From the NCBI RefSeq assembly GCF_000025985.1, contig NC_003228.3, positions 4,898,001 through 4,962,000 of the forward strand: a stretch of DNA of 64,000 nt, read 5' to 3'. The first letter of the stretch is position 1. Each line of letters starts with the position of its first letter. Shown here one piece after another: positions 1-64,000 of this stretch. The notes beneath the pieces were generated by a model. The model searched no databases. It saw only the letters and a list, made by a program, of their open reading frames with translations, and was not told the origin of the DNA. The DNA comes from Bacteroides fragilis NCTC 9343. GTDB taxonomy: Bacteria; Bacteroidota; Bacteroidia; Bacteroidales; Bacteroidaceae. Position numbers and translations under genes: made by a program.

Positions 1-134
1 TGGCTCAGATAATTGACAAACGTATCCTGATCCACCATTCCTCTGTTTTTTAAAACACAATAATACAGCTTTTCAGAATCTTTATCTCTCAGATCACTGT
101 TTCGCAACGCCAAGTTATAATACAATCCACTCAT
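1..134 (-). CDS. N-terminus of a short HU-like DNA-binding protein (partial)
   Basis: An open frame on the minus strand begins with ATG at 134 and runs off the window at base 1, giving about 44 residues starting MSGLYYNLALRNSD. The pattern, a short basic opening, then 'KLYYCVLKNRGMVDQDTF' and a helix beginning, resembles the start of the divergent HU-like (HU-HIG type) DNA-binding proteins common in Bacteroides. Only the first third is visible, so the DNA-binding arm cannot be checked. It lies downstream of pepP on the same strand, but two U-tailed hairpins separate them, so it is probably transcribed from its own promoter. Function is inferred from general resemblance only. Confidence 0.5.
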   Translation of the reverse strand, partial: MSGLYYNLALRNSDLRDKDSEKLYYCVLKNRGMVDQDTFVNYLS

Positions 135-251
135 GTTTTTATAGGATTAGTAAAGGTTAGTATTAGAAAATTATTTAATTCTCCCAAAGGTATGCCCTTA
201 AAATTTTAAAAACAACTCTTTCTTCTCTTTTTTTTCAAAAAACAACAAAAA

Positions 252-285
252 AAAGATTGCCCGGATTCACATCCAAACAATCTTT
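252..285 (-). terminator. Intrinsic terminator-like hairpin
   Basis: The outer stem is AAAGATTG/CAATCTTT and the apex stem GGAT/ATCC with a 4-base loop. Read on the minus strand it is followed by a run of eight T residues and then T-rich sequence. It lies just upstream of the HU-like gene and downstream of pepP, so it could stop readthrough into the HU-like gene. Confidence 0.55.
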
Positions 286-571
286 GTCAATTAGAAAAAT
301 TCATTAATATTATCTTATTATAAAAGAGATCTGCCACCCCGATTCACATCTAAGTGACATCATAATGCTATGAAAAAAAAAAGTTAAGTTATCTCCGTAT
401 AATGTCTTATCAGAATCAGTAACATTCTTATTTCGTAAACGGCAAATATCCGTTTCAATGACTAAATTCCGCCTAAGACAGTAAACGATTCAGATTTTCA
501 ACAAAAGTATCTTATTAAAATCAGAAAAACAATCCTTTCCTGATTTTATTTAAAAAAATCGATAAAAAAAA

Positions 572-599
572 GATTGCCCGGATTCACATCCGGGCAATC
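572..599 (-). terminator. Intrinsic terminator downstream of pepP
   Basis: A perfect 12-bp stem (GATTGCCCGGAT pairing with ATCCGGGCAATC) closes a 4-base loop. On the minus strand it is followed directly by eight T residues. It lies about 120 bases past the pepP stop codon and is the best terminator for that gene. Confidence 0.7.
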
Positions 600-717
600 C
601 CATATTAACAAAATTTAAAATAAATCGACCGGATCACTATCCGGACATAATAAAAACTTAATATGTATTACCTGGATTCACATCTTAGTAATACTTCAAC
701 TAATGAAAAAAAAAAAA

Positions 718-2091
718 CTATCTTAACGCTTCCACCTCGTCCGGTGTCAGCGGAATCTTCTTTCCTAAGCGGCGGGCACCTGTCTCGGTTATCAGATAAT
801 CCTCCTCATTGCGGATGCCTCCGAAGTCTTTGTAAGTCTCCACTTTATCGTAATTGATAAAGTCGGTGAACTTCTTCTGGCCCTTCCAGAGATCTATCAG
901 TTCGGGAATAAAGTAGATGCCCGGCTCCACGGTATGTACAAAACCCGGCTCCAACGGAATGGCCAGACGCTGCGACTTACGGCCGAACTGCGTGCTCTTG
1001 GGCTGTCCGTTATAGCCCACCCAGAGTTCACCCAGATTCTCCATGTCATGCACGTCGAGCCCCATCATGTGTCCCAGCCCGTGAGGATAGAACAAAGCAT
1101 GTGCACCCTCGCGCACGGCGTCTTCGGCATTTCCCTTCATCAGCCCGAGTCCTTTCAAACCTTCGACCATCACACGTGCCGACAAGTCGTATACATCCAT
1201 ATAAGGAATACCCGGACGAAGTGCTTTCACCGACTCCAGGTGCATGGCGTTCTGTATCTCGTAAACCTCGCGCTGGCGCCGGGTAAACTTTTTATCGGCA
1301 GGAACGGTAGACGACATATCGCCTGCATAACCCATCTCCGTTTCTGCGCCGGCATCGATCAGGAACAGATCGCCCGGCTTGACGATATTGCCATGATAAT
1401 GGTTGTGGAGCGTCTGTCCGTTCACCGTAGCGATGGTAGCAAACGAAAGGTCACCCCCTGCGGCATGCGCCACGGCTTCCATGGCTGCCGATACTTCCCA
1501 CTCGCGCATCCCGGGACGCAGGATCTTCATGGCCGTAATGTGCATATCCGCCGTAATGTCGCAGGCCTTCTCGATTTCGACAATCTCCTCGGCCGACTTG
1601 TAGTTACGCTGCGCGATCACCGCACGGATAAATGGCACCGAACCCTCCTGACGCGCGGAAGGCACTCCCAGCCAGTCCATCAACTTCAGTTTATGCTCTG
1701 CACGGTAGGGCGGCAGGTAATGGATGGCCTGTCCCTTCTGTACCGCCTTGTGCAGATAGCTCACAATGTCGGCCGAAGGCATGGTGATGTCCACTCCCAC
1801 CCGCTCACTCTTTTCCTTCAGTGTGGGCTGAGTCCCCATCCATACGATATGATCGATGGTCAGTTCATCACCGAATATAATTTCCTTATCTTCATCAATG
1901 TCGATTATAGCCGAAAGCCCGGCAAACGAAAGGCCGAAGTAGTAGAGAAAGGTAGAATCCTGACGATAGCGGAACGTATTGTCCTCGTAGTTCAATCCAC
2001 ACTCGTCGTTTCCCAGAAACAACAGTACTCCGGAGCCTAATGTTTTTTTCAGCAGGGCTCTGCGCTGCGTATATGTCTCTTTGCTGAACAT
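718..2091 (-). CDS. pepP: Aminopeptidase P family protein (Xaa-Pro aminopeptidase, M24B)
   Basis: This 457-residue protein is a cytoplasmic metallopeptidase that removes an N-terminal residue preceding proline. The N-terminal half (about 1-170) is the creatinase-like domain and the C-terminal half is the pita-bread fold. The metal-ligand motifs are visible in order: 'LIDAGAETEMGYAGD' (two Asp), 'HGLGHMMGLDVHD' (His), 'VEPGIY' (Glu) and 'GIRNEEDY' (Glu). Length matches the family. There is no signal peptide. It is monocistronic, diverges from rpoN, has a near-ideal Bacteroides promoter at 2118-2148, and is followed by hairpin terminators. Confidence 0.92.
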   Translation of the reverse strand: MFSKETYTQRRALLKKTLGSGVLLFLGNDECGLNYEDNTFRYRQDSTFLYYFGLSFAGLSAIIDIDEDKEIIFGDELTIDHIVWMGTQPTLKEKSERVGVDITMPSADIVSYLHKAVQKGQAIHYLPPYRAEHKLKLMDWLGVPSARQEGSVPFIRAVIAQRNYKSAEEIVEIEKACDITADMHITAMKILRPGMREWEVSAAMEAVAHAAGGDLSFATIATVNGQTLHNHYHGNIVKPGDLFLIDAGAETEMGYAGDMSSTVPADKKFTRRQREVYEIQNAMHLESVKALRPGIPYMDVYDLSARVMVEGLKGLGLMKGNAEDAVREGAHALFYPHGLGHMMGLDVHDMENLGELWVGYNGQPKSTQFGRKSQRLAIPLEPGFVHTVEPGIYFIPELIDLWKGQKKFTDFINYDKVETYKDFGGIRNEEDYLITETGARRLGKKIPLTPDEVEALR

Positions 2092-2117
2092 AATGGTATA
2101 TATTAAAGTTATGATGG

Positions 2118-2148
2118 CAAAGATAGGAACAAAGGATGAATTGACAAA
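2118..2148 (-). promoter_or_regulatory. Bacteroides-type promoter of pepP
   Basis: On the minus strand TTTG (2145-2148) is followed after 19 bases by TATCTTTG (2118-2125). This matches the Bacteroides sigma-ABfr consensus TTTG-N19/21-TAnnTTTG. The start codon at 2091 follows about 20 bases past the expected transcription start. Confidence 0.75.
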
Positions 2149-2290
2149 GGAGATAAAGCAAATAAGATTCGCAGCAGAGCAATAACCGTCCCGCCATGGA
2201 AGAGGCCGGGAATATCTTTCCGGAACACCCCCTCCATGTCTTCCCCGCTCCCTCCGGTTTTTCCTTTAACTCCTTTTATCGGATAAATCA

Positions 2291-2321
2291 TTTCGCTATA
2301 TCGAACAATTCATTACTTTTG
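2291..2321 (+). promoter_or_regulatory. Bacteroides-type promoter of rpoN
   Basis: TACTTTTG at 2314-2321 is a perfect -7 element. TTTC at 2291-2294, 19 bases upstream, is a one-mismatch -33 element. The rpoN start codon follows 35 bases later. The two divergent promoters explain most of the 264-base gap. Confidence 0.65.
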
Positions 2322-2355
2322 TAGCGAGAAACAAAAACTGTAAAGCATTAAACGT

Positions 2356-3834
2356 ATGGCACAAGGTTCCCGTCAGATACAATCGCAGGCGCAGCAGCAG
2401 ATACAAACGCTCTCACCGCAGCAGATTCTGGTAGTGAAACTACTGGAGCTACCGGCTGTGGAACTGGAAGACCGTGTACATGCCGAACTGCTGGAGAATC
2501 CCGCCCTTGAAGAAGGCAAAGAAGAAAGCACCTCCGACGAGACCACCCCTGCCGAAACCTCCGAAGGAGAGACGGAAGGCGATACGGACTATGACTCGCT
2601 GAGCGACTATCTGACCGAAGACGACATCCCCGACTATAAACTTCAGGAAAACAACCGCTCCAAAGGCGAGCAGGCAGAAGAGATTCCGTTTTCGGACGCG
2701 ACGTCATTCTACGAAATCCTGAGAGAACAGCTCGGCGAACGCAACCTGACCGAACATCAGCGCGAACTGGCGGAATACCTGATCGGTTCGCTGGACGACG
2801 ACGGCCTGCTCCGCAAATCCCTCGAAAGCATCGGTGACGAACTGGCCATCTACGCCGGTATCAACGCTACGGAAGAGGAACTGGAGGAAGCCCTGAGAAT
2901 CGTACAAGATTTCGACCCTCCCGGACTGGGCGCACGCAGCCTGCAGGAATGCCTGCTGATACAGATCCGCCGCAAAAAACAGTCCCACTGCACAGACCCT
3001 CTGCTGGAGACGGAAGAAGAAATCATCAGTGAATGTTACGAAGAGTTCACCCGCAAGCATTGGGAAAAGATCATCAAAAAGCTGGGACTGGACGAAGAAC
3101 ACTTCTATAAGGCACTTGAAGAGATCACCAAGCTCAACCCCCGTCCGGGCGCATCGCTGGGTGAAGCCATCGGACGGAACCTGCAACAGATCGTCCCCGA
3201 TTTCATAGTAGACACCTACGATGACGGAACCATCAACATCAGCCTCAACAACCGCAATCTGCCGGAGCTGCGCATGAGCCGCGACTTCACGGAGATGGTC
3301 GAGGAACATACGAAGAACAAGGCCAACCAATCGAAAGAATCGAAAGAGGCCATGATGTTCCTCAAGCAGAAGATGGACGCCGCACAAGGCTTCATCGACG
3401 CCGTGAAGCAACGCCAGAATACATTGATGACCACCATGCAGGCCATCATCGACCTGCAACGCCCCTTCTTCCTCGAAGGCGACGAGTCATTGCTCCGCCC
3501 GATGATTCTGAAGGACGTGGCGGAACGCACCGGGCTGGACATCTCGACCATCTCACGCGTCAGCAACAGCAAATACGTGCAAACGAATTACGGCATTTAT
3601 CCCCTGAAGTTCTTCTTCAGCGACGGATACACCACCGAAGACGGTGAAGAGATGTCGGTACGCGAGATACGGAAGATCCTGAAAGAATGCATCGACAGCG
3701 AGGACAAAAAGAAACCGCTGACCGATGACGAACTGGCCGAAATACTGAAAGAGAAAGGATATCCCATCGCACGCCGCACGGTGGCCAAGTACCGCCAGCA
3801 ACTCAACATTCCGGTAGCGAGACTGAGAAAATAA
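2356..3834 (+). CDS. rpoN: RNA polymerase sigma-54 factor
   Basis: This 492-residue protein is the alternative sigma factor that needs AAA+ activators to open promoters. Region I is the glutamine-rich start (IQSQAQQQIQTLSPQQ, about residues 8-23) with the 'LLELPAVELEDRVHAELLEN' pattern. Region II is an acidic stretch at about 50-100. The core-binding and HTH regions follow. Near the C-terminus is the RpoN box, visible as 'ARRTVAKYRQ', which reads the -24 element. Length is normal. It is first in a same-strand run with a PAP2-like gene and gcvH; the 23-base gap to the next gene suggests co-transcription. Confidence 0.96.
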   Translation: MAQGSRQIQSQAQQQIQTLSPQQILVVKLLELPAVELEDRVHAELLENPALEEGKEESTSDETTPAETSEGETEGDTDYDSLSDYLTEDDIPDYKLQENNRSKGEQAEEIPFSDATSFYEILREQLGERNLTEHQRELAEYLIGSLDDDGLLRKSLESIGDELAIYAGINATEEELEEALRIVQDFDPPGLGARSLQECLLIQIRRKKQSHCTDPLLETEEEIISECYEEFTRKHWEKIIKKLGLDEEHFYKALEEITKLNPRPGASLGEAIGRNLQQIVPDFIVDTYDDGTINISLNNRNLPELRMSRDFTEMVEEHTKNKANQSKESKEAMMFLKQKMDAAQGFIDAVKQRQNTLMTTMQAIIDLQRPFFLEGDESLLRPMILKDVAERTGLDISTISRVSNSKYVQTNYGIYPLKFFFSDGYTTEDGEEMSVREIRKILKECIDSEDKKKPLTDDELAEILKEKGYPIARRTVAKYRQQLNIPVARLRK

Positions 3835-3857
3835 AAAAGCATAATAAAAGAAACAAA

Positions 3858-4538
3858 ATGGCTGAAGAAGAGAAGATAGAGCAACATATCATAGCTGACA
3901 GGACACTGATCCGTACGGCCAGAATCATTTCGGGAATACTGACTCCATTCTCTATCCCCTTCCTGGCTTTTCTGGTATTGTTCCTGTTCTCTTACCTACG
4001 CATCATGCCGTTGCAGTACAAACTCATCGTATTGGGAATTGTCTACTGCTTCACCATCCTGATGCCTACCATGACCATCTTCCTGTTCCGCAAAGTGAAT
4101 GGCTTTGCCCGCCAGGACCTGAGCGACCGTAAGAAACGCTATGTACCGATCCTGCTTACCATCATCTCGTACGTATTCTGCCTGATGATGATGCACAAGC
4201 TGAACATTCCCTGGTACATGACGGGCATTATACTGGCTTCACTGGTGGTGCTGGTCATCTGCATCATTGTCAATCTGAAGTGGAAACTGAGCGAACACAT
4301 GGCAGGTATGGGCGGCATCGTGGGCGGACTGGTTTCGTTCAGCGCGCTGTTCAGTTATAATCCGGTGTGGTGGCTATGCCTCTTCATCCTCGTGGCGGGG
4401 ATATTGGGTTCGGCACGCATCATCCTGCAACATCACACCCTAGGCGAAGTACTTGCCGGCTTTACCGTCGGTTTCGTCTGCTCACTGCTGGTGCTCCATC
4501 CGCTCAGCAATGTTTTGTTCCGTATATTTTTATTTTAA
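3858..4538 (+). CDS. PAP2-like integral membrane protein
   Basis: The 226-residue protein has about six hydrophobic membrane segments after a short charged N-terminus. Near the end the pattern 'SARIILQHHTLGEVLAG' resembles the SR-x5-H-x3-D/E motif of PAP2 phosphatases, which act on lipid phosphates such as undecaprenyl pyrophosphate. The usual N-terminal KxxxxxxRP motif is not clear; 'DRKKRYVP' at about residue 89 may be its remnant. Catalytic activity is therefore not certain. It sits between rpoN and gcvH with short gaps. Confidence 0.75.
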   Translation: MAEEEKIEQHIIADRTLIRTARIISGILTPFSIPFLAFLVLFLFSYLRIMPLQYKLIVLGIVYCFTILMPTMTIFLFRKVNGFARQDLSDRKKRYVPILLTIISYVFCLMMMHKLNIPWYMTGIILASLVVLVICIIVNLKWKLSEHMAGMGGIVGGLVSFSALFSYNPVWWLCLFILVAGILGSARIILQHHTLGEVLAGFTVGFVCSLLVLHPLSNVLFRIFLF

Positions 4539-4568
4539 ACATAGTATCAATCCTAAAAACTAATCATT

Positions 4569-4949
4569 ATGAACTTCCCACAGAATGTAAAGTACACTAA
4601 CGAACACGAATGGATCCGCCTCGAAGGCGATGTAGCTTATGTAGGTATCACCGACTACGCTCAGGAGCAACTGGGCGACATCGTATTTGTCGATATTCCT
4701 ACTGAAGGCGAAACACTGGAAGCGGGAGAAGTGTTCGGTACGATCGAAGTAGTTAAAACAATCTCTGACCTCTTCCTGCCCGTAGCCGGTGAAGTGGTAG
4801 AACAAAACCCGGCACTGGAAGAGAATCCGGAATTAGTGAATAAAGATCCGTATGGCGAAGGCTGGCTCATCAAAATGAAACCTGCCAATGCAGCAGACCT
4901 TGACAACTTGCTGGATGCCGAAGGATACAAAGCAGTGGTAAATGCATAA
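4569..4949 (+). CDS. gcvH: Glycine cleavage system H protein
   Basis: The 126-residue protein carries the lipoyl arm that shuttles the aminomethyl group between the P, T and L proteins of the glycine cleavage system. The start 'VKYTNEHEWIRLEGDVAYVGIT', the fold pattern and the lipoylation site in 'IEVVKTISDLF' (Lys63) are all present. P, T and L genes are not in the window. It precedes purE and ispG on the same strand, separated by a perfect 25-bp inverted repeat. Confidence 0.96.
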   Translation: MNFPQNVKYTNEHEWIRLEGDVAYVGITDYAQEQLGDIVFVDIPTEGETLEAGEVFGTIEVVKTISDLFLPVAGEVVEQNPALEENPELVNKDPYGEGWLIKMKPANAADLDNLLDAEGYKAVVNA

Positions 4950-4996
4950 AGGCTTTCCCGATTCATTCATTACCACTTGCTTAGTCTTGAATGGTC

Positions 4997-5090
4997 TCAC
5001 CACAGATTACACAGATTCTCACAGAACTTTTAATCTTATTATCGATAAAGTAAATCATTAATCTATGAGAATCTGTGTAATCTGTGGTGA
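4997..5090. repeat. Perfect 25-bp inverted repeat (copy 1 of a dispersed family)
   Basis: The arm TCACCACAGATTACACAG... at 4997-5021 is exactly complementary to 5066-5090, with a 44-base loop. It lies between gcvH and purE. Closely related repeats occur at 7581-7675 and 13283-13379, with a decayed one near 22541. All are intergenic. Confidence 0.9.
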
Positions 5091-5140
5091 AGTTGATTCA
5101 TTCCATCTCGTTATCAATCAATCTCAAAAGTAGAATAAAT

Positions 5141-5647
5141 ATGACTCCAATCGTAAGCATTATCATGGGTAGCACTTCCGACCTTCCTGTCATGGAAAAG
5201 GCCGCACAGTTGCTCAACGATCTCCATGTACCGTTCGAAATGAACGCCCTCTCGGCTCACCGCACTCCCGAAGCTGTGGAAGAGTTTGCCAAGAATGCCC
5301 GCTCACGCGGCATTAAAGTAATTATTGCTGCTGCCGGTATGGCTGCCCATCTGCCGGGCGTGATTGCCGCATCGACCCCGCTTCCGGTCATCGGTGTACC
5401 CATCAAATCGTCTCTTGACGGAATGGACGCCCTTCTGGCGATCGTACAGATGCCTCCGGGGATTCCTGTAGCGACTGTGGGTATCAATGGCGCACTGAAC
5501 GCCGCCATCCTTGCCGTACAAATGCTTTCATTGGAAGATAAAGAACTCGAAACAAAATTCATAGCCTATAAAGAAGGACTGAAAAAGAAAATCGTAAAGG
5601 CTAACGAAGAACTGAAAGAAATTAAGTACGAGTTTAAAACAAACTAA
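5141..5647 (+). CDS. purE: N5-carboxyaminoimidazole ribonucleotide mutase
   Basis: At 168 residues this is the class I PurE that converts N5-CAIR to CAIR in purine synthesis. The opening 'VSIIMGSTSDLPVMEKAA' and the 'LSAHRTPE' loop are diagnostic, followed by 'IIAAAGMAAHLPGV'. The frame is open further upstream to 5084, but those codons lie inside the right arm of the inverted repeat. The ATG at 5141 gives the family's normal N-terminus. ispG begins 4 bases after the stop, so the two are probably translated from one mRNA. Confidence 0.95.
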   Translation: MTPIVSIIMGSTSDLPVMEKAAQLLNDLHVPFEMNALSAHRTPEAVEEFAKNARSRGIKVIIAAAGMAAHLPGVIAASTPLPVIGVPIKSSLDGMDALLAIVQMPPGIPVATVGINGALNAAILAVQMLSLEDKELETKFIAYKEGLKKKIVKANEELKEIKYEFKTN

Positions 5648-5651
5648 AAAG

Positions 5652-7532
5652 ATGGATTTATTCAACTACTCCCGACGGGAAACTTCGGAAGTGAATATTG
5701 GGGCCGTTCCGTTGGGCGGCCCCAATCCTATCCGTATCCAGTCGATGACAAATACCCCCACACAAGACACCGAGGCTTGTGTGGCCCAGGCAAAGCGCAT
5801 TGTAGATGCCGGCGGAGAATATGTCCGTCTCACTACACAGGGGGTGAAAGAGGCCGAAAACCTGATGAACATCAATATCGGCCTGCGCAGTACCGGCTAT
5901 ATGGTTCCGCTTGTGGCCGATGTACACTTCAACCCGAAAGTAGCCGATGTAGCGGCACAATATGCCGAGAAAGTGCGTATCAATCCCGGAAACTACGTAG
6001 ATCCCGGACGCACTTTCAAACAACTGGAATATACCGACGAGGAATATGCCGCCGAACTGCAAAAGATACGTGACCGCTTCGTCCCCTTCCTGAATATCTG
6101 TAAAGAGAATCATACAGCCGTCCGTATCGGGGTGAACCACGGCTCACTGTCCGATCGCATCATGTCACGCTACGGTGACACGCCGGAAGGTATGGTAGAG
6201 TCGTGCATGGAATTCCTGCGCATCTGCGTAGACGAGAAGTTTACGGATGTCGTCATCTCAATCAAAGCATCCAACACGGTGGTAATGGTAAAGACCGTAC
6301 GCCTGTTGGTATCAGTGATGGAACAGGAAGGCATGTCATTCCCTCTCCACTTGGGTGTTACGGAAGCCGGCGACGGAGAAGACGGACGTATCAAATCGGC
6401 TTTGGGCATCGGCGCATTGTTGGCTGACGGGCTGGGCGACACGATCCGTGTCTCGCTGAGTGAAGAACCGGAAGCCGAGATTCCCGTGGCACGCAAGTTG
6501 GTGGACTATATTACAAGTCGCCGGAACCATCCGTACATTCCCGGCATGGAAGCTCCGGATTTCAACTACCTTTCTCCGGTACGCCGTAAAACACGGCCGG
6601 TACGCAATATCGGCGGAGACCATCTGCCCGTGGTACTTGCCGACCGCATGGACGGACGTATGGAGACCCATCCGCAATTTACACCGGATTACATTTATGC
6701 CGGACGTGCTTTGCCCGAACAGACAGAACCCGGAGTTCAATACATCCTCGATGCCGACGTATGGAAAGGAGAACCTGATACGTGGCCTGCCTTCAATTAT
6801 GCACAATTGGAGTTAATGGAAACATGCGCAGCCGAACTGAAATTCCTCTTTACCCCTTACATGGCGCTTACCCGGGAAGTTGTCGCATGCCTGAAGCAAC
6901 ACCCCGAAGCAGTCGTTGTCTCACAAAGCAACCACCCGAACCGTGTAGGCGAACATCGTGCCCTGGCACATCAACTGACGGTGGAAGGATTACAGAATCC
7001 GGTTATCTTCTTCCAACACTATGCCGAAGATACAGCCGAAGACTTGCAGATCAAAGCCGGCGCGGATATGGGAGCCTTGATCTTTGACGGATTGTGTGAC
7101 GGAATTTATCTCTTCAACCAAGGCAAACTGAGCCATGCAGTGATTGATGCCACTGCTTTCGGAATTCTGCAGGCAGGACGTATCCGTACCAGCAAGACTG
7201 AATATATTTCTTGCCCGGGATGCGGACGAACACTGTTCAACCTGCAAAGTACGATTGCCCGCGTCAAAGAAGCCACCTCGCACTTGAAGGGGCTCAAGAT
7301 AGGCATCATGGGATGCATCGTCAACGGACCGGGCGAAATGGCAGACGCCGACTACGGTTATGTAGGAGCCGGACGTGGCAAAATCAGTCTCTATAAACAG
7401 AAGGAATGCATTGAAAAGAATATTCCGGAAGAAGAAGCCGTAGAAAAGCTGATAGAACTGATTAAAGCAAACGGGGACTATGAAGAGAAGACTTCTTCCC
7501 TGTCCTCTCCCAAAGAAAAGGAAGACAAATAG
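5652..7532 (+). CDS. ispG: 4-hydroxy-3-methylbut-2-enyl diphosphate synthase
   Basis: IspG (GcpE) makes HMBPP from MEcPP in the MEP isoprenoid pathway using a [4Fe-4S] cluster. At 626 residues it is the long form typical of Bacteroidetes, plants and Chlamydiae, with an extra domain (about 280-480) between the TIM barrel and the cluster domain. The N-terminus reads 'VPLGGPNPIRIQSMTNT', and the cluster cysteines are in 'CPGCGRT' and 'GCIVNGPGE' near the C-terminus. It follows purE by 4 bases. The last 20 residues are charged and probably disordered. Confidence 0.96.
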   Translation: MDLFNYSRRETSEVNIGAVPLGGPNPIRIQSMTNTPTQDTEACVAQAKRIVDAGGEYVRLTTQGVKEAENLMNINIGLRSTGYMVPLVADVHFNPKVADVAAQYAEKVRINPGNYVDPGRTFKQLEYTDEEYAAELQKIRDRFVPFLNICKENHTAVRIGVNHGSLSDRIMSRYGDTPEGMVESCMEFLRICVDEKFTDVVISIKASNTVVMVKTVRLLVSVMEQEGMSFPLHLGVTEAGDGEDGRIKSALGIGALLADGLGDTIRVSLSEEPEAEIPVARKLVDYITSRRNHPYIPGMEAPDFNYLSPVRRKTRPVRNIGGDHLPVVLADRMDGRMETHPQFTPDYIYAGRALPEQTEPGVQYILDADVWKGEPDTWPAFNYAQLELMETCAAELKFLFTPYMALTREVVACLKQHPEAVVVSQSNHPNRVGEHRALAHQLTVEGLQNPVIFFQHYAEDTAEDLQIKAGADMGALIFDGLCDGIYLFNQGKLSHAVIDATAFGILQAGRIRTSKTEYISCPGCGRTLFNLQSTIARVKEATSHLKGLKIGIMGCIVNGPGEMADADYGYVGAGRGKISLYKQKECIEKNIPEEEAVEKLIELIKANGDYEEKTSSLSSPKEKEDK

Positions 7533-7580
7533 TTCTTGCGGACGATGGATAACCGTTACCTCAAAGAGAGTGTATCATAG

Positions 7581-7675
7581 TTCACCACAGATCGCACAGA
7601 TTTACACAAAACGATTTTTAATCTACTGACAATCAATAATATTTATCTGTGCAAATCTGTGTAATCTGTGGTGAA
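7581..7675. repeat. Inverted repeat, copy 2 of the dispersed family
   Basis: The left arm from 7581 (TTCACCACAGATCGCACAG...) pairs with 7646-7675 over about 30 bases with four mismatches. It is the same family as 4997-5090. It lies between the convergent ends of ispG and the PUL 1 esterase and could terminate both transcripts. Confidence 0.85.
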
Positions 7676-7724
7676 TACGAATTTTGACTTCCTCTTTAAA
7701 TAGTATACTTAACTATAAAGTTCT

Positions 7725-8498
7725 TTATCTCTTACGCTGAGCAAAGAGCCACTCCATGAATCCGGGATAGTTGAAAGCCGGATTCCAGCTTCCATGATTG
7801 CAACCGGGAAACTCAATATATTCCACTTCCGCTCCCAAGTTCTTCAACGCTTTATAAGCCTCACGCGAGCCTTCTACAGGCACTACATTGTCGGCATCAC
7901 CGTGAAAAATACGGAAACGAACATTTGCTGCATCGGCCAGACGCACCGGATTCACGGTCCCGCAGATGGGAACGGCAGCAGCAAACGTATCGGGAAAACG
8001 GACAGCAAGATCGTACGTCGCCATGCCTCCCATAGAAAGACCGACCACATAGATACGGTTACGATCCACCTGAGGCAAATCAAGATAGGTATCCAACAAC
8101 TCTTTTACTGCACGCAGTACAGGAGTGATCTCTTGTCCTACCGGCATCTCCGAAGGAATAAAGGAAGAGGGACGGGAGGTATACGCCCAATAGTCTTTTT
8201 CGGGACATTGAGGTACAAGGACAAATGCCGGATACTTCTCCCGGTTCACCGGATTGAGAAACATCTGACCACCATGTGTCAACTGCTTCTCGTTATCACT
8301 CCCCCGCTCACCGGCACCGTGCAGAAAGAGTACCAAAGGATATTGCAGTCCCGTCTTTTCCACCTCCGGACGAAGTAGACGGTAATTGAGAGAATCACCC
8401 CGGGAAGAGATAAAAACTTTCTTTTGATACATCTCTTGCGAACGGGCACCCACGCCCAAAAGAAAGAGACTGATAAAGAAAAGGACAAACTGTTTCAT
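7725..8498 (-). CDS. Secreted alpha/beta-hydrolase (esterase or peptidase-like)
   Basis: The 257-residue protein starts with a signal peptide (MKQFVLFFISLFLLGVGARS) and folds as an alpha/beta-hydrolase. The oxyanion region 'LFLHGAGERG', nucleophile elbow 'GLSMGG', acid 'HGDADNVVP' and histidine 'CNHGSWNPAF' form a complete Ser-Asp-His triad. It belongs to the broad dienelactone hydrolase/prolyl oligopeptidase-like group that includes carbohydrate esterases. It is last in the susC operon, 12 bases after the GH43 gene. An acyl group on the PUL's glycan is a reasonable substrate, but nothing in the sequence names it. Confidence 0.75.
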   Translation of the reverse strand: MKQFVLFFISLFLLGVGARSQEMYQKKVFISSRGDSLNYRLLRPEVEKTGLQYPLVLFLHGAGERGSDNEKQLTHGGQMFLNPVNREKYPAFVLVPQCPEKDYWAYTSRPSSFIPSEMPVGQEITPVLRAVKELLDTYLDLPQVDRNRIYVVGLSMGGMATYDLAVRFPDTFAAAVPICGTVNPVRLADAANVRFRIFHGDADNVVPVEGSREAYKALKNLGAEVEYIEFPGCNHGSWNPAFNYPGFMEWLFAQRKR

Positions 8499-8510
8499 GG
8501 TTATTCGGTA

Positions 8511-10232
8511 TTATTCTACATATTTAGTTTCGGAAGGTAAAGATACACCATTTTCGTTAAAGGCTTCCACAGCAAAATAATAATCCTGATCGATAGTCAG
8601 CGATTTCATCTCCAACTCATTGCCACCGTACACCATCCACGAACTGTATAACTTATCAGGGGCGATCCCCCACAGGACGTTGTATCCCTGAGCCCCTTTC
8701 ACCGGCTCCCAGCGAACAGTAACATCACGACGGTCGGTGTGCCGATCCAGAGCCAGCTTTTGAGGTGACCGGGGAGCCTTGCCGAACCCGAGTCCGAATA
8801 CACGCAGTTCAGAAATAGCCAGATTCGGAGTAGGTACGTCTATATTCTTATAGCGGATATAGCGTGCGGTAGTCGGGACTTCAAGTTCTACATAGTCATT
8901 CGGCGTATCCTTATAGCTGCTCCGGCGATCGACCAGTATATTCCAGGTCTCCCCGTCGGAAGAGCCCTCAATCACATAGCGGTGACGCAATCCGGGAATC
9001 CGACCGTATAGATTACTCCGATAGTCGTGATAATTCACTTGTACGGCACAGACACGGGCAGGTTTCTCCAGGTCGATCAGTACCCACTGACGTTCATCAT
9101 TTGCTTCCGCCAGCCAGAAAGACTTGGTTCTTTCATCCGTCAATGCATCCGGTCCGAACTCACCTTTCGCAGTAGATGCCGTCACCGGTTTGCGATAAGA
9201 AAGGAGCATCCATCCACGAAACTGCCCCTTCTTGCCGGGTACGGCCGGAGCATAGCGGGGATAATCACCGAAGCGGGTGTCCACGTACATAATACCGTCT
9301 TTATCGAATCCGGCAGGAAACATGCAGAGCCGGCGTTCCCAGTTGACGTTGATGGAAAGAGCCATCGAAGCAAAATGCCAATACTCTCCGCCGGGTCCCT
9401 GAACCGTACTGCCGTGTCCGGCTCCGTTCATATATCCCCCCGGTTTGTATGACACGGGATTGTGCTTCTGATAGGTGTAAGGCCCCATCGGATGATCGGC
9501 TACATAAACACCGTCGGCATAGACATTGAATTCTGTACCGGGAGCACCATACTGCATATAATACTTCCCATTGTACTTGGTCAGCCACGGGCCTTCGATA
9601 TATCCTCCTAAAACGGTATCGCTATGATTCTCACCGAAACGTTCCCAGCCGTGGCGCTGCATGTCGAGATTGAAAAGCTCCTTCACTTCTCCTTTCGGAA
9701 GGAACCGGTGATTCTTATCCAGTTCCATACCCCGGATGGGATAAACATTGGACGAACCCCAGAACATATAGGCTTTGCCATCGTCGTCGATAAAAAGATC
9801 GGGGTCCTGCAGGTTATGAAGGATGGCGGGTGTAGCTTTCCATTCGCCGCTCTTCGGATTGTCGGAATAGAGAATACTCATAGAACCCGAAGGATCACCG
9901 GTGACATAAAGCACTGAGTCTTTATAGTTATGAGCGGCCGGAGCGTTGCTCCCCTGCGGATACCAGTCTTTGGGGACGATAAAATCCCAGTCCAGCAGAT
10001 CTTTAGAGTGCCAGTATCCATTGGAACGGGTGACGAACATATAATACTCTCCACGGAACCTGACCACTGCCGGATCGGCACCCGAGCGGTAGGAAATGTC
10101 CTTGTCGGAGTTATAGATCATATAGGTATAATCTATGTTCAGCGGGTTGCAATAAGTATCTTGCCGCATGTCTTGCGCAAGGGCAAGGGTGGGAGACCCC
10201 AAAGCGAGTAAAAGAAGGAATAGTTGTTTCAT
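8511..10232 (-). CDS. GH43-family glycosidase with C-terminal binding modules
   Basis: The 573-residue secreted protein (signal peptide ending near 'LALAQ') begins with a five-bladed GH43 propeller. The three catalytic acids are visible: Asp53 in 'SGADPAV', Asp143 in 'NLQDPDLF' and Glu213 in 'YIEGPWLTKY'. After about residue 335 comes a discoidin-like (F5/8 type C) module, then an FN3-like domain from about 485. GH43 members usually act on arabinosides, xylosides or galactans. That does not fit neatly with beta-1,2-glucan, so the substrate is open. It lies in the susC operon, 21 bases after the GH144 gene. Confidence 0.85.
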   Translation of the reverse strand: MKQLFLLLLALGSPTLALAQDMRQDTYCNPLNIDYTYMIYNSDKDISYRSGADPAVVRFRGEYYMFVTRSNGYWHSKDLLDWDFIVPKDWYPQGSNAPAAHNYKDSVLYVTGDPSGSMSILYSDNPKSGEWKATPAILHNLQDPDLFIDDDGKAYMFWGSSNVYPIRGMELDKNHRFLPKGEVKELFNLDMQRHGWERFGENHSDTVLGGYIEGPWLTKYNGKYYMQYGAPGTEFNVYADGVYVADHPMGPYTYQKHNPVSYKPGGYMNGAGHGSTVQGPGGEYWHFASMALSINVNWERRLCMFPAGFDKDGIMYVDTRFGDYPRYAPAVPGKKGQFRGWMLLSYRKPVTASTAKGEFGPDALTDERTKSFWLAEANDERQWVLIDLEKPARVCAVQVNYHDYRSNLYGRIPGLRHRYVIEGSSDGETWNILVDRRSSYKDTPNDYVELEVPTTARYIRYKNIDVPTPNLAISELRVFGLGFGKAPRSPQKLALDRHTDRRDVTVRWEPVKGAQGYNVLWGIAPDKLYSSWMVYGGNELEMKSLTIDQDYYFAVEAFNENGVSLPSETKYVE

Positions 10233-10253
10233 GGTTGTAATCTATGGTATATC

Positions 10254-11546
10254 TTATTCTTCTGAGCCGAACCCCAGTCTCTTCAATCCTCTCTGTACAT
10301 CGGGATGACTCATGAAGAGTTTCCATATCAAGCCTGAGCGATAGTTTTCAATCATCACAATAATCGGTCCCTGATCGATGGCGAGATAAGAGGAAGCAAA
10401 CCAGTTTTCTGTCAGGTTGAAGGCATCCTTAAAGCCATATTCTCCCCACAGGCGGTCGCCCAATTCTTCGTAGAAATAACGCATAGCCTCCAGAGAATGT
10501 TCCGGAGTATAAGGAATGGAAGAGATGGCTGCGGTCGGGGTAATCACTCCCAAGTCGTTCTGCGGGCAATGTGCTGAGTAACCCTGATGATTGTCGCTCG
10601 CTGTCAGTCCCCAGCATTTGCGGCCGTATCCTTTATACTTCTTCGGATTATCGATGCAATAAGCACGGTTGATCAGGGTATGTGCTTTCATCTGCTCACC
10701 GTAGTCGGCATAACTGTCTTTGAGTCCGCGCGGATCGAGGCCGAGATAGGAATAATGTGTAAAGAAGAGAGGGCCGCCAAAGTCGGTGCCCAGGGGCAAG
10801 CGGATGCCGTAATATTCTTTTCCGTTCTTGAATGTAATAGAGTTGGCCCACCCCTTATGATACACCGATTCACGAATCGGATAAGTAGGCGAAGAAGCCG
10901 CCAGAATATAAGTGATATGGCACTCGTTCTGCCCTTTCAGCTGATGGTTCATCGCCCATCCGTTATTGGGTGACCAATGCCAATAAAGCACATCTTCACC
11001 TCCACGGGTGAACCAGTCCCACTCTGCCTGATGCCACAGGGTATTGATCAGCCCTCGTATCCGATTCTCTGTCGGATTATCGTGAGTGAAATACTGGTGT
11101 GCCGCCAGCAGTCCTTCGAACATAAAGGCAGATTCTACCAAATCGGCTCCATCGTCTTTCCTGCTGAAAGGAATGGTCTTTCCGGTAGCCCCGTCCATCC
11201 AATGTGCCCAGATGCCATGATAGCTATCGGCTTTATTGAGGAACTCCACTATTTTGAGCAGCCGCTCAGCGCCTTGCTCACGGGTGATGAACCCACGTTC
11301 CACACCGACTATAATTGCCATTACCCCAAAGCCCGAACCACCGATGGTTGCTATCTCGAGACGGTCATTGCTGCGCTCACGGGCCAGACCGGACTCGGGA
11401 TGGGCAAAATCCCAAAAGTAACGGAAAGTTTGTTTCTGGACAAGAGTCATCAACTCATCATCGGTCAGTCTCGGCTGTTTGCCTGTAGCGGTGGCTTGCA
11501 ACGTACAAGCACAGATCATAAGAAGAAATAAAAGGGTATGTTTCAT
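10254..11546 (-). CDS. GH144-type endo-beta-1,2-glucanase (glucoamylase-like domain)
   Basis: The 430-residue secreted protein has a signal peptide (MKHTLLFLLMICACTLQATA) and the (alpha/alpha)6 'glucoamylase-like' domain. Recognisable segments are 'TFRYFWDFAHPESGLARERS', 'GGSGFGVMAI', 'WGLTASDN' and 'YGFKDAFN'. This domain defines GH144, whose characterised members from Chitinophaga and Bacteroides cleave beta-1,2-glucan internally. It follows susD in the same operon and, with the GH3 upstream, is the main reason for assigning PUL 1 to beta-1,2-glucan. The assignment rests on family recognition, not on identified catalytic residues. Confidence 0.82.
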   Translation of the reverse strand: MKHTLLFLLMICACTLQATATGKQPRLTDDELMTLVQKQTFRYFWDFAHPESGLARERSNDRLEIATIGGSGFGVMAIIVGVERGFITREQGAERLLKIVEFLNKADSYHGIWAHWMDGATGKTIPFSRKDDGADLVESAFMFEGLLAAHQYFTHDNPTENRIRGLINTLWHQAEWDWFTRGGEDVLYWHWSPNNGWAMNHQLKGQNECHITYILAASSPTYPIRESVYHKGWANSITFKNGKEYYGIRLPLGTDFGGPLFFTHYSYLGLDPRGLKDSYADYGEQMKAHTLINRAYCIDNPKKYKGYGRKCWGLTASDNHQGYSAHCPQNDLGVITPTAAISSIPYTPEHSLEAMRYFYEELGDRLWGEYGFKDAFNLTENWFASSYLAIDQGPIIVMIENYRSGLIWKLFMSHPDVQRGLKRLGFGSEE

Positions 11547-11578
11547 TGTTGTTGTTAATTCAAGATTTTATCCCCCGA

Positions 11579-11622
11579 GAGGGCGTGTCGAGACTCATTT
11601 TGGTGAATAATGACACGCCCTC
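11579..11622. repeat. Intercistronic hairpin between susD and the GH144 gene
   Basis: GAGGGCGTGTC (11579-11589) pairs perfectly with GACACGCCCTC (11612-11622) across a 22-base loop. No T-run follows on the minus strand. It is better read as an mRNA-processing or stabilising hairpin inside the operon than as a full terminator. The rest of the 233-base gap (11547-11779) shows nothing else. Confidence 0.65.
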
Positions 11623-11779
11623 AGGTGGCTGCACGTCAGAGACACGGAGATTCCATCGTGCAGTGGGGATAGCGGCTTCCGTTGCCGCAAAGGGCAATCG
11701 GAAAGACGCTGTGTGTAATCATGGAATTGATATTATTGGAATGATTCTATTTTAATGAACTGGTTATACATGTTTCATA

Positions 11780-13267
11780 TCAGTTTTTGAGGACTCCCTG
11801 CGAGATATCCACCTGCTTCTGCGGGATGAAGAACGTTGCATGTTTTGCTATCGAGAAGTTTGTCTTCCCGTGTGCCTTCATCATCTTCTCCGCATAGCCC
11901 GGCACCACCTTGTCCGCACGGATCAGGTCGAAGAAGCGGTGTCCCTCCAAAGCCAGTTCGATGCGGCGTTCGTTCCAGATGATCTCGCGGAGCTTCTCTT
12001 TACCGGTTTCCGTAATCTCGGGCAATCCCACTGTCATATCCGCCGGATGCACCGTTCTGCGGGCACGGGCGCGCACCATTTCCAGCTTGTCGAGTGCTTC
12101 CCGGCTTTCGCCCAGTTCATTGCAGGCCTCGGCATACATCAGCAGTACATCGGCATAACGCAGGAAGATCAGGTGACAATTCTGTTTGGCAAACGAGTTC
12201 TCGTTCCAGTAACCGGTAGGCCAGATGGTCTTTTTGTTGGCACGGGGCGGCACTTCTTTCTTGAAATGAATCTCGCCCTTTCCCTCCAATGTCTCTCCAT
12301 CGTAGAAAATGGTTGCCGTGCGTCGGGGATCTCCCGCTTCATAGGCTTGGTCGAGAGCTTCGGAAGGAGAGAACATCCCCCAGCCCATCTCACCGCGAAT
12401 GCCCTGCCATTTCACATACTCCGACTCGAGGTTGCGTTCGGTCGATTCGCCCCAGAGGTATTGGTCGGCAAGCATCACTTCGTCCGAATAGTAAGAGTTC
12501 GGATTGAACAGGTCGCGATAATCCCGATGCAGGCTATACTCGCCGCGGGCAATCACCTGACCGGTGTATTTCTTCACGTTGGCATAGTCCTGGCGGAAGA
12601 GATATACCTTGGCCAGCAATCCTTCGGCTGTTCCCTTGGTGGCGCGTCCCGACTCTTTCGCACCCCACTCCTGACGGGTAGGCAGATGCTCGGCTGCATA
12701 GGTCAGGTCTTCGATGATCTGTTGATAGACAGCCTCTTCGGTTGCACGGGGCTGATTGTATTCGCCGGGCTGCAACACCTTGGTCACCAGAGGCACCCCG
12801 CCGAAGGCGCGTACGAGATTGAAGTAGAAGAATCCCCGGAAAAAACGGGCCTGGGCGATGCACTTCACCCGGAGTTCTTCGTTCTTCACCGCACCCAGAT
12901 TGTCCAGAGCCACATTGCATGAAGCGATAGCTTTATAATTGCCTTCCCACCAGCCGTTGATCTCGGAGGTAGAGGCGTCGTAAGTAAAGTCGTTGAACTG
13001 GTTCAGACGTGCCACACTACCGTCCGCCAGTTCGCTGCCTGTATCGGAGTTATCACCGGGTAGCTCGGTGATGGCAAACCATGAGAATCCGATGATGTCC
13101 CACGCCCGGAGTTGGGTATAGATGGCGTTAATACTCATCAACGCGCCTTCTTCTTCGCCGAAGAAGACATCTTCGGTCAGCTTTCCCTGCGAATCTACAT
13201 CGAGGAAATCGGCACAGGAAGAAAGGGTCAGTGCCGAAGCCAGTAATATTGAATATATCTTTTTCAT
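11780..13267 (-). CDS. SusD-family outer-membrane glycan-binding lipoprotein (PUL 1)
   Basis: SusD proteins form the lid over the SusC transporter and bind glycan at the cell surface. This one is 495 residues from the ATG at 13267. An in-frame start at 13300 adds 11 unlikely residues upstream of the signal peptide. The lipoprotein signal is 'LASALTLSSCADFLD'. The N-terminal TPR region contains 'ARFFRGFFYFNLVRAFGGVPLV', and the C-terminal RagB/SusD domain contains 'RRIELALEGHRFFDL'. It follows susC after a 139-base gap holding a 32-bp inverted repeat. Confidence 0.95.
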   Translation of the reverse strand: MKKIYSILLASALTLSSCADFLDVDSQGKLTEDVFFGEEEGALMSINAIYTQLRAWDIIGFSWFAITELPGDNSDTGSELADGSVARLNQFNDFTYDASTSEINGWWEGNYKAIASCNVALDNLGAVKNEELRVKCIAQARFFRGFFYFNLVRAFGGVPLVTKVLQPGEYNQPRATEEAVYQQIIEDLTYAAEHLPTRQEWGAKESGRATKGTAEGLLAKVYLFRQDYANVKKYTGQVIARGEYSLHRDYRDLFNPNSYYSDEVMLADQYLWGESTERNLESEYVKWQGIRGEMGWGMFSPSEALDQAYEAGDPRRTATIFYDGETLEGKGEIHFKKEVPPRANKKTIWPTGYWNENSFAKQNCHLIFLRYADVLLMYAEACNELGESREALDKLEMVRARARRTVHPADMTVGLPEITETGKEKLREIIWNERRIELALEGHRFFDLIRADKVVPGYAEKMMKAHGKTNFSIAKHATFFIPQKQVDISQGVLKN

Positions 13268-13282
13268 TGTAATGGTTTTGGG

Positions 13283-13379
13283 TTCACCACAGAGTAACAC
13301 AGGGTCTCACAGAGTTTAATCTCATAGAATGTTTAAAAGGAAATCATCTCTGTGAGACTCTGTGTTACTCTGTGGTAAA
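13283..13379. repeat. Inverted repeat, copy 3 of the dispersed family, between susC and susD
   Basis: The left arm 13283-13314 (TTCACCACAGAGTAACACAG...) pairs with 13348-13379 over 32 bases with two mismatches. It belongs to the same family as the repeats at 4997 and 7581. It sits inside the susCD operon, immediately upstream of the susD start, and must be transcribed as a strong hairpin. Confidence 0.9.
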
Positions 13380-13406
13380 TCGTATTCATGTCTATATCAT
13401 TTAATA

Positions 13407-16403
13407 TTAGAAAGTTACGTTCAGGCCGAAGCGGCAGGTAGCTGTCACCGGATAGATCTGACGGTCGATGCCGCCCAGCACTTCGGGTGTGAAACCGTTA
13501 TAGCCGGTGAAATAGGCCAGGTTGTTGCCGGAGAAGTAGACTCTCAGATTCTGCACGGATACCTTCTGCATCCATGATTTCGGGAAAGTATATCCCAGTT
13601 CCACCGTTTGCAGTTTCACGTACGAACCGCTCTCTACGTAGCGGCTCGACACCTGATAGTTATTGCCTTCCAGAGTCATTCGCGGTGTCATGGTATTTGG
13701 ATTTTCGGGTGTCCAGCGGTCGAGGAAGGAGCGGTCCCAGTTGTCCGAACCGGAGAAACGTTCCACCTGCTTGGCATTGAATATCTTGTTTCCGAAGTTG
13801 CCTTGGAAGTCGATAGAGAGGTCGAATCCTTTCCAGAAAGCACTGATGCCCAGACCGCCGATGAACTTGGGAGTGGGACTGCCCAGATCCTTGCGGTCGT
13901 TGGCCGTGATGTATCCGTCACCGTCTACATCTTCGTATATCAGGTCGCCGGGACCTACGTTGTTCTGATACTGTTGTCCGGCATTTCCGGTGGCAGCGGC
14001 GGCACGCTCGTTGTAGTCTTTGATCTGTGCCTCGTTCTGGAAGATGCCGATCACGTTGTAGCCATAGAAATATTTAATCGGCTTTCCCTCTTCGGTCATC
14101 TGTACGGATTTTCCGGCGCCGATGTCACCGCTGGCGATGCGTTTGCCGCCCAGGCTGATGACTTCGTTTTTGATGGTCGTTCCTGTCAGACGGATACCGT
14201 ACCGGAAGTCTTTCAGCGAATCTTCCCATTTCACGGTAAAGTCCACACCACTATTGCGCACCGCCCCCACGTTTGTTTCTACCGGGGTGAGGCCTACGGA
14301 AGCCGGTACATCCACCGTCACCAGCATGTCTTTCGTGTCCCTGCGATAATAGTCCAGTTCAAGTGAAAAGCGGTTGTTCAGCAGTCCAAGGTCGAAGCCG
14401 AGGTCCATCTGCTCCGAACGTTCCCAATGGACGCTCCGGTTGGAGAGTGACGTGATGGTTCCGCCGGGATAGAACACGCCGCCAAACACAGCATCATAGG
14501 ACGGAGAGATATTGGCGAGCGCCCGGTATTTGTCGTTACCTATCTTATCATTACCGATCTGTCCCCAGCTTCCTCTGAGCTTCAGGTTGCTCAGCCACTG
14601 CACGCGGTCTTTCAGGAACGCTTCTTCGGAGACTCTCCATCCGGCAGCTACTGAGGGGAAGTAGCCCCAACGGTTGTCAGGACCGAACTTGGATGAACCG
14701 TCGGCACGGACCGAGACAGTCAGCAGATAGCGGTCCATCAACGCATAGTTGGCACGGAAGAGGTAAGACATCATTGTTTCGTGGTATCCGTTGTTGGCCA
14801 CCGACTTGGAGCCGGCCGAAGCCTGGTCGAGATACCAGTAGTTTTCGTTATCGGAGAAGAAATCGCGTCCGGTGCCTTCCAGCAATTCGTAAACACGCTT
14901 CTGCGCCGTGATACCTCCCAAGAGGTTGAGCCGGTTCTTATCATTGATCTTCCAGTCATAAGTCAGCAGGTTTTCCCATAACCAGGTGAAGTCGCGGTCC
15001 CAGGTTTTGGAGAGGCTGTTGGTTTCGTTCTTCTGTGTTTCCGAAACGTAGTATTTCGGCACGAAGTTGCGGCGGCGTCCGTTGATGTAGTCGATGCCGA
15101 GGCTGGTTTTAAAGTCAAGCCCGTTCAGGATATTCCAGTTCAGGAAGGCGCTGCCCACGATACGTTCTTTCCAGTCGTCATTGTTTGTATAATGGAGTGT
15201 GGCGACGGGATTGGCAGAAGAGGCGCTTTCGGAATCCATAAAACTCCCGTCTTCATTGTAGGGACGCTTCACGGGACTGATGGTATAGGCAGCTTTCACC
15301 ACCGCGCTGTTTTCGTTCTTCTTATGGCTGAAAGAGGCCGACAGATTGTGCCCGAGGGTCAGCCGTTTGCTGATCTTGTAGCTATTGTTGGCACGCAGGG
15401 TGAAGCGGTTGTAGGTGTTTCCGGTGATGATGCCGTCCTGCTGGTAATATCCAGCGCTGAGGTTGTAGCGCACCTTCTCCGATCCGCCGCTGACGCTGAG
15501 CTGATAGTCGCGTACGGAAGCCACACGGAAGATTTCGTCGAACCAGTTGGTTCCTTTGCCCAGTGAAGCAGGGTCGTCAAACTTGGGTTTTCCACCTGTG
15601 TTGACCAGTGCTTCGTTCAGCAGTGTCGCGTATTCGGTGGCATTGGCCATCTCGAAGCTGCTGTTGTTGAACTGGAATCCTTCGCTGGCGGTGAAGTTCA
15701 CCACCGCTTTTCCTTCCGTTCCCTGCTTGGTAGTGACGATAATCACACCGTTGGCACCGCGCGAACCGTACATGGCGGTCGCCGATGCATCTTTCAGCAC
15801 CTCCATCGACTCGATGTCGTGTGTGCTCAGGAAAGAGATGTCGTCCATAAACATTCCGTCCACCACATAAAGGGGATTGCTGTTATTCGTTGTGCCGATA
15901 CCACGGATACGTACTTCGGGCGAGCTTCCGGGAGCACCGTTAGCCGAGATATACACACCGGAGACACGTCCCTGAAGGGCATTCGCCACGTTGGGAGTGG
16001 CAACTTTCGTGAGGTCTTTGCTCTTCACCGCACCTACCGAACCGGTCAGGTCGGACTTACGTTGTATACCATAACCGATCACGACAACTTCGTCTATCAA
16101 TTGGTTATCTTCTTCAAGAGAGATATCCAGCTTCGAGGAGGCAGTCACCTTGACCTCCTGCGTTTTCATGCCGATATAACTGAAAACAAGAGTGGCGCCC
16201 GAAGGAACATTCGGAATAGAATAGTTGCCGTTAAAGTCCGTAATGGTTCCGGACGATTGACCTTTCAGCAGGATACTGGCGCCAATGATAGGCTCCCCTG
16301 TCTTTTTCTCGGTAACAACACCCGAGATGGTCAGACTGCCCTGCGCAAAAGAAAGCATGGAGAGCAGCAACATCATACATAGGGTAAACAGATTTTTTTT
16401 CAT
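13407..16403 (-). CDS. SusC-family TonB-dependent glycan transporter (PUL 1)
   Basis: The 998-residue outer-membrane protein imports oligosaccharides using TonB energy. After the signal peptide (ending near 'LSFAQG') comes a carboxypeptidase-D-like regulatory domain (about 22-105). Then come the TonB box region 'LIDEVVVIGYG', the plug with 'LTGSVGAVKSKDL' and 'ALQGRVSGVYI', and a 22-strand barrel ending in 'CRFGLNVTF'. It is first in the operon susC-susD-GH144-GH43-esterase and has its own promoter at 16432-16463. There is no extra N-terminal STN domain, so anti-sigma signalling is not expected, consistent with the separate one-protein regulator of this PUL. Confidence 0.96.
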   Translation of the reverse strand: MKKNLFTLCMMLLLSMLSFAQGSLTISGVVTEKKTGEPIIGASILLKGQSSGTITDFNGNYSIPNVPSGATLVFSYIGMKTQEVKVTASSKLDISLEEDNQLIDEVVVIGYGIQRKSDLTGSVGAVKSKDLTKVATPNVANALQGRVSGVYISANGAPGSSPEVRIRGIGTTNNSNPLYVVDGMFMDDISFLSTHDIESMEVLKDASATAMYGSRGANGVIIVTTKQGTEGKAVVNFTASEGFQFNNSSFEMANATEYATLLNEALVNTGGKPKFDDPASLGKGTNWFDEIFRVASVRDYQLSVSGGSEKVRYNLSAGYYQQDGIITGNTYNRFTLRANNSYKISKRLTLGHNLSASFSHKKNENSAVVKAAYTISPVKRPYNEDGSFMDSESASSANPVATLHYTNNDDWKERIVGSAFLNWNILNGLDFKTSLGIDYINGRRRNFVPKYYVSETQKNETNSLSKTWDRDFTWLWENLLTYDWKINDKNRLNLLGGITAQKRVYELLEGTGRDFFSDNENYWYLDQASAGSKSVANNGYHETMMSYLFRANYALMDRYLLTVSVRADGSSKFGPDNRWGYFPSVAAGWRVSEEAFLKDRVQWLSNLKLRGSWGQIGNDKIGNDKYRALANISPSYDAVFGGVFYPGGTITSLSNRSVHWERSEQMDLGFDLGLLNNRFSLELDYYRRDTKDMLVTVDVPASVGLTPVETNVGAVRNSGVDFTVKWEDSLKDFRYGIRLTGTTIKNEVISLGGKRIASGDIGAGKSVQMTEEGKPIKYFYGYNVIGIFQNEAQIKDYNERAAAATGNAGQQYQNNVGPGDLIYEDVDGDGYITANDRKDLGSPTPKFIGGLGISAFWKGFDLSIDFQGNFGNKIFNAKQVERFSGSDNWDRSFLDRWTPENPNTMTPRMTLEGNNYQVSSRYVESGSYVKLQTVELGYTFPKSWMQKVSVQNLRVYFSGNNLAYFTGYNGFTPEVLGGIDRQIYPVTATCRFGLNVTF

Positions 16404-16431
16404 CGTTTGGTACTGATTTAAAATTCTGCTG

Positions 16432-16463
16432 CAAACTTAGACGGTAAATTGATGTAAGTCAAA
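16432..16463 (-). promoter_or_regulatory. Bacteroides-type promoter of the PUL 1 susC operon
   Basis: On the minus strand TTTG (16460-16463) is followed after 20 bases by TAAGTTTG (16432-16439), a full match to the Bacteroides consensus. The expected start of transcription leaves a leader of about 20 bases before the susC ATG at 16403. Confidence 0.75.
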
Positions 16464-16873
16464 AAAAGGGGTACTACAAGAGTACCATGCAGAAAAAAAC
16501 AAGATTTCCACACTACTTCATCCCTACTGCAAAGGAATATAATTAATTAATATTCAATAAAATAAAAAATAGATTCTGAAAGGAGACCGGAATATGACTA
16601 CTTCATCTGTTCTACTCCTTTCCGTCGATGAAATATTTGCTTTAAAGACTCCGGAGAGGGAAAAAGACTTTTTAGATTCTGCACTCCGGGATGAAAATAT
16701 CAGAACCGGTTGGTGCATGAACAGGACTTTTTCCAAAAGGAAAAAGGAGAAGAAAAAACGCTAAGGACATAAGGTAGTTTTGTACAAATAAAGAAATAGG
16801 ATTATACCTTATTTAATGTTCGAACTAATTACTAAAAGCTATATAAGAGCATTTCATCCATTAAAAATTGAGA

Positions 16874-16926
16874 TCTCGACGATGATTTTTCATCATCGAG
16901 ACGATGTCTTTCTGTCGTCTCGATGA
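16874..16926. promoter_or_regulatory. Three-copy TCATCGAGA-type motif forming alternative hairpins upstream of susC
   Basis: The segment 16893-16904 (TCATCGAGACGA) pairs perfectly with 16915-16926. The overlapping segment 16890-16901 pairs with 16874-16885 with one mismatch. So the same 12-base motif occurs three times in alternating orientation. It lies about 410 bases upstream of the susC promoter, between it and the GH3 terminator. The rest of the 746-base gap (16404-17149) holds only the promoter and terminator listed and AT-rich sequence. Confidence 0.5.
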
Positions 16927-16980
16927 CAGCATATCGGTATCTGAGCGACAATTTTCATTTTTTTGAATTTTGTATAAAAA

Positions 16981-17006
16981 GAAAACCGCTACTTGTAGCG
17001 GTTTTC
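16981..17006 (-). terminator. Terminator after the GH3 gene
   Basis: GAAAACCGCTAC pairs with GTAGCGGTTTTC around a TT centre (12 bp, with the top pairs open in practice). On the minus strand it is followed by TTTTTATACA. It lies about 145 bases past the GH3 stop and separates that gene from susC. Confidence 0.75.
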
Positions 17007-17149
17007 CGTATAATATATAATTATTTATGATTTAGTATCAGATTCTCTTTTCCGATCATGTTTTATCGTAACAGGGAGTACATTCGGATTGATTCTATGG
17101 TTCTACAAAGATAGGACAATAAATCAAAAATACAATCTTATTTTCTTTA

Positions 17150-19444
17150 TTATTCTCCCTTCAGAAGAAATCGTGCCTTTTTTACATCCCGGCTGTTTCC
17201 GCCAATCATTACATCGAAATCACCCGGTTCGCAGACAAACTGCAAATCGTAATTATAGAACTTCAACAATTCCGGCGTGATGCTGAAGCTTACTTTACGA
17301 GACTCTCCGGCCTTGAGGAAAATCTTCTCAAAACCTTTCAGTTCTTTCACCGGACGGGTGACGCTGCCCACCAGGTCGCGGATGTAAAGCTGAACCACCT
17401 CCGCTCCGTCACGGCTGCCGGTATTGGTGACGGTAACAGTCGCCGTCAGTTCGCCATCAGCACTCATCTCCGTGCTGCTCAGGTGAATATCACTGTAGGC
17501 AAAAGTCGTATAAGACAATCCGTAGCCGAACGGGTAGAGCGGCTCGTTGCTCACGTCGAGGTAATTGCTGCGGAACTTCTCAAACCAACGTCCCTCTTGC
17601 AACGGACGCCCGGTGTTTTTATGATTGTAGAACAATGGAATCTGGCCTACATTTTGCGGAAAAGTAGCGGTCAGCTTTCCACTGGGATTGACATCGCCGA
17701 AAAGCACATCGCTGATGGCATAAGCGGCTTCACTCCCTCCGAACCATACGTTGAGGATGGCAGGCACGTGTTCTTCTTCCCAGGTGAGCACCAGCGGGCG
17801 ACCGGTAAAAAGCACAAGCACAACGGACTTTCCGGTTTTGAGTAATTCCTGCAACAGCGCTCTCTGTACATCCGGCATCTCCAGGTTGGTACGCGAACTG
17901 CTTTCTCCACTCATTTCGGACGACTCGCCCAGTGCGGCGACAATGACATCGGCCCCGGCAGCTACTTTCAGAGCTTCGTCCAGAAGTTCGCGATCCGTAC
18001 GGTTATCCCGGTGCAGTTCACGTCCGAACATGGTGGCACGCTTCTCATAGTCGGCATCGCCAATCAGATTACTTCCCTTGGCGGTTACCACTTTTGCCCG
18101 GTCACCGACTACTTCCCTGAGTCCTTCGACCAACGAGGGAGCGTTATCCAGCACAGCAGCTACGCTCCAGGTGCCCGGCATGTTGGAACGGGTGTTCGCC
18201 AACGGACCGACTACGGCAATGGTTCCTTTCTTGCTGAGTGGCAACACACCTTCATTCTTCAGCAGCACAAAGCTCTCCGAAGCAGTCTTACGGGCAATGG
18301 CACGGTGTTCCTTGGTGAAGATCTGCTTCTTGGGACGATTCACGTCGCAATACTTATAAGGATCGTCAAACAGTCCCAGCTTATACTTCGCTTCCAGAAT
18401 ACGGCGGCAGGCGGCGTCGATGGCAGCTGCGGATACTTTGCCTTCCTCCACCGACTTCTTCAGAGTGCCGCTGAAGGCATCGCTCACCATGTCCATATCC
18501 ACCCCGGCATTCAGGGCGAGGGCAGCAACAGTCTGCTGGTCACCCATGCCGTGGTCTATCATCTCGTTGATACCGGTATAGTCCGTTACCACAAACCCGT
18601 CGAAGCCCCACTGTTTGCGTAGCACATCGGTCATCAGCCACTTGCTTCCGGTGGCAGGCACACCGTCCACTTCGTTGAACGAAGCCATTACGCTGCCGAC
18701 ACCTGCCTCGACTGCGGCCTGATAGGGCAGCATGTATTCATTAAACATACGCTGGCGGCTCATATCCACCGTATTATAATCGCGCCCCGCCTCTGATGCT
18801 CCATAAAGGGCGAAATGCTTCACACAAGCCATTATCTCGTCATTCCGGCTCATATCCTTTCCCTGGTATCCGCGTATCATGGCACGGGCGATGGCTGCGC
18901 CGAGGAACGGGTCTTCACCGTTTCCCTCCGACACGCGCCCCCAACGGGGATCACGACTGACGTCCACCATCGGGCTGAATGTCCACGAGATACCGTCGGC
19001 ACTGGCTTCAACGGCAGCTATACGGGCGGACTCTTCGATGGCTTTCATATCCCAGGTACACGACAGGCCGAGAGGAATAGGGAAAATGGTTTCGTATCCG
19101 TGGATTACGTCCATACCGAACAACAAGGGAATGCCGAGGCGGCTCTCCTCCACCGCCTGCCGCTGTACTTCACGGATGCGTTCCACTCCTTTCAGGTTGA
19201 ACAGTCCTCCCACCTCTCCGTTACGGATTCGTTTGGCTACATCGCTGCTTTTCGCCTGTCCGGTAGTGATCTCTCCGGTCACGGGCAGGTTGAGCTGGCC
19301 GATCTTCTCCTCCAGCGTCATCTTTTTCATTAACTGGTCGATAAAGCGGTCCATATCCCGGGGAGCCTTCTGTGCCTGTAACCCGGCGGCCACTACGACC
19401 AAAGAAGCGGCAAGCGCCTGCATTCTTCGTACAAAATGTTTCAT
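17150..19444 (-). CDS. GH3 beta-glucosidase (likely acting on beta-1,2-glucooligosaccharides)
   Basis: The 764-residue secreted enzyme (signal peptide ending near 'LQAQK') has the standard GH3 order: TIM barrel, alpha/beta sandwich, C-terminal FN3-like domain from about residue 660. The nucleophile is Asp288 in 'GFVVTDYTG'. 'VEASADGISWTFSPMVDVSR' and 'KHFALYGA' are typical of BglX-like members. A B. thetaiotaomicron GH3 from a locus that also holds a GH144 glucanase has been characterised as a beta-1,2-glucosidase, and the same pairing is seen here. Specificity is therefore inferred from context. It is bracketed by its own terminators, so it is a separate transcription unit. Confidence 0.88.
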   Translation of the reverse strand: MKHFVRRMQALAASLVVVAAGLQAQKAPRDMDRFIDQLMKKMTLEEKIGQLNLPVTGEITTGQAKSSDVAKRIRNGEVGGLFNLKGVERIREVQRQAVEESRLGIPLLFGMDVIHGYETIFPIPLGLSCTWDMKAIEESARIAAVEASADGISWTFSPMVDVSRDPRWGRVSEGNGEDPFLGAAIARAMIRGYQGKDMSRNDEIMACVKHFALYGASEAGRDYNTVDMSRQRMFNEYMLPYQAAVEAGVGSVMASFNEVDGVPATGSKWLMTDVLRKQWGFDGFVVTDYTGINEMIDHGMGDQQTVAALALNAGVDMDMVSDAFSGTLKKSVEEGKVSAAAIDAACRRILEAKYKLGLFDDPYKYCDVNRPKKQIFTKEHRAIARKTASESFVLLKNEGVLPLSKKGTIAVVGPLANTRSNMPGTWSVAAVLDNAPSLVEGLREVVGDRAKVVTAKGSNLIGDADYEKRATMFGRELHRDNRTDRELLDEALKVAAGADVIVAALGESSEMSGESSSRTNLEMPDVQRALLQELLKTGKSVVLVLFTGRPLVLTWEEEHVPAILNVWFGGSEAAYAISDVLFGDVNPSGKLTATFPQNVGQIPLFYNHKNTGRPLQEGRWFEKFRSNYLDVSNEPLYPFGYGLSYTTFAYSDIHLSSTEMSADGELTATVTVTNTGSRDGAEVVQLYIRDLVGSVTRPVKELKGFEKIFLKAGESRKVSFSITPELLKFYNYDLQFVCEPGDFDVMIGGNSRDVKKARFLLKGE

Positions 19445-19570
19445 GGTCTTTACAGTTTTAGTATCTATTTATGAATGTTCTGACTTTCCGGATGCAAATA
19501 AAACAAATCTGCGGCAAACAGACTCCATTTACCCATACGGCAAGAATACTGCAAACCGGGAAAAACAAAA

Positions 19571-19597
19571 AAAGAAGTACTGCATTGGTACTTCTTT
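19571..19597 (-). terminator. Terminator after the LuxR-type regulator gene
   Basis: AAAGAAGTAC (19571-19580) pairs perfectly with GTACTTCTTT (19588-19597) around a 7-base loop. On the minus strand it continues into TTTTTTTGTTTTT. It follows the regulator stop codon by about 25 bases. Confidence 0.85.
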
Positions 19598-19621
19598 CCA
19601 TATCAAACAGTTCATTGCCAA

Positions 19622-22465
19622 CTATTTGAACGCAATCATAAAATCCGTCAGGCTACTCTCCGGAGGAAGGCCCAGCTTCTTGCGCAGACGATAGCGGGCA
19701 GCATCGACACCTCTCACGGAGATGTTCATCAGCTTCGCAATCTCCTTTGTCGGCAGATTGAGCCGGAGCAATGCGCACAAACGCAAATCGCCGGAAGTCA
19801 GGTCAGGGAACTTCTCTTTCAGGTTTCGGAAGAAGTTCTCGTGGATGCGGTCAAAATTGGACTGGAACATGTTCCAGTTCTCTTCATCCGAAACCATATT
19901 CTGGTTGATCATTGAAAGCAGCTTATCCAGGTTCTTGCGCGTATATTGCCCCGAGAGTTTCTGCTGTTGCAACTCCTCTTTGAGTGAATTCAGAAATTCC
20001 TGATGCGCAATATTGGTCATCACTACCCCCGAAAGCTCTTTGCTTTTGAAACGGAGGTCGGCCTCGAGTTGCTCTTTCTCCAGTTCCATGATCTTCTTCT
20101 CCTGCTGCTCTATCTCCGCTTCGTGACGGGCACGTTGCCGCTCAATGACGGCATCTTTTTTCTTCTTGGTGTATACGTAGACTCCATAGAGCAGCCCCAG
20201 CAGCAAGGCCATCCCGGAAAGCGCATAGACAGCGACAGCCGGATACGAAAGATACCAGGGCCTCAAAATGCGGAACGGAAGGTCGACAGAGGAAATCACT
20301 CCGTTCTCGTCGTATACCTCGGCACGGAAACAATAAGAGCCGAACGGAAGACGGGTAAATTCTTTCTGCAAGTCCGGAAGCCCTTCGGTCCACTTACCGG
20401 AGGCGGACAGCCCTTCAAGCCGGTAGCGCACGTTCAGCGCAAAATCGTTGTAGACAGGATAGGCCAGGGAAATGCTGATATTATTGAAAGCTGAAGCTAT
20501 CTCGTCGGTACCGGAAACGGGCAGTTGTATCCGCTCTCCCGTCTGCTCGTCGGATGCCAAAAAACCCGAAACCCACAAAGACGGCTTCTGACGTGACTTG
20601 TACAAACCGGTGCTGTCGGCAGCAATGCGGGCAAAAGAGTTGTTCAGGCAGAGGTAGGAGCAGTCGTTCCGCCTGTCGTATACCATCCGTGCCAGTCCTT
20701 CGATGGGAAGGTTGCCGAACATGGAGAAAGGTATTCTCCTCTCAACTTTAAAGTCGCTTACGGTACATCTCACCAGATAGGCTTCGCGGTCACTGAGAAA
20801 CCAGTAGAGATCTCCCTTCATGACGTCGACGGTATGAATGCCCCTGAGCGTTGCCAACTGTTCGTTCATCGCTTTGTAGGGGATGATGGAATCTGCCATG
20901 TCATCGTAAGTGTAGAAGTTTCGCCCATCCGAGAAAGCGACACGCCCGTTCACCTTGAACAAATAGCAGTTTCCACCCTGATTGCCGGACAAGGAATCAT
21001 ACTGTTTCAGGTCCGTCACCTGCTTCAGCTCTTCATCGAGACGTAGCCGGTAGAGCCCCTTTCGCATGTGTTGCACCCAGATATTCCCATGAGCGTCCAC
21101 TTCGATATTCTTCGCCATGTGACTGAAGTTGCCCACCGAGTTAGCGAAGTACCATTCGCCGGTAGCACTCTTCTTGTAAATATTCAAAAAGGTATAGGTG
21201 CCCTGTATCAGAAGTTGCTCGCCGTTGATCTGCGCCTGCCGCATACACATAGCCCCCCGCACATCGGAAAGAAGCCGGGCTTGCATGCCTTTAATCTGGA
21301 AAGTACCTTTATTATGACCGCAAAGCACCTGGCCGCCCCACTCTCCAATGGTCCATGCCTGCTCTTCAAGGCCCGGAACCAACTCCAGACGGGTATCTTC
21401 AAGCCGGTACAGTCCTTGATTGGATGCGATGTAAGCGTCCTTATCGCGTACCAGCACATCATAAACCATCCCGACTTTGCGGCGAACCGGCTCGAAATGG
21501 TAAATCAGCGAATTATTGCGGACATAGGCAATACCATTGTCAAGGGCTGTCCAGATATTATTGTCCATATCACAATACAGGCCCAGAACGGTATTATTCT
21601 CCAACTGGTTATCAGCATTCTCCTTCCAAAGCAAGTGTCCCTCTTTGCTGAAAGCATACAGCCCGTTGGAGATAGTGCCTATCACGTAACAAGAGTCTTT
21701 TGTCATTACCGCGCGATTAACAGTATGGCGCTTCAGTTCTTCATCACTATCAGTGTGCCAGGGGCGGATGCCGGAAGAAGTATGGATATATCCTCCGCTA
21801 TTGCGGGTCAGCAACAACATTCCGCCGGGATAAGGCAACCCTGCCAGAACATCGCTATCACCCAACTCTTGACGAGAAATCAGGGGAATAAACTTATCGC
21901 CTGCAAAAGTACAGACGCCTCCATTGATCAGTTGGGAATACAGCGTGTCCCCGATCCGGAAAAGGTTCAGGGGAAGTTCAGGGCAACGGACTCCCTTCGT
22001 TCCCTTACCGTCATATATAAAATAGGATCCGAATGACTGGAAGATTATATTTCCTCCCTGCTCTACAATGGTCCATATCTCGTCATTATGGAAATCGAAT
22101 CCTTTTACCTGCTCTTTCAGAGAATGATACTCCAGCAAGTTCAGGTCGTTCTGTTCAAAATAACCGAACTCTTCGAACGATCCGACATAGATCCGCCTGT
22201 CGGAAGCCACATAGACCGCACGCACAATACCCGAAGTCGGCAGTGGAAACAGCTTCCATCGGCTTCCGTCGTACCGGAGCAATCCACTGTTGTTGCCAAA
22301 GTACATCACCCCGCATTCATCTTGGGCAACCGCCCAGTTTTCATTTCCGGCATTATAGTCAAGAACAGAATAGTTGCGGACAATGGGTGAGAAAGGGACA
22401 GGACTCCCCAGGCAAGAAAAAGAAAAGGTACAGGCAAAAACTAGGAACAATAACAGATTCTTCAT
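19622..22465 (-). CDS. Membrane-anchored sensor-regulator with periplasmic propellers and LuxR-type HTH
   Basis: This 947-residue protein joins a periplasmic sensor to a DNA-binding domain with no kinase or receiver between. After a signal peptide come beta-propeller repeats of the Reg_prop type, a Y_Y_Y-like domain at about 640-730, one membrane span at about 738-765, a long charged coiled coil, and a C-terminal GerE/LuxR-like HTH (about 900-935, 'LPTKEIAKLMNISVRGVDAA'). The family is annotated as triple-tyrosine-motif regulators. It lies upstream of GH3 and susC and presumably activates them on sensing a glycan fragment. DNA binding would have to occur at the inner membrane or after proteolysis, which the sequence does not decide. 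Confidence 0.85.
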   Translation of the reverse strand: MKNLLLFLVFACTFSFSCLGSPVPFSPIVRNYSVLDYNAGNENWAVAQDECGVMYFGNNSGLLRYDGSRWKLFPLPTSGIVRAVYVASDRRIYVGSFEEFGYFEQNDLNLLEYHSLKEQVKGFDFHNDEIWTIVEQGGNIIFQSFGSYFIYDGKGTKGVRCPELPLNLFRIGDTLYSQLINGGVCTFAGDKFIPLISRQELGDSDVLAGLPYPGGMLLLTRNSGGYIHTSSGIRPWHTDSDEELKRHTVNRAVMTKDSCYVIGTISNGLYAFSKEGHLLWKENADNQLENNTVLGLYCDMDNNIWTALDNGIAYVRNNSLIYHFEPVRRKVGMVYDVLVRDKDAYIASNQGLYRLEDTRLELVPGLEEQAWTIGEWGGQVLCGHNKGTFQIKGMQARLLSDVRGAMCMRQAQINGEQLLIQGTYTFLNIYKKSATGEWYFANSVGNFSHMAKNIEVDAHGNIWVQHMRKGLYRLRLDEELKQVTDLKQYDSLSGNQGGNCYLFKVNGRVAFSDGRNFYTYDDMADSIIPYKAMNEQLATLRGIHTVDVMKGDLYWFLSDREAYLVRCTVSDFKVERRIPFSMFGNLPIEGLARMVYDRRNDCSYLCLNNSFARIAADSTGLYKSRQKPSLWVSGFLASDEQTGERIQLPVSGTDEIASAFNNISISLAYPVYNDFALNVRYRLEGLSASGKWTEGLPDLQKEFTRLPFGSYCFRAEVYDENGVISSVDLPFRILRPWYLSYPAVAVYALSGMALLLGLLYGVYVYTKKKKDAVIERQRARHEAEIEQQEKKIMELEKEQLEADLRFKSKELSGVVMTNIAHQEFLNSLKEELQQQKLSGQYTRKNLDKLLSMINQNMVSDEENWNMFQSNFDRIHENFFRNLKEKFPDLTSGDLRLCALLRLNLPTKEIAKLMNISVRGVDAARYRLRKKLGLPPESSLTDFMIAFK

Positions 22466-22540
22466 CAGTCAGTCGTCTTTAGAAAAATTCTTTGTGCGGA
22501 AAAAGCAGAGCTACCCAATCGAACGTTGATAGTTTGTTTT

Positions 22541-22616
22541 CACCACAGATAACCCGAATGCACAGAATGTATGCTTCCTAAAGGAACTTCTACGAAAATC
22601 GGAGTTATCCGTGGTG
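22541..22616. repeat. Decayed copy 4 of the dispersed inverted repeat
   Basis: CACCACAGATAAC (22541-22553) pairs with GTTATCCGTGGTG (22604-22616) with one mismatch, and the start CACCACAGAT matches the other family members. The inner parts of the arms no longer pair well. It lies between the S41 protease stop and the regulator start. Confidence 0.6.
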
Positions 22617-22621
22617 TTCTG

Positions 22622-22637
22622 ATCCGGCCGGCCGGAT
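22622..22637 (-). terminator. GC-rich palindrome after the S41 protease gene
   Basis: ATCCGGCCGGCCGGAT is a perfect 16-base palindrome two bases past the protease stop codon. It could fold as a short terminator stem. There is no T-run after it on the minus strand, so its strength is doubtful. Confidence 0.4.
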
Positions 22638-22639
22638 AT

Positions 22640-24322
22640 TTATTTCTTTACCGGAGCACTCAAGGTCTCTTTATATTTCACCGGATCGGCCAATATCTTA
22701 AGAGCAGCTTGTAGCCCGTCGTCATCTTTTAATTGCTGGATGATGCCGCCACGTGTGTAGTAGTAACGCTTAATGATTTCATCGGCGATCATCGACCTGA
22801 TATCTTTAGAGAAATAGTCGAGGTCACGGTCCAGGTTATGAGTCAGCTTCTTCTCCAATGCCTTAATCTCTTCCGAAGCCTCATCCAGATAACCTTCGAA
22901 CTTGGCAGCCTCTTTTAGCGTCTTCATAATCTTCTCACTTTGCTGATCGTACTTGAAATCAGCTTTCTTCACCATCGCTTTAAAGTCGTTATAGTCGGCA
23001 TCGGTCACCTTGAACTCCTGTGGAGAAGGAATACTCGGATGCTTCAGGCAATACTGCGTCGCATAGTCGAAAATCAGGTTATCACGTACCAGATAGAAAA
23101 GAATATTAGGCAATTTCTCCTGCTTGACTTCGATGTCCGGCATCACTCCTCCCCCATCACGAACTTCACGACCGGCTGCCGTATGGAACACGGTAGTCAG
23201 ACTATCGGGGATAGTACCTACACTGCCATCTTCATTGCGGTGTTTATAGTCGATGGCCTGCACACAGCGTCCGCTGGGAATGTAATACTTGGAAGTAGTA
23301 AGCTTCATTACTCCTCCATAAGGCAATGGGCGGGTGGTCTGCACCAGTCCTTTTCCAAACGTACGGCTACCTACAATCACAGCACGGTCGAAATCCTGGA
23401 AAGCTCCGGAAAGGATTTCGGAAGCGGAAGCCGTAGCACCGTTCACCAGTACAGTAATCGGGATATCGAGATCCAGCGGTTCACGTAATGTCTTATAGGT
23501 ATTGCTGGCCTGTTTGGTCTTTCCCTTCGTCGTTACAATCACTTTACCACGAGGCAAGAAAAAATTAGCAATCTCTACCGCTTCTTCCAAGCGTCCGCCA
23601 CCGTTACCACGCAGGTCAATCACCAATGAAGTGATACCTTCTTTCTTCAGTTTCAGAAAGGTCTTCTTAAAATCTTTCGAAGGAGTGCCGGAAAAAGTAC
23701 TCAGATTGATGTAACCTACATTATTAAAAATGGTATCATAAGGAATCATCGGAGTCTGGATGGTTTGACGCACAATATCAAATTCCAATGGTCGTGTCCC
23801 TCCTTTTTCGTCCGGACGCTCCACTTTCAGCTTGAAACTGGTACCTACTGCTCCCCGGAGCATCTGGCTGACTTCCTGGTTATTTTTCCCCGCCAAATCT
23901 TTTCCGTCAATCTCCATCAGTATATCACCGGCCTTCAATCCGACCTTAGCTGCAGGAGTTCCCTCAAACGGTTCGGCTATCATCGAACGTTTCAGCTTTT
24001 GATTGTACGTGATCAAAGATCCGATACCTCCGAACGAGGCATTCAACATTTGCTGCAGTTCGGCCTGATCGTCCTCCGGATAGTATTCCGTATAGGGATC
24101 GAGCGAAGACAACATATAGTCGATCCCTTCACGAACCGTCTTATTCGGATCAAGCGTATCTACGTAAAACATATCGAGTTCTTTGACGATAGAATTAAAG
24201 GTATCCAGATTTTTAGCAATCTGGAAGTTACGGTCGTCACCGCTCTTGAAACTAAAGAATGCTACAGCAACCAACACTGCTGCCAACAGGACACCATTTC
24301 GTCTATTCAGAAACTTTTTCAT
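22640..24322 (-). CDS. S41-family C-terminal processing peptidase
   Basis: The 560-residue protease has an N-terminal membrane anchor or signal (residues 13-26), then an N-terminal helical region, a PDZ domain at about 90-175 ('AAKVGLKAGDILMEIDGKDL') and the S41 catalytic domain. The Ser is in 'NGATASASEIL' and the Lys in 'FGKGLVQTTRPLPYG', forming the Ser-Lys dyad. A C-terminal helical region follows. It acts in the periplasm on proteins with exposed C-termini. No partner gene is obvious; the kinase upstream starts a probable two-gene unit with a 44-base gap. Confidence 0.93.
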   Translation of the reverse strand: MKKFLNRRNGVLLAAVLVAVAFFSFKSGDDRNFQIAKNLDTFNSIVKELDMFYVDTLDPNKTVREGIDYMLSSLDPYTEYYPEDDQAELQQMLNASFGGIGSLITYNQKLKRSMIAEPFEGTPAAKVGLKAGDILMEIDGKDLAGKNNQEVSQMLRGAVGTSFKLKVERPDEKGGTRPLEFDIVRQTIQTPMIPYDTIFNNVGYINLSTFSGTPSKDFKKTFLKLKKEGITSLVIDLRGNGGGRLEEAVEIANFFLPRGKVIVTTKGKTKQASNTYKTLREPLDLDIPITVLVNGATASASEILSGAFQDFDRAVIVGSRTFGKGLVQTTRPLPYGGVMKLTTSKYYIPSGRCVQAIDYKHRNEDGSVGTIPDSLTTVFHTAAGREVRDGGGVMPDIEVKQEKLPNILFYLVRDNLIFDYATQYCLKHPSIPSPQEFKVTDADYNDFKAMVKKADFKYDQQSEKIMKTLKEAAKFEGYLDEASEEIKALEKKLTHNLDRDLDYFSKDIRSMIADEIIKRYYYTRGGIIQQLKDDDGLQAALKILADPVKYKETLSAPVKK

Positions 24323-24366
24323 ACACTTTTCGTTAAAATGAGACGTAAAAGTAACTCATTGCCTGC

Positions 24367-25356
24367 TTACTCTGACAGAACTTCGTTAATATTTAACTTT
24401 ATTTCATCCCAACGCTCACCGGGAATCGTGGTTCCAACTATCTGTATAACATTTCCGGAGAGAATTGAACCAATCTTAGCACACTTCTCCAAAGAATATC
24501 CGCAAGTCAGTCCGTACAGAAATCCGGATGCGAAATAGTCGCCTGCTCCTGTTGTATCAATCACTTTTTTCACCGGAATAGCTTCTACCTTAATTTCTTC
24601 AGTACCCTTACGAATATAAGAACCATTGCCGCCTACCTTTACAATGGCAATACTGCATTTCTTACTGATCAACTCAAGAGCTTCTTTCGGATCTTCTTTG
24701 CCCGTAAACGCTTTCGCTTCTTCTTCATTGGCAAAAACAATATCTACATATTTATTTATTAATAAGGTGAAGAATTCAAGATCACCCGCTACGATATTAT
24801 AACTGGCCATATCCAGACAAACCTGCAATCCGGCCTCTTTTGCCAACTCGATGGCATGAAGAATCATATCATGATCCTGTACCAGATACCCCTCGATAAG
24901 CAGATATGCATACCCTTTGAACATATCCAGCGTTAAATCTTCGGCTTTCAGCGTAGAGGCAGCACCGAGATAAGTACCGAAAGTACGTTCTCCGTCCGGA
25001 GAAATAAAAGTAGAAGCAACTCCCGATGGCAGATCAGACACTAATAATTTATCTTCGATGCCATTTCTTTGCAGATTTGCCCGAAAAAAGTTTCCGTAAG
25101 CGTCATTTCCGATTTTTCCGATAAAACCGGTCCCGGCACCCAAACAAGCGAGTCCGAGGATCGTATTTGCAGCCGCTCCACCGGTTGCCAAGTGGGTTTT
25201 CATTCGGCTAAATCGTTCGTTAATCTGCTGTAACTTAGCATCATCAATAAGTTGCATGCTTCCCTTGGGTAATCCCATTTCATCAAGGAGTGTATCATCT
25301 TTCAGGGTTGCAAGTACGTCTACCAGGGCGTTGCCCAATCCAATTATTTTATCCAT
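24367..25356 (-). CDS. PfkB-family sugar/nucleoside kinase (adenosine kinase-like)
   Basis: The 329-residue protein has the ribokinase fold: opening 'IIGLGNALVDVLA', the 'GGAAANTILGLA' sugar-binding signature at about residue 57, and the C-terminal 'DTTGAGDYFASGFLYGL' with the catalytic Asp. In Bacteroidetes this subgroup is usually labelled adenosine kinase, but substrate choice (adenosine, ribose, fructose) cannot be read reliably. It is divergent from the tRNA-Asn genes, with a TATCTTTG -7 element just upstream. Confidence 0.85.
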   Translation of the reverse strand: MDKIIGLGNALVDVLATLKDDTLLDEMGLPKGSMQLIDDAKLQQINERFSRMKTHLATGGAAANTILGLACLGAGTGFIGKIGNDAYGNFFRANLQRNGIEDKLLVSDLPSGVASTFISPDGERTFGTYLGAASTLKAEDLTLDMFKGYAYLLIEGYLVQDHDMILHAIELAKEAGLQVCLDMASYNIVAGDLEFFTLLINKYVDIVFANEEEAKAFTGKEDPKEALELISKKCSIAIVKVGGNGSYIRKGTEEIKVEAIPVKKVIDTTGAGDYFASGFLYGLTCGYSLEKCAKIGSILSGNVIQIVGTTIPGERWDEIKLNINEVLSE

Positions 25357-25373
25357 TTCACTAATTTTTTTTG

Positions 25374-25381
25374 CAAAGATA
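25374..25381 (-). promoter_or_regulatory. -7 element of the kinase promoter
   Basis: TATCTTTG on the minus strand, 18 bases upstream of the kinase ATG, is a perfect Bacteroides -7 box. No clear TTTG -33 box is seen at the right distance. Confidence 0.5.
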
Positions 25382-25412
25382 TTGCATATTTCAAAATATC
25401 CTATTACTTTTG
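25382..25412 (+). promoter_or_regulatory. Promoter of the tRNA-Asn pair
   Basis: TACTTTTG (25405-25412) is a perfect -7 element. TTGC at 25382-25385, 19 bases upstream, is a weak -33. The first tRNA begins 27 bases past the -7 box. It overlaps the divergent kinase promoter region. Confidence 0.6.
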
Positions 25413-25438
25413 CATCGCAATTGAGAAAAACAAAACAT

Positions 25439-25512
25439 TCTTCCTTAGCTCAGTCGGTTAGAGCATCTGACTGTTAATCAGAGGGTCCTTGGTTCAAGTC
25501 CAAGAGGAAGAG
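25439..25512 (+). tRNA. tRNA-Asn (GTT)
   Basis: This 74-base cloverleaf has a perfect 7-bp acceptor stem (TCTTCCT/AGGAAGA), D-arm GCTCAGTCGGTTAGAGC, anticodon loop CTGTTAA giving anticodon GTT, and T-arm CTTGG-TTCAAGT-CCAAG. The discriminator base is G. CCA is not encoded (GCA follows). Confidence 0.97.
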
Positions 25513-25541
25513 CAGATATTCACATTCTCAGTTATTTAAAT

Positions 25542-25615
25542 TCTTCCTTAGCTCAGTCGGTTAGAGCATCTGACTGTTAATCAGAGGGTCCTTGGTTCAA
25601 GTCCAAGAGGAAGAG
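25542..25615 (+). tRNA. tRNA-Asn (GTT), second identical copy
   Basis: This is identical over all 74 bases to the copy at 25439-25512, separated by a 29-base spacer, so both come from one precursor. The downstream terminator at 25617-25650 ends the transcript. Confidence 0.97.
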
Positions 25616-25616
25616 C

Positions 25617-25650
25617 AAAAAAGGTTCGTCAACAAGACGAACCTTTTTTT
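25617..25650 (+). terminator. Terminator of the tRNA-Asn transcript
   Basis: GGTTCGTC (25623-25630) pairs with GACGAACC (25636-25643) around AACAA. It is flanked by an A-run before and seven T residues after, a textbook intrinsic terminator usable in both directions. Confidence 0.92.
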
Positions 25651-25674
25651 GTTTATACACCCTAGAAAAATAGA

Positions 25675-25713
25675 GAAAGAGAATGTTGCCTCTGCTGCAC
25701 AACACTCTCTTTC
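25675..25713 (-). terminator. Terminator of the PUL 2 minus-strand operon
   Basis: GAAAGAGAATGTTG (25675-25688) pairs with CAACACTCTCTTTC (25700-25713) with one mismatch. On the minus strand it continues into TCTATTTTTC. It lies 19 bases past the GH127 stop codon. Confidence 0.8.
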
Positions 25714-25731
25714 CAGCTGATAAAAAAGAAC

Positions 25732-28194
25732 CTACTCAAACCTTATCTCTGAAACACCTATTGATTTTCCTTTCTGAGGTTCTATAAGAATACGAACGGA
25801 TTCCACTTCAAGACTACCGGATGGATGTACTACGTTGAACCGATCGGTACCCATCTGATAAGAGTCCGTCACATAGAGTTCAAGGGGAGTCCAACCGGCA
25901 TCCGACTTATATTCCACCGACCAACCGGACGGAACAGTTATTTTGTCTTGATCATCCAGCCAATACACGGAAAGTGAATTTAGTAGGAATGGCTCTCTAA
26001 AGTCTACCTGCACCCATTGTTTACCCGATCCCTCAGACACCCACTGTTCTGTAAGCTTGTCTGCAGAAGATTCAGATACTTTTCCATCACAAAGTGCACG
26101 CACGGAGATATTCTTCCCTCCGGCAACAGATGAAGCATTCACTCCTTTTACATTACGCAGATAAGCCATGGTCTGCTGACCGATACTGGCTGTAGAAGCC
26201 TCTTCGTTTAGCCAAACCAGCATTGTACGGTTATCTCCCCGATTACACCAAGCATAATAAGGAATCATCGTAATCTCTCGTGAAGTGATTCCTCCGACCT
26301 TCTTTTCCATTCCGGGCAAAGTGATCCTCTCCAATCCTTGCAGCACGCCGGAAGAGATGTTTGCTACCTTAGCCTGTGCTTCGTTCGTATCCCCCAGATA
26401 GAGCCGCTGAACAGGTCCCGCATTATCTACCTCTTCCGCACAATAGACCAGTGGTCCGCGAGTTACAGCAGTTTTACCTATATTTTCACTGACTTCGGGA
26501 ATACAATCAACAAAACGTACGGGCATCGGTATGTTAAGTTCAACTACGTCACCGGGCTTCCAGTCACGTTTGATAACGGCAAATCCTTTCTCCATCTTGA
26601 AGTCGGTTTTCTGCCCGTTGACACTCAATTCTACTTCCGCCTGCTTGGGCTGCTTGTAGGGATAAAGTCCTCCCGGCACAAATTCGTCGGATCGTGCCCA
26701 CGTAGGAATACGCATACAAACCGAGAATTTGCTTCCCTTTTCAGGTTGTACCGTCAAGCGTACTTTCCCATCAAACGGATAAGCAGAAGTTTGCTCCAGT
26801 TTCACACGGGTTCCTTCCAGAGGAATAGTTGTCTGACTGCCACCATAAAGGGTCAGGTAAACTCTGTCTTTACTGTAAGCATACATATAACCCGGCACTT
26901 GCAGAATCAAACGAGAAATATTAGGAGGACAGCAGGCACACCCGAACCATTTGGCACGTCCGCCATTCCCATGATTAAAACGTCTCACTCCATCTGCTTC
27001 AAGAGGATTGACATAGAAGAAACGATCACCATGCAGATTGATCCCTGCCAACGAATTGTTGAAAAGTGAAAGTTCCGCTATATCGAGAAACTTAGCATCG
27101 CCACTATCCAGATACATGCCATAATTAAAGAAGACATTTGCTACTGCCGCACAAGTTTCATTATAGGCTGTTAAGTTAGGAAGTTCGTAGGGAGCTCCAA
27201 AACCTTCCATTCCTTCTACAGCCCCGAGTCCACCTGTAATATGCATGCGGGTCGTCACCAGATTTGTCCAAATGGAATTGAGAGCCTTGGTATAATCGTT
27301 CAATCCGGTCAAGGCATCCACCTGCGCCATAGCCGTGTACAAATAAGCCGCACGGACCGCATGTCCCACAGCTTCCGTCTGCTCCTTCACCGGTGCGTGT
27401 TGCTGTGCATAAGTGGGTGCCATCACTCCTTCACCCTCAGGACGATAGGTCACTCCCCTGATCTCCAGAAACTTCTTCGCCATATCGAGGTATAGCGGAT
27501 CATTAGTCACCCGGTATAGTTTACAAAGTGCCAGTTCAATCTCTTCATGTCCCGGAGCCTGGTTAATAGGTTTACCCCCATTATAATTCGGATCACCTCC
27601 TTCAAAGAACACTTTATTCACATGCTTGGCACTTTTGATAGCAACGTTCAGTAGTTTATCTTTACCTGTAGCTTGATAGTAAGCTACTGCGGCTTCGTAC
27701 AGATGCCCCACATTATAAAGCTCGTGACTATGAACCACCCATGAGTAAGGCTTCTCACCCATCTCACGAGGATCGGGATTACCACAAATATGTGAAATAT
27801 ATAAATATCCGTCGTCTTTCTGCGAAGCAGTGATCAGGTCTGCCACTCGATCCATGAACTCTTCCAACTCCTTATTTGGTTGAATCATCAATGAATAAGA
27901 CACCCCTTCCATCACCTTATAAAGATCAGAGCTTATAAAACGATGAGTTTCAGGAAGAGCGGTAGAGTCTCCTGCCAAGAAAGCGGCACAACGCCGGAAA
28001 CGCTCTACTGCCGGGGCACTTTGTTCGACAGAGAACGGTACTGTTACATTGATTTCCGTCTGCATCCTATTCTTCCAAAACCCATCGGTCAAAGTTACCT
28101 GATTAAAAGGAACGGGTGTTATTGTCTGCGGCTCCTCCTCCGAGCAAGCTGTCGCAAGGATAAGCAGAAATAGCCCTGTTAGTACATTTTTCAT
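25732..28194 (-). CDS. GH127-family lipoprotein with C-terminal discoidin-like module (PUL 2)
   Basis: The 820-residue lipoprotein (lipobox 'LILATACSEE') carries the GH127 (former DUF1680) alpha/alpha-barrel. The zinc-thiolate catalytic site of the family is intact: the Glu-x-Cys pair in 'YNETCAAV' and the double Cys in 'GCACCPPN', where the first of the pair is the nucleophile in beta-L-arabinofuranosidase HypBA1. The region after about residue 665 looks like an F5/8 type C module. GH127 covers beta-L-arabinofuranosidases and an aceric-acid-releasing hydrolase, so the released sugar is uncertain. It is last in the susC operon, one base after the DUF5695-like gene, and has a paralogue at 47476-49551 on the other arm. 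Confidence 0.88.
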   Translation of the reverse strand: MKNVLTGLFLLILATACSEEEPQTITPVPFNQVTLTDGFWKNRMQTEINVTVPFSVEQSAPAVERFRRCAAFLAGDSTALPETHRFISSDLYKVMEGVSYSLMIQPNKELEEFMDRVADLITASQKDDGYLYISHICGNPDPREMGEKPYSWVVHSHELYNVGHLYEAAVAYYQATGKDKLLNVAIKSAKHVNKVFFEGGDPNYNGGKPINQAPGHEEIELALCKLYRVTNDPLYLDMAKKFLEIRGVTYRPEGEGVMAPTYAQQHAPVKEQTEAVGHAVRAAYLYTAMAQVDALTGLNDYTKALNSIWTNLVTTRMHITGGLGAVEGMEGFGAPYELPNLTAYNETCAAVANVFFNYGMYLDSGDAKFLDIAELSLFNNSLAGINLHGDRFFYVNPLEADGVRRFNHGNGGRAKWFGCACCPPNISRLILQVPGYMYAYSKDRVYLTLYGGSQTTIPLEGTRVKLEQTSAYPFDGKVRLTVQPEKGSKFSVCMRIPTWARSDEFVPGGLYPYKQPKQAEVELSVNGQKTDFKMEKGFAVIKRDWKPGDVVELNIPMPVRFVDCIPEVSENIGKTAVTRGPLVYCAEEVDNAGPVQRLYLGDTNEAQAKVANISSGVLQGLERITLPGMEKKVGGITSREITMIPYYAWCNRGDNRTMLVWLNEEASTASIGQQTMAYLRNVKGVNASSVAGGKNISVRALCDGKVSESSADKLTEQWVSEGSGKQWVQVDFREPFLLNSLSVYWLDDQDKITVPSGWSVEYKSDAGWTPLELYVTDSYQMGTDRFNVVHPSGSLEVESVRILIEPQKGKSIGVSEIRFE

Positions 28195-28195
28195 T

Positions 28196-30943
28196 CTAAT
28201 TTGTTTTTAAAAGTTTCACTTGGGTATGTTTGTCCGTAACGGGTACCTCTATATAATAAGGATGATGTGCATTACCCGCCTCAATATTGAATGTCGTTAT
28301 CATTTTGTGATCGGTCATGACAGTATATTTACCTTCAGGCATTCCCTCAGCCCGGATAGTTGTGTTATGAGGTTTATCAGAACGGTTTTCTATGCAGAAA
28401 CTCAGTTCTTCCGTCCCTCTCAGAGTGATCGGGTAATCTTTCCGGAATCCGTCTTGCATCAACTCGACCGAAAAACGGACAGGAGTCATGATACGGACCT
28501 GACGACGTACTCCGTCAAAAGGAATGATACTCACTGTTCCATCTTTATCCATTCGGACATTTCCTCCATAACCGATTAATCCGAAATCAGGATCATCGAG
28601 CAGATAAACTCCTGAACCGTGAATACCTCCGGTAAGCCCATGGTCTATCTCACCATCAAACCGCCAGGGAGCACGCCCCACTTTGATATAATTCATATAG
28701 GTACGTGAGTTCTGATAGGGTGAAAAAGCCCAGCCTACAGCACCGTCATTTTGTTCTCCCCGATACCAATAGCCAAAATCTGTCTTTTTAGTCCCGGTAT
28801 TCATCAGTGCCCACGAAGCCAACAAAGAATTATATCCATAATTAATATACCTATCCGGCCGGTCCGAAAACCGGTAAGCATAATCGAGTAATGCCACTCC
28901 GCCCATTTGGGTCATATAATCCAGATTTACATATTGTCCACTCCATGCTGTACCCAGATTAGCATAACCTGGTTCAAACAACCCTCTCAACGCCAGGTTT
29001 CCATCCAACTGATTCTGCATGAAACGATCAATCATCGAAGTGTCAAACGAAGTATACGAGTACCATTTTTTCCGATTCTTATCATACCAGAATTGTTCTT
29101 CGGGTTTTATGGGATTTAACTTTGCATACTCTGCCACATAATAGGAGGACTCAAAAGCTGTACGGTCAACAAACATCTCGGATCCAAAAGGCCAGGGATC
29201 TTCGTAAACCATATAAGTTACCTTTTTCTCCCATTCACGACGCAACTTGGCTGCATCTTTTAATCTACCTTTCTGTTGCAGGGCATTGATAATATCCAGC
29301 AGATATCGCTCATGAAAATTACCTTGTTTATAGGCCCAGTCCGTCCAACCATGAAAAGCCCATTGTTTACCCATCAAAATATTATAGGGTACTTCAAAAT
29401 AAGCCATCGCTGTCCGATAAGCACGTTCCAGATAGCCATCAGCATCCAGATAAGATACCATTTCAGGATTATCCTCTGCTATCCGGTAGAGATTATAATA
29501 GATGGCAAAATGAGTGGTATAATCAAAAGTTCGCCACATACGCCCCTTACCGGAACCCCCGTCTTCATATCCGCCATATTTCCCGCTGCGGTTCTGATAC
29601 CAGTTTTCACTGCCGTAAATACCATATGGATAGGGATATTCCTCATCCGTACGTTGCAGCTTGCCCCACACAAAATTTTCTTCATAATACTCCAAAGAAG
29701 CAATTTCTTCTTTATTAGGATAAATGACATTCTTCTCACTCACATAGACTGGTTTACTATTGGACGGATCATCAGATCCGCCTACCATAAACTCCTCCCG
29801 CAAATCGCCCAAGTGATCAGGTGAAAGTAACTCGGATTTCTCCATATCCCAAAGACTATAAAGTCCATTATACCATTTGGAGGAATCACGATGTTGTTGT
29901 TTGTCCACAATGAAACGCGCCCGTTTTTTTATCAGGGTTTCCAAAGGCTCGGTCACAAAGAAATCGAGAAAGCATATCAAATCATCTCCATAATGAACCG
30001 TAATCAGGTTTTCTCCCAAACGGGAGAAACGGAACTTATAGATATATTTATCTCCTTCCTTTTGTCCAAGACTGGTTATCTGTATCTCCTCAGGATATTC
30101 TGCCACTAATTCAGCAACAGGCAGTTTCGATTGCAAGGCACAATAGACCTCAAACTCAGGAGTGACTACCATACCGGGAGCAACTTTCACAACCACTCCG
30201 TGTTTATCATAAATCTTCGTTTTTACCTCTTCATGATTTCCAGTGAGTGTGAAGTTGAAACCTGTCATGTAATGCTCGTAAGGCTGTACGTTTTTTGAGG
30301 TAGACGGTAATCTCCAGCTATCATTGGTACGATCTACAGCATTCATTGAATGCAGATAGTACTTGCCATCTTGTGTAGCATATTCTATCGCAGTTCCCTT
30401 ATGCATAGTCATCAGCAGAATATCACCTTGCCCTGTCAGCGGAGTCCAATAAAAGAAAGAGGCATTTCCATTCAGAGAGAAATGACGGTTCAGGTTCTGA
30501 TGTGCCTGAATAGACTCATCCAAAGCGCCCACAGGCAGAGCGAACCACATATCCGTCACCTTCACCGGATGATGACTGCGATTAAAAAAATCAATCTCCC
30601 AGTCTACTTCTTCTCCTTTAATAGTAAAAGTTTGGTAAAGACGCACATCCGAAGGAAGCTGCCAGAATATCTGTATCTTATCCGGAGTATTCGACAAGAC
30701 CAGAGGAGTAATATCAGCCAAAGAAACGGCATAACTCTTCCCTCTTACTTCATAAGTCAGACTCAAATCGCCCAGATATTTCCCGTGGTCTACATAATTC
30801 CGAACATTGCCCGCACCTTGAAAAACGAGCGAACTCACACCTCTCTCATCCGGACTGACTTCCATCTGTGGTATTACGGCCTGGATAGAAGAAATATTCA
30901 GATAAAAAAAGAGTAGAGATAAAATACAATACTTAAGTTTCAT
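28196..30943 (-). CDS. Large secreted protein of unknown function (DUF5695-like), possible glycosidase
   Basis: The protein is 915 residues from the ATG at 30943; a GTG two codons upstream is a less likely start. It has a signal peptide ending near 'SSIQAV'. The N-terminal 280 residues look like a beta-sandwich; the middle (about 340-740) is helical and aromatic-rich, with segments such as 'YGIYGSENWYQNRSGKYGG' and 'GWTDWAYKQGNFHERY' that recall (alpha/alpha)6-barrel glycosidases. I recognise it as similar to DUF5695 proteins of Bacteroides, which have no known activity that I can name. Its position between the surface lipoprotein and GH127 genes argues for a role in degrading the PUL 2 glycan. 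Confidence 0.7.
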   Translation of the reverse strand: MKLKYCILSLLFFYLNISSIQAVIPQMEVSPDERGVSSLVFQGAGNVRNYVDHGKYLGDLSLTYEVRGKSYAVSLADITPLVLSNTPDKIQIFWQLPSDVRLYQTFTIKGEEVDWEIDFFNRSHHPVKVTDMWFALPVGALDESIQAHQNLNRHFSLNGNASFFYWTPLTGQGDILLMTMHKGTAIEYATQDGKYYLHSMNAVDRTNDSWRLPSTSKNVQPYEHYMTGFNFTLTGNHEEVKTKIYDKHGVVVKVAPGMVVTPEFEVYCALQSKLPVAELVAEYPEEIQITSLGQKEGDKYIYKFRFSRLGENLITVHYGDDLICFLDFFVTEPLETLIKKRARFIVDKQQHRDSSKWYNGLYSLWDMEKSELLSPDHLGDLREEFMVGGSDDPSNSKPVYVSEKNVIYPNKEEIASLEYYEENFVWGKLQRTDEEYPYPYGIYGSENWYQNRSGKYGGYEDGGSGKGRMWRTFDYTTHFAIYYNLYRIAEDNPEMVSYLDADGYLERAYRTAMAYFEVPYNILMGKQWAFHGWTDWAYKQGNFHERYLLDIINALQQKGRLKDAAKLRREWEKKVTYMVYEDPWPFGSEMFVDRTAFESSYYVAEYAKLNPIKPEEQFWYDKNRKKWYSYTSFDTSMIDRFMQNQLDGNLALRGLFEPGYANLGTAWSGQYVNLDYMTQMGGVALLDYAYRFSDRPDRYINYGYNSLLASWALMNTGTKKTDFGYWYRGEQNDGAVGWAFSPYQNSRTYMNYIKVGRAPWRFDGEIDHGLTGGIHGSGVYLLDDPDFGLIGYGGNVRMDKDGTVSIIPFDGVRRQVRIMTPVRFSVELMQDGFRKDYPITLRGTEELSFCIENRSDKPHNTTIRAEGMPEGKYTVMTDHKMITTFNIEAGNAHHPYYIEVPVTDKHTQVKLLKTN

Positions 30944-30976
30944 AGGCACTATTCTTTATATTAATAAAGTAATCTA

Positions 30977-31072
30977 CAGTAGTTGAGTATTGCTGCCTTC
31001 CACAGGTCCTAAAAGGATTGTGCAAAACCCCTTATTAATGGATACCGCGACCGGGCAGACACTCAACTACTG
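30977..31072. repeat. Intercistronic inverted repeat between the surface lipoprotein and DUF5695-like genes
   Basis: CAGTAGTTGAGT (30977-30988) pairs perfectly with ACTCAACTACTG (31061-31072). Pairing can extend inward to GCTGCC/GGCAG with a small bulge. There is no T-run, so it is probably a processing or stability element that sets expression of the enzymes relative to the binding proteins. Confidence 0.65.
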
Positions 31073-31094
31073 ATTTACATTCTACCGAAGGATA

Positions 31095-32408
31095 CTACGG
31101 TTTTACCGAAACCTTCACACTGCTAAGTGCTCTCTTATGACTATAGTCATCCAAAGAATTACTTCTTTCCTCGCTATAATCTATTCCTTTATAATCTTTA
31201 TCACCTACATTGGTAGCAACAGCAGTAATTGTAAAGTCACCGGCTCCGGTGTAAATATACTTATAAGTTTTCTGAATTCCTCCGGTAGTATATACAGAAC
31301 CTAATGAAACACCGGTATTCCACGGTTCATATTCATCAGTTCCCATCTCTATAAAAGAGAGATAAACATCTCCCTGAAAACCTTTGTACTTTGTATAGTC
31401 GGCTTCATGTACCGGAAGACCGGTAGCAGGATCGAGTTCACATTCATACGATTCCAATACTCCGTCTCCGTCCAAATCATATTTATAAGGCGAATCATCA
31501 GCTGCCACAAAAGTCGAACGACCATTCACGTACATATCCACTTGACGAAGAATGATTTTTTCTCCATGATCCAAAAAAGGCTGCAAGTAAGTATCCCGGT
31601 TGTACATATCACCCAGTTTATAAAATCCTTCCGTAGGACGGCGGGATAATGGATCGTTAGTCTGGAACGCTCCATACGAACGCTCATCTTGGAACGTATA
31701 ATATTTGTATCCTGCACTATATCCCTGAAAGTCTTCCAACTGTTCGGTATGTAAACCAAAATAAGCAGCTACCCATGCATCATTAGAGTATTTACGTATT
31801 GCACGATCAGCATCACACGCTACAAAGCGACTCTCGATAATTGTATTACCCGGTTGATTGGCAAGTCCTCCAAAGATATGAATATTCGGCTTCATCCGGA
31901 TACCCGAAGGAATCCGCCGATCTGTCACCGTAAACTTCAATTGATTCGTCCCTATATAGCTCATTTCCATCAGTGCCTCCGGAAAGTCTCCTTTTTTGTA
32001 GGGCACTAACTGGATATTATCAATCGCTCCGAAAAACTCAAAATCCTTTTTTACGTCTTCTATACTCTGATAGTCCTTAAAATATTTATAAAACAAGGTC
32101 TTCTCCCCATTCTTTGCATAAGAGACCCGATAACATTCTTCATAAAAGCTATCCCAATCATGTTCCATAATAGCTTTAATACGCGAACGCTCAAAGTTTT
32201 TTCCTTCATCACCCGTAAAAAGTGTCAGGTACTGAGCATCGGTATTGATCGTTACCGTCACCTCTTCACCGACTTTCGGATTTTCGGGAGACACAGAGAT
32301 ACTGACAGACGGTGTTTCTACATCTGCACCAAATTTCTCACAAGAAACCAGTGAAGTAGCTGCCACAGCAAGCAGCCCTATAATCAGTTTATTTGTTTTC
32401 ATATCCAT
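31095..32408 (-). CDS. Surface lipoprotein in SusE/F position, putative glycan-binding protein (PUL 2)
   Basis: The 437-residue lipoprotein (lipobox 'TSLVSCEKF') starts with an Ig/PKD-like domain at about 30-110 ('VSISVSPENPKVGEEVTVTI') and has an all-beta remainder of no clear family. An alternative ATG two codons in (32402) also gives a good signal peptide. Its place directly after susD is where Bacteroides PULs encode surface glycan-binding proteins, so that role is inferred from position. The C-terminal half has a Ca-binding-like run 'DLDGDGVLESYE'. Confidence 0.72.
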   Translation of the reverse strand: MDMKTNKLIIGLLAVAATSLVSCEKFGADVETPSVSISVSPENPKVGEEVTVTINTDAQYLTLFTGDEGKNFERSRIKAIMEHDWDSFYEECYRVSYAKNGEKTLFYKYFKDYQSIEDVKKDFEFFGAIDNIQLVPYKKGDFPEALMEMSYIGTNQLKFTVTDRRIPSGIRMKPNIHIFGGLANQPGNTIIESRFVACDADRAIRKYSNDAWVAAYFGLHTEQLEDFQGYSAGYKYYTFQDERSYGAFQTNDPLSRRPTEGFYKLGDMYNRDTYLQPFLDHGEKIILRQVDMYVNGRSTFVAADDSPYKYDLDGDGVLESYECELDPATGLPVHEADYTKYKGFQGDVYLSFIEMGTDEYEPWNTGVSLGSVYTTGGIQKTYKYIYTGAGDFTITAVATNVGDKDYKGIDYSEERSNSLDDYSHKRALSSVKVSVKP

Positions 32409-32420
32409 TCGTTTTTAACA

Positions 32421-34400
32421 TTAAAAATATCCCGGATTTTGTTTCATTTCTGGGAAGAACGATAACTCGGTAAACGGTATCGGCATCAGCACACGGTACA
32501 CTTTCTCTTCATTAAAAAGATGCCAAAGGTATTCCCCACGCGCCGGATCACCAAACGGATCAAAGAATTGTAGAGGATCGCGATAACGGCAGATATCAGC
32601 CAGATCAACCATTGAAACATCAGGGAAACGTGCTACATCGAGCCATCCGCAATCATCCTCGGCTGCCAATTCGCGTAAACGTTCATACATCAACTCTTTC
32701 AGTGCATTAGCCGGACTGATATTAGTCGGAATCATCATAACCGAACCCGGTTGATAAGTATAAGGAGCATCTCCCTGAGAAACAAACATATCTTTAATAG
32801 ATCCTTGATGGCAAGCACGATCACGGATAATATTCATCGTTTTCACTCCTTCCGAAACATGGCCCTGCATGATTTGTGCCTCCGCTTTCAGCAAGTAAAT
32901 CTCTGCCAAACGTAAAACAGGATAGTCCACTCCACCATAATTAATATCAAAGGTTGAACTCAACTCACTCGGGTTCAGGTTACGGAATTTACCTAATTGC
33001 CACCAATTACAGTTCCACAAGTTAGGCTTGTTCTGCCCATTCGTTTCATTCTTCCACCACGCCCGTTCATGACTTTCAAGAGCTACATCCATTACTTTGA
33101 GCTGTTCTTCGGTGTAATCGTTCACCTTACCCGGCTCAATATAAAACTCGGGGCCTAATTCACGTCCGGCAGGTTCAAACACCCACAACCCGATAGGAGC
33201 TCCACCACTGTTAGGACCGGTTACCCAGCCTTTCACCGAACTCCACATACGACGGGTAATGTCTCCGGTTATGGTGTACTTTCCGGTACGATCATAGAGA
33301 TTCTGCAAGTCATAAGGAGTCGTTCCGGGCTTCGGACTTTCGGCATTGAAACGATCTACCTGGCCATAGTCCATACATACGTCCTTGAAGCTGTAATTAT
33401 GTTCCCACATCGGTATATCATACAGCAACGTCAGCCACGAAGTAAGATTGCTTCCACCGGTTGCTCCGTATTTACCTTCACCGGCAAACCCCATAGGTAT
33501 CTTGTTTCCTGTACCGACTCCTTCTTCTGCCAATACACTGAACATAATCTCGTTATTTCGTTTGGTAAATACAGCAGGGAAATATTCTTCCAACTTATAA
33601 GTTCCGTACACGCCGGCAATGATATCGTCACACAACTTCACTGCATCAGCATATAACGTTGTCTTATCTACACCATCAGCTGTTGTTTCATTAATCTTGT
33701 TTCCATACATTTCTGCACGGCGGATATAAGAAGCGTGGAATATTTTCATTTTTGCCAACATACCGGCTACGGCACCTTTGGTAACACGACCATAAGCAAT
33801 GCCCGAACGGTTATCCAAACACTTGTCCAATGCATAGGCCATCTCGTCATAGAGGAACTTGAACATCTCCTGGCGGGTTGCTCGCGGCACATAATCCGGC
33901 TTCGGTCCGGTAGGCTCTATAATCAGAGGTACACCGCCATAATAACGATACAATGTAAAGTAAGCATAAGCCCGGAGGAAACGAACTTCTCCCATCAGCA
34001 TTTCAGTAGCTGATCCGGTGATCGTAGCTTTATCCAATGCAGAATGTCCTGCATTCTCATCAATCACCTCTTTATTGGTTTCCAGCCTCTCAAGTATCAG
34101 ATTTGCCTGTGCAATATACGCATAATGCTTTGACCACAAATTCAGTACACTACCCGATGTCGAAGTCAGGTCGAACGGACCTTCATTCATCAATGAAGGC
34201 ATCATAAACCGGTCACTGGTCATAATTCCATCATTGACATGCCCTGCATTAGCATACAATATAGCTACATTACGTAAAGCAGCATCATAGGAAGTATAGA
34301 AAGTTTCAGACGGAAGTTCTGTTTTCGGTAACTGGTCGAAATACCCCTCACACGACACTAAGGCGCAAGAGGTTAAAAGGGCTAATAATATTTTTTTCAT
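32421..34400 (-). CDS. SusD-family outer-membrane glycan-binding lipoprotein (PUL 2)
   Basis: At 659 residues this is a long SusD. The lipoprotein signal is 'TSCALVSCEGYFDQLP'. The RagB/SusD features 'EVRFLRAYAYFTLYRYYGGV' and the C-terminal 'YERLRELAAEDDCGWLDVAR' are present. It follows susC by 12 bases and would form the transporter lid with it. The pair is only distantly similar to that of PUL 1, as expected for a different glycan. Confidence 0.95.
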   Translation of the reverse strand: MKKILLALLTSCALVSCEGYFDQLPKTELPSETFYTSYDAALRNVAILYANAGHVNDGIMTSDRFMMPSLMNEGPFDLTSTSGSVLNLWSKHYAYIAQANLILERLETNKEVIDENAGHSALDKATITGSATEMLMGEVRFLRAYAYFTLYRYYGGVPLIIEPTGPKPDYVPRATRQEMFKFLYDEMAYALDKCLDNRSGIAYGRVTKGAVAGMLAKMKIFHASYIRRAEMYGNKINETTADGVDKTTLYADAVKLCDDIIAGVYGTYKLEEYFPAVFTKRNNEIMFSVLAEEGVGTGNKIPMGFAGEGKYGATGGSNLTSWLTLLYDIPMWEHNYSFKDVCMDYGQVDRFNAESPKPGTTPYDLQNLYDRTGKYTITGDITRRMWSSVKGWVTGPNSGGAPIGLWVFEPAGRELGPEFYIEPGKVNDYTEEQLKVMDVALESHERAWWKNETNGQNKPNLWNCNWWQLGKFRNLNPSELSSTFDINYGGVDYPVLRLAEIYLLKAEAQIMQGHVSEGVKTMNIIRDRACHQGSIKDMFVSQGDAPYTYQPGSVMMIPTNISPANALKELMYERLRELAAEDDCGWLDVARFPDVSMVDLADICRYRDPLQFFDPFGDPARGEYLWHLFNEEKVYRVLMPIPFTELSFFPEMKQNPGYF

Positions 34401-34412
34401 GGCAGTACCTTA

Positions 34413-37400
34413 TTAGTATTTAAAATTAAGTGAGAATATATGAGACCGGGCATACGGATAAGCCGAGATATCGACTCCCGGAAGAATACGATTATTTACA
34501 GAGCTGCCACTACGTACCTCAGGATCATATCCCGAATAGTTCGTTAAACAGAAAACATTGTTAATCGTATATGTCAGAGCCAGGTCCTTAATTTTCCAAG
34601 CCTTTAATATATTTTTCGGCATACGGAAAGTTACAGCCAGGTTATTCATCTTCAGGAACGAACCATCTTCCACCATTTCAGAGTTGGAAGCAGCCCACAT
34701 ATACCCGGACCAATCAATTGCACCAGGACCTGTAAAAGTACCGGTAGGATTATTAGCAAACCAAGCATCTTTATAGTATACGGCCGACTTATTACGAATA
34801 TCGCCATTGTTCATCAGATTGTATACATTACCATTGATTATATCATTTCCGTATGACCAGCTGAAGTCCATAGCCAGTTCAATGAATTTCCAGCGCAAAC
34901 GGGTGTTCAAGCCACCGATAAATACCGGATTCACATCTCCTATCACGACACGGTCACTCATATCCACTTTCCCGTCTCCATTGGTATCTGCAAAAGATGG
35001 GAATCCGTATGGCATCTCTCTTTCAGTGGCATACCACCAAGGAGAATCAGCACTGCCTATACCATTATAGTCAGAATGCCAATTACTGCGAATACCTTCC
35101 ATTTGCAAACCATAGAACAGTCCGAGAGGATATCCCTTTTTTATCAGGACATTTTCCGAACCCGAAGCAGAACCCACCGGACGCCCTTCCAACATCTGTG
35201 TCTCAGCACCTAGACTCAGTACTTTGGACTGATTGGAACTAAAGTTCACTGTTGCATTCCACGTAAAGTCTTTCTTATCAATCAGCACACCGCCTACACT
35301 GATTTCAAATCCACGGTTACGTACCGAACCGATATTCCTGGTTACTTTTCCAAAACCGGAAGTACGTGGCAGATTCTGTTCAAGCAGCATATCACGAGTT
35401 GTCTTGGTATAGAGATCCAATGAAATATTCAGCCGGTTATTAAACATATCTAAATCGAGACCGCCGTTAAACTCTTCCGTTACTTCCCAACTGATTTCGG
35501 GGTTTGCCATACGGCTGGTGTACAAGGCCGGAATAGCTCCGTCACCAAAAATGGCTTGTCTCTGGCTGGAAGATAAGGTCTGTGCATAAGCATACGGAGC
35601 AATCTGATCGTTACCTACCTGACCATAGCTAAAACGTAGTTTCAAGTTATTAACGTTCTTCTCCAACCAAGATACATTCTTAAAAAATTCTTCTTCTGAA
35701 ACTCTCCAACCCAATGCTCCGGACGGGAAAAATCCCCAACGATTATCAGGGCTGAATTTAGAAGAACCGTCAGCACGCATAGATGCTTTCAATAAATAAC
35801 GCCCTTTATAAGAGTAGTTAGCCATCAATACCCCCGAAAGCATTGCTATCTTCTCGTAAGATACACCGGGAGATTTCACATGATTACCACTTTTTGCATC
35901 ATAAATACCTTCCCATCCCAAATCGGTATTAAACTGAGAATATTCCTGATTAAAGGTTTCATACTTGTTGGTATTAGCCTCGTATACGGCATTTACCGAG
36001 AGACTATGTACTTTGTTGAACACTTTATTAAATCCGGCCTGGACTACTCCACGCATATTTAATCCACTTTGCGTAGCGTATGTGGCCAATCCGTTATTAT
36101 CGTAGCCTCTCTGAATGGTTTTCGGGATAAATTCTTTCACTTCACCTTTGGGTATACGCACACCAATACCTCCTTTTACAAACCAGTTATCATTGATATT
36201 GTAAACCAACTCTGCCTGACCGAAGAAAGTATTATTCTTGTTAGAGTAATCAATATCTTTTAATTTTCTATAAGGGTTATCCATCTTACCTGTATAGTAA
36301 AGGTTATCATCTATCTCCTGAAAAGTCCATTCTTTAGGAACAAGCGGAGAGAAAGTCTGTATTTCGTTAAAAATATTACCTTCTGTCCAGAAAGCACCGC
36401 TACGAATATTGTGTTCATATGAAAGATTTGTGTTCAAAGTCAATTGCGGAAGCAATTTAATGCTATTATTCGTTTGGAAATAGAATCGTTTAAATCCGGT
36501 ATTGATGGCAATACCGTCTTCATTCATCAACGAAAAGATTGTAGAGTTCTGTATGCGGTCTGTTCCCCCTCTGTAAGAAACTTCATAATTCTGTTTAGTA
36601 CCATTCTGCAAACAAAGATCGGGATAGAATTGGAAACGGGAAGGATTGGTATTCCATATCTGATCTTTATATTCCTGATAGAAATCAGCATTTTGCCAGC
36701 GTCCGCTCATAATCATATCACGCATATACGCACGCATATAGTCTTCCGCACCCAGCATTAGAATAGAATTTGCCAGTTTACTGATACCGTAAGTAGCCTT
36801 CACAGAGATTTCACTCATACCGGCCGATCCTTTCTTCGTAGTAATCAACACAACGCCATTAGCCCCCTGTGCCCCATAAATGGCAGTTGATGATACGTCT
36901 TTCAGGATAGAGATACTCTCGATTGCATCAGGAGAGATAGTAGCCAAAGGACTTTCCAGAGGATCGTCCGAAATAGGGAGAGGAAAACCATCGATGACAT
37001 ACAGAGGTGAACTACCTGCCGTAATAGAACTGGCTCCACGAATCTTAATCGTAATTCCACCACCCGGCGCACCATCATTGTTCATTACCTGCACACCGGA
37101 TATTTTTCCTTTCAAAGCCTGCTCCAGACTTAACGGGTTGGTTTGCATGAACTGATCGGAACTCAAACTGGATACAGATCCGGTCAAGTCCACTTTACGC
37201 TGAGTCTGATAACCGGTCACTACCACCTCGTCAATCAATACTCCCGCATCCATCAGTACATCTATCCGATTTTGGCTACCTACAGTTTTTTCAACCGTAT
37301 TCATACCAATCATTGAGAAAACAAGTACTTGTCCCGGAGATACATTTTTAATTGTATACTCCCCATTCTCATTAGTAATCACCCCATTGTGTGTTCCTTT

Positions 37401-37583
37401 CACTTGTACAGTGGCACCAATAACAGTTTCATTACTGCCTTTCTCTCTCACCGTACCCGAAATGCTCTTTGTGTTTTGAGCAAATCCACCTGCAGACACC
37501 AGCACAAACATGCATATTAAGAAGACGGTTTTTATCCTGCCTTCCGTATCTGCTCTAAGGTTGTTCAGATCTTTTAGATTCAT
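34413..37583 (-). CDS. SusC-family TonB-dependent glycan transporter (PUL 2)
   Basis: The 1056-residue outer-membrane transporter has a long N-terminal stretch before the signal hydrophobic core ('TVFLICMFVLVSAGGFAQ'). It then has a carboxypeptidase-D-like domain, the TonB-box region 'LIDEVVVTGYQTQRKVDLTG', the plug with 'ALKGKISGVQV', and the barrel ending 'ARSHIFSLNFKY'. It is first in the minus operon of PUL 2 and is divergent from the hybrid two-component regulator, which is its expected activator. Confidence 0.96.
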   Translation of the reverse strand: MNLKDLNNLRADTEGRIKTVFLICMFVLVSAGGFAQNTKSISGTVREKGSNETVIGATVQVKGTHNGVITNENGEYTIKNVSPGQVLVFSMIGMNTVEKTVGSQNRIDVLMDAGVLIDEVVVTGYQTQRKVDLTGSVSSLSSDQFMQTNPLSLEQALKGKISGVQVMNNDGAPGGGITIKIRGASSITAGSSPLYVIDGFPLPISDDPLESPLATISPDAIESISILKDVSSTAIYGAQGANGVVLITTKKGSAGMSEISVKATYGISKLANSILMLGAEDYMRAYMRDMIMSGRWQNADFYQEYKDQIWNTNPSRFQFYPDLCLQNGTKQNYEVSYRGGTDRIQNSTIFSLMNEDGIAINTGFKRFYFQTNNSIKLLPQLTLNTNLSYEHNIRSGAFWTEGNIFNEIQTFSPLVPKEWTFQEIDDNLYYTGKMDNPYRKLKDIDYSNKNNTFFGQAELVYNINDNWFVKGGIGVRIPKGEVKEFIPKTIQRGYDNNGLATYATQSGLNMRGVVQAGFNKVFNKVHSLSVNAVYEANTNKYETFNQEYSQFNTDLGWEGIYDAKSGNHVKSPGVSYEKIAMLSGVLMANYSYKGRYLLKASMRADGSSKFSPDNRWGFFPSGALGWRVSEEEFFKNVSWLEKNVNNLKLRFSYGQVGNDQIAPYAYAQTLSSSQRQAIFGDGAIPALYTSRMANPEISWEVTEEFNGGLDLDMFNNRLNISLDLYTKTTRDMLLEQNLPRTSGFGKVTRNIGSVRNRGFEISVGGVLIDKKDFTWNATVNFSSNQSKVLSLGAETQMLEGRPVGSASGSENVLIKKGYPLGLFYGLQMEGIRSNWHSDYNGIGSADSPWWYATEREMPYGFPSFADTNGDGKVDMSDRVVIGDVNPVFIGGLNTRLRWKFIELAMDFSWSYGNDIINGNVYNLMNNGDIRNKSAVYYKDAWFANNPTGTFTGPGAIDWSGYMWAASNSEMVEDGSFLKMNNLAVTFRMPKNILKAWKIKDLALTYTINNVFCLTNYSGYDPEVRSGSSVNNRILPGVDISAYPYARSHIFSLNFKY

Positions 37584-37727
37584 AATATTAGTAATTTAGT
37601 CATTAAAAAGGATTCATACATTTTTAGTTTGTTTGTTAAGTCCCGAAGTCGGATCAGGACGAGTCCATTTTGTGTGGTTCCATACTGAGTTGTTGTTTCA
37701 TGCATATTTTACTGTTTGTTGTTTCAG

Positions 37728-37735
37728 CAAAAGTA
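37728..37735 (-). promoter_or_regulatory. -7 element of the PUL 2 susC promoter
   Basis: TACTTTTG on the minus strand is a perfect -7 box about 145 bases upstream of the susC ATG. There is no good TTTG -33 box, as is common for promoters that need an activator. Confidence 0.5.
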
Positions 37736-37775
37736 AGCGAAAAGAGAACCGAACCGTAAAACAATAGATTATTCA

Positions 37776-37831
37776 CTGATACGCATATTCATATTTACAT
37801 TAAATATTTCTATAGTGAATATAAATATCAG
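37776..37831. promoter_or_regulatory. Candidate operator: interrupted inverted repeat between susC and the regulator
   Basis: CTGATA-CGC-ATATTCA (37776-37791) and TGAATAT-AAA-TATCAG (37816-37831) are complementary in 13 of 16 positions, the three mismatches being central. It lies about 40 bases upstream of the susC -7 box, where an AraC-type activator would bind. The rest of the 319-base gap is AT-rich without a gene. Confidence 0.5.
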
Positions 37832-37902
37832 TTTGTGACCATAAGTATCTTTTTGATTCGTTTTTATTTCAGACTTTTGTGTTGTACGTAATTAAGAGAC
37901 GA

Positions 37903-40900
37903 ATGAAGAAGAGCACTTTTACCCTGATTTTATTTTTTTCTTCTGTTATCCTATATGCACAACAGAACGAACTTATGTTCCACTCCCTGGGTAGTCAACA
38001 CGGACTTACCTATAGTGCCGTACGGGATATTCTGCAGGATTCAAAAGGATATATTTGGATTGCAACCCTCAAAGGACTGAACAGGTATGATGGATACAAC
38101 ATCAAACAATATTATAAGTCAGATGACGGACTCTCTTCAAACTGCATCGAGAAACTGCTACTCCTCGGTCAGGATACTCTATTGATGGGTACCAATGAAG
38201 GACTGTGCTTGTATGATATGATGAGAGAGAAGTTCACCACTATTGTTCCGCAAACCAAGGCCCCACTATATGTATTGGACATGGCCTACGACGGACGTTC
38301 AGTTTTCATTGCGTCCGATTCCGGGCTATATGCATATAGTAAGACAGAGCAAAGTATGCCACTACTCCATAAGGGATTGATTGTAAAAGTAACGCTGGAT
38401 ATGAATGGAAATGTATGGGCAGTGAGTCCAAATACGATTTATTGTTTCCGCCCAAACGGACAAATGACCAGAAAAATCACAGCTACTGAGGTTTCTCCGG
38501 ATTATCCTGTCGAGTTTACTTCTATTTATAAAGATTCGCAGGGGACTCTATGGCTGGGGACGACCGAAAACGGACTGTACCGATACAACAAAAACTATAA
38601 TCAATTCGTATCCGTGGAGTTCGCTTCACAAGACAGAAAGGATATGCGTTATATTCGCTGCATCCAAGAAGATATGCGTGGAAATTTATGGATCGGAACC
38701 GAAAACGGACTTTTCATCTATGACTATACAGATAACAGCTACATACAATATCGGCAGCATGCAAAAGATGTCCAATCCGGACTGACCGATAATGCGATCT
38801 ATACTATTTATAAAAGCCGGGGTGACATTATGTGGATCGGCACTTTCTTCGGAGGGGTCAGTTACACCAGCCTGACCGAAAATAATTTCCACTACCTGAT
38901 AGCAGATAATGGGAAACAATACCTGAAAGGAAAAGCAATCAGCAACATCATTAAAGATAAAAACGGAGCTTTGTGGTTTGCATCCGAAGATCATGGAATT
39001 TCTATTCTTTACCCGGATGGTCACATCAGGTATTTAAACAAATCGACACACCCGTCATTAAACGGAGATAATGTCCATGCATTAGCCGAAGATCACTCCG
39101 GTAATATCTGGATTGGCAACTTTATCGATGGGTTGCAAAAAGTCGATTTAGCAAAAGGCTATATTCGTTCATATAAAAACATAGCAGGGGGACACGCGGG
39201 ACTATCCAATAATTCAATCTATAAACTTTATGTTCATAATCCTGATACTATGTTTATAGGAACCAGCCAAGGTGTCAATATCTATCATTTCCGGACCGAT
39301 TCATTCACTCCCTTCCTTCCGGATGTATTCCGGCTTATACGTATTGACGACATCACACGTGATCTCAAAGGAAATATCTGGTTTTCCACACATTTCAACG
39401 GTATTTTTCGGTATCATATTCCGACCCATAGTATCCATCGATATCAAAAAGGAGTGACAGGCTGTAAAACAATGACCAGCGATAATATTTATTGTAGTTT
39501 TGTTGACTCCAAAGGAGAGGTCTGGTTCGGTACCAGCAACGGAGGATTGATGAAATACAATGCACGTGCAGACAGTATACAGGCATTCGGAAAGGAGAAT
39601 GAACTCCGGCAAAGAGATATTTATTCCATACAGGAAGATAGCTTTGGCTATTTATGGATGAGTACGGATAACGGTATCTTCTCTTTCAATCCGGAAAGTC
39701 GGAGTTTTGCCCATTATAAAGTATCCGATAATCTGGTTTCCAACCAGTTCAATGCCTGTCCGGGCTATAAAGATCCTGACGGTACCCTTTTCTTTGGCAG
39801 TATCAATGGGGTATGCTTCTTCCGACCGGAAGGACTGAACCATAACAGTCCTACAAACGATATTCATCTGACTTTCTCGGATTTCAGGATTTTTAATAAA
39901 CACGTACAACCATCACCGGACGGCATTCTACAGAATAATATCGACAGCACATCTGTCATTCGCTTACCTCACGGTATGAATACCCTGACTTTTGATTTTC
40001 TGGTAATCAACTATAATGAAAATTGCCAATCACAACTTTCCTGTGAATACTATCTGGAAGGTATGGAGACCGAATGGAATGCAACACAACAAATCCCACA
40101 ATCAGTCACATATACCAACCTTGATCCGGGCACCTACCAATTTCACGTACGGGTCATAGGAAAAAACGGAGTTGTATTCGACCGTCGGAAAATAACCATT
40201 AACATTCGTCCTCACTTTTTGCTGAGTGGTTTCATGATCACTATTTATTCTCTTATCGGACTTCTTATCAGTTTTATAATTGTCCGCTTCTACCAAGTGC
40301 GTATGCGAGACAAAATGGATATCCGCATCGAAAGAATGGAAAAAAACAACCTGCGCGAACTGAATAAACACAAGCTGAATTTTTTCACTTATATCACCCA
40401 TGAGTTTAAGACTCCTTTATCTATCCTTATGGCTGTATTCGAAGATATATCAATCGGACGAAACAATACAATTACCGGTGAAGAAATGAAAATCATCAAT
40501 CGGAATATCCAACGGCTTCAATTCCTGATCAATCAACTTTTGGAATTTCGTTCTGTAGAAACCGACCATGCACGCATCGAATATGTCAAAGGAGATATTA
40601 TGACTTATGGACGCAGCATCTTCGAACTGTTTATTCCCGTCTTCAGACAAAAGCAGATTGTTTTTCAATATGCAACTTCAGCCGACTCTTATTATACGGT
40701 ATTCGATAGAGACAAGATAGAGAAAATCATCAGTAATCTGCTCAGCAATGCTTTCAAACATTCTGATCCTCAAAGTGAAATAAACTTCAGGATTGATGTA
40801 GACAAAGCTTCCGGACAATTGATTCTCTCCTGTCATAACAGCAGTTCATATATTCATCCGGAACAGCGGGAAGCTGTCATGCAGCCTTTTCACAAAACCG

Positions 40901-41931
40901 ATTCATCCGATCAAAAGTATTCCAATACGGGTATTGGACTGGCTTTGGTGAATGGTCTAGTTCAGCTGCTTTCAGGAACAGTTGAGATAGAAAGTCATCA
41001 AAATAGCGGTACGACCTTTAAAGTAAAATTACCTTTGGTCGAAGACTCTAAGGATATGATTGCACCGGACGAAACTTTGGATATCGTTAACTCACCCGAC
41101 GTAGTGGCAGATACTGTATACCTGCTCAATAACTCCGGACTAAAAGAGGATATGAATGCTGCAAATGCCGAGAAAAAGATGACTGTACTTTTGGTGGAAG
41201 ATAATCCGGATATCAATAACATTTTAAAAAGTAAGCTACTCCGTTTATATAAGGTGAAAACGGCTTATAACGGACAGGAAGCTGTAGAGTTGCTAAAAAC
41301 ACATATCATCGACATTATCATCAGTGACATTATGATGCCTTATATGGACGGATATGAATTGAGTAAATATATTAAAACTTCTCGTGAGTACTCCCATATC
41401 CCGGTCATTCTCATCACTTCACAGCCTTCGAAAGAAAACGAATTGCAAGGTTTATCTGCAGGAGCCGACGCCTATATCGAAAAACCATTCACTTTCGATG
41501 AATTGAATCTTAGAATTACCAACTTGCTTAAAGCCAAAAATAATATCCGCGAACATTATCACGACATGAAAATATTCCAACTCAATGAAGAACTCAACAA
41601 CAAAGACGAGGAATTTATCAAATCATTGACACAATTCGTCATCGAACACATTGAGAACCCGGAATTGAGTGTCGACCAACCGACCACTCACATGAATATC
41701 AGTCGAACTCAACTATACAATAAACTGAAAAAACTATTAAACCTGAGTGCAACCGAGTTTATCAATAAAATCAAGATCGATGTTGCTAAAGTAAAGATTA
41801 TAAAGACTAATCTGACTATTGCTGAAATCTCATGGCAACTCGGATTCAATAATCCCAGCTATTTCAGTAAGACATTCAAGCGTTTTTGTGGAGTGACACC
41901 TAATGAATTTAAAAACGGTAAAAGCCAATAG
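37903..41931 (+). CDS. Hybrid two-component system sensor-regulator (PUL 2)
   Basis: The 1342-residue protein holds all parts of a two-component pathway. A signal peptide (MKKSTFTLILFFSSVILYAQ) is followed by about 14 Reg_prop propeller repeats, a Y_Y_Y domain at about 690-765, a membrane span at about 770-797 and a HisKA domain with the phospho-His in 'ITHEFKTPL'. HATPase_c follows ('LLSNAFKHS', 'TGIGLALV'), then a receiver at about 1094-1212 with phospho-Asp in 'IIISDIMMPYMDG', and an AraC-type HTH at about 1246-1341. The open frame extends to a GTG at 37879, but the ATG at 37903 gives the proper signal peptide. It lies between the two arms of PUL 2 and presumably controls both. Confidence 0.95.
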   Translation: MKKSTFTLILFFSSVILYAQQNELMFHSLGSQHGLTYSAVRDILQDSKGYIWIATLKGLNRYDGYNIKQYYKSDDGLSSNCIEKLLLLGQDTLLMGTNEGLCLYDMMREKFTTIVPQTKAPLYVLDMAYDGRSVFIASDSGLYAYSKTEQSMPLLHKGLIVKVTLDMNGNVWAVSPNTIYCFRPNGQMTRKITATEVSPDYPVEFTSIYKDSQGTLWLGTTENGLYRYNKNYNQFVSVEFASQDRKDMRYIRCIQEDMRGNLWIGTENGLFIYDYTDNSYIQYRQHAKDVQSGLTDNAIYTIYKSRGDIMWIGTFFGGVSYTSLTENNFHYLIADNGKQYLKGKAISNIIKDKNGALWFASEDHGISILYPDGHIRYLNKSTHPSLNGDNVHALAEDHSGNIWIGNFIDGLQKVDLAKGYIRSYKNIAGGHAGLSNNSIYKLYVHNPDTMFIGTSQGVNIYHFRTDSFTPFLPDVFRLIRIDDITRDLKGNIWFSTHFNGIFRYHIPTHSIHRYQKGVTGCKTMTSDNIYCSFVDSKGEVWFGTSNGGLMKYNARADSIQAFGKENELRQRDIYSIQEDSFGYLWMSTDNGIFSFNPESRSFAHYKVSDNLVSNQFNACPGYKDPDGTLFFGSINGVCFFRPEGLNHNSPTNDIHLTFSDFRIFNKHVQPSPDGILQNNIDSTSVIRLPHGMNTLTFDFLVINYNENCQSQLSCEYYLEGMETEWNATQQIPQSVTYTNLDPGTYQFHVRVIGKNGVVFDRRKITINIRPHFLLSGFMITIYSLIGLLISFIIVRFYQVRMRDKMDIRIERMEKNNLRELNKHKLNFFTYITHEFKTPLSILMAVFEDISIGRNNTITGEEMKIINRNIQRLQFLINQLLEFRSVETDHARIEYVKGDIMTYGRSIFELFIPVFRQKQIVFQYATSADSYYTVFDRDKIEKIISNLLSNAFKHSDPQSEINFRIDVDKASGQLILSCHNSSSYIHPEQREAVMQPFHKTDSSDQKYSNTGIGLALVNGLVQLLSGTVEIESHQNSGTTFKVKLPLVEDSKDMIAPDETLDIVNSPDVVADTVYLLNNSGLKEDMNAANAEKKMTVLLVEDNPDINNILKSKLLRLYKVKTAYNGQEAVELLKTHIIDIIISDIMMPYMDGYELSKYIKTSREYSHIPVILITSQPSKENELQGLSAGADAYIEKPFTFDELNLRITNLLKAKNNIREHYHDMKIFQLNEELNNKDEEFIKSLTQFVIEHIENPELSVDQPTTHMNISRTQLYNKLKKLLNLSATEFINKIKIDVAKVKIIKTNLTIAEISWQLGFNNPSYFSKTFKRFCGVTPNEFKNGKSQ

Positions 41932-42134
41932 ACAGACCGTTTTGCCACTTTATTCGGTCCATTACGCCTTAACAGTGATCTGAGACATCCATTATTTGTA
42001 AATGTCGAATAATCGTCTTTACTCCCATAAACATTACCTATAAAGGTAATTTGAGCTATTAATATTCTTAATATTATATGAATATATGCTCAACAACATA
42101 CATACCAGTTCGTACCTGTTTAAAATATTATGTA

Positions 42135-42142
42135 TATATTTG
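42135..42142 (+). promoter_or_regulatory. -7 element of the glycyl-radical operon promoter
   Basis: TATATTTG is a perfect -7 box 20 bases upstream of the ATG at 42163. It lies inside the extended frame from 42130, which supports the later start. Upstream, AATATTC (42061-42067) and GAATATAT (42080-42087) form a small inverted repeat similar to the half-sites near susC. Confidence 0.55.
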
Positions 42143-42162
42143 CCATTGTTAATCCAAACACA

Positions 42163-42915
42163 ATGAAAACAGGAACAATATTCAGTGTCGAGGAATTTGC
42201 CATCCATGACGGACCGGGAATCCGAACAACGATATTTCTCAAGGGATGTCCTCTACGCTGTGCATGGTGCCATAATCCCGAAGGTATATCGCCACAGCCG
42301 CAATACATGATTAAAAAAGGAGTTAAAAGTATTTGTGGATATCAGATAACTGTGGAAGAATTGGTTACCATGATCGAAAAGAACCGGTCCATTTATACGC
42401 TCAACCGGGGAGGAGTTACACTAACCGGCGGAGAACCCTTATTTCAACCGGATTTTGTTATCGAACTGCTCCGACAACTTCCGGACATACATACGGCTAT
42501 CGAAACAAGCGGATACGCAAACACTCACATTTTCAATGAGGTTACTTCTTTAGCTGATCTTATTTTATTCGACATCAAACATACGGACCCGGAAATGCAC
42601 CGGAAATATACAGGAGTGGATAATGCGATTATACTGGAAAATCTTGCTTTACTCTGTAATTCCGGACGAGATTTTATCATTCGGATACCTTTAATCCCGG
42701 GTGTTAATGATACCCGGGAAAACATGAGTGCCATTCTTGAAAAAATCAAAGATGCCAGGAACCTGATACGTGTCGAAATCCTTAGATATCACCGTACAGC
42801 AGGTGCCAAATACGCAATGATCGGAGAAACGTATCATCCTCCGTTCGATACCGGAAAGGCGCCACAAATCTATAATGTATTTGAAGAAAATAATATCAAA
42901 AATCTAATTGTATGA
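42163..42915 (+). CDS. Glycyl-radical enzyme activating enzyme (radical SAM)
   Basis: The 250-residue protein cleaves S-adenosylmethionine to place the radical on the partner enzyme's glycine. The cluster-binding motif is Cys29, Cys33 and Cys36 in 'GCPLRCAWCHNPEG', preceded by 'HDGPGIRT' as in PFL activase. 'VTLTGGEPLFQPDF' is the SAM-contact GGE motif. The ferredoxin-like insertion with extra cysteines found in most activases of eliminase-type glycyl radical enzymes is absent; only one Cys follows. Length is like PFL activase. The in-frame ATG at 42130 lies upstream of the likely promoter and was rejected. Its stop overlaps the next start (ATGA). Confidence 0.92.
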   Translation: MKTGTIFSVEEFAIHDGPGIRTTIFLKGCPLRCAWCHNPEGISPQPQYMIKKGVKSICGYQITVEELVTMIEKNRSIYTLNRGGVTLTGGEPLFQPDFVIELLRQLPDIHTAIETSGYANTHIFNEVTSLADLILFDIKHTDPEMHRKYTGVDNAIILENLALLCNSGRDFIIRIPLIPGVNDTRENMSAILEKIKDARNLIRVEILRYHRTAGAKYAMIGETYHPPFDTGKAPQIYNVFEENNIKNLIV

Positions 42916-44981
42916 ACGAAAGAATTAACTATCTAAAAACGTATATTTTAGATAAACGACACCATTCACAAAGGAGAACACCGTCAAGTATCGGGCTGGA
43001 CAAATTGAACACAATTTATGCCCAACAAGGTTTATCTCCTGTAGAACGTGCTACAGCCTGTTTCGCAGCTTTGATGAACGCTGAACTCCCGGTTATACTT
43101 CCGGGTGAAAAGATCGTTTTTACCCGTACCCTTACGCAAGTACCGGATATATACACCCCTGAAGAATGGAACGAAATAAAAAACAAATATTACATCCACG
43201 AAAAAGGTACGGTATGTAATATCTCCCCCAATTACGCTTATACCATTCAACACGGACTGGAAGCGAGAAAACAGGAGATCCGAAAGCGTCAGGAAAATCC
43301 CTCCTTAAATGAAAAAGAGAGAGTATTCCTCAATAGCATGTACCAATGCATCATATCCATACAGAAACTAATTGAGAAGTATGAACAATATGCATTGCTC
43401 AATAACGAGACAGAAATTGCGCACACTTTACATACCATAAAGACCGAAGGCGCTCAAAACTTCAGACAAGCTCTACAGCTTTTGAGAATTCTCCACTTCT
43501 CCATTTGGGAAGCAGGCAACTATCACAATACCCTCGGCCGCTTCGATCAATATATGTATCCTTTCTATCAGAGGGACCTGGAAAATGGAACACTCACCAA
43601 AGAAGAAGCATTCGATCTGCTTGAAGAATTTTTCCTTGTATGCAATAAGGACAGCGACCTGTATCCAGGTATGCAACAGGGTGACAATGGGCAGAGCCTG
43701 GTTTTGGGAGGACGCGATCCGGAGGGCAAATACTTATTCAACGACCTGTCCCGAATGTGCCTGCAGGCAAGTTACGAATTAAAACTAATTGATCCTAAAA
43801 TCAACATTCGTGTAGACCCAAAGACCCCTGACGAAATATTCTCTTTAGGTTCCCGTCTGACCAAAATAGGGCTGGGTTTCCCCCAATACAGCAATGATGA
43901 TATCATCATTCCGGGACTTATACGGAAAGGCTATTCCAAAGAAGACGCATACAATTACGTAGTGGCTGCCTGCTGGGAATTTATCATCCCTAACCGAGCC
44001 ATGGATATACCTAACATTGATGCCGTTTCTTTAATCGGATGTGTAGACCGGTGCCTTGAAAAACTAAATACCTGTTCGGACTATTCATCCTTTTATACAT
44101 TGGTGGAGCAGGAAATACAAAAGGAGGTCAATGCGATCTGCGAGAAACACCGCAATCTCTACATCATCCCTTCTCCAATGATGTCTTTACTGATGGACGG
44201 CACCATCGAAAGAGCCAAAGATATTTCGGAAGGTTCCTACTACAACAACTACGGAATCCACGGAACAGGCATTGCAACCGCTACCGATACCCTTGCTGCC
44301 CTGAAAAAATACTATTTCGAAGAGCAAAGCCTGGATTATACAACCCTGCTTACTGCCATAAGAAGCAACTTCAAAGGCTACGAAGAGTTACAAAAAAAAT
44401 TAAGAGAAGAAGCGCCCAAAATGGGACAGGATAATGACTATGCCGACTTGATAGCCAAAGATCTTCTCGACTCTTTTGATCGGTCATTGGCCGATAAACG
44501 AAATGAACGCGGAGGGGTTTACCGGGCAGGTACGGGTACCGCTATGTACTACATTTTCCATTCCAATCAATTACGTGCCACCCCCGACGGACGTAACGAT
44601 GGCGAGATAATTCCTGCTAATTACTCCCCCAGCCTGTTTTTAAAACAAAAAGGTCCTATATCCGTCATAAAATCTTTTACCAAACAACATCTGGACCGTG
44701 TTGTCAACGGTGGTCCCCTCACCCTGGAGTTCGATCAATCCGTATTCAGCAATGACGAAACCATTGAAAAGCTGGGTATGCTCGTGAAAACCTACATCGT
44801 TTTAGGCGGCCATCAACTACAACTAAACACAGTCAGCCGGGAGACACTGCTACATGCCCGGAAACATCCCGAACAACACAAAAATTTAATTGTCAGAGTA
44901 TGGGGATGGAGCGGATATTTTGTGGAATTAGACGAATGTTACCAAAATCACGTTATCAATCGGATCGAATTCGGTCTATAA
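42912..44981 (+). CDS. Glycyl radical enzyme of unknown substrate (PUL 2)
   Basis: The 689-residue protein is an oxygen-sensitive glycyl radical enzyme. The radical site is Gly665 in 'RVWGWSGYF' near the C-terminus. The thiyl site is Cys354 in 'VAACWEFIIP', with Glu356 two residues on. A single Cys followed by x-Glu is the pattern of dehydratases and C-N/C-S/C-O lyases of the family. Pyruvate formate-lyase has two adjacent Cys and no such Glu. The protein is 70-200 residues shorter than most characterised members. It is translationally coupled to the activase and precedes a sugar porter, so a sugar or sugar-derived substrate is likely. Automatic labels such as 'formate acetyltransferase' would be misleading. 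Confidence 0.88.
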   Translation: MNERINYLKTYILDKRHHSQRRTPSSIGLDKLNTIYAQQGLSPVERATACFAALMNAELPVILPGEKIVFTRTLTQVPDIYTPEEWNEIKNKYYIHEKGTVCNISPNYAYTIQHGLEARKQEIRKRQENPSLNEKERVFLNSMYQCIISIQKLIEKYEQYALLNNETEIAHTLHTIKTEGAQNFRQALQLLRILHFSIWEAGNYHNTLGRFDQYMYPFYQRDLENGTLTKEEAFDLLEEFFLVCNKDSDLYPGMQQGDNGQSLVLGGRDPEGKYLFNDLSRMCLQASYELKLIDPKINIRVDPKTPDEIFSLGSRLTKIGLGFPQYSNDDIIIPGLIRKGYSKEDAYNYVVAACWEFIIPNRAMDIPNIDAVSLIGCVDRCLEKLNTCSDYSSFYTLVEQEIQKEVNAICEKHRNLYIIPSPMMSLLMDGTIERAKDISEGSYYNNYGIHGTGIATATDTLAALKKYYFEEQSLDYTTLLTAIRSNFKGYEELQKKLREEAPKMGQDNDYADLIAKDLLDSFDRSLADKRNERGGVYRAGTGTAMYYIFHSNQLRATPDGRNDGEIIPANYSPSLFLKQKGPISVIKSFTKQHLDRVVNGGPLTLEFDQSVFSNDETIEKLGMLVKTYIVLGGHQLQLNTVSRETLLHARKHPEQHKNLIVRVWGWSGYFVELDECYQNHVINRIEFGL

Positions 44982-44993
44982 TACATCTGCATT

Positions 44994-46313
44994 ATGAAAA
45001 ATACAGCAAAGAATTTCATGTTTTACGTTGCCTTCGTGGCATCATTGGGAGGATTACTTTTTGGATTCGATACCGCAGTGATATCCGGAGCCGAGAAATC
45101 CATCCAGGTGGTATATGATCTATCCGACTTCAGCCATGGCTTCACCATTGCTATCGCTTTGATCGGTACAATCATCGGAGCTTTCGTCTGTAGTAAACCG
45201 GTAGAAAAACACGGACGTCTGAAAGCACTGAAAATTATTGCTTTTCTCTACTTTGTTTCTGCAGTGGGCAGTGCTGCCATCATCGATTGGTATTCCTTTT
45301 TATTCTTCCGTTTTGCCGGAGGTTTAGCTGTCGGAGCCTCATCCGTAGTCGGTCCCATGTACATTGCCGAAATATCCCCCTCGCGTTGGCGCGGCCGTTT
45401 TGTCGCATTCTTCCAGTTTAATATTGTACTGGGTATTGTACTGGCTTACTTTTCCAACTATTGGATTCATGGCATTGCGCATGATTGGCAATGGATGTTA
45501 GGAGTTGAAGCCATTCCTGCCATCGCATTCGCTCTTCTATTATACACCGTACCTGAAAGTCCTCGTTGGCTGGTAAAGCAAGATCGGGAAGCCGAAGCCC
45601 GACACGTCATAAAGAAGGTCAGCAATGCAGATATTGAACAGGAAATTCATGAAATCAAAGAATCCCTGGTAACAATAGGAGCCAGTGGCGAAAAACTGTT
45701 TCAGCATAAATACCGGAAACCGATCCTCTATGCTTTCCTTATAGCTACTTTCAACCAGTTATCAGGTATCAATGCCATTCTCTATTATGCTCCGAGGATT
45801 TTTGAGATGTCAGGTGTATTTACCGACTCAGCCATGATGCAGTCTATTGTTATCGGACTGACCAACCTTACTTTCACTATGATCGGAATGATCCTGATAG
45901 ATCAGGTAGGACGAAAAAAACTCCTCTATATCGGTTCCATCGGTATGACCCTCTCTTTGGCCTTAGTAGCCAAAGGTTTCTACCAAGACGCATTTTCAGG
46001 TTACTATATGCTTATCTGCCTGATGGGGTTTATCGCTTTCTTTGCCATTTCACTGGGTGCCGTCATTTGGGTATTAATCTCCGAAGTCTTCCCAAACAAT
46101 GTGCGCTCCAAAGGGCAAGTATTAGGCAGCATGACACATTGGGTGTGGTCCGCCCTCCTTTCATGGATGTTTCCCGTTTTCATCCGTACAGGAGGTACCT
46201 TCATTTTCAGTTTCTTTGCCATTATGATGTTCCTAAGCTTCTTCTTTGCTCTCAGGCTACCCGAAACAAAGAACAAGTCTCTGGAGCAGATACAAAAGGA
46301 ATTGACCAATTAA
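44994..46313 (+). CDS. MFS sugar porter (inner membrane)
   Basis: The 439-residue protein has the twelve-helix layout of sugar:proton symporters of the XylE/AraE/GLUT type. Signature motifs are 'GGLLFGFDTAVISGA' in helix 1, 'RFAGGLAVGASSVVGPMYIAEISP' after helix 4 (abridged form of the sugar-porter signature), 'PESPRWL' before the central loop, and 'FNQLSGINAILYYAP' in helix 7. It imports a free monosaccharide. It follows the glycyl radical enzyme by 12 bases, which links that enzyme to the imported sugar. Confidence 0.93.
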   Translation: MKNTAKNFMFYVAFVASLGGLLFGFDTAVISGAEKSIQVVYDLSDFSHGFTIAIALIGTIIGAFVCSKPVEKHGRLKALKIIAFLYFVSAVGSAAIIDWYSFLFFRFAGGLAVGASSVVGPMYIAEISPSRWRGRFVAFFQFNIVLGIVLAYFSNYWIHGIAHDWQWMLGVEAIPAIAFALLLYTVPESPRWLVKQDREAEARHVIKKVSNADIEQEIHEIKESLVTIGASGEKLFQHKYRKPILYAFLIATFNQLSGINAILYYAPRIFEMSGVFTDSAMMQSIVIGLTNLTFTMIGMILIDQVGRKKLLYIGSIGMTLSLALVAKGFYQDAFSGYYMLICLMGFIAFFAISLGAVIWVLISEVFPNNVRSKGQVLGSMTHWVWSALLSWMFPVFIRTGGTFIFSFFAIMMFLSFFFALRLPETKNKSLEQIQKELTN

Positions 46314-46339
46314 CAACTTACGAATAATGAACTAAAAAT

Positions 46340-47479
46340 ATGAATCGTATGAAAACAAAACTGATCATTTTATTAATACTCACAACCATGATACACACAA
46401 ACACCGTAAATGCCCAACATTCACAATTGAAAAGAGCCGATTTTCAACAAACAATTGACGGAAAGCAAACCGATCTCTACTTTCTGAGAAACAAAAACGG
46501 CATTGAAATTGCCATCACCAATTTCGGAGGACGAGTCGTTGAATTCTGGACTCCGGATAAAAAAGGGCATTTTGAAGACATCGTCCTCGGACACGATCAT
46601 GTGGACAAATATCTCCATTATAAAGGTGAAAGATTTTTGGGAGCCACTATCGGACGGTATGGCAACCGGATCAACAAAGGAAAGTTTACCCTGAACGGAC
46701 AAACTTACCAGTTACCCATCAATGATACTCCCAACAGTCTACATGGTGGCTTTAAAGGATTTGATATGGTAGTATGGGATGTTGAGCAGCCGGACAGCCA
46801 GACTTTACAACTCACGTATTTATCCAAAGATGGTGAAGAGGGGTATCCGGGAAATCTCCAAGTATCCATGAATTACAAGCTTACGGATAAAAACGAATTT
46901 ATTATCACTCACCAGGCTCAAACAGACAAAGAAACGGTCATCAACCTCACCCATCATTCCTTCTTCAACCTGCACGGTGCAGGCAATAAGGATATCAATG
47001 ACCATATACTCATGATCAATGCGGATAAGTTTACTCCTGTCGATCGGACCCTAATCCCCACCGGTATTCTCCAGGATGTAGAAGGGACCCCGATGGATTT
47101 TCGTCGCCCCACACCTATCGGAAAGCGAGTAAATGATTCGTTCGAGCAACTAGAGTTCGGTCACGGCTACGACCATAATTGGGTATTGAATCGCAAAACC
47201 TCCAACACCCCCGAACTGGCAGCAACCGTTTATGAACCCGCCTCAGGAAGATATCTTGAAGTATGGACCACCGAACCCGGACTACAATTCTATGGCGGTA
47301 ACTTCTTTGATGGTACAATGACCGGAAAGCACGAAAAGAAATACAACTACCGGGCTTCCCTCGCATTGGAAACCCAGCACTATCCGGATAGTCCTAACCA
47401 ACCGGCATTCCCGTCAACAACCCTCTTACCCGGAGATACTTACAAACATATATGCATCTATAAAATCAATGTACAATGA
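46340..47479 (+). CDS. Secreted aldose 1-epimerase
   Basis: The 379-residue protein has a signal peptide (hydrophobic core 'LIILLILTTMIHTNTVNA') and the galactose mutarotase fold. Visible motifs are 'NFGGRVVEFWTPD', 'GRYGNRINKGKFTL', 'NSLHGG', the catalytic 'LTHHSFFNL' His region, and the Glu in 'LALETQHYPDSPNQPAFPS'. It interconverts alpha and beta anomers of a free sugar in the periplasm, probably before import. A second ATG three codons in (46349) is an equally plausible start. Its stop overlaps the GH127 start by four bases (ATGA). Confidence 0.92.
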   Translation: MNRMKTKLIILLILTTMIHTNTVNAQHSQLKRADFQQTIDGKQTDLYFLRNKNGIEIAITNFGGRVVEFWTPDKKGHFEDIVLGHDHVDKYLHYKGERFLGATIGRYGNRINKGKFTLNGQTYQLPINDTPNSLHGGFKGFDMVVWDVEQPDSQTLQLTYLSKDGEEGYPGNLQVSMNYKLTDKNEFIITHQAQTDKETVINLTHHSFFNLHGAGNKDINDHILMINADKFTPVDRTLIPTGILQDVEGTPMDFRRPTPIGKRVNDSFEQLEFGHGYDHNWVLNRKTSNTPELAATVYEPASGRYLEVWTTEPGLQFYGGNFFDGTMTGKHEKKYNYRASLALETQHYPDSPNQPAFPSTTLLPGDTYKHICIYKINVQ

Positions 47480-49551
47480 AAACCACAAAACATTTATCTG
47501 TCGCAGCAGTACTAACCGTACTGATGCAAATGGGGTGTCAGTCTCACACAGACAATACCCGGCAAACACTCCACTTGCCCGAGCTAAACGAAGTCCGGAT
47601 AGAAGATGCTTTCTGGAGTCCGAAACTCGATATCTGGAGGAAAATAACCACTAATGATGTATTAAACAAATTCGAAGGGAAATACACTCCTTTTCCCGGA
47701 TCGACCGACACGCGTAATGCTTTCCGGAATTTCGATCGTGTAGCTGAAGGGCAGAGAGATATCAAACAGCACGATGGTCCCGAATGGTATGACGGACTCG
47801 TTTATGAAAGTATCCGGGGTATCGCCGACTTTCTTGCAAGCCACCCCAATAAAGAACTGGAAAAACGAATCGACGGATATGTAGACCGCATCTATGCCGC
47901 TCAGCAAACAGAGCCGACCGGATACATCAACACCCATACCCAACTTATGGAAAACAACCATAGATGGGGAGACAATGGGGGACTCCTTCGTGGACAACAC
48001 GATGTATACAATGCCGGGATGCTGATCGAAGCCGGAGTACATTATTATCAGGCAACCGGCAAAACACGTTTGCTTGAAATTGCAACCCGCTTTGCCAATT
48101 ACATGGCAGATTATATGGGTCCGGAACCACGCAAGAATATCGTTCCCGCACATTCCGGCCCCGAGGAAGCCGTAATGGCATTATACTGGTTGTATAAAAA
48201 CGAACCGGAACTGAAAGATAAACTTTCCATACCGGTCCGGGAATCAGATTATTATAATCTGGCCACTTTTTGGATAGAAAACAGAGGGCATCACTGTGGC
48301 TTTCCATTATGGGGAACGTGGGGATACCGGAAATCGGAAAAATGGATTAAAGACGCTTGTTATCACCAAGCTGAATTCGGCACACACTCTCGTCCCAGTT
48401 GGGGAGAGTATTCACAAGATTCGATCCCTGTACTCGAACAAAAAACAATTGAAGGGCATGCTGTGCGAGCTACCTTGATGGCAACCGGTCTAACCGCGGC
48501 CGCACTTGAGAACCAATCACCCCAATACATCGAAACAGCTAAACGTCTTTGGGAGAATATGGCAGGCAAACGGATGTTCATCACAGGTGGAGTCGGCGCT
48601 ATTCACGAAGACGAAAAGTTTGGTCCGGACTACTTTCTGCCCACCGATGCATATCTGGAAACCTGCGCAGCTGTCGGAGCCGGTTTTTTCAGCCAACGCA
48701 TGAACCAATTAACTTGCAATGCCCGCTATATGGACGAAGTGGAAAGAGTGCTTTACAACAATGTACTGACTGGCGTTTCTTTGTCCGGTGATAAATACAC
48801 CTATCAAAATCCCCTGAATACCGATAAGCCCGACAGGTGGGAATGGCATGTATGTCCATGTTGCCCACCGATGTTCCTGAAAATCATGGCTGCCATGCCC
48901 GGTTATATCTATGCCTATCAGGGAGATAATGTCTATGTCAATTTATTCATAGGAAGCGAAGTACGTGTCCCTGTCGGTAAAAGCAACAGCGTCCGATTGA
49001 AACAATTAACCTCTTATCCCTGGCACGGCGCTGTTTCCATTCAAGTCAATCCCGACAAGGCAAGTACCTTCTCTATAAAAGTCCGTATTCCCGGATGGGC
49101 ACAAGGTACAGAAAATCCATACGACCTTTACCAATCGAATCTAAAAGCACCGGTCAAGTTAAAAGTTAATCAAGAGGATGTACTTTTGAGGATCGTAGAC
49201 GGATATGCAGAAATCAACCGGGAATGGAAAAAAGGCGATCACATTGAGCTTGAACTACCCATGCAACCTCGCCTGATCACTGCAAATAAAGCAGTCGAAA
49301 ACTTACGGGGACAAGTCGCATTGGCGTCAGGGCCTATCATTTACTGTTTTGAGGATGCCGATAATCCGGAACTGCAGACATTCAAACTTCAGGCACAAAC
49401 ACCTTTGGAACTCTCCCATGACAGTAATCTGCTCAATGGAGTCAATATCATCAAATGCCAGGGTGATATTCCGGCAAAAGCCATCCCATATTATGCTGTG
49501 GCCAACAGGGAAGAGAGCCATAGCTATAAAGTATGGATTCCTCAGAAATAA
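47476..49551 (+). CDS. GH127-family lipoprotein, second copy (PUL 2 plus arm)
   Basis: The 691-residue lipoprotein (lipobox 'LMQMGCQSH') has the GH127 barrel with its zinc-thiolate site intact: 'YLETCAAV' (Glu-x-Cys) and 'CPCCPPM' (Cys pair). Compared with the GH127 at 25732-28194 it lacks the C-terminal discoidin-like module and is widely diverged, so the two probably cleave different linkages or positions. It is last in the operon activase-GRE-porter-epimerase-GH127, with four-base overlap to the epimerase. It releases sugar in the periplasm, judging by the lipoprotein signal. Confidence 0.88.
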   Translation: MKTTKHLSVAAVLTVLMQMGCQSHTDNTRQTLHLPELNEVRIEDAFWSPKLDIWRKITTNDVLNKFEGKYTPFPGSTDTRNAFRNFDRVAEGQRDIKQHDGPEWYDGLVYESIRGIADFLASHPNKELEKRIDGYVDRIYAAQQTEPTGYINTHTQLMENNHRWGDNGGLLRGQHDVYNAGMLIEAGVHYYQATGKTRLLEIATRFANYMADYMGPEPRKNIVPAHSGPEEAVMALYWLYKNEPELKDKLSIPVRESDYYNLATFWIENRGHHCGFPLWGTWGYRKSEKWIKDACYHQAEFGTHSRPSWGEYSQDSIPVLEQKTIEGHAVRATLMATGLTAAALENQSPQYIETAKRLWENMAGKRMFITGGVGAIHEDEKFGPDYFLPTDAYLETCAAVGAGFFSQRMNQLTCNARYMDEVERVLYNNVLTGVSLSGDKYTYQNPLNTDKPDRWEWHVCPCCPPMFLKIMAAMPGYIYAYQGDNVYVNLFIGSEVRVPVGKSNSVRLKQLTSYPWHGAVSIQVNPDKASTFSIKVRIPGWAQGTENPYDLYQSNLKAPVKLKVNQEDVLLRIVDGYAEINREWKKGDHIELELPMQPRLITANKAVENLRGQVALASGPIIYCFEDADNPELQTFKLQAQTPLELSHDSNLLNGVNIIKCQGDIPAKAIPYYAVANREESHSYKVWIPQK

Positions 49552-49615
49552 GAGCCAGACGATTCCTACAAACAAATTTATTCAAGATGAAAAAGAAAGT
49601 ATCACCATTTATACG

Positions 49616-49623
49616 TAAATTTG
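49616..49623 (+). promoter_or_regulatory. -7 element of the small monooxygenase gene
   Basis: TAAATTTG is a perfect -7 box 36 bases upstream of the ATG at 49659. It indicates that this gene is separate from the PUL 2 operon. No clear -33 box is seen. Confidence 0.5.
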
Positions 49624-49658
49624 CGGAACGAGAATCATCTTAATTATAGATTATCATT

Positions 49659-49940
49659 ATGGAAAAGAAAACAATCGTAGCACGTGTAGAAGTGCTACCC
49701 GGCAAAGAACAAGCATTTCTACAGGCGGCTGATGCTCTAATCAAAGGTACAAGGGCAGAAGAGGGGAATATTAGTTATAACTTATATCAAAACCCATCAC
49801 AACCCGTAGCTTTCATTTTCTACGAAGAGTACAAAGACCAGCGTGCCATGGATATACATGCGGCATCCCCCCATTTCCAGGCTTTTGGAAAGGCGATCAA
49901 GGAAATGCTGGCATCCGATTTGATAATTGAAACTTTTTAA
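49659..49940 (+). CDS. Small ABM-domain protein (quinol monooxygenase-like)
   Basis: The 93-residue cytoplasmic protein is a single antibiotic-biosynthesis-monooxygenase (dimeric alpha/beta barrel) domain. Typical patterns are 'VARVEVLPGKEQAFLQAADAL', 'EEGNISYNLYQNPSQP' and 'FYEEYKDQRAMDIHAASPHF'. Relatives such as YgiN act on quinols, but most are uncharacterised. It has its own promoter and terminator, so a link to PUL 2 is not supported. Confidence 0.85.
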   Translation: MEKKTIVARVEVLPGKEQAFLQAADALIKGTRAEEGNISYNLYQNPSQPVAFIFYEEYKDQRAMDIHAASPHFQAFGKAIKEMLASDLIIETF

Positions 49941-49948
49941 ATAGATAC

Positions 49949-49970
49949 GAGGGTGCTTCAATGCACCCTC
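49949..49970. terminator. Bidirectional terminator between the ABM gene and comF
   Basis: GAGGGTGC (49949-49956) pairs perfectly with GCACCCTC (49963-49970) around a 6-base loop. The two genes converge here with 46 bases between their stops. Confidence 0.8.
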
Positions 49971-49986
49971 ATATTTATCACTTCAT

Positions 49987-50679
49987 TTATTCGGCCACGG
50001 CCAATGTCAACACACTGATCCGTACTCCTTCAACTTCAAAAAGCGTAGATGCACAGGCCACAGTTGTAGATCCGGTAGTCAGCACATCATCAATAATCAG
50101 TACATGTTTCCCTTGGAAACAAGCTACATCACACAATTTGAAAATACCTTCCACATTTTCCGAGCGTTCAAAAGTCGATTTACGGGTTTGAGTCTCTGTA
50201 TTCTTTTCCCGTATCACGCTCTTCGCATTCAGCGGAATCCCCGTCACAGAAGATATACCACGGGCAATCCATTCACTCTGATTGTATCCTCTCAGCTTCT
50301 GTTTTTTCTTATGCAAAGGTACAGGAACAATCACATCCACATGATCAAAGAAACCACAAGAAATTAATTCTGCCGCCATATAGCGTCCCATCACTTCGCC
50401 CAGTTCTTTATATCCGCTATATTTCAGCAGATGCAAGATGCGTCTGAAATCACTACCTTTACGATAAAAGAGAAAGGAAGAAGCTCTTTCAAGAACCGGA
50501 ATACGTCCCCAGAAAAGACACTCAACCGGATTATCCTTTCGCAGATGAAATCCGGTACGGGGTAAGTTCATATTACAACGAATACACAAGCACTCCTCTT
50601 CTTTCGACAGCGGAGCTCCACAAACCACACAACAACGTGGGAACAAAAGAGACCAAAAAGAGTCGAACCAAGTATTCAT
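49987..50679 (-). CDS. ComF-family phosphoribosyltransferase-like protein
   Basis: The 230-residue protein has the N-terminal zinc-finger cysteines 'CVVCGAPL' and 'CLCIRC' (about 17-36) and a C-terminal phosphoribosyltransferase domain with the PRPP loop 'VLIIDDVLTTGSTT'. In naturally competent bacteria ComFC helps move DNA into the cytoplasm; its role in Bacteroides is unknown. It follows the inositol monophosphatase family gene by 34 bases and probably shares its promoter. Confidence 0.9.
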   Translation of the reverse strand: MNTWFDSFWSLLFPRCCVVCGAPLSKEEECLCIRCNMNLPRTGFHLRKDNPVECLFWGRIPVLERASSFLFYRKGSDFRRILHLLKYSGYKELGEVMGRYMAAELISCGFFDHVDVIVPVPLHKKKQKLRGYNQSEWIARGISSVTGIPLNAKSVIREKNTETQTRKSTFERSENVEGIFKLCDVACFQGKHVLIIDDVLTTGSTTVACASTLFEVEGVRISVLTLAVAE

Positions 50680-50713
50680 GTGATGTTTTTCAGTTTAGTC
50701 AATACCCGGAAAG

Positions 50714-51520
50714 TTACATTTCCAGTGGAGGCATCTCTTTCAGCAGCCGTTGAAAGACAGGATGTAAAGGGCCATTCGTCGCAATGATATGATGTCCTTC
50801 AATAAAATATTCACTTCCAAAGAAATCAGTTACTTTTCCGCCGGCTTCCAACACAATCAGTGCCGCAGCCGAGTAATCCCATTTCCCGATAAAAGCTTCC
50901 GCCCAGGCATCAAAACGTCCGGCCGCCACATAACAAAGAGCCGATGCAGCCGAGCCATTCATACGAATTCCTCCTACCACTCCATACAATTGTTTCAGTA
51001 AATATTCCGCAGTCCGTTTGTATTGCCGATGGTTATAAGGAAGTTCAGTGATTACAAACGCCTCTTCTATGTTTTCTATTTTCGAGACATGCAGTTCATC
51101 TCCGTTCATCCAAGCCTTCCCACCTTTCCAGGCGTAAAAACATTCATCCCTGCAAACTTCATACACCACTCCTAAAAGTAATTCTGTACAGCTCCTCAAT
51201 GCGATACTGACACAATAAGGAGCATTGTCATGAATGTAGTTAGTCGTCCCGTCCAACGGATCAATAACCCAGCAATAAGGCTCATTCTTATAAACGGCAG
51301 AACCTTCTTCCGCAATAAACCCGGCTTCGGGCAGCAATGCAGACAGTTGTGCCACTAACAAGCGTTCAGATTCTTTATCAACATACGACACATAGTCATG
51401 CGCATGCTTTTCCACCACACGCTCCCGACTAAAGCTCCTCCGTTCTTTTCTCAAAAAATTCCCGGCTTCAGTTGCTATCCGGCATACCTCAGTAGTAAGT
51501 TGTTGAAGATCCAGTTCCAT
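50714..51520 (-). CDS. Inositol monophosphatase family protein
   Basis: The 268-residue Mg-dependent sugar phosphatase shows the metal motifs 'EEGSAV' (Glu), 'DPLDGTTNYIH' (Asp-x-x-Asp-Gly-Thr) and 'WDYSAAALIVLEAGG'. Family members act on inositol phosphates, 3'-phosphoadenosine 5'-phosphate or sugar phosphates. The substrate cannot be told from the sequence. It heads a two-gene unit with comF. Confidence 0.9.
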   Translation of the reverse strand: MELDLQQLTTEVCRIATEAGNFLRKERRSFSRERVVEKHAHDYVSYVDKESERLLVAQLSALLPEAGFIAEEGSAVYKNEPYCWVIDPLDGTTNYIHDNAPYCVSIALRSCTELLLGVVYEVCRDECFYAWKGGKAWMNGDELHVSKIENIEEAFVITELPYNHRQYKRTAEYLLKQLYGVVGGIRMNGSAASALCYVAAGRFDAWAEAFIGKWDYSAAALIVLEAGGKVTDFFGSEYFIEGHHIIATNGPLHPVFQRLLKEMPPLEM

Positions 51521-51543
51521 ATTCGATTTTTAACGTATTTCGG

Positions 51544-51551
51544 CAAAGATA
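51544..51551 (-). promoter_or_regulatory. -7 element upstream of the inositol monophosphatase family gene
   Basis: TATCTTTG on the minus strand, 23 bases upstream of the ATG at 51520, is a perfect Bacteroides -7 box. A -33 box is not clear. Confidence 0.5.
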
Positions 51552-51622
51552 AATGATTCTTTTGAAAAAACATTGCAGCATTCGGCATATCTCTGCGTCT
51601 AAAAGACATAAAAGACTTAACT

Positions 51623-52348
51623 ATGCAAAAATTCAGATTGACAATGCTATTTATCATTTGCGGCAACGGATTTGCTTATGCGCAAACATTCAACGAAACG
51701 CCCATACCTGCCTTTACACTGCACAAAGAAATGAAAACCCCTCAAATCTTCAAACTACCCGAAATAAAGAATACTTTGTCAGAAACCAACCCTGCTTTCA
51801 ATAACAGTATGCCGTTAGTCAAACAATACGAACTGAGAAAAAAATTCTCCTATCTGGATCCCGTCTTCACCGGTTATTTTAATCAGCAACAGTACCGATT
51901 GTTCAATTCCCGCTATTTCGGATACGAATTATACGGTTCCAGTTATTCACTCCGGGGAGTAGGTACTCAGAATATGGCAGGTGGCAGATTGGTATATCGT
52001 CTTAACAGACAACTGGCTATCCGGATAGGTGGCAATGCCTATCAATACCGCTCTAACGGACGGATGTTTAATGATTTTACCCTTAACGCAGACCTTACCT
52101 ATCGTCTGAATAATTGGCTGACCGCTTATATTTACGGACAATACCGGCTGGACTGTAATCCCAACTCCGGTGTACAAGGTTTCCCGTTATCTCCACAATC
52201 CCATTACGGCGCTTCATTCCGGATAAACCTCCTGGAAAGAAAAGAATATGGTCTCGACCTAAATCTGGGTACCGACAGAAGTTACAATGCTGCTACCCGG
52301 CAATGGGAAAATACTTATAAGATAGGCCCAACCATACGATTAAAATAA
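51623..52348 (+). CDS. Secreted beta-rich protein of unknown function
   Basis: The 241-residue protein has a signal peptide ending near 'GFAYAQ'. The second half alternates polar and aromatic residues and ends 'YKIGPTIRLK', as in small outer-membrane beta-barrels; 'GGRLVYRLNRQLAIRIGGNA' is typical. I do not recognise a named family. It stands alone between divergent and convergent neighbours, ending at a strong hairpin terminator. A surface or outer-membrane location is inferred. Confidence 0.7.
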   Translation: MQKFRLTMLFIICGNGFAYAQTFNETPIPAFTLHKEMKTPQIFKLPEIKNTLSETNPAFNNSMPLVKQYELRKKFSYLDPVFTGYFNQQQYRLFNSRYFGYELYGSSYSLRGVGTQNMAGGRLVYRLNRQLAIRIGGNAYQYRSNGRMFNDFTLNADLTYRLNNWLTAYIYGQYRLDCNPNSGVQGFPLSPQSHYGASFRINLLERKEYGLDLNLGTDRSYNAATRQWENTYKIGPTIRLK

Positions 52349-52379
52349 CCAACCCAATATAAACCTGACTATGAAGAAA

Positions 52380-52415
52380 GGGCTATCCGGTACCGCCAAT
52401 TTTACCGGATAGCCC
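52380..52415. terminator. Strong bidirectional terminator
   Basis: GGGCTATCCGGTA (52380-52392) pairs perfectly over 13 bp with TACCGGATAGCCC (52403-52415). A TATTTT run follows on the plus strand. It separates the convergent beta-rich protein and GH27 genes. Confidence 0.88.
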
Positions 52416-52431
52416 TATTTTACAATCAATC

Positions 52432-53922
52432 TTATTTACATATAAACACTTTACACTCACCGGGAGCAAGCTTTACGACCCATCCGGTAGAAGCCTCAGC
52501 CACAAGGCTGCCTTCTATAACATCATATACCCGATCCAATGACAATCCTTCTACCGTCTTTACATTCAACTCCACGTCTACGGGTCCGGATATCCGGTTC
52601 AGACAAGCTATTGCTTTGCTTCCGTCACTCAACGGCTTCACCCAGACATCATAATGATCGGCACGAATGGCACGCTCTGCCTGAATGCCCAGCGGATCCT
52701 GATTGATAGCAATCAGATCCTTATTCAAAAGTATTTGTAACGTACTATCATTCATCTGCCGTACATCATTGCCACAGAGTAATGGAGAAGCCATCATGCA
52801 CCAGAGAGCAAAGTGGGACTGATATTGTTCATTCGTACAACCTTCCGATTCATAACCGATACTCTTACTTTTTCCGCCAATCCCCACAACAAGCATATCC
52901 GGATCATTCCATCCGCCGGGTCTTGCATATTCACTAAGCGGTGCATTTATTTCAAGAATGTTCAAAATGCCACGTAAACCTCCCTTTTCGTCTGTCGAAC
53001 GATTCCACAAGTCGCCAATATCACCGGATACTCGCCATAAATGTCCGCCGACTTTCTTCGCCCATTTCCAAGGTTCACGCTGTCCCCACTCACAAATTGA
53101 AAAGACGATAGAACGGTCGGTCGCTCTCAATGCCCTCCCCATCTTCTCATATCTTTCCATCGCTTCTACTCTTCCGGCAGGTGCATTGCAATAGTCATAC
53201 TTCAAAAGATCAACACCCCAGGATGCGAAATCCCGTGCATCAATTTCTTCATATCCATAACTGCCACAAACCCCACCACAAGTTTTATCAGCGGCATCCG
53301 AATAAATTCCAAGTTTGAATCCTCGCTCATGCAAGTAATCGGCCACATATTTGATGCCTCTCGGGAACTTTGTTTTATCAATTTGGATATGACCGTCAGC
53401 TCCCCTTTCAGGCAACTGCCAAAAGTCATCGATATTAATATAAGCATACCCCAAATCACGCATTCCGTTTTCTACCATTGCATCTGCAGTTTGCAACAGT
53501 AGCTCCTCTGTCAGGTGACGTCCGAATGTATTCCAACTGTTCCACCCCATCGGAGGAGTCAGCAACAACTCATCTCCTATATTAATCAGTAGTTCCTGTG
53601 TATCGGTTCCAAGGGCATTCTCAGCTTTCAGCATTACTTTGTACGTTCCCTTTTCTACTACTTTTCCCTTGATTATCCCCGTTTCTTTATCCAGCTTCAA
53701 TCCCTTGGGAAGATTTTCAGCATGCCACTTTATCGGTCGTTCTCCGGAGGTGGGAATATAAAACAAAAAAGGGGTAGCAGGATAGTTTCCCACCACATGA
53801 GGGGGATTAATACACGGTTTCCCCTCAAAAATAGCGGTTCGCACTTCGCTCGCCTGTACTGTCGGACTCGCCAGCATCAGACATAAGCAATATAAAAAAG
53901 AAACATAACTTGTAATTTTCAT
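52432..53922 (-). CDS. GH27 alpha-galactosidase with N-terminal Ig-like domain
   Basis: The 496-residue secreted enzyme removes terminal alpha-galactose (or a related alpha-linked sugar). After the signal peptide comes a putative Ig domain (about 35-118, 'LPKGLKLDKETGIIKGKV'). The GH27 TIM barrel opens with 'PPMGWNSWNTFG'; the nucleophile Asp is in 'LLKYDYCNAP' and the acid/base Asp in 'GGWNDPDML'. A C-terminal beta domain follows. It lies 26 bases after a beta-propeller gene and is third in a run of propeller-propeller-GH27. Confidence 0.92.
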   Translation of the reverse strand: MKITSYVSFLYCLCLMLASPTVQASEVRTAIFEGKPCINPPHVVGNYPATPFLFYIPTSGERPIKWHAENLPKGLKLDKETGIIKGKVVEKGTYKVMLKAENALGTDTQELLINIGDELLLTPPMGWNSWNTFGRHLTEELLLQTADAMVENGMRDLGYAYINIDDFWQLPERGADGHIQIDKTKFPRGIKYVADYLHERGFKLGIYSDAADKTCGGVCGSYGYEEIDARDFASWGVDLLKYDYCNAPAGRVEAMERYEKMGRALRATDRSIVFSICEWGQREPWKWAKKVGGHLWRVSGDIGDLWNRSTDEKGGLRGILNILEINAPLSEYARPGGWNDPDMLVVGIGGKSKSIGYESEGCTNEQYQSHFALWCMMASPLLCGNDVRQMNDSTLQILLNKDLIAINQDPLGIQAERAIRADHYDVWVKPLSDGSKAIACLNRISGPVDVELNVKTVEGLSLDRVYDVIEGSLVAEASTGWVVKLAPGECKVFICK

Positions 53923-53948
53923 ACGTTTAAAAAGAATTTATATAGATT

Positions 53949-55082
53949 TTATTTTAATGTTACAACAACCATTACCGGATTATCCTCTTCATCCAATCGG
54001 TTTATCAATTCATCCAGTTCTTTTTTTCTTTCCGGCAGTAAAGCTTTCGAATAGCGTTTACCTTTACTCAGATAACCTACCATCCGGGCATTTGCCAACT
54101 GATTTCCCAACCCTGTTCCGGGAGGAGTAAAATCAAATCCTGCCGCCAAATCATCTTTTATAATCACATTTGAAAAACTCTTCTTCTGTTTATCATACAA
54201 TCCCACAAAGCTTTCATTCTTCAGGACATAAAGCACAAAGAAATAACGGTCTGACTCAAAAACCTGTTGTACTGCAATTGATTGAAAACGTTTTCCGGGA
54301 TCTATTTCATTGGCAGATACATCCACATCCTTCCCCGAACAATCAAATTTCCATGCCAATGTCTTTTTTCTGTTGGCATCAATTTTATAAATCAGATTCT
54401 CCAACGCAGGTTTAAAGTAAATATCGCCCCCATAACAATACATTACATCGCGGGTAGATAGGTTAACACCATATTTCTTTCCAGGTTCCATATATCCTTT
54501 CCAGATCTTTAGTTTCTTCCCATTTTCATCGATAAGGAACAGTTGTTGGGGATTATCCTTTCTCATAAAATAATTATTATCACAATAGAGAATAGATCCC
54601 TGACCGTCTACAGCTCCGGTACCCATATTCAGGTGAGGAGCCGGTATACGACGGAGAAATTTACCATTGAAGCCATAACAGATTATATCCTGGAAATCCT
54701 GAACATACAGTTTTTGGTTATCAGGGTCAGTAAAAAACAATAATCCTACCGCATATTCTTCAGGCCCCTGTCCTTGCCGGCCTATCTTATTCATAAACTT
54801 ACCATTTTTATCGAACCGATAAAAACTTCTGGTCTGTGCGTCACCCGCAATAATCGAGTTTCCGGCATAAATAATACTACATTCATTCCCCAGCAGACAA
54901 TTATCAGTAGTCTCTAAAGGGAAATAACGTACATCAGATGCCAGTTCACTCATTAATACCGTCTTAGGACTTTGTGTAACAGCCTTTGCCAAATTCAGCG
55001 TGACGGCAGCTGCATTCTTCTGAGCAAATAGTGGAAAAGCCAACACATGGGCTAATAAAATGCAAAATGTAAATGATTTCAT
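53949..55082 (-). CDS. Secreted 6-bladed beta-propeller protein
   Basis: The 377-residue protein has a signal peptide ending 'FPLFAQ' without a lipobox Cys. It shows the 6-bladed propeller pattern of the DUF5128/BF2992-type family: 'VRYFPLETTDNCLLG', 'IIAGDAQTRSFYRFDKNGKF', 'KIGRQGQGPEEY', and the characteristic ending 'LDEEDNPVMVVVTLK'. The family is common in Bacteroides, often near radical SAM peptide clusters, and its function is unknown. It follows a paralogue by 8 bases and precedes GH27. Confidence 0.85.
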   Translation of the reverse strand: MKSFTFCILLAHVLAFPLFAQKNAAAVTLNLAKAVTQSPKTVLMSELASDVRYFPLETTDNCLLGNECSIIYAGNSIIAGDAQTRSFYRFDKNGKFMNKIGRQGQGPEEYAVGLLFFTDPDNQKLYVQDFQDIICYGFNGKFLRRIPAPHLNMGTGAVDGQGSILYCDNNYFMRKDNPQQLFLIDENGKKLKIWKGYMEPGKKYGVNLSTRDVMYCYGGDIYFKPALENLIYKIDANRKKTLAWKFDCSGKDVDVSANEIDPGKRFQSIAVQQVFESDRYFFVLYVLKNESFVGLYDKQKKSFSNVIIKDDLAAGFDFTPPGTGLGNQLANARMVGYLSKGKRYSKALLPERKKELDELINRLDEEDNPVMVVVTLK

Positions 55083-55090
55083 AATACCTC

Positions 55091-56281
55091 CTATCTTTTA
55101 AATTTATAAAGAATCACTACCGGATTGGCTTCATCCCCGATATTCAATACATCAGGAGCCTGCTTTAGATATCCTTTTTCACGTAAAGCCAAAAGAATAT
55201 CAGCATTCACCACTTGTGCGCGTCCCCCATCCGCCATTACATACTCCGGCCAGAAAGGTATCCCTCCATCTATATCATTATCCATGCCAATTACATTGCC
55301 GCCTGGAATGGCAGCACTACATTCCAAATAATCATCCGGAATACGCTGCGATTTCAGTTCACCGGTCTTCTTATCGAATCTTTGTATAAAAATAGCATCT
55401 CCTTTGTACAGACGCAAGTAAAGATAGTGAGGAGATTCGAACAGATCATAGACTCCAATAATCTGATCCGTTTCAACTGTATTATCCCTGAATTTATTAA
55501 TATTAGCAATATCCACATAATATTCAGTCGGGTTTTCCCGTTTCAGAACATAAGCCGGCTCTATTCCATTAGCATAAATCCCGGCCACCGTATCATTGCA
55601 TGCAGTAAACAGCAGTACCCCTTCTGTAGAAGGAGAAAAGCAGATTTCTTTCATGAAACAAACATCCTGAGAGAGTCCTTGTGGAAAAAGAGACTTAGAC
55701 TTTAACAGCAAACCATCAGCCTGTTGCAATGCGCCTGCCCATGGTGCTTGTTCAAAAGGCTTCATGACCAATCCTTTCAATGCTCTCTTCCCATCCGCAA
55801 AGACATACATTCCACCGGCCTGCTTCACCGTTGTATCATTCCGTAGAAAACTTCCGTCATACGAATACACCAATGCATCCCCTCCATACTGGAATATAGA
55901 TAATTCTTTATTGCTATCATCAACCGCAAGTTCACTTATCATACTATACTCTCCCGGCCCATTTCCCTGGCGGCCGACCCGACGTATGAACTTACCCTTT
56001 CGATCAAATTGCAACACTTCTTCAGTCTTTCCGTTATACATAAACATGTAATCCGTCGTCACCTGCAGATTCAGCAGATTGCTAATCAGGCATGAGTCTG
56101 TTGTTTCCAAAGGAATATATTGTATGCTCACCACATCTTCTTTCATGGAGATAGGTGTCTCTTTCTGCAAAGCAGAGCGTACATTGACAATCGGGCATTC
56201 GGATAAAGAAGAAGATTTTGGCTGGCAGGCCACCAGCCCGAGCAGCCATAAACCGTTTAACAATAATATTGTGTTTTTCAT
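55091..56281 (-). CDS. 6-bladed beta-propeller lipoprotein
   Basis: The 396-residue protein is a lipoprotein ('LLGLVACQPK') of the same 6-bladed propeller family: 'VSIQYIPLETTDSCLIS', 'RRVGRQGNGPGEYSMI', and the ending 'GDEANPVVILYKFKR'. It is first of the three-gene run with its own -7 element at 56323-56330, and is a paralogue of the proteins at 53949 and 63086. Role unknown; surface or periplasmic ligand binding is plausible. Confidence 0.85.
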   Translation of the reverse strand: MKNTILLLNGLWLLGLVACQPKSSSLSECPIVNVRSALQKETPISMKEDVVSIQYIPLETTDSCLISNLLNLQVTTDYMFMYNGKTEEVLQFDRKGKFIRRVGRQGNGPGEYSMISELAVDDSNKELSIFQYGGDALVYSYDGSFLRNDTTVKQAGGMYVFADGKRALKGLVMKPFEQAPWAGALQQADGLLLKSKSLFPQGLSQDVCFMKEICFSPSTEGVLLFTACNDTVAGIYANGIEPAYVLKRENPTEYYVDIANINKFRDNTVETDQIIGVYDLFESPHYLYLRLYKGDAIFIQRFDKKTGELKSQRIPDDYLECSAAIPGGNVIGMDNDIDGGIPFWPEYVMADGGRAQVVNADILLALREKGYLKQAPDVLNIGDEANPVVILYKFKR

Positions 56282-56322
56282 AATGACTGTCTCTCAATAT
56301 TTATTTTTCAGGGATATGTATA

Positions 56323-56330
56323 CAAAGATA
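56323..56330 (-). promoter_or_regulatory. -7 element for the propeller-propeller-GH27 unit
   Basis: TATCTTTG on the minus strand is a perfect -7 box 41 bases upstream of the ATG at 56281. It implies that the propeller/GH27 unit can be transcribed independently of the glycosyltransferase cluster upstream. Confidence 0.5.
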
Positions 56331-56419
56331 CATTTTCAATTTGAAAAATCACTTAAAATCAATCATTTTTATCCCTATTTATAAACCCGACAATCAAATA
56401 CCATATAAATTTAGTGTGA

Positions 56420-57181
56420 TCAGTCCGGAAAGGTTGGTTGTTCAAGCCACCTTAGCATCTCCGCCTTACTCCTTCTGCAAGTAGCCAGCAATGCTTCTAA
56501 ATTACGTTTATCCCGTTCACCCATATCAAACCCCGAATTGATGCCCCTCGGATGATGAAGATGATATAACGGTCCTTTTACACGTGCAATGGGCAACTCT
56601 AATATCTCCAGACGCTTCACTCTTTCGGCATCTTCGGGACCCCAACCATAAAACGCTTCATTCTCTCCGCCTGCCCGCAGATAGGCAACCCTGTTCACAA
56701 GAAAAGCTCCTCCCACCGAAGGTCTCATCCCTATTGAAGTAGCATCCACCTTTTCCAACACTGATACGTCCTTGCGGATTCTGTCACTCATAGCTTCATT
56801 CAGAAAGATAAAACGCCCGTCATACGGGAAACACATCACACAGCCCGAACAAATCCTGCCGACCGCTTCTCTCAACTGAACCGGCGGAATAATCACATCC
56901 GTATCCCAGATACCTGCAATCGGGAACTTAGCCGATCGCAACAATATATTTAAATAACGTGTCCGGTAGAACACCGGATCATCATCTTTCACAAACCGAT
57001 AGCGTAACCTCTCACACGTCTCAGACAAATAAAAACGTTGCTCCGTATCCGCCTCAAGAATATCCACAGACACCTCTGTCTGCTGTAGCAGCAAAGAAAG
57101 GATAAACCGAAGATTCTCCGCCCTCTCCGGATTATCTACCCGCAAGGGGATGAGAATGCTAACCTCTCTTGTCAGATCCAT
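56420..57181 (-). CDS. GT-A glycosyltransferase of the galactosyltransferase-related type
   Basis: The 253-residue protein has a GT-A fold: 'VSILIPLRVDNPERAENLRF' at the start, the metal-binding 'IWDTDVI' at about residue 93, and the acceptor-side motif 'AGGENEAFYGWGPEDAERVKR' (abridged family pattern GG.NE.F.GWG.ED) seen in beta-1,4-galactosyltransferase-like and chondroitin-synthase-like enzymes. It has no membrane anchor, so it acts in the cytoplasm. It overlaps the LanC-like gene by 10 bases and is last in the cluster. Donor and acceptor are unknown; a peptide or lipid-linked acceptor fits the context. Confidence 0.8.
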   Translation of the reverse strand: MDLTREVSILIPLRVDNPERAENLRFILSLLLQQTEVSVDILEADTEQRFYLSETCERLRYRFVKDDDPVFYRTRYLNILLRSAKFPIAGIWDTDVIIPPVQLREAVGRICSGCVMCFPYDGRFIFLNEAMSDRIRKDVSVLEKVDATSIGMRPSVGGAFLVNRVAYLRAGGENEAFYGWGPEDAERVKRLEILELPIARVKGPLYHLHHPRGINSGFDMGERDKRNLEALLATCRRSKAEMLRWLEQPTFPD

Positions 57182-57801
57182 ACCGCCTCCCTTCCAGATG
57201 TAATCATGCCCTTCTCACAGTACTCCATCAGTTTCTCGACTTTTGCATTGAATACATCCAACCGATGCAACAGGCAAAGAATAAAAAACACCTCTTCGAA
57301 AAGTGAACTTTCCCTGACTCCGGGCAGTGAGTCTGCTATCCAGTCAATCAGGTAAATTAAATGCTCTTTCATTCGTAGCACCTTGATGTCTTCCTCACCT
57401 TTCCTCCGGGACAACCGGTAATACAGATAATAAGCGAGACCACAAATACCTTTCCCGATGCCTAAAGTTCCGATCGCCCTACTATTAATCGTGTTAAATA
57501 CCCTGCAATCGATCTGCCATAGAATCTCGTCGGCATCCCCTTCCACAAAGCCCTCCTGCAACAAATACTCAATTCCGACACCTACTCCGCACAAACCGTC
57601 ACCATAAGTCACCGGAAGTTCCAAAGAACAATTCTCCATCACCTCATCCAGCAACACTTCTGCTTTCTCTTCCCACTCTTCTTCAGCCGTCTGCCGATAA
57701 AGACGATAGAATCCGATGATTTTTCCCATTTCTCCCATCATCCCCGGATTTTCTATCCCTCTTACGCTTTCCATATTTTCTTTATTGACGTAATCAATCA
57801 T
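57172..57801 (-). CDS. Short LanC-like (lanthionine cyclase-like) protein
   Basis: The 209-residue protein begins at the ATG at 57801, four bases after the licD-like stop. A longer frame from 57876 would overlap licD by 71 bases and add a basic tail unlike the rest. It is all-helical with two glycine-rich turns, 'YGDGLCGVGVGIEYLL' and 'GTLGIGKGICGLAYYLYY', resembling the repeated inner-helix motifs of LanC-like barrels. It is only half the usual LanC length, and the Cys-Cys-His zinc ligands are not evident. It may be a scaffold or a degraded cyclase. It overlaps the glycosyltransferase gene by 10 bases. Confidence 0.5.
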   Translation of the reverse strand: MIDYVNKENMESVRGIENPGMMGEMGKIIGFYRLYRQTAEEEWEEKAEVLLDEVMENCSLELPVTYGDGLCGVGVGIEYLLQEGFVEGDADEILWQIDCRVFNTINSRAIGTLGIGKGICGLAYYLYYRLSRRKGEEDIKVLRMKEHLIYLIDWIADSLPGVRESSLFEEVFFILCLLHRLDVFNAKVEKLMEYCEKGMITSGREAVWI

Positions 57802-57805
57802 TTTA

Positions 57806-58432
57806 TTACACCGACCAGGCAACCACTTCCGGAATTTGCCTTTCCTCTTCCGGGGGAAACGTTCTATAATCTCCATAACAACGGGTCAGATAAGCATCGT
57901 ATCCTGACGGAACCGGAAACTCCACTCCTTCAAATCGTGCAGTATCCAGATATTCCACCTCATCCAGCCGCAAATGAATACGGCTCTCACTCAAATTCCG
58001 CTCAAAACTGTTCGACAAAGCATTCTCATACTTACCATCCCAATCATAAATGAAAAGATCCAACTGTAATCCACCGAACTGCATCGGCTCGACCGGAGTC
58101 TTTTTATCCGGAACATACCGGCTGTGCCGATCTCTCAACCGCGCCTCAACCAACCAGCTCCATGGAGCCATGGCCGGTTCTGTTTCCGGAGTCTGAAAGA
58201 AAATATCCTGAGGCAGTTCCGGTACACCCTTCTCCAGAAAGAGTGCATAATCACTCCTTAACATCCCCACATCCGTATCTGTATCCCAAGGAATAAACCC
58301 CTGATGCCGGATAGCTCCCAGCAGTGTACCATAATCGAGCCAATAATCAATATCGTGCTTCTTGCAGACAGTATCGAAAGACTGCAATAAATAAAGCATC
58401 CTCCGATGTGCCTCCTTTATATCTATATTCAT
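57806..58432 (-). CDS. LicD-family phosphotransferase
   Basis: The 208-residue protein has the LicD nucleotidyltransferase-like core: 'WLDYGTLLGAIRHQGFIPWD' with 'TDTDVGM' following, which carries the metal-binding acids. It also has 'LDLFIYDW' and the C-terminal 'GDYRTFPPEEER' motif. LicD enzymes move phosphocholine or related phospho-alcohols from CDP carriers to a glycan. Its start overlaps the preceding fused LicC-like gene by four bases (ATGA), so the CDP donor is almost certainly made by that neighbour. Confidence 0.9.
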   Translation of the reverse strand: MNIDIKEAHRRMLYLLQSFDTVCKKHDIDYWLDYGTLLGAIRHQGFIPWDTDTDVGMLRSDYALFLEKGVPELPQDIFFQTPETEPAMAPWSWLVEARLRDRHSRYVPDKKTPVEPMQFGGLQLDLFIYDWDGKYENALSNSFERNLSESRIHLRLDEVEYLDTARFEGVEFPVPSGYDAYLTRCYGDYRTFPPEEERQIPEVVAWSV

Positions 58433-60234
58433 AATTTATATTTTAATATTCCGGCCAAATACCGGTTTTCCTCTTTACTCCTGATAGCAATACGAATATA
58501 CTGCTTTCCATACATTCCCCTCTTCAAGCTACAGTCTTTTACCAGAATATCATGCTCTCTCAGCAAAACTTCCGCAAGCTCTCGGGCGCTGTACTTATGG
58601 GTCACTTCACATAAAAAGAAGTTTGCTTGTGAAGGAAATACCGCTAAATAGCCTACCTCCTGAAGTTCTTCAAAAAAGAGCGCTCTTTCCTCTCTAAAGC
58701 GGGCACATGCCTGCCGGTAGGCGATGGTGTATTTGTCCAGAATCTGTAAATAGTACTCCGCCAAAGAGTTTATATTCCAGACCGGAAGTTTCTGCTGTAA
58801 TTCATCCATTAATTTATGGTCACCGGAAACAGCAATTCCCAATCGTAATCCGGGAATTCCATGTGACTTAGACAGGCTCTTTATCACCACCAGATGATTA
58901 TACTCCTTCAATATCTTGTCATCAATCAGAGAAGTTTCCTCTCCGCCCTCCGAAAAGTCAATAAAAGACTCATCCACAATCAGCCGTATCGAACGCTCCT
59001 GAGTCCATCCCGCTAATGAAATCAAATCCTCGTAAGGAATACTATTTCCGGAGGGGTTATCCGGATTCAGCAACAGTAATGAAGTCACTCCCTTATCCTC
59101 AAAAAATGTTTTCAGGTCGCTTACGGTATAGCGATAACCTGGCCCCAACGGCAAGAAAGTCTCTATCCGGTCATCACGCACCAGATATTCTTCAAATGTA
59201 GGAAGAATCACCCCCATTCTACCGGGAAGCAGCTCCATCAGCTTTCTTATCAACTCTGCCGCGCCATTCCCCACCGCGACAGCCTCCGCAGGAATGTTCC
59301 AGTGCTTCGCCACCAATCGCCTGTTTACATAACTCCCCGAAGGGTATTGCCTGAGCAGTTTATCAAAATTAGCCTTCAGTTCTTCCAGCATCCTTTCTGT
59401 CGGGAAATGTGGATTCACCAGATAAGCAAAATCAAACAAGAAAGGAAAACGCCAATACCCTCCATAACGTTTTTGGTAACCGGACAAAAGCCCTTCTTTC
59501 TTACCAAATAGCGTTTCGGCAATATCTAAATCCTGCATGTCATCTATCTCATACCACTTTTCACCCTCAAGCGGCAAAGCCTTCAACCCGGCTTTATCCA
59601 ACAAAGACAAAACGGCCAGTATTTGTTCGTAATATGCACTATTATCAAAACATTTGCAATAGGCTTCCAGAAAAGGTACGTACTTACCTACAGAAAACTC
59701 CTTACTAAAACGATAGATATTCACCGTCTTAAAATAAGTAGAAGTTTTTTCGTACGAAAAAGTATGTTTAGATACAAAGTCCACAATAAACTGCTTTTCA
59801 TCCACAGTCACCATAGTCCCGTCCATCCAACTCTTATAACGGTCTACTACTGCTACATCAGGATACGGTTCTTCGAGCACTCTTTCAAGTATTCTCTTCT
59901 CAAAAACAATATCCGATTCTAACAATAAAGTATCATCAGACGCTAAGTGGTGCCGTGCCAGAAACAGAGAATAAATATTATTAGTATATGCATAGTAAGG
60001 GTTTTCCAGATAATAAATAGGAATTCCGCAATATTCATTTCCCAGATACGCCCGTAGTTTGTCACCTTGAAAACCAATCACAAGCACAATCCTCGATAGT
60101 CTTGCGACTGCCAGGTTTGCCAGTAACCGATCTATGATCCGGATACCGTTCACCTCAATCATACACTTAGTGTCGTACCGGGTCAATTCTCCCAGACGCC
60201 TACCCATTCCTGCTGCCAATATAATAGCCTGCAT
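58429..60234 (-). CDS. Fused LicC-like nucleotidyltransferase and CobD/HisC-like PLP enzyme
   Basis: The 601-residue protein has two enzymes in one chain. Residues 1 to about 240 are a LicC/PntC-like cytidylyltransferase: 'IILAAGMGRRLGELTRYDTK', 'NNIYSLFLARHHL', 'LLESDIVF' and 'WYEIDDMQDL'. Residues about 255-601 are a fold-type I PLP enzyme of the HisC/CobD group, with 'IVDESFIDFSEGG' and the PLP lysine Lys456 in 'SLSKSHGIPGLRLG'. One reading is that a CobD-like decarboxylase makes an amino-alcohol phosphate (for example phosphoethanolamine from phosphoserine) which the first domain activates as a CDP derivative for LicD. Phosphonate CDP activation by a PntC-aminotransferase fusion is the alternative, but no PEP mutase is in the window. 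Confidence 0.85.
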   Translation of the reverse strand: MQAIILAAGMGRRLGELTRYDTKCMIEVNGIRIIDRLLANLAVARLSRIVLVIGFQGDKLRAYLGNEYCGIPIYYLENPYYAYTNNIYSLFLARHHLASDDTLLLESDIVFEKRILERVLEEPYPDVAVVDRYKSWMDGTMVTVDEKQFIVDFVSKHTFSYEKTSTYFKTVNIYRFSKEFSVGKYVPFLEAYCKCFDNSAYYEQILAVLSLLDKAGLKALPLEGEKWYEIDDMQDLDIAETLFGKKEGLLSGYQKRYGGYWRFPFLFDFAYLVNPHFPTERMLEELKANFDKLLRQYPSGSYVNRRLVAKHWNIPAEAVAVGNGAAELIRKLMELLPGRMGVILPTFEEYLVRDDRIETFLPLGPGYRYTVSDLKTFFEDKGVTSLLLLNPDNPSGNSIPYEDLISLAGWTQERSIRLIVDESFIDFSEGGEETSLIDDKILKEYNHLVVIKSLSKSHGIPGLRLGIAVSGDHKLMDELQQKLPVWNINSLAEYYLQILDKYTIAYRQACARFREERALFFEELQEVGYLAVFPSQANFFLCEVTHKYSARELAEVLLREHDILVKDCSLKRGMYGKQYIRIAIRSKEENRYLAGILKYKL

Positions 60235-60347
60235 ATCTGCCCCCTTATTAAGTTCCTAACTCCGGCTGACTCTTCATACAATTCCTCTTTTCCTATCTCA
60301 AACAGGAAGTACTGCCACGACATCCAACCGAGTATTATGAAGATAAG

Positions 60348-61595
60348 CTAGCATTTCCACGGTTTAACATGACACAAATTAGGTTTTCCAATTACTAATT
60401 CGTAATTAGAGGGTGAAGGACAAAGATATTTGTATAAACATTCTTTACAAGCAGGCAATGAATCACGAGTCCAATGCCACATCTTCCCTTGTTTCATCTC
60501 TTGAAATACCCAGTCCTTTACATAACCATCAATTGTTCCTATTGACTTTGAATTAAAATTTGGGTATACCTTTCCGTCACAATCAATGTATAATGTACCA
60601 AAAAAGTGCGTATTCACTAACTGGTGAGCAAAAATATCTTTTTTCGTTCGACACAAAGCCATCACATCCTCAAGGGTCTGGAAAACATATTTTTCAAAGA
60701 AATCCAAGTTATCAATTGTATAAAATGGATAAATATTAGCTTTCAATTTATAAACATCAATAATTCGGCTCACTTCTTGAAATTCTTCTTCAGAAGTCAC
60801 TGCAAAACAGTATTCTACACGTTCATTAGGTAAAGCAACACAGGCACTTATTGCATATTCATTTACAGGATAATCAATCAAAAATTTTATAGACACAGAT
60901 GGGTCATTCAATAGCTTAGCTCTAATCTGCTCATAATCAACAGATTGTTTATAATAAAGATAAAAACACTTTCCAAAAGAATGTTTTTTAAGTTCATTCA
61001 ACAACTCATCTAAGAAAGGATATGACAGTACATTTCCACCTACAAAATTAATTAAAGTGACTGGAGTGTGTTTAAGCTGTTCTAACAAACGACATATCTC
61101 ATTGTAGGAAAGCCGATTATCTTGTTTACGGCACCATACAATTTGTTTATCAACAGTTTGACAATAACGACAATTTATGGAACATTCACCGGTCAGACGC
61201 ATCGTTACAACACGTAGATTATTTACAATTTTTTGTCCAAAAAGCTCCAAATTATTCATTGTTTCGACATCATTTTCCAAATTCTCATTCACACTAACTT
61301 CAGGCACAATAACTAATGGTTTCTGCCTAAACTCTTCCTGCGAATATAAGTCACCGATAAAATTTCGCCGAATTTCGGACACAAATTCCGTTACTTCAGG
61401 AACATTCAAATCATCCTCTGTTAGTTCCATACAATACAAATTCTCTTTTTTCATCAATTCCATAACAATCGTACGGACAGGATCTGTAAGTTTCCATGTC
61501 ACTCCTTTCCCAGACAGAGAATCGTATAGCAATACGGCTTCATGGTTTGTCCATACGAAAACATACGATTCTAAAAAAAACCAAAATCTCTTCAT
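60348..61595 (-). CDS. Radical SAM/SPASM-like protein, second of a maturase pair
   Basis: The 415-residue protein begins with 'MKRFWFFLESYVFVW' and a 120-residue N-terminal domain ('KENLYCMELTEDDL'). It then has a radical SAM core with intact Cys138, Cys142 and Cys145 in 'GECSINCRYCQ', and C-terminal SPASM-like cysteines ('ACKECLYKYLC'). The N-terminus matches my memory of the 'pseudo-rSAM' partner in GG-Bacteroidales peptide systems, though here the CxxxCxxC motif is complete. Its ATG at 61595 shares one base with the stop of the maturase upstream (TGATG). It probably works with that maturase on a peptide. Confidence 0.8.
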   Translation of the reverse strand: MKRFWFFLESYVFVWTNHEAVLLYDSLSGKGVTWKLTDPVRTIVMELMKKENLYCMELTEDDLNVPEVTEFVSEIRRNFIGDLYSQEEFRQKPLVIVPEVSVNENLENDVETMNNLELFGQKIVNNLRVVTMRLTGECSINCRYCQTVDKQIVWCRKQDNRLSYNEICRLLEQLKHTPVTLINFVGGNVLSYPFLDELLNELKKHSFGKCFYLYYKQSVDYEQIRAKLLNDPSVSIKFLIDYPVNEYAISACVALPNERVEYCFAVTSEEEFQEVSRIIDVYKLKANIYPFYTIDNLDFFEKYVFQTLEDVMALCRTKKDIFAHQLVNTHFFGTLYIDCDGKVYPNFNSKSIGTIDGYVKDWVFQEMKQGKMWHWTRDSLPACKECLYKYLCPSPSNYELVIGKPNLCHVKPWKC

Positions 61596-63079
61596 CACGC
61601 AAAAATCATTGTATTAACACTATTATATAAATCTGGAGCGATCTCCAACATAGAAATCTTATCGCTTAAATATTCTTTATATTCGTTCTCATCCATAGCA
61701 ACTTCACAGACAGGAAGACCGCCTTTAAAATCGAATTGAAATAGACAGTGAGGGCAAAAATCCGCTTGATAGCAATGCTCACATTGCTTACTTATCGCCT
61801 CATAATAGCGATTGTACTTTTCCGCAATTTTTACACAATCAATTTTTACGACCTCCTCTATCTTCCCCAATACATGTTGAAACCCAATTCTTTCGCAGGC
61901 CAACAAATCACCACTCGGAGTCACAAAAAGCTTTCTTCCAAAAGGCAAACACGTACCCGCAGGTATACGTGATTTTTTTTTCTTCTTATTCAAAAGTAAC
62001 TCTACGTAATGTCTGTACGAGTTACCTATATGATAATAGAAAAAATAACCTGCCTCCTTTATTTGAACTGAATTTTTTTCGCGAGTCCTTAATAACTCAG
62101 TAGACTCTATAAAAGGACGATATATCCTCTGAAATAATTTCAATTTATCCAACTTTATTCCAGAATAGGTAATCGTTTCTATCCCAGGAACTTTATTAAA
62201 CTCTCCATAAATAAACCGATGCACTTCCTCTATATCAGAGTAATGATTCAAAACAGAATTAAAATGCACCTTACGTTTAAAATAGTCAGGATAACATTTT
62301 GCCAATAATTTCACATTAGCGTAGACCCTGTCAAATGAGGGCTTTCCTCTTTTATCTATTCTCAACTGATTATGCACACGGTTTCCATCTAAACTTATCA
62401 ATAAAGAAATCTCATTTTTCACCAAAAAATCCATATAGCGATCTAGCAATATGGCATTAGTTGTCATACTAAATAAAAAAGTCAAATGATTTTTTAATTG
62501 AAACGTTTTTGCATATTTTACAATTTGCTCAATTAATTCAAAATTAACCAAAGGCTCCCCACCATAAAAACCAAACATGATATTTCCACCTTGTGACAAA
62601 TTTAGATCTGAATTCCAACAATCAACTAAATAATCAATCACTTTCTTAGCTTGCTCAAAACTCATAGAATTATTTCGTGTATTCATACCTGCATGATCAT
62701 ATAAGTCTCCGTAACAGCAATAGACACAATTTAAATTACATTGATGTGTAACTTGGAATACTACATTATTCACATTAGCCAACTGTTGCACTACAATTGC
62801 ATCAGAAATTCGCCCTGCCAAATATTTCTTCAAATCAACACACTTAAAAAAACCATTTTCTTTTAAATAATTATATTTTCTATAATAAAACTTTATCTCC
62901 TCTATCGGCACTGAAGGAAATTTCTCCTGAAGAAAACCGTATATATTACTCCTATTTTTATCTGATGGCAATTTCATTAATTCTTCAACTATGGGATGGC
63001 AATTTACCATGGATGAATTTTGCATATCATACAAATATCCATTCCCCCTTTTACTTTCAAAATAGATAGTAGATTCCAT
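61595..63079 (-). CDS. Radical SAM peptide maturase with SPASM domain
   Basis: The 494-residue protein has an N-terminal domain of about 100 residues that is likely to bind a leader peptide. The radical SAM core has Cys114, Cys118 and Cys121 in 'THQCNLNCVYCCYGDLY', then the SAM motif 'FGFYGGEPLVNF'. A SPASM domain follows with 'CLPFGRKLFVTPSGDLLAC' and 'CEHCYQADFCPHC', which binds auxiliary clusters. This is the layout of radical SAM enzymes that modify ribosomal peptides, and it resembles the GG-Bacteroidales maturases. It follows a beta-propeller gene by 6 bases. The region is visibly more AT-rich than the genes below 60.3 kb. The precursor peptide is not in the window. Confidence 0.85.
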   Translation of the reverse strand: MESTIYFESKRGNGYLYDMQNSSMVNCHPIVEELMKLPSDKNRSNIYGFLQEKFPSVPIEEIKFYYRKYNYLKENGFFKCVDLKKYLAGRISDAIVVQQLANVNNVVFQVTHQCNLNCVYCCYGDLYDHAGMNTRNNSMSFEQAKKVIDYLVDCWNSDLNLSQGGNIMFGFYGGEPLVNFELIEQIVKYAKTFQLKNHLTFLFSMTTNAILLDRYMDFLVKNEISLLISLDGNRVHNQLRIDKRGKPSFDRVYANVKLLAKCYPDYFKRKVHFNSVLNHYSDIEEVHRFIYGEFNKVPGIETITYSGIKLDKLKLFQRIYRPFIESTELLRTREKNSVQIKEAGYFFYYHIGNSYRHYVELLLNKKKKKSRIPAGTCLPFGRKLFVTPSGDLLACERIGFQHVLGKIEEVVKIDCVKIAEKYNRYYEAISKQCEHCYQADFCPHCLFQFDFKGGLPVCEVAMDENEYKEYLSDKISMLEIAPDLYNSVNTMIFA

Positions 63080-63085
63080 ATATAC

Positions 63086-64000
63086 TTATTTTTTTAAATG
63101 AGCTATCACAAGAATTGGATTTTGTTCATCATCCAATGAATTTACAAAAGTTACTAAGCGTTCACTTACTGTTCCTCCCTCCTCTTTTTTCCTCTGAACA
63201 TAATCTTTCAGTTCGTACGGCCAAACAGAATATACCATCGTATTACCAGACACCCCAAGTGAGGGATAGAATATCATTCCACCATCAATATCATCTATTA
63301 AACCATTTCCTGCAACAGCTACTGTCTTTCCTGACAGCTTGTCATAAAAAGCTAAGTGCGGCCCCTCTTTTATTTCTCTCCAACCTGGAAAAGCTTTTAA
63401 ATTGACCCAAGATATCAGTACATAACGTTCACTTTCATATACACGACTTATCCATTTCTTATCATCAATCAAGCGAGCTAGTTCACAATTTTCAGCTTTC
63501 GATCTTATTACATTTTCATTCCCATTTGAGGAACGAACAATTTTAGACATTTCTCGCAGATACAATCGATTATAATCATTTAAAAAACAACGATTGTCTG
63601 GTTTTAATCCTTTTAAATCCAAGTCCCATCGTTTTTGTAGACCAACATCAGCTACAACATAAACAGCATCCGTGAAACAATTATAAAAAAGAGTTGTATC
63701 TTTATACTCCGAAAAAGTATATGACATTCCATTAGCATCTCCCGGAGGATCAAGGAATAAACTATCTGGAATAATTCGAATACCTTGTATTATCTCTAAA
63801 TCAGAATTCATCCAAAAGATAGAATCCGGGTAATTTATCACCACATATTTTGTATTTGCTTTCAACAAAGCAACAACATTTTTCAATCCCCTAGCTACTT
63901 GCATTGCATTTCCTTCACGATAAGATATTCGAGTTTCTTTTCCAGTGAACTTCCCATTGGTATCAAACTGTATGATTTTATCTCCAATTGTATAGAAAAA
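63086..64000 (-). CDS. 6-bladed beta-propeller protein (5' end outside the window)
   Basis: The frame is open from the window edge at 64000 to the stop at 63086, about 304 residues. An internal Met at 63904 is not the true start, since the upstream codons continue the propeller pattern ('IIQFDTNGKF'). The ending 'LDDEQNPILVIAHLKK' is the family tail seen in the propellers at 53949 and 55091. It is immediately upstream of the radical SAM maturase (6-base gap) and therefore in the same operon, which ties this family to the peptide system. Confidence 0.85.
   Translation of the reverse strand, partial: FFYTIGDKIIQFDTNGKFTGKETRISYREGNAMQVARGLKNVVALLKANTKYVVINYPDSIFWMNSDLEIIQGIRIIPDSLFLDPPGDANGMSYTFSEYKDTTLFYNCFTDAVYVVADVGLQKRWDLDLKGLKPDNRCFLNDYNRLYLREMSKIVRSSNGNENVIRSKAENCELARLIDDKKWISRVYESERYVLISWVNLKAFPGWREIKEGPHLAFYDKLSGKTVAVAGNGLIDDIDGGMIFYPSLGVSGNTMVYSVWPYELKDYVQRKKEEGGTVSERLVTFVNSLDDEQNPILVIAHLKK

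Follow-up and report, generated by a model that had tools for sequence, protein, structure and literature searches.

A glycyl radical enzyme family linked to sugar importers in Bacteroides fragilis and its relatives, and a possible radical-first route for free sugars

What accompanies the glycyl radical enzyme (GRE) of this Bacteroides fragilis NCTC 9343 locus? In the window—the whole stretch of 64,000 nucleotides that was analyzed—five plus-strand genes form one tight operon (42130–49551), encoding an activase, the GRE, a sugar porter, a secreted aldose epimerase, and a GH127 enzyme. The operon and the rest of its PUL comprise the following features:

25732–28194, minus strand: second GH127 with an F5/8-type C domain (domain search; E-x-C and CACC motifs)
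28196–30949, minus strand: DUF5695 protein (domain search)
31095–32408, minus strand: 437-aa protein without a Pfam match (domain search)
32421–34400, minus strand: SusD-like protein (domain search)
34413–37583, minus strand: SusC-like TonB-dependent receptor of the same PUL (domain search)
37879–41931, plus strand: HTCS hybrid two-component regulator (Reg_prop, Y_Y_Y, HisKA, HATPase, response regulator, and AraC HTH domains)
42130–42915, plus strand: GRE-activating radical SAM enzyme, PFLE/PFLC subfamily (PF04055; TIGR02494, 254 bits, cut-off 174)
42912–44981, plus strand: 689-aa GRE, clade apparently undescribed (PF02901 and PF01228, both over cut-off)
43971–43979, plus strand: Cys354-Trp355-Glu356 codons, CxE motif with the predicted thiyl Cys (sequence)
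44904–44906, plus strand: codon of the radical Gly665, within RVWGWSGYF (sequence)
44994–46313, plus strand: MFS sugar porter, XylE-like, 439 aa (PF00083; TIGR00879, 341 bits, cut-off 238)
46340–47479, plus strand: aldose 1-epimerase, GalM family, 379 aa (PF01263; apparent signal peptide by eye from the translation)
47476–49551, plus strand: GH127 enzyme, 691 aa (PF07944/PF20736/PF20737; E-x-C and CPCC motifs)

The ORF coordinates bear out the tight coupling of the five plus-arm genes that a first, sequence-only reading had claimed. The activase and GRE genes share a 4-base ATGA overlap, as do the GalM and GH127 genes, and gaps of 12 and 26 bases separate the GRE from the porter and the porter from GalM, respectively (spacing is taken from window ORF coordinates; the relative L003 was also read). 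The HTCS regulator lies upstream, ending 198 bases before the operon, with SusC and SusD on its opposite side. A SusC/SusD pair, a regulator, and glycosidases—the makings of a Bacteroidetes PUL—are thus all present in one locus, a gene set for the use of plant-type sugars. The search for a fold of the 437-aa protein found no PDB match at E ≤ 0.001; its position behind SusD and a single relative carrying PF16409 suggest that it is probably a surface glycan-binding protein. Both GH127 proteins have the catalytic domain together with E-x-C and CxCC motifs, which we take to be characteristic of GH127. The best solved relative of the operon enzyme is 6ex6. Aceric acid was considered and rejected, as the two proteins score 342 and 432 bits against the 950-bit cut-off of the aceric acid hydrolase model (NF049879).

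The cognate radical SAM activase that belongs with a member of the GRE superfamily is encoded at 42130–42915. Its ORF is 261 aa long; an in-frame ATG at 42163 would give 250 aa, and orthologues in many Bacteroidota are of nearly that length (249–254 aa). The likely true start is 42163. Its CxxxCxxC, described earlier as intact, was read as a single motif starting at residue 40, and the Cys pattern of the sequence holds no ferredoxin-like second cluster motif or insert.

To which family does the GRE itself belong? It scores about 308–314 bits against PF02901 and 75 bits against PF01228, and its predicted structure has a pLDDT of 90.6. Cys354, Glu356, and Gly665 are where the sequence-only reading had placed them; they are invariant in 41 of 41 aligned family members and also occur in 11 of 11 further aligned GREs that are not PFLs. 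Its motif and predicted fold mark the enzyme as a putative eliminase. Its identity to solved or named GREs is at most 29%, and it matched 13 NCBIfam models without reaching the cut-off of any: HypD (295 bits against 1100), CutC (234 against 1050), HpfG (260 against 1000), HpsG (241 against 1000), indoleacetate decarboxylase (176 against 1100), hydroxyphenylacetate decarboxylase (155 against 1150), PRK09983 (278 against 1109), the pyruvate formate-lyase (PFL) equivalog (66 against 994), and the broader TIGR01774 subfamily (325 against 678) among them. In a quick tree of 53 proteins, the GRE and 40 relatives form one clade (SH-aLRT 99), separate from PflD, YbiW, a HypD, and the genome's own PFL; PflD groups with two relatives in a clade of its own (100), and YbiW branches separately. 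A grouping with PFL or another known group, which the first reading had set against itself, was thus seen neither by NCBIfam cut-offs nor in this tree.

The GRE family is apparently undescribed, and we know of no account of it. A literature search, which covered titles, the starts of abstracts, and a minority of subscription papers, returned no account of such a GRE with a PUL or sugar porter. A single hit, PMC13027841, contains terms for both GREs and PULs, with the GRE confined to its references, and the GRE terms in the accessible part of PMC7807696 relate to choline lyase. According to the available part of a review, many abundant gut GREs are without known function.

How conserved is the gene context of this family, which occurs in Bacteroidota, Verrucomicrobiota, Bacillota, and Spirochaetota? 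We counted neighbors in the best 80 of 436 related stretches, the window's near copies L003 and L007 included; porters and activases were counted by tblastn, as antisense ORFs masked some of them in the ORF listing. An activase lies within 400 bases of the GRE in 76 of the 80 loci. A porter homologue is present in all 39 of the Bacteroidota and Verrucomicrobiota loci examined, at no more than 600 bases in 34 of them. The importer link is looser in the other phyla: an importer was recognized in 22 of 41 loci—of the Rbs/Mgl type in 16 of the 41—and in 14 of those 22 it is more than 1 kb from the GRE, while 19 of the 41 had no importer among the recognized clusters. Support for the RbsA and RbsC labels comes from sequence: Walker A and LSGGNQQK motifs occur in each of the 15 proteins clustered as RbsA, and the 19 clustered as RbsC all match PF02653 loci, with L058 identical to a PF02653 hit; PDB searches with the RbsA and RbsC clusters gave no match at the thresholds set. 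According to record titles, some hosts of relatives are gut and rumen anaerobes.

Conservation of the porter and GH127 neighbors had been proposed as a check, and in Bacteroidota and Verrucomicrobiota it held for the porter. The glycosidases change from locus to locus: of 32 Bacteroidota loci, only 7 have a GH127 match, including L003 and L007, both from B. fragilis or close to it, as do 3 of 35 Bacillota loci, and elsewhere GH51-like, GH36-like, GH106, GH78, GH5, GH4, or GH43 genes lie near the GRE (glycosidase and enzyme labels come from one representative per cluster). Because the glycosidases vary so widely among loci, no single sugar accounts for all of them. The earlier proposal that the GRE substrate is the GH127 product gains no support from these counts. 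Our guess, from the accompanying glycosidases, is an L-arabino/D-galacto-type aldose.

Do these loci carry a conventional sugar pathway? That the locus has no kinase, as first claimed, is true of the operon; beyond the minus arm lies a PfkB gene (24367–25356), which adjoins an S41 protease gene. The genus genomes searched numbered 21, among them that of the window; 15 have a long PfkB match of at least 48% identity, which contains one in-frame stop in two of them, and in each of the 15 an S41 gene lies beside it. We therefore rejected this sole nearby kinase, a housekeeping gene, as the pathway kinase. Among relatives, 4 loci have a FucI-like isomerase (no match to PDB sequences at 1e-5) within the GRE gene run; 3 of these also have a class II aldolase, and 1 an FGGY kinase. 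That a few loci of other phyla carry such genes in the run weakens the inference first drawn from the missing isomerase, kinase, and aldolase. In Bacteroidota and Verrucomicrobiota GRE runs, no kinase or aldolase was recognized, and an isomerase-like gene was found in L021 only. DUF4867 adjoins the GRE in L078 and lies five genes downstream of the activase in L082 (by cluster). It was rejected as a proven isomerase; the accessible part of its paper suggests that it acts as a mutarotase or in ring opening, with activity not detected.

Gene position and evolution both tie the GRE to a sugar porter. Since it passes no equivalog, stands apart in the tree, and has this tie, radical attack on an imported, unphosphorylated sugar is the best-supported reading; the proposed radical-first attack gains from the family and its porter link, while its proposed tie to the GH127 product gains nothing. 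That the GRE travels with an importer in relatives suggests that a free sugar is opened by oxygen-sensitive radical chemistry before phosphate is added. In the order of steps we infer, PUL enzymes would release the sugar for the secreted aldose epimerase to turn into a single anomer, which the porter would then import unphosphorylated. The activase and SAM would generate a glycyl radical at Gly665, which would move to Cys354; the thiyl radical could then abstract hydrogen from a sugar C-OH carbon and, with Glu356 as base, the adjacent C-O bond would be cleaved to give a deoxy-keto sugar. Splitting of the product may then fall to housekeeping enzymes or, at the few other loci that have them, to the linked isomerase, kinase, and class II aldolase. 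Our judgment is evenly balanced on whether the activase, GRE, and porter together make up a single conserved cassette that catabolizes a free monosaccharide. More tentatively, attack by the family on free, unphosphorylated sugars may be what happens first inside the cell, in a radical-first pathway that would have spread as a mobile activase–GRE–importer cassette, its sugars coming from whichever glycosidases the host supplies.

Could the GRE act elsewhere in metabolism? It might work at the end of a pathway on a small sugar-derived diol or aldehyde (of the propanediol, glycerol, or glycolaldehyde type), as glycerol and propanediol dehydratases do. Those two enzymes are among its nearest solved structures, rhamnosidase-family genes lie nearby (GH78 in 6 and GH106 in 3 of 80 loci), and in L061 and L050 a same-strand aldehyde dehydrogenase gene precedes that of the activase, by 34 bases in L061. 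The importer adjoining the Bacteroidota and Verrucomicrobiota GREs, in runs so poor in kinase, aldolase, and isomerase genes, makes this role unlikely, as does Asn at the positions of His164 and Asp447 of glycerol dehydratase, which presumably have functional roles. Another unlikely alternative is that the substrate is a cyclitol, alditol, or anhydro-sugar released from a glycoside, which the GRE would open in the way that PflD and YbiW act on anhydrohexitol phosphates. In its favor, the closest sugar-acting GREs reported break a C-O bond of 1,5-anhydrohexitol phosphates, and 6 loci of one Bacillota class have raffinose-synthase-type genes; against it, an aldose epimerase, present at 21 of the 80 loci, speaks for a reducing sugar.

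We regard a radical replacement of AraA-AraB in L-arabinose use as unlikely too. GH127 and GH51-like neighbors would suit it, and the window's genome has no AraA match and no ribulokinase over cut-off (best 45 bits). It is kept only as a rival because AraA is over cut-off in 19 of the 50 GRE-bearing genomes searched (from the 80 locus genomes); five AraA genomes carry a GH51-like gene in the GRE run (L008, L011, L012, L015, and L016), and GH106 and GH36-like partners do not suit it. That an ordinary PFL paralogue came to lie inside a PUL by chance is exceedingly improbable. Some public annotations do name relatives formate C-acetyltransferase or pyruvate formate lyase, but the genome's other PFL-like gene scores 639 bits against PF02901 versus 308 for the GRE, the two are 18.6% identical, and the GRE falls far below the PFL equivalog cut-off. 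PFL has a Cys-Cys pair, at whose place the GRE has Ala353-Cys354.

How does radical attack on a free sugar compare with known systems? The porter falls within the TIGR00879 subfamily of XylE-type porters and retains the majority of their pocket residues, among them XylE Q168 (Gln141). It scores 362 bits against the 608-bit cut-off of the XylE equivalog NF007484, and alignment to XylE shows three changed pocket positions (I148, N254, and H382): XylE Q175, which aligns with Ile148, Q288, and Q415 are replaced by Ile or Leu, Asn, and His in 34 of 34 aligned family porters. HypD is likewise a GRE eliminase, of Firmicutes and Bacteroides according to the available part of a review, but the window GRE falls well short of its cut-off, and a HypD over the cut-off (L110) branches apart in the tree. 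PflD and YbiW, by the titles of 8id0 and 8id7, are 1,5-anhydrohexitol-6-phosphate lyases, that is, GREs breaking a C-O bond of a sugar-derived ring. They differ in sequence (28% and 26% identical to the window GRE, respectively) and, as far as the accessible source text goes, in their phosphorylated, PTS-imported substrates; the importers linked to the window GRE family are MFS or ABC. The B12-independent glycerol dehydratase of Clostridium butyricum (1r8w) is ~100 residues longer (787 versus 689), and its His164 and Asp447 correspond to Asn103 and Asn368, Asp447 being mapped via an ungapped PflD alignment. Together, the importer, mutarotase, candidate glycosidases, and GRE make function directly testable. 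Radical attack on free sugar, if the reading is true, could account for the fate of a released sugar in some gut and rumen anaerobes. We know of no link between B12-independent glycerol dehydratase and a sugar porter, and known sugar pathways, to our knowledge, begin by phosphorylating, isomerizing, oxidizing, or reducing the sugar and break it afterwards; GRE action on free sugar would add another way to begin, for anaerobic use only.

How is the glycyl radical enzyme (GRE) tied to sugar uptake and metabolism? The five-gene operon described in the sequence-only reading was borne out, with open reading frames (ORFs), families, and spacing as described:

42130-42915, operon gene 1, activase (radical SAM partner of the GRE)
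42912-44981, operon gene 2, GRE
44994-46313, operon gene 3, sugar porter
46340-47479, operon gene 4, aldose epimerase
47476-49551, operon gene 5, GH127

The operon is coherent, with intergenic gaps of -4, 12, 26, and -4 bases in gene order, and a hybrid two-component regulator ends 198 bases before its start. The opposite arm of this polysaccharide utilization locus (PUL) carries SusC and SusD, then a 437-aa protein that matches no Pfam family and, flanked by these SusD-side genes on one side and by a second GH127 on the other, a DUF5695 protein (28196-30949) with no assigned function. Just 32 homologues were found for the 437-aa protein after SusD (31095-32408), for which a fold search gave no confident match; one distant relative contains PF16409. 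Another PUL, at 7725-19444, encodes a GH43, a Glycoamylase-family protein (PF10091), SusD, SusC, and a BglX-like GH3 scoring above the NF011678 cut-off. On the opposite strand, 3 kb downstream of the operon, 52432-53922 resembles, by eye only, a GH27 alpha-galactosidase.

The absence of a kinase from the locus had also been claimed. A PfkB gene (24367-25356) does lie nearby, 375 bases past the second GH127. Matches to it (48-96% identity) occur in 14 of the 20 other genus genomes searched, two of them with one in-frame stop. Counting the window, 15 loci have such a match; PfkB adjoins an S41-protease gene in every one of them and GH127 in the window only. By this pairing across the genus, PfkB and the protease (22640-25356) are a conserved housekeeping pair between two PULs; the claim therefore holds for the operon.

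How widespread is the GRE? Across 84,980 species genomes, 436 stretches were found to encode a relative, not all necessarily of its family, and gene context was counted in the closest 80 (32 Bacteroidota, 7 Verrucomicrobiota, 35 Bacillota, 3 Spirochaetota, and 3 without phylum). Its named close relatives include one at 91% in B. fragilis Q1F2 and one at 99% in an uncultured Bacteroides. The GRE family is rare in the window's lineage (3/251 genomes of its taxonomic family and 2/393 of its order, each count including the window's own genome), and activase, GRE, and importer together look like a cassette that has been gained and lost. The 5.24-Mb host genome has two PF02901 matches, the window GRE (308 bits) and 1586782-1588545 (639 bits); it has no match to AraA and no ribulokinase above the cut-off.

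The GRE is intact and belongs to a separate clade of 41 members. At 32 of its 689 positions, 39 or more of the 41 share a residue that is absent from ten other GREs, in a comparison that excluded pyruvate formate-lyase and the divergent L106 sequence. Many are polar (N103, D247, D249, N259, N368, N446, H450), and signature tryptophans W355, W664, and W666 surround the thiyl Cys and radical Gly. N103 is His in all ten other GREs and N368 is Asp in seven; they align with glycerol dehydratase His164 and Asp447, which we take to be substrate contacts. Compared with PflD, the GRE is shorter, chiefly by 49 residues missing after position 80. The L106 GRE (L106:1293-3380; about 30% identity) shares N103, A353, W355, N368, and N446 with this clade and is perhaps a sister group. 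Elsewhere, two GRE-activase pairs lie near each other (L127) and two GRE genes lie close to one activase (L133); these may be paralogues for different sugars.

The activase lies within 400 bases of the GRE in 76 of 80 loci, further off in two, and without a match in two. The window activase probably starts at ATG 42163 rather than 42130, yielding 250 aa as in many orthologues. It keeps CxxxCxxC and is missing the ferredoxin-like motif CxxCxxCxxxC. Among activases called as intact ORFs, this motif is missing in 27/29 from Bacteroidota and Verrucomicrobiota, and at least one copy is present in 33/37 from other loci. Both exceptions carrying it come from Bacteroidota (L040 and L041). The tree, which includes L041 but not L040, groups L041 with Bacillota sequences (fork support 91, drawn open), a placement that hints at transfer.

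Evolution has tied the GRE strictly to sugar uptake in Bacteroidota and Verrucomicrobiota, and more loosely outside these phyla. A tblastn search placed a porter homologue in 32/32 Bacteroidota loci (27 of them no more than 600 bases from the GRE, five at 0.9 to 4.1 kb) and 7/7 Verrucomicrobiota loci (all within 600 bases), and in none of the other 41. Of these, 16 have Rbs/Mgl-type importer genes and another 6 have MalFG/AlgM-type permeases. The importer lies less than 1 kb from the GRE in 8 of these 22 and at 1.3 to 8 kb in the rest; in the remaining 19, some on short contigs, no importer was recognised. The porter keeps XylE positions Q168, Q289, N294, W392, and W416, whereas all 34 aligned porters replace Q175 by Ile or Leu, Q288 by Asn, and Q415 by His. 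Taking the positions compared to be sugar-pocket residues, these changes suggest that the sugar carried is neither xylose nor glucose.

Which sugar might be released? GH127 lies near the cassette in 7/32 Bacteroidota and 3/35 Bacillota loci, at distances from the GRE of 0.8 to 7.8 kb, and adjoins the GRE in L129 as well. With labels taken from one representative per cluster, other partners are GH51-like (11/80 loci), GH78 (6/80), GH106 (3/80), and GH36 or raffinose-synthase type, GH4, GH5, GH43, and GH116. This variety fits no single sugar: L-arabinose fits GH127, GH51-like, GH43, and perhaps GH36, galactose fits GH36 and GH4, and the rhamnosidase families fit neither.

We infer that the GRE acts by elimination on a sugar imported in free form. 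A minority of loci suggest an isomerase-kinase-aldolase route for its product. A FucI-like isomerase occurs in the GRE gene run of four (L046, without phylum; L071 and L080, Spirochaetota; L075, Bacillota); three of them (L046, L075, and L080) also have a class II aldolase, and L046 alone has an FGGY kinase of xylulokinase-like type. In L021 (Verrucomicrobiota), the gene after the porter encodes a xylose-isomerase-like TIM barrel, and lactonase-like SGL proteins (2), zinc alcohol dehydrogenases (3), and aldo-keto reductases (5) recur in the 80 loci. DUF4867 adjoins the GRE in L078 and lies five genes past the activase in L082; a published study, which did not prove its activity, ties it to aldose/ketose gene clusters. 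PflD and YbiW, GREs acting on 1,5-anhydrohexitol phosphates, offer an analogy for such onward metabolism: their product, 1-deoxyfructose-6-phosphate, is reported to be metabolised further, and in E. coli the aldolase gene fsaA adjoins the ybiWY pair.
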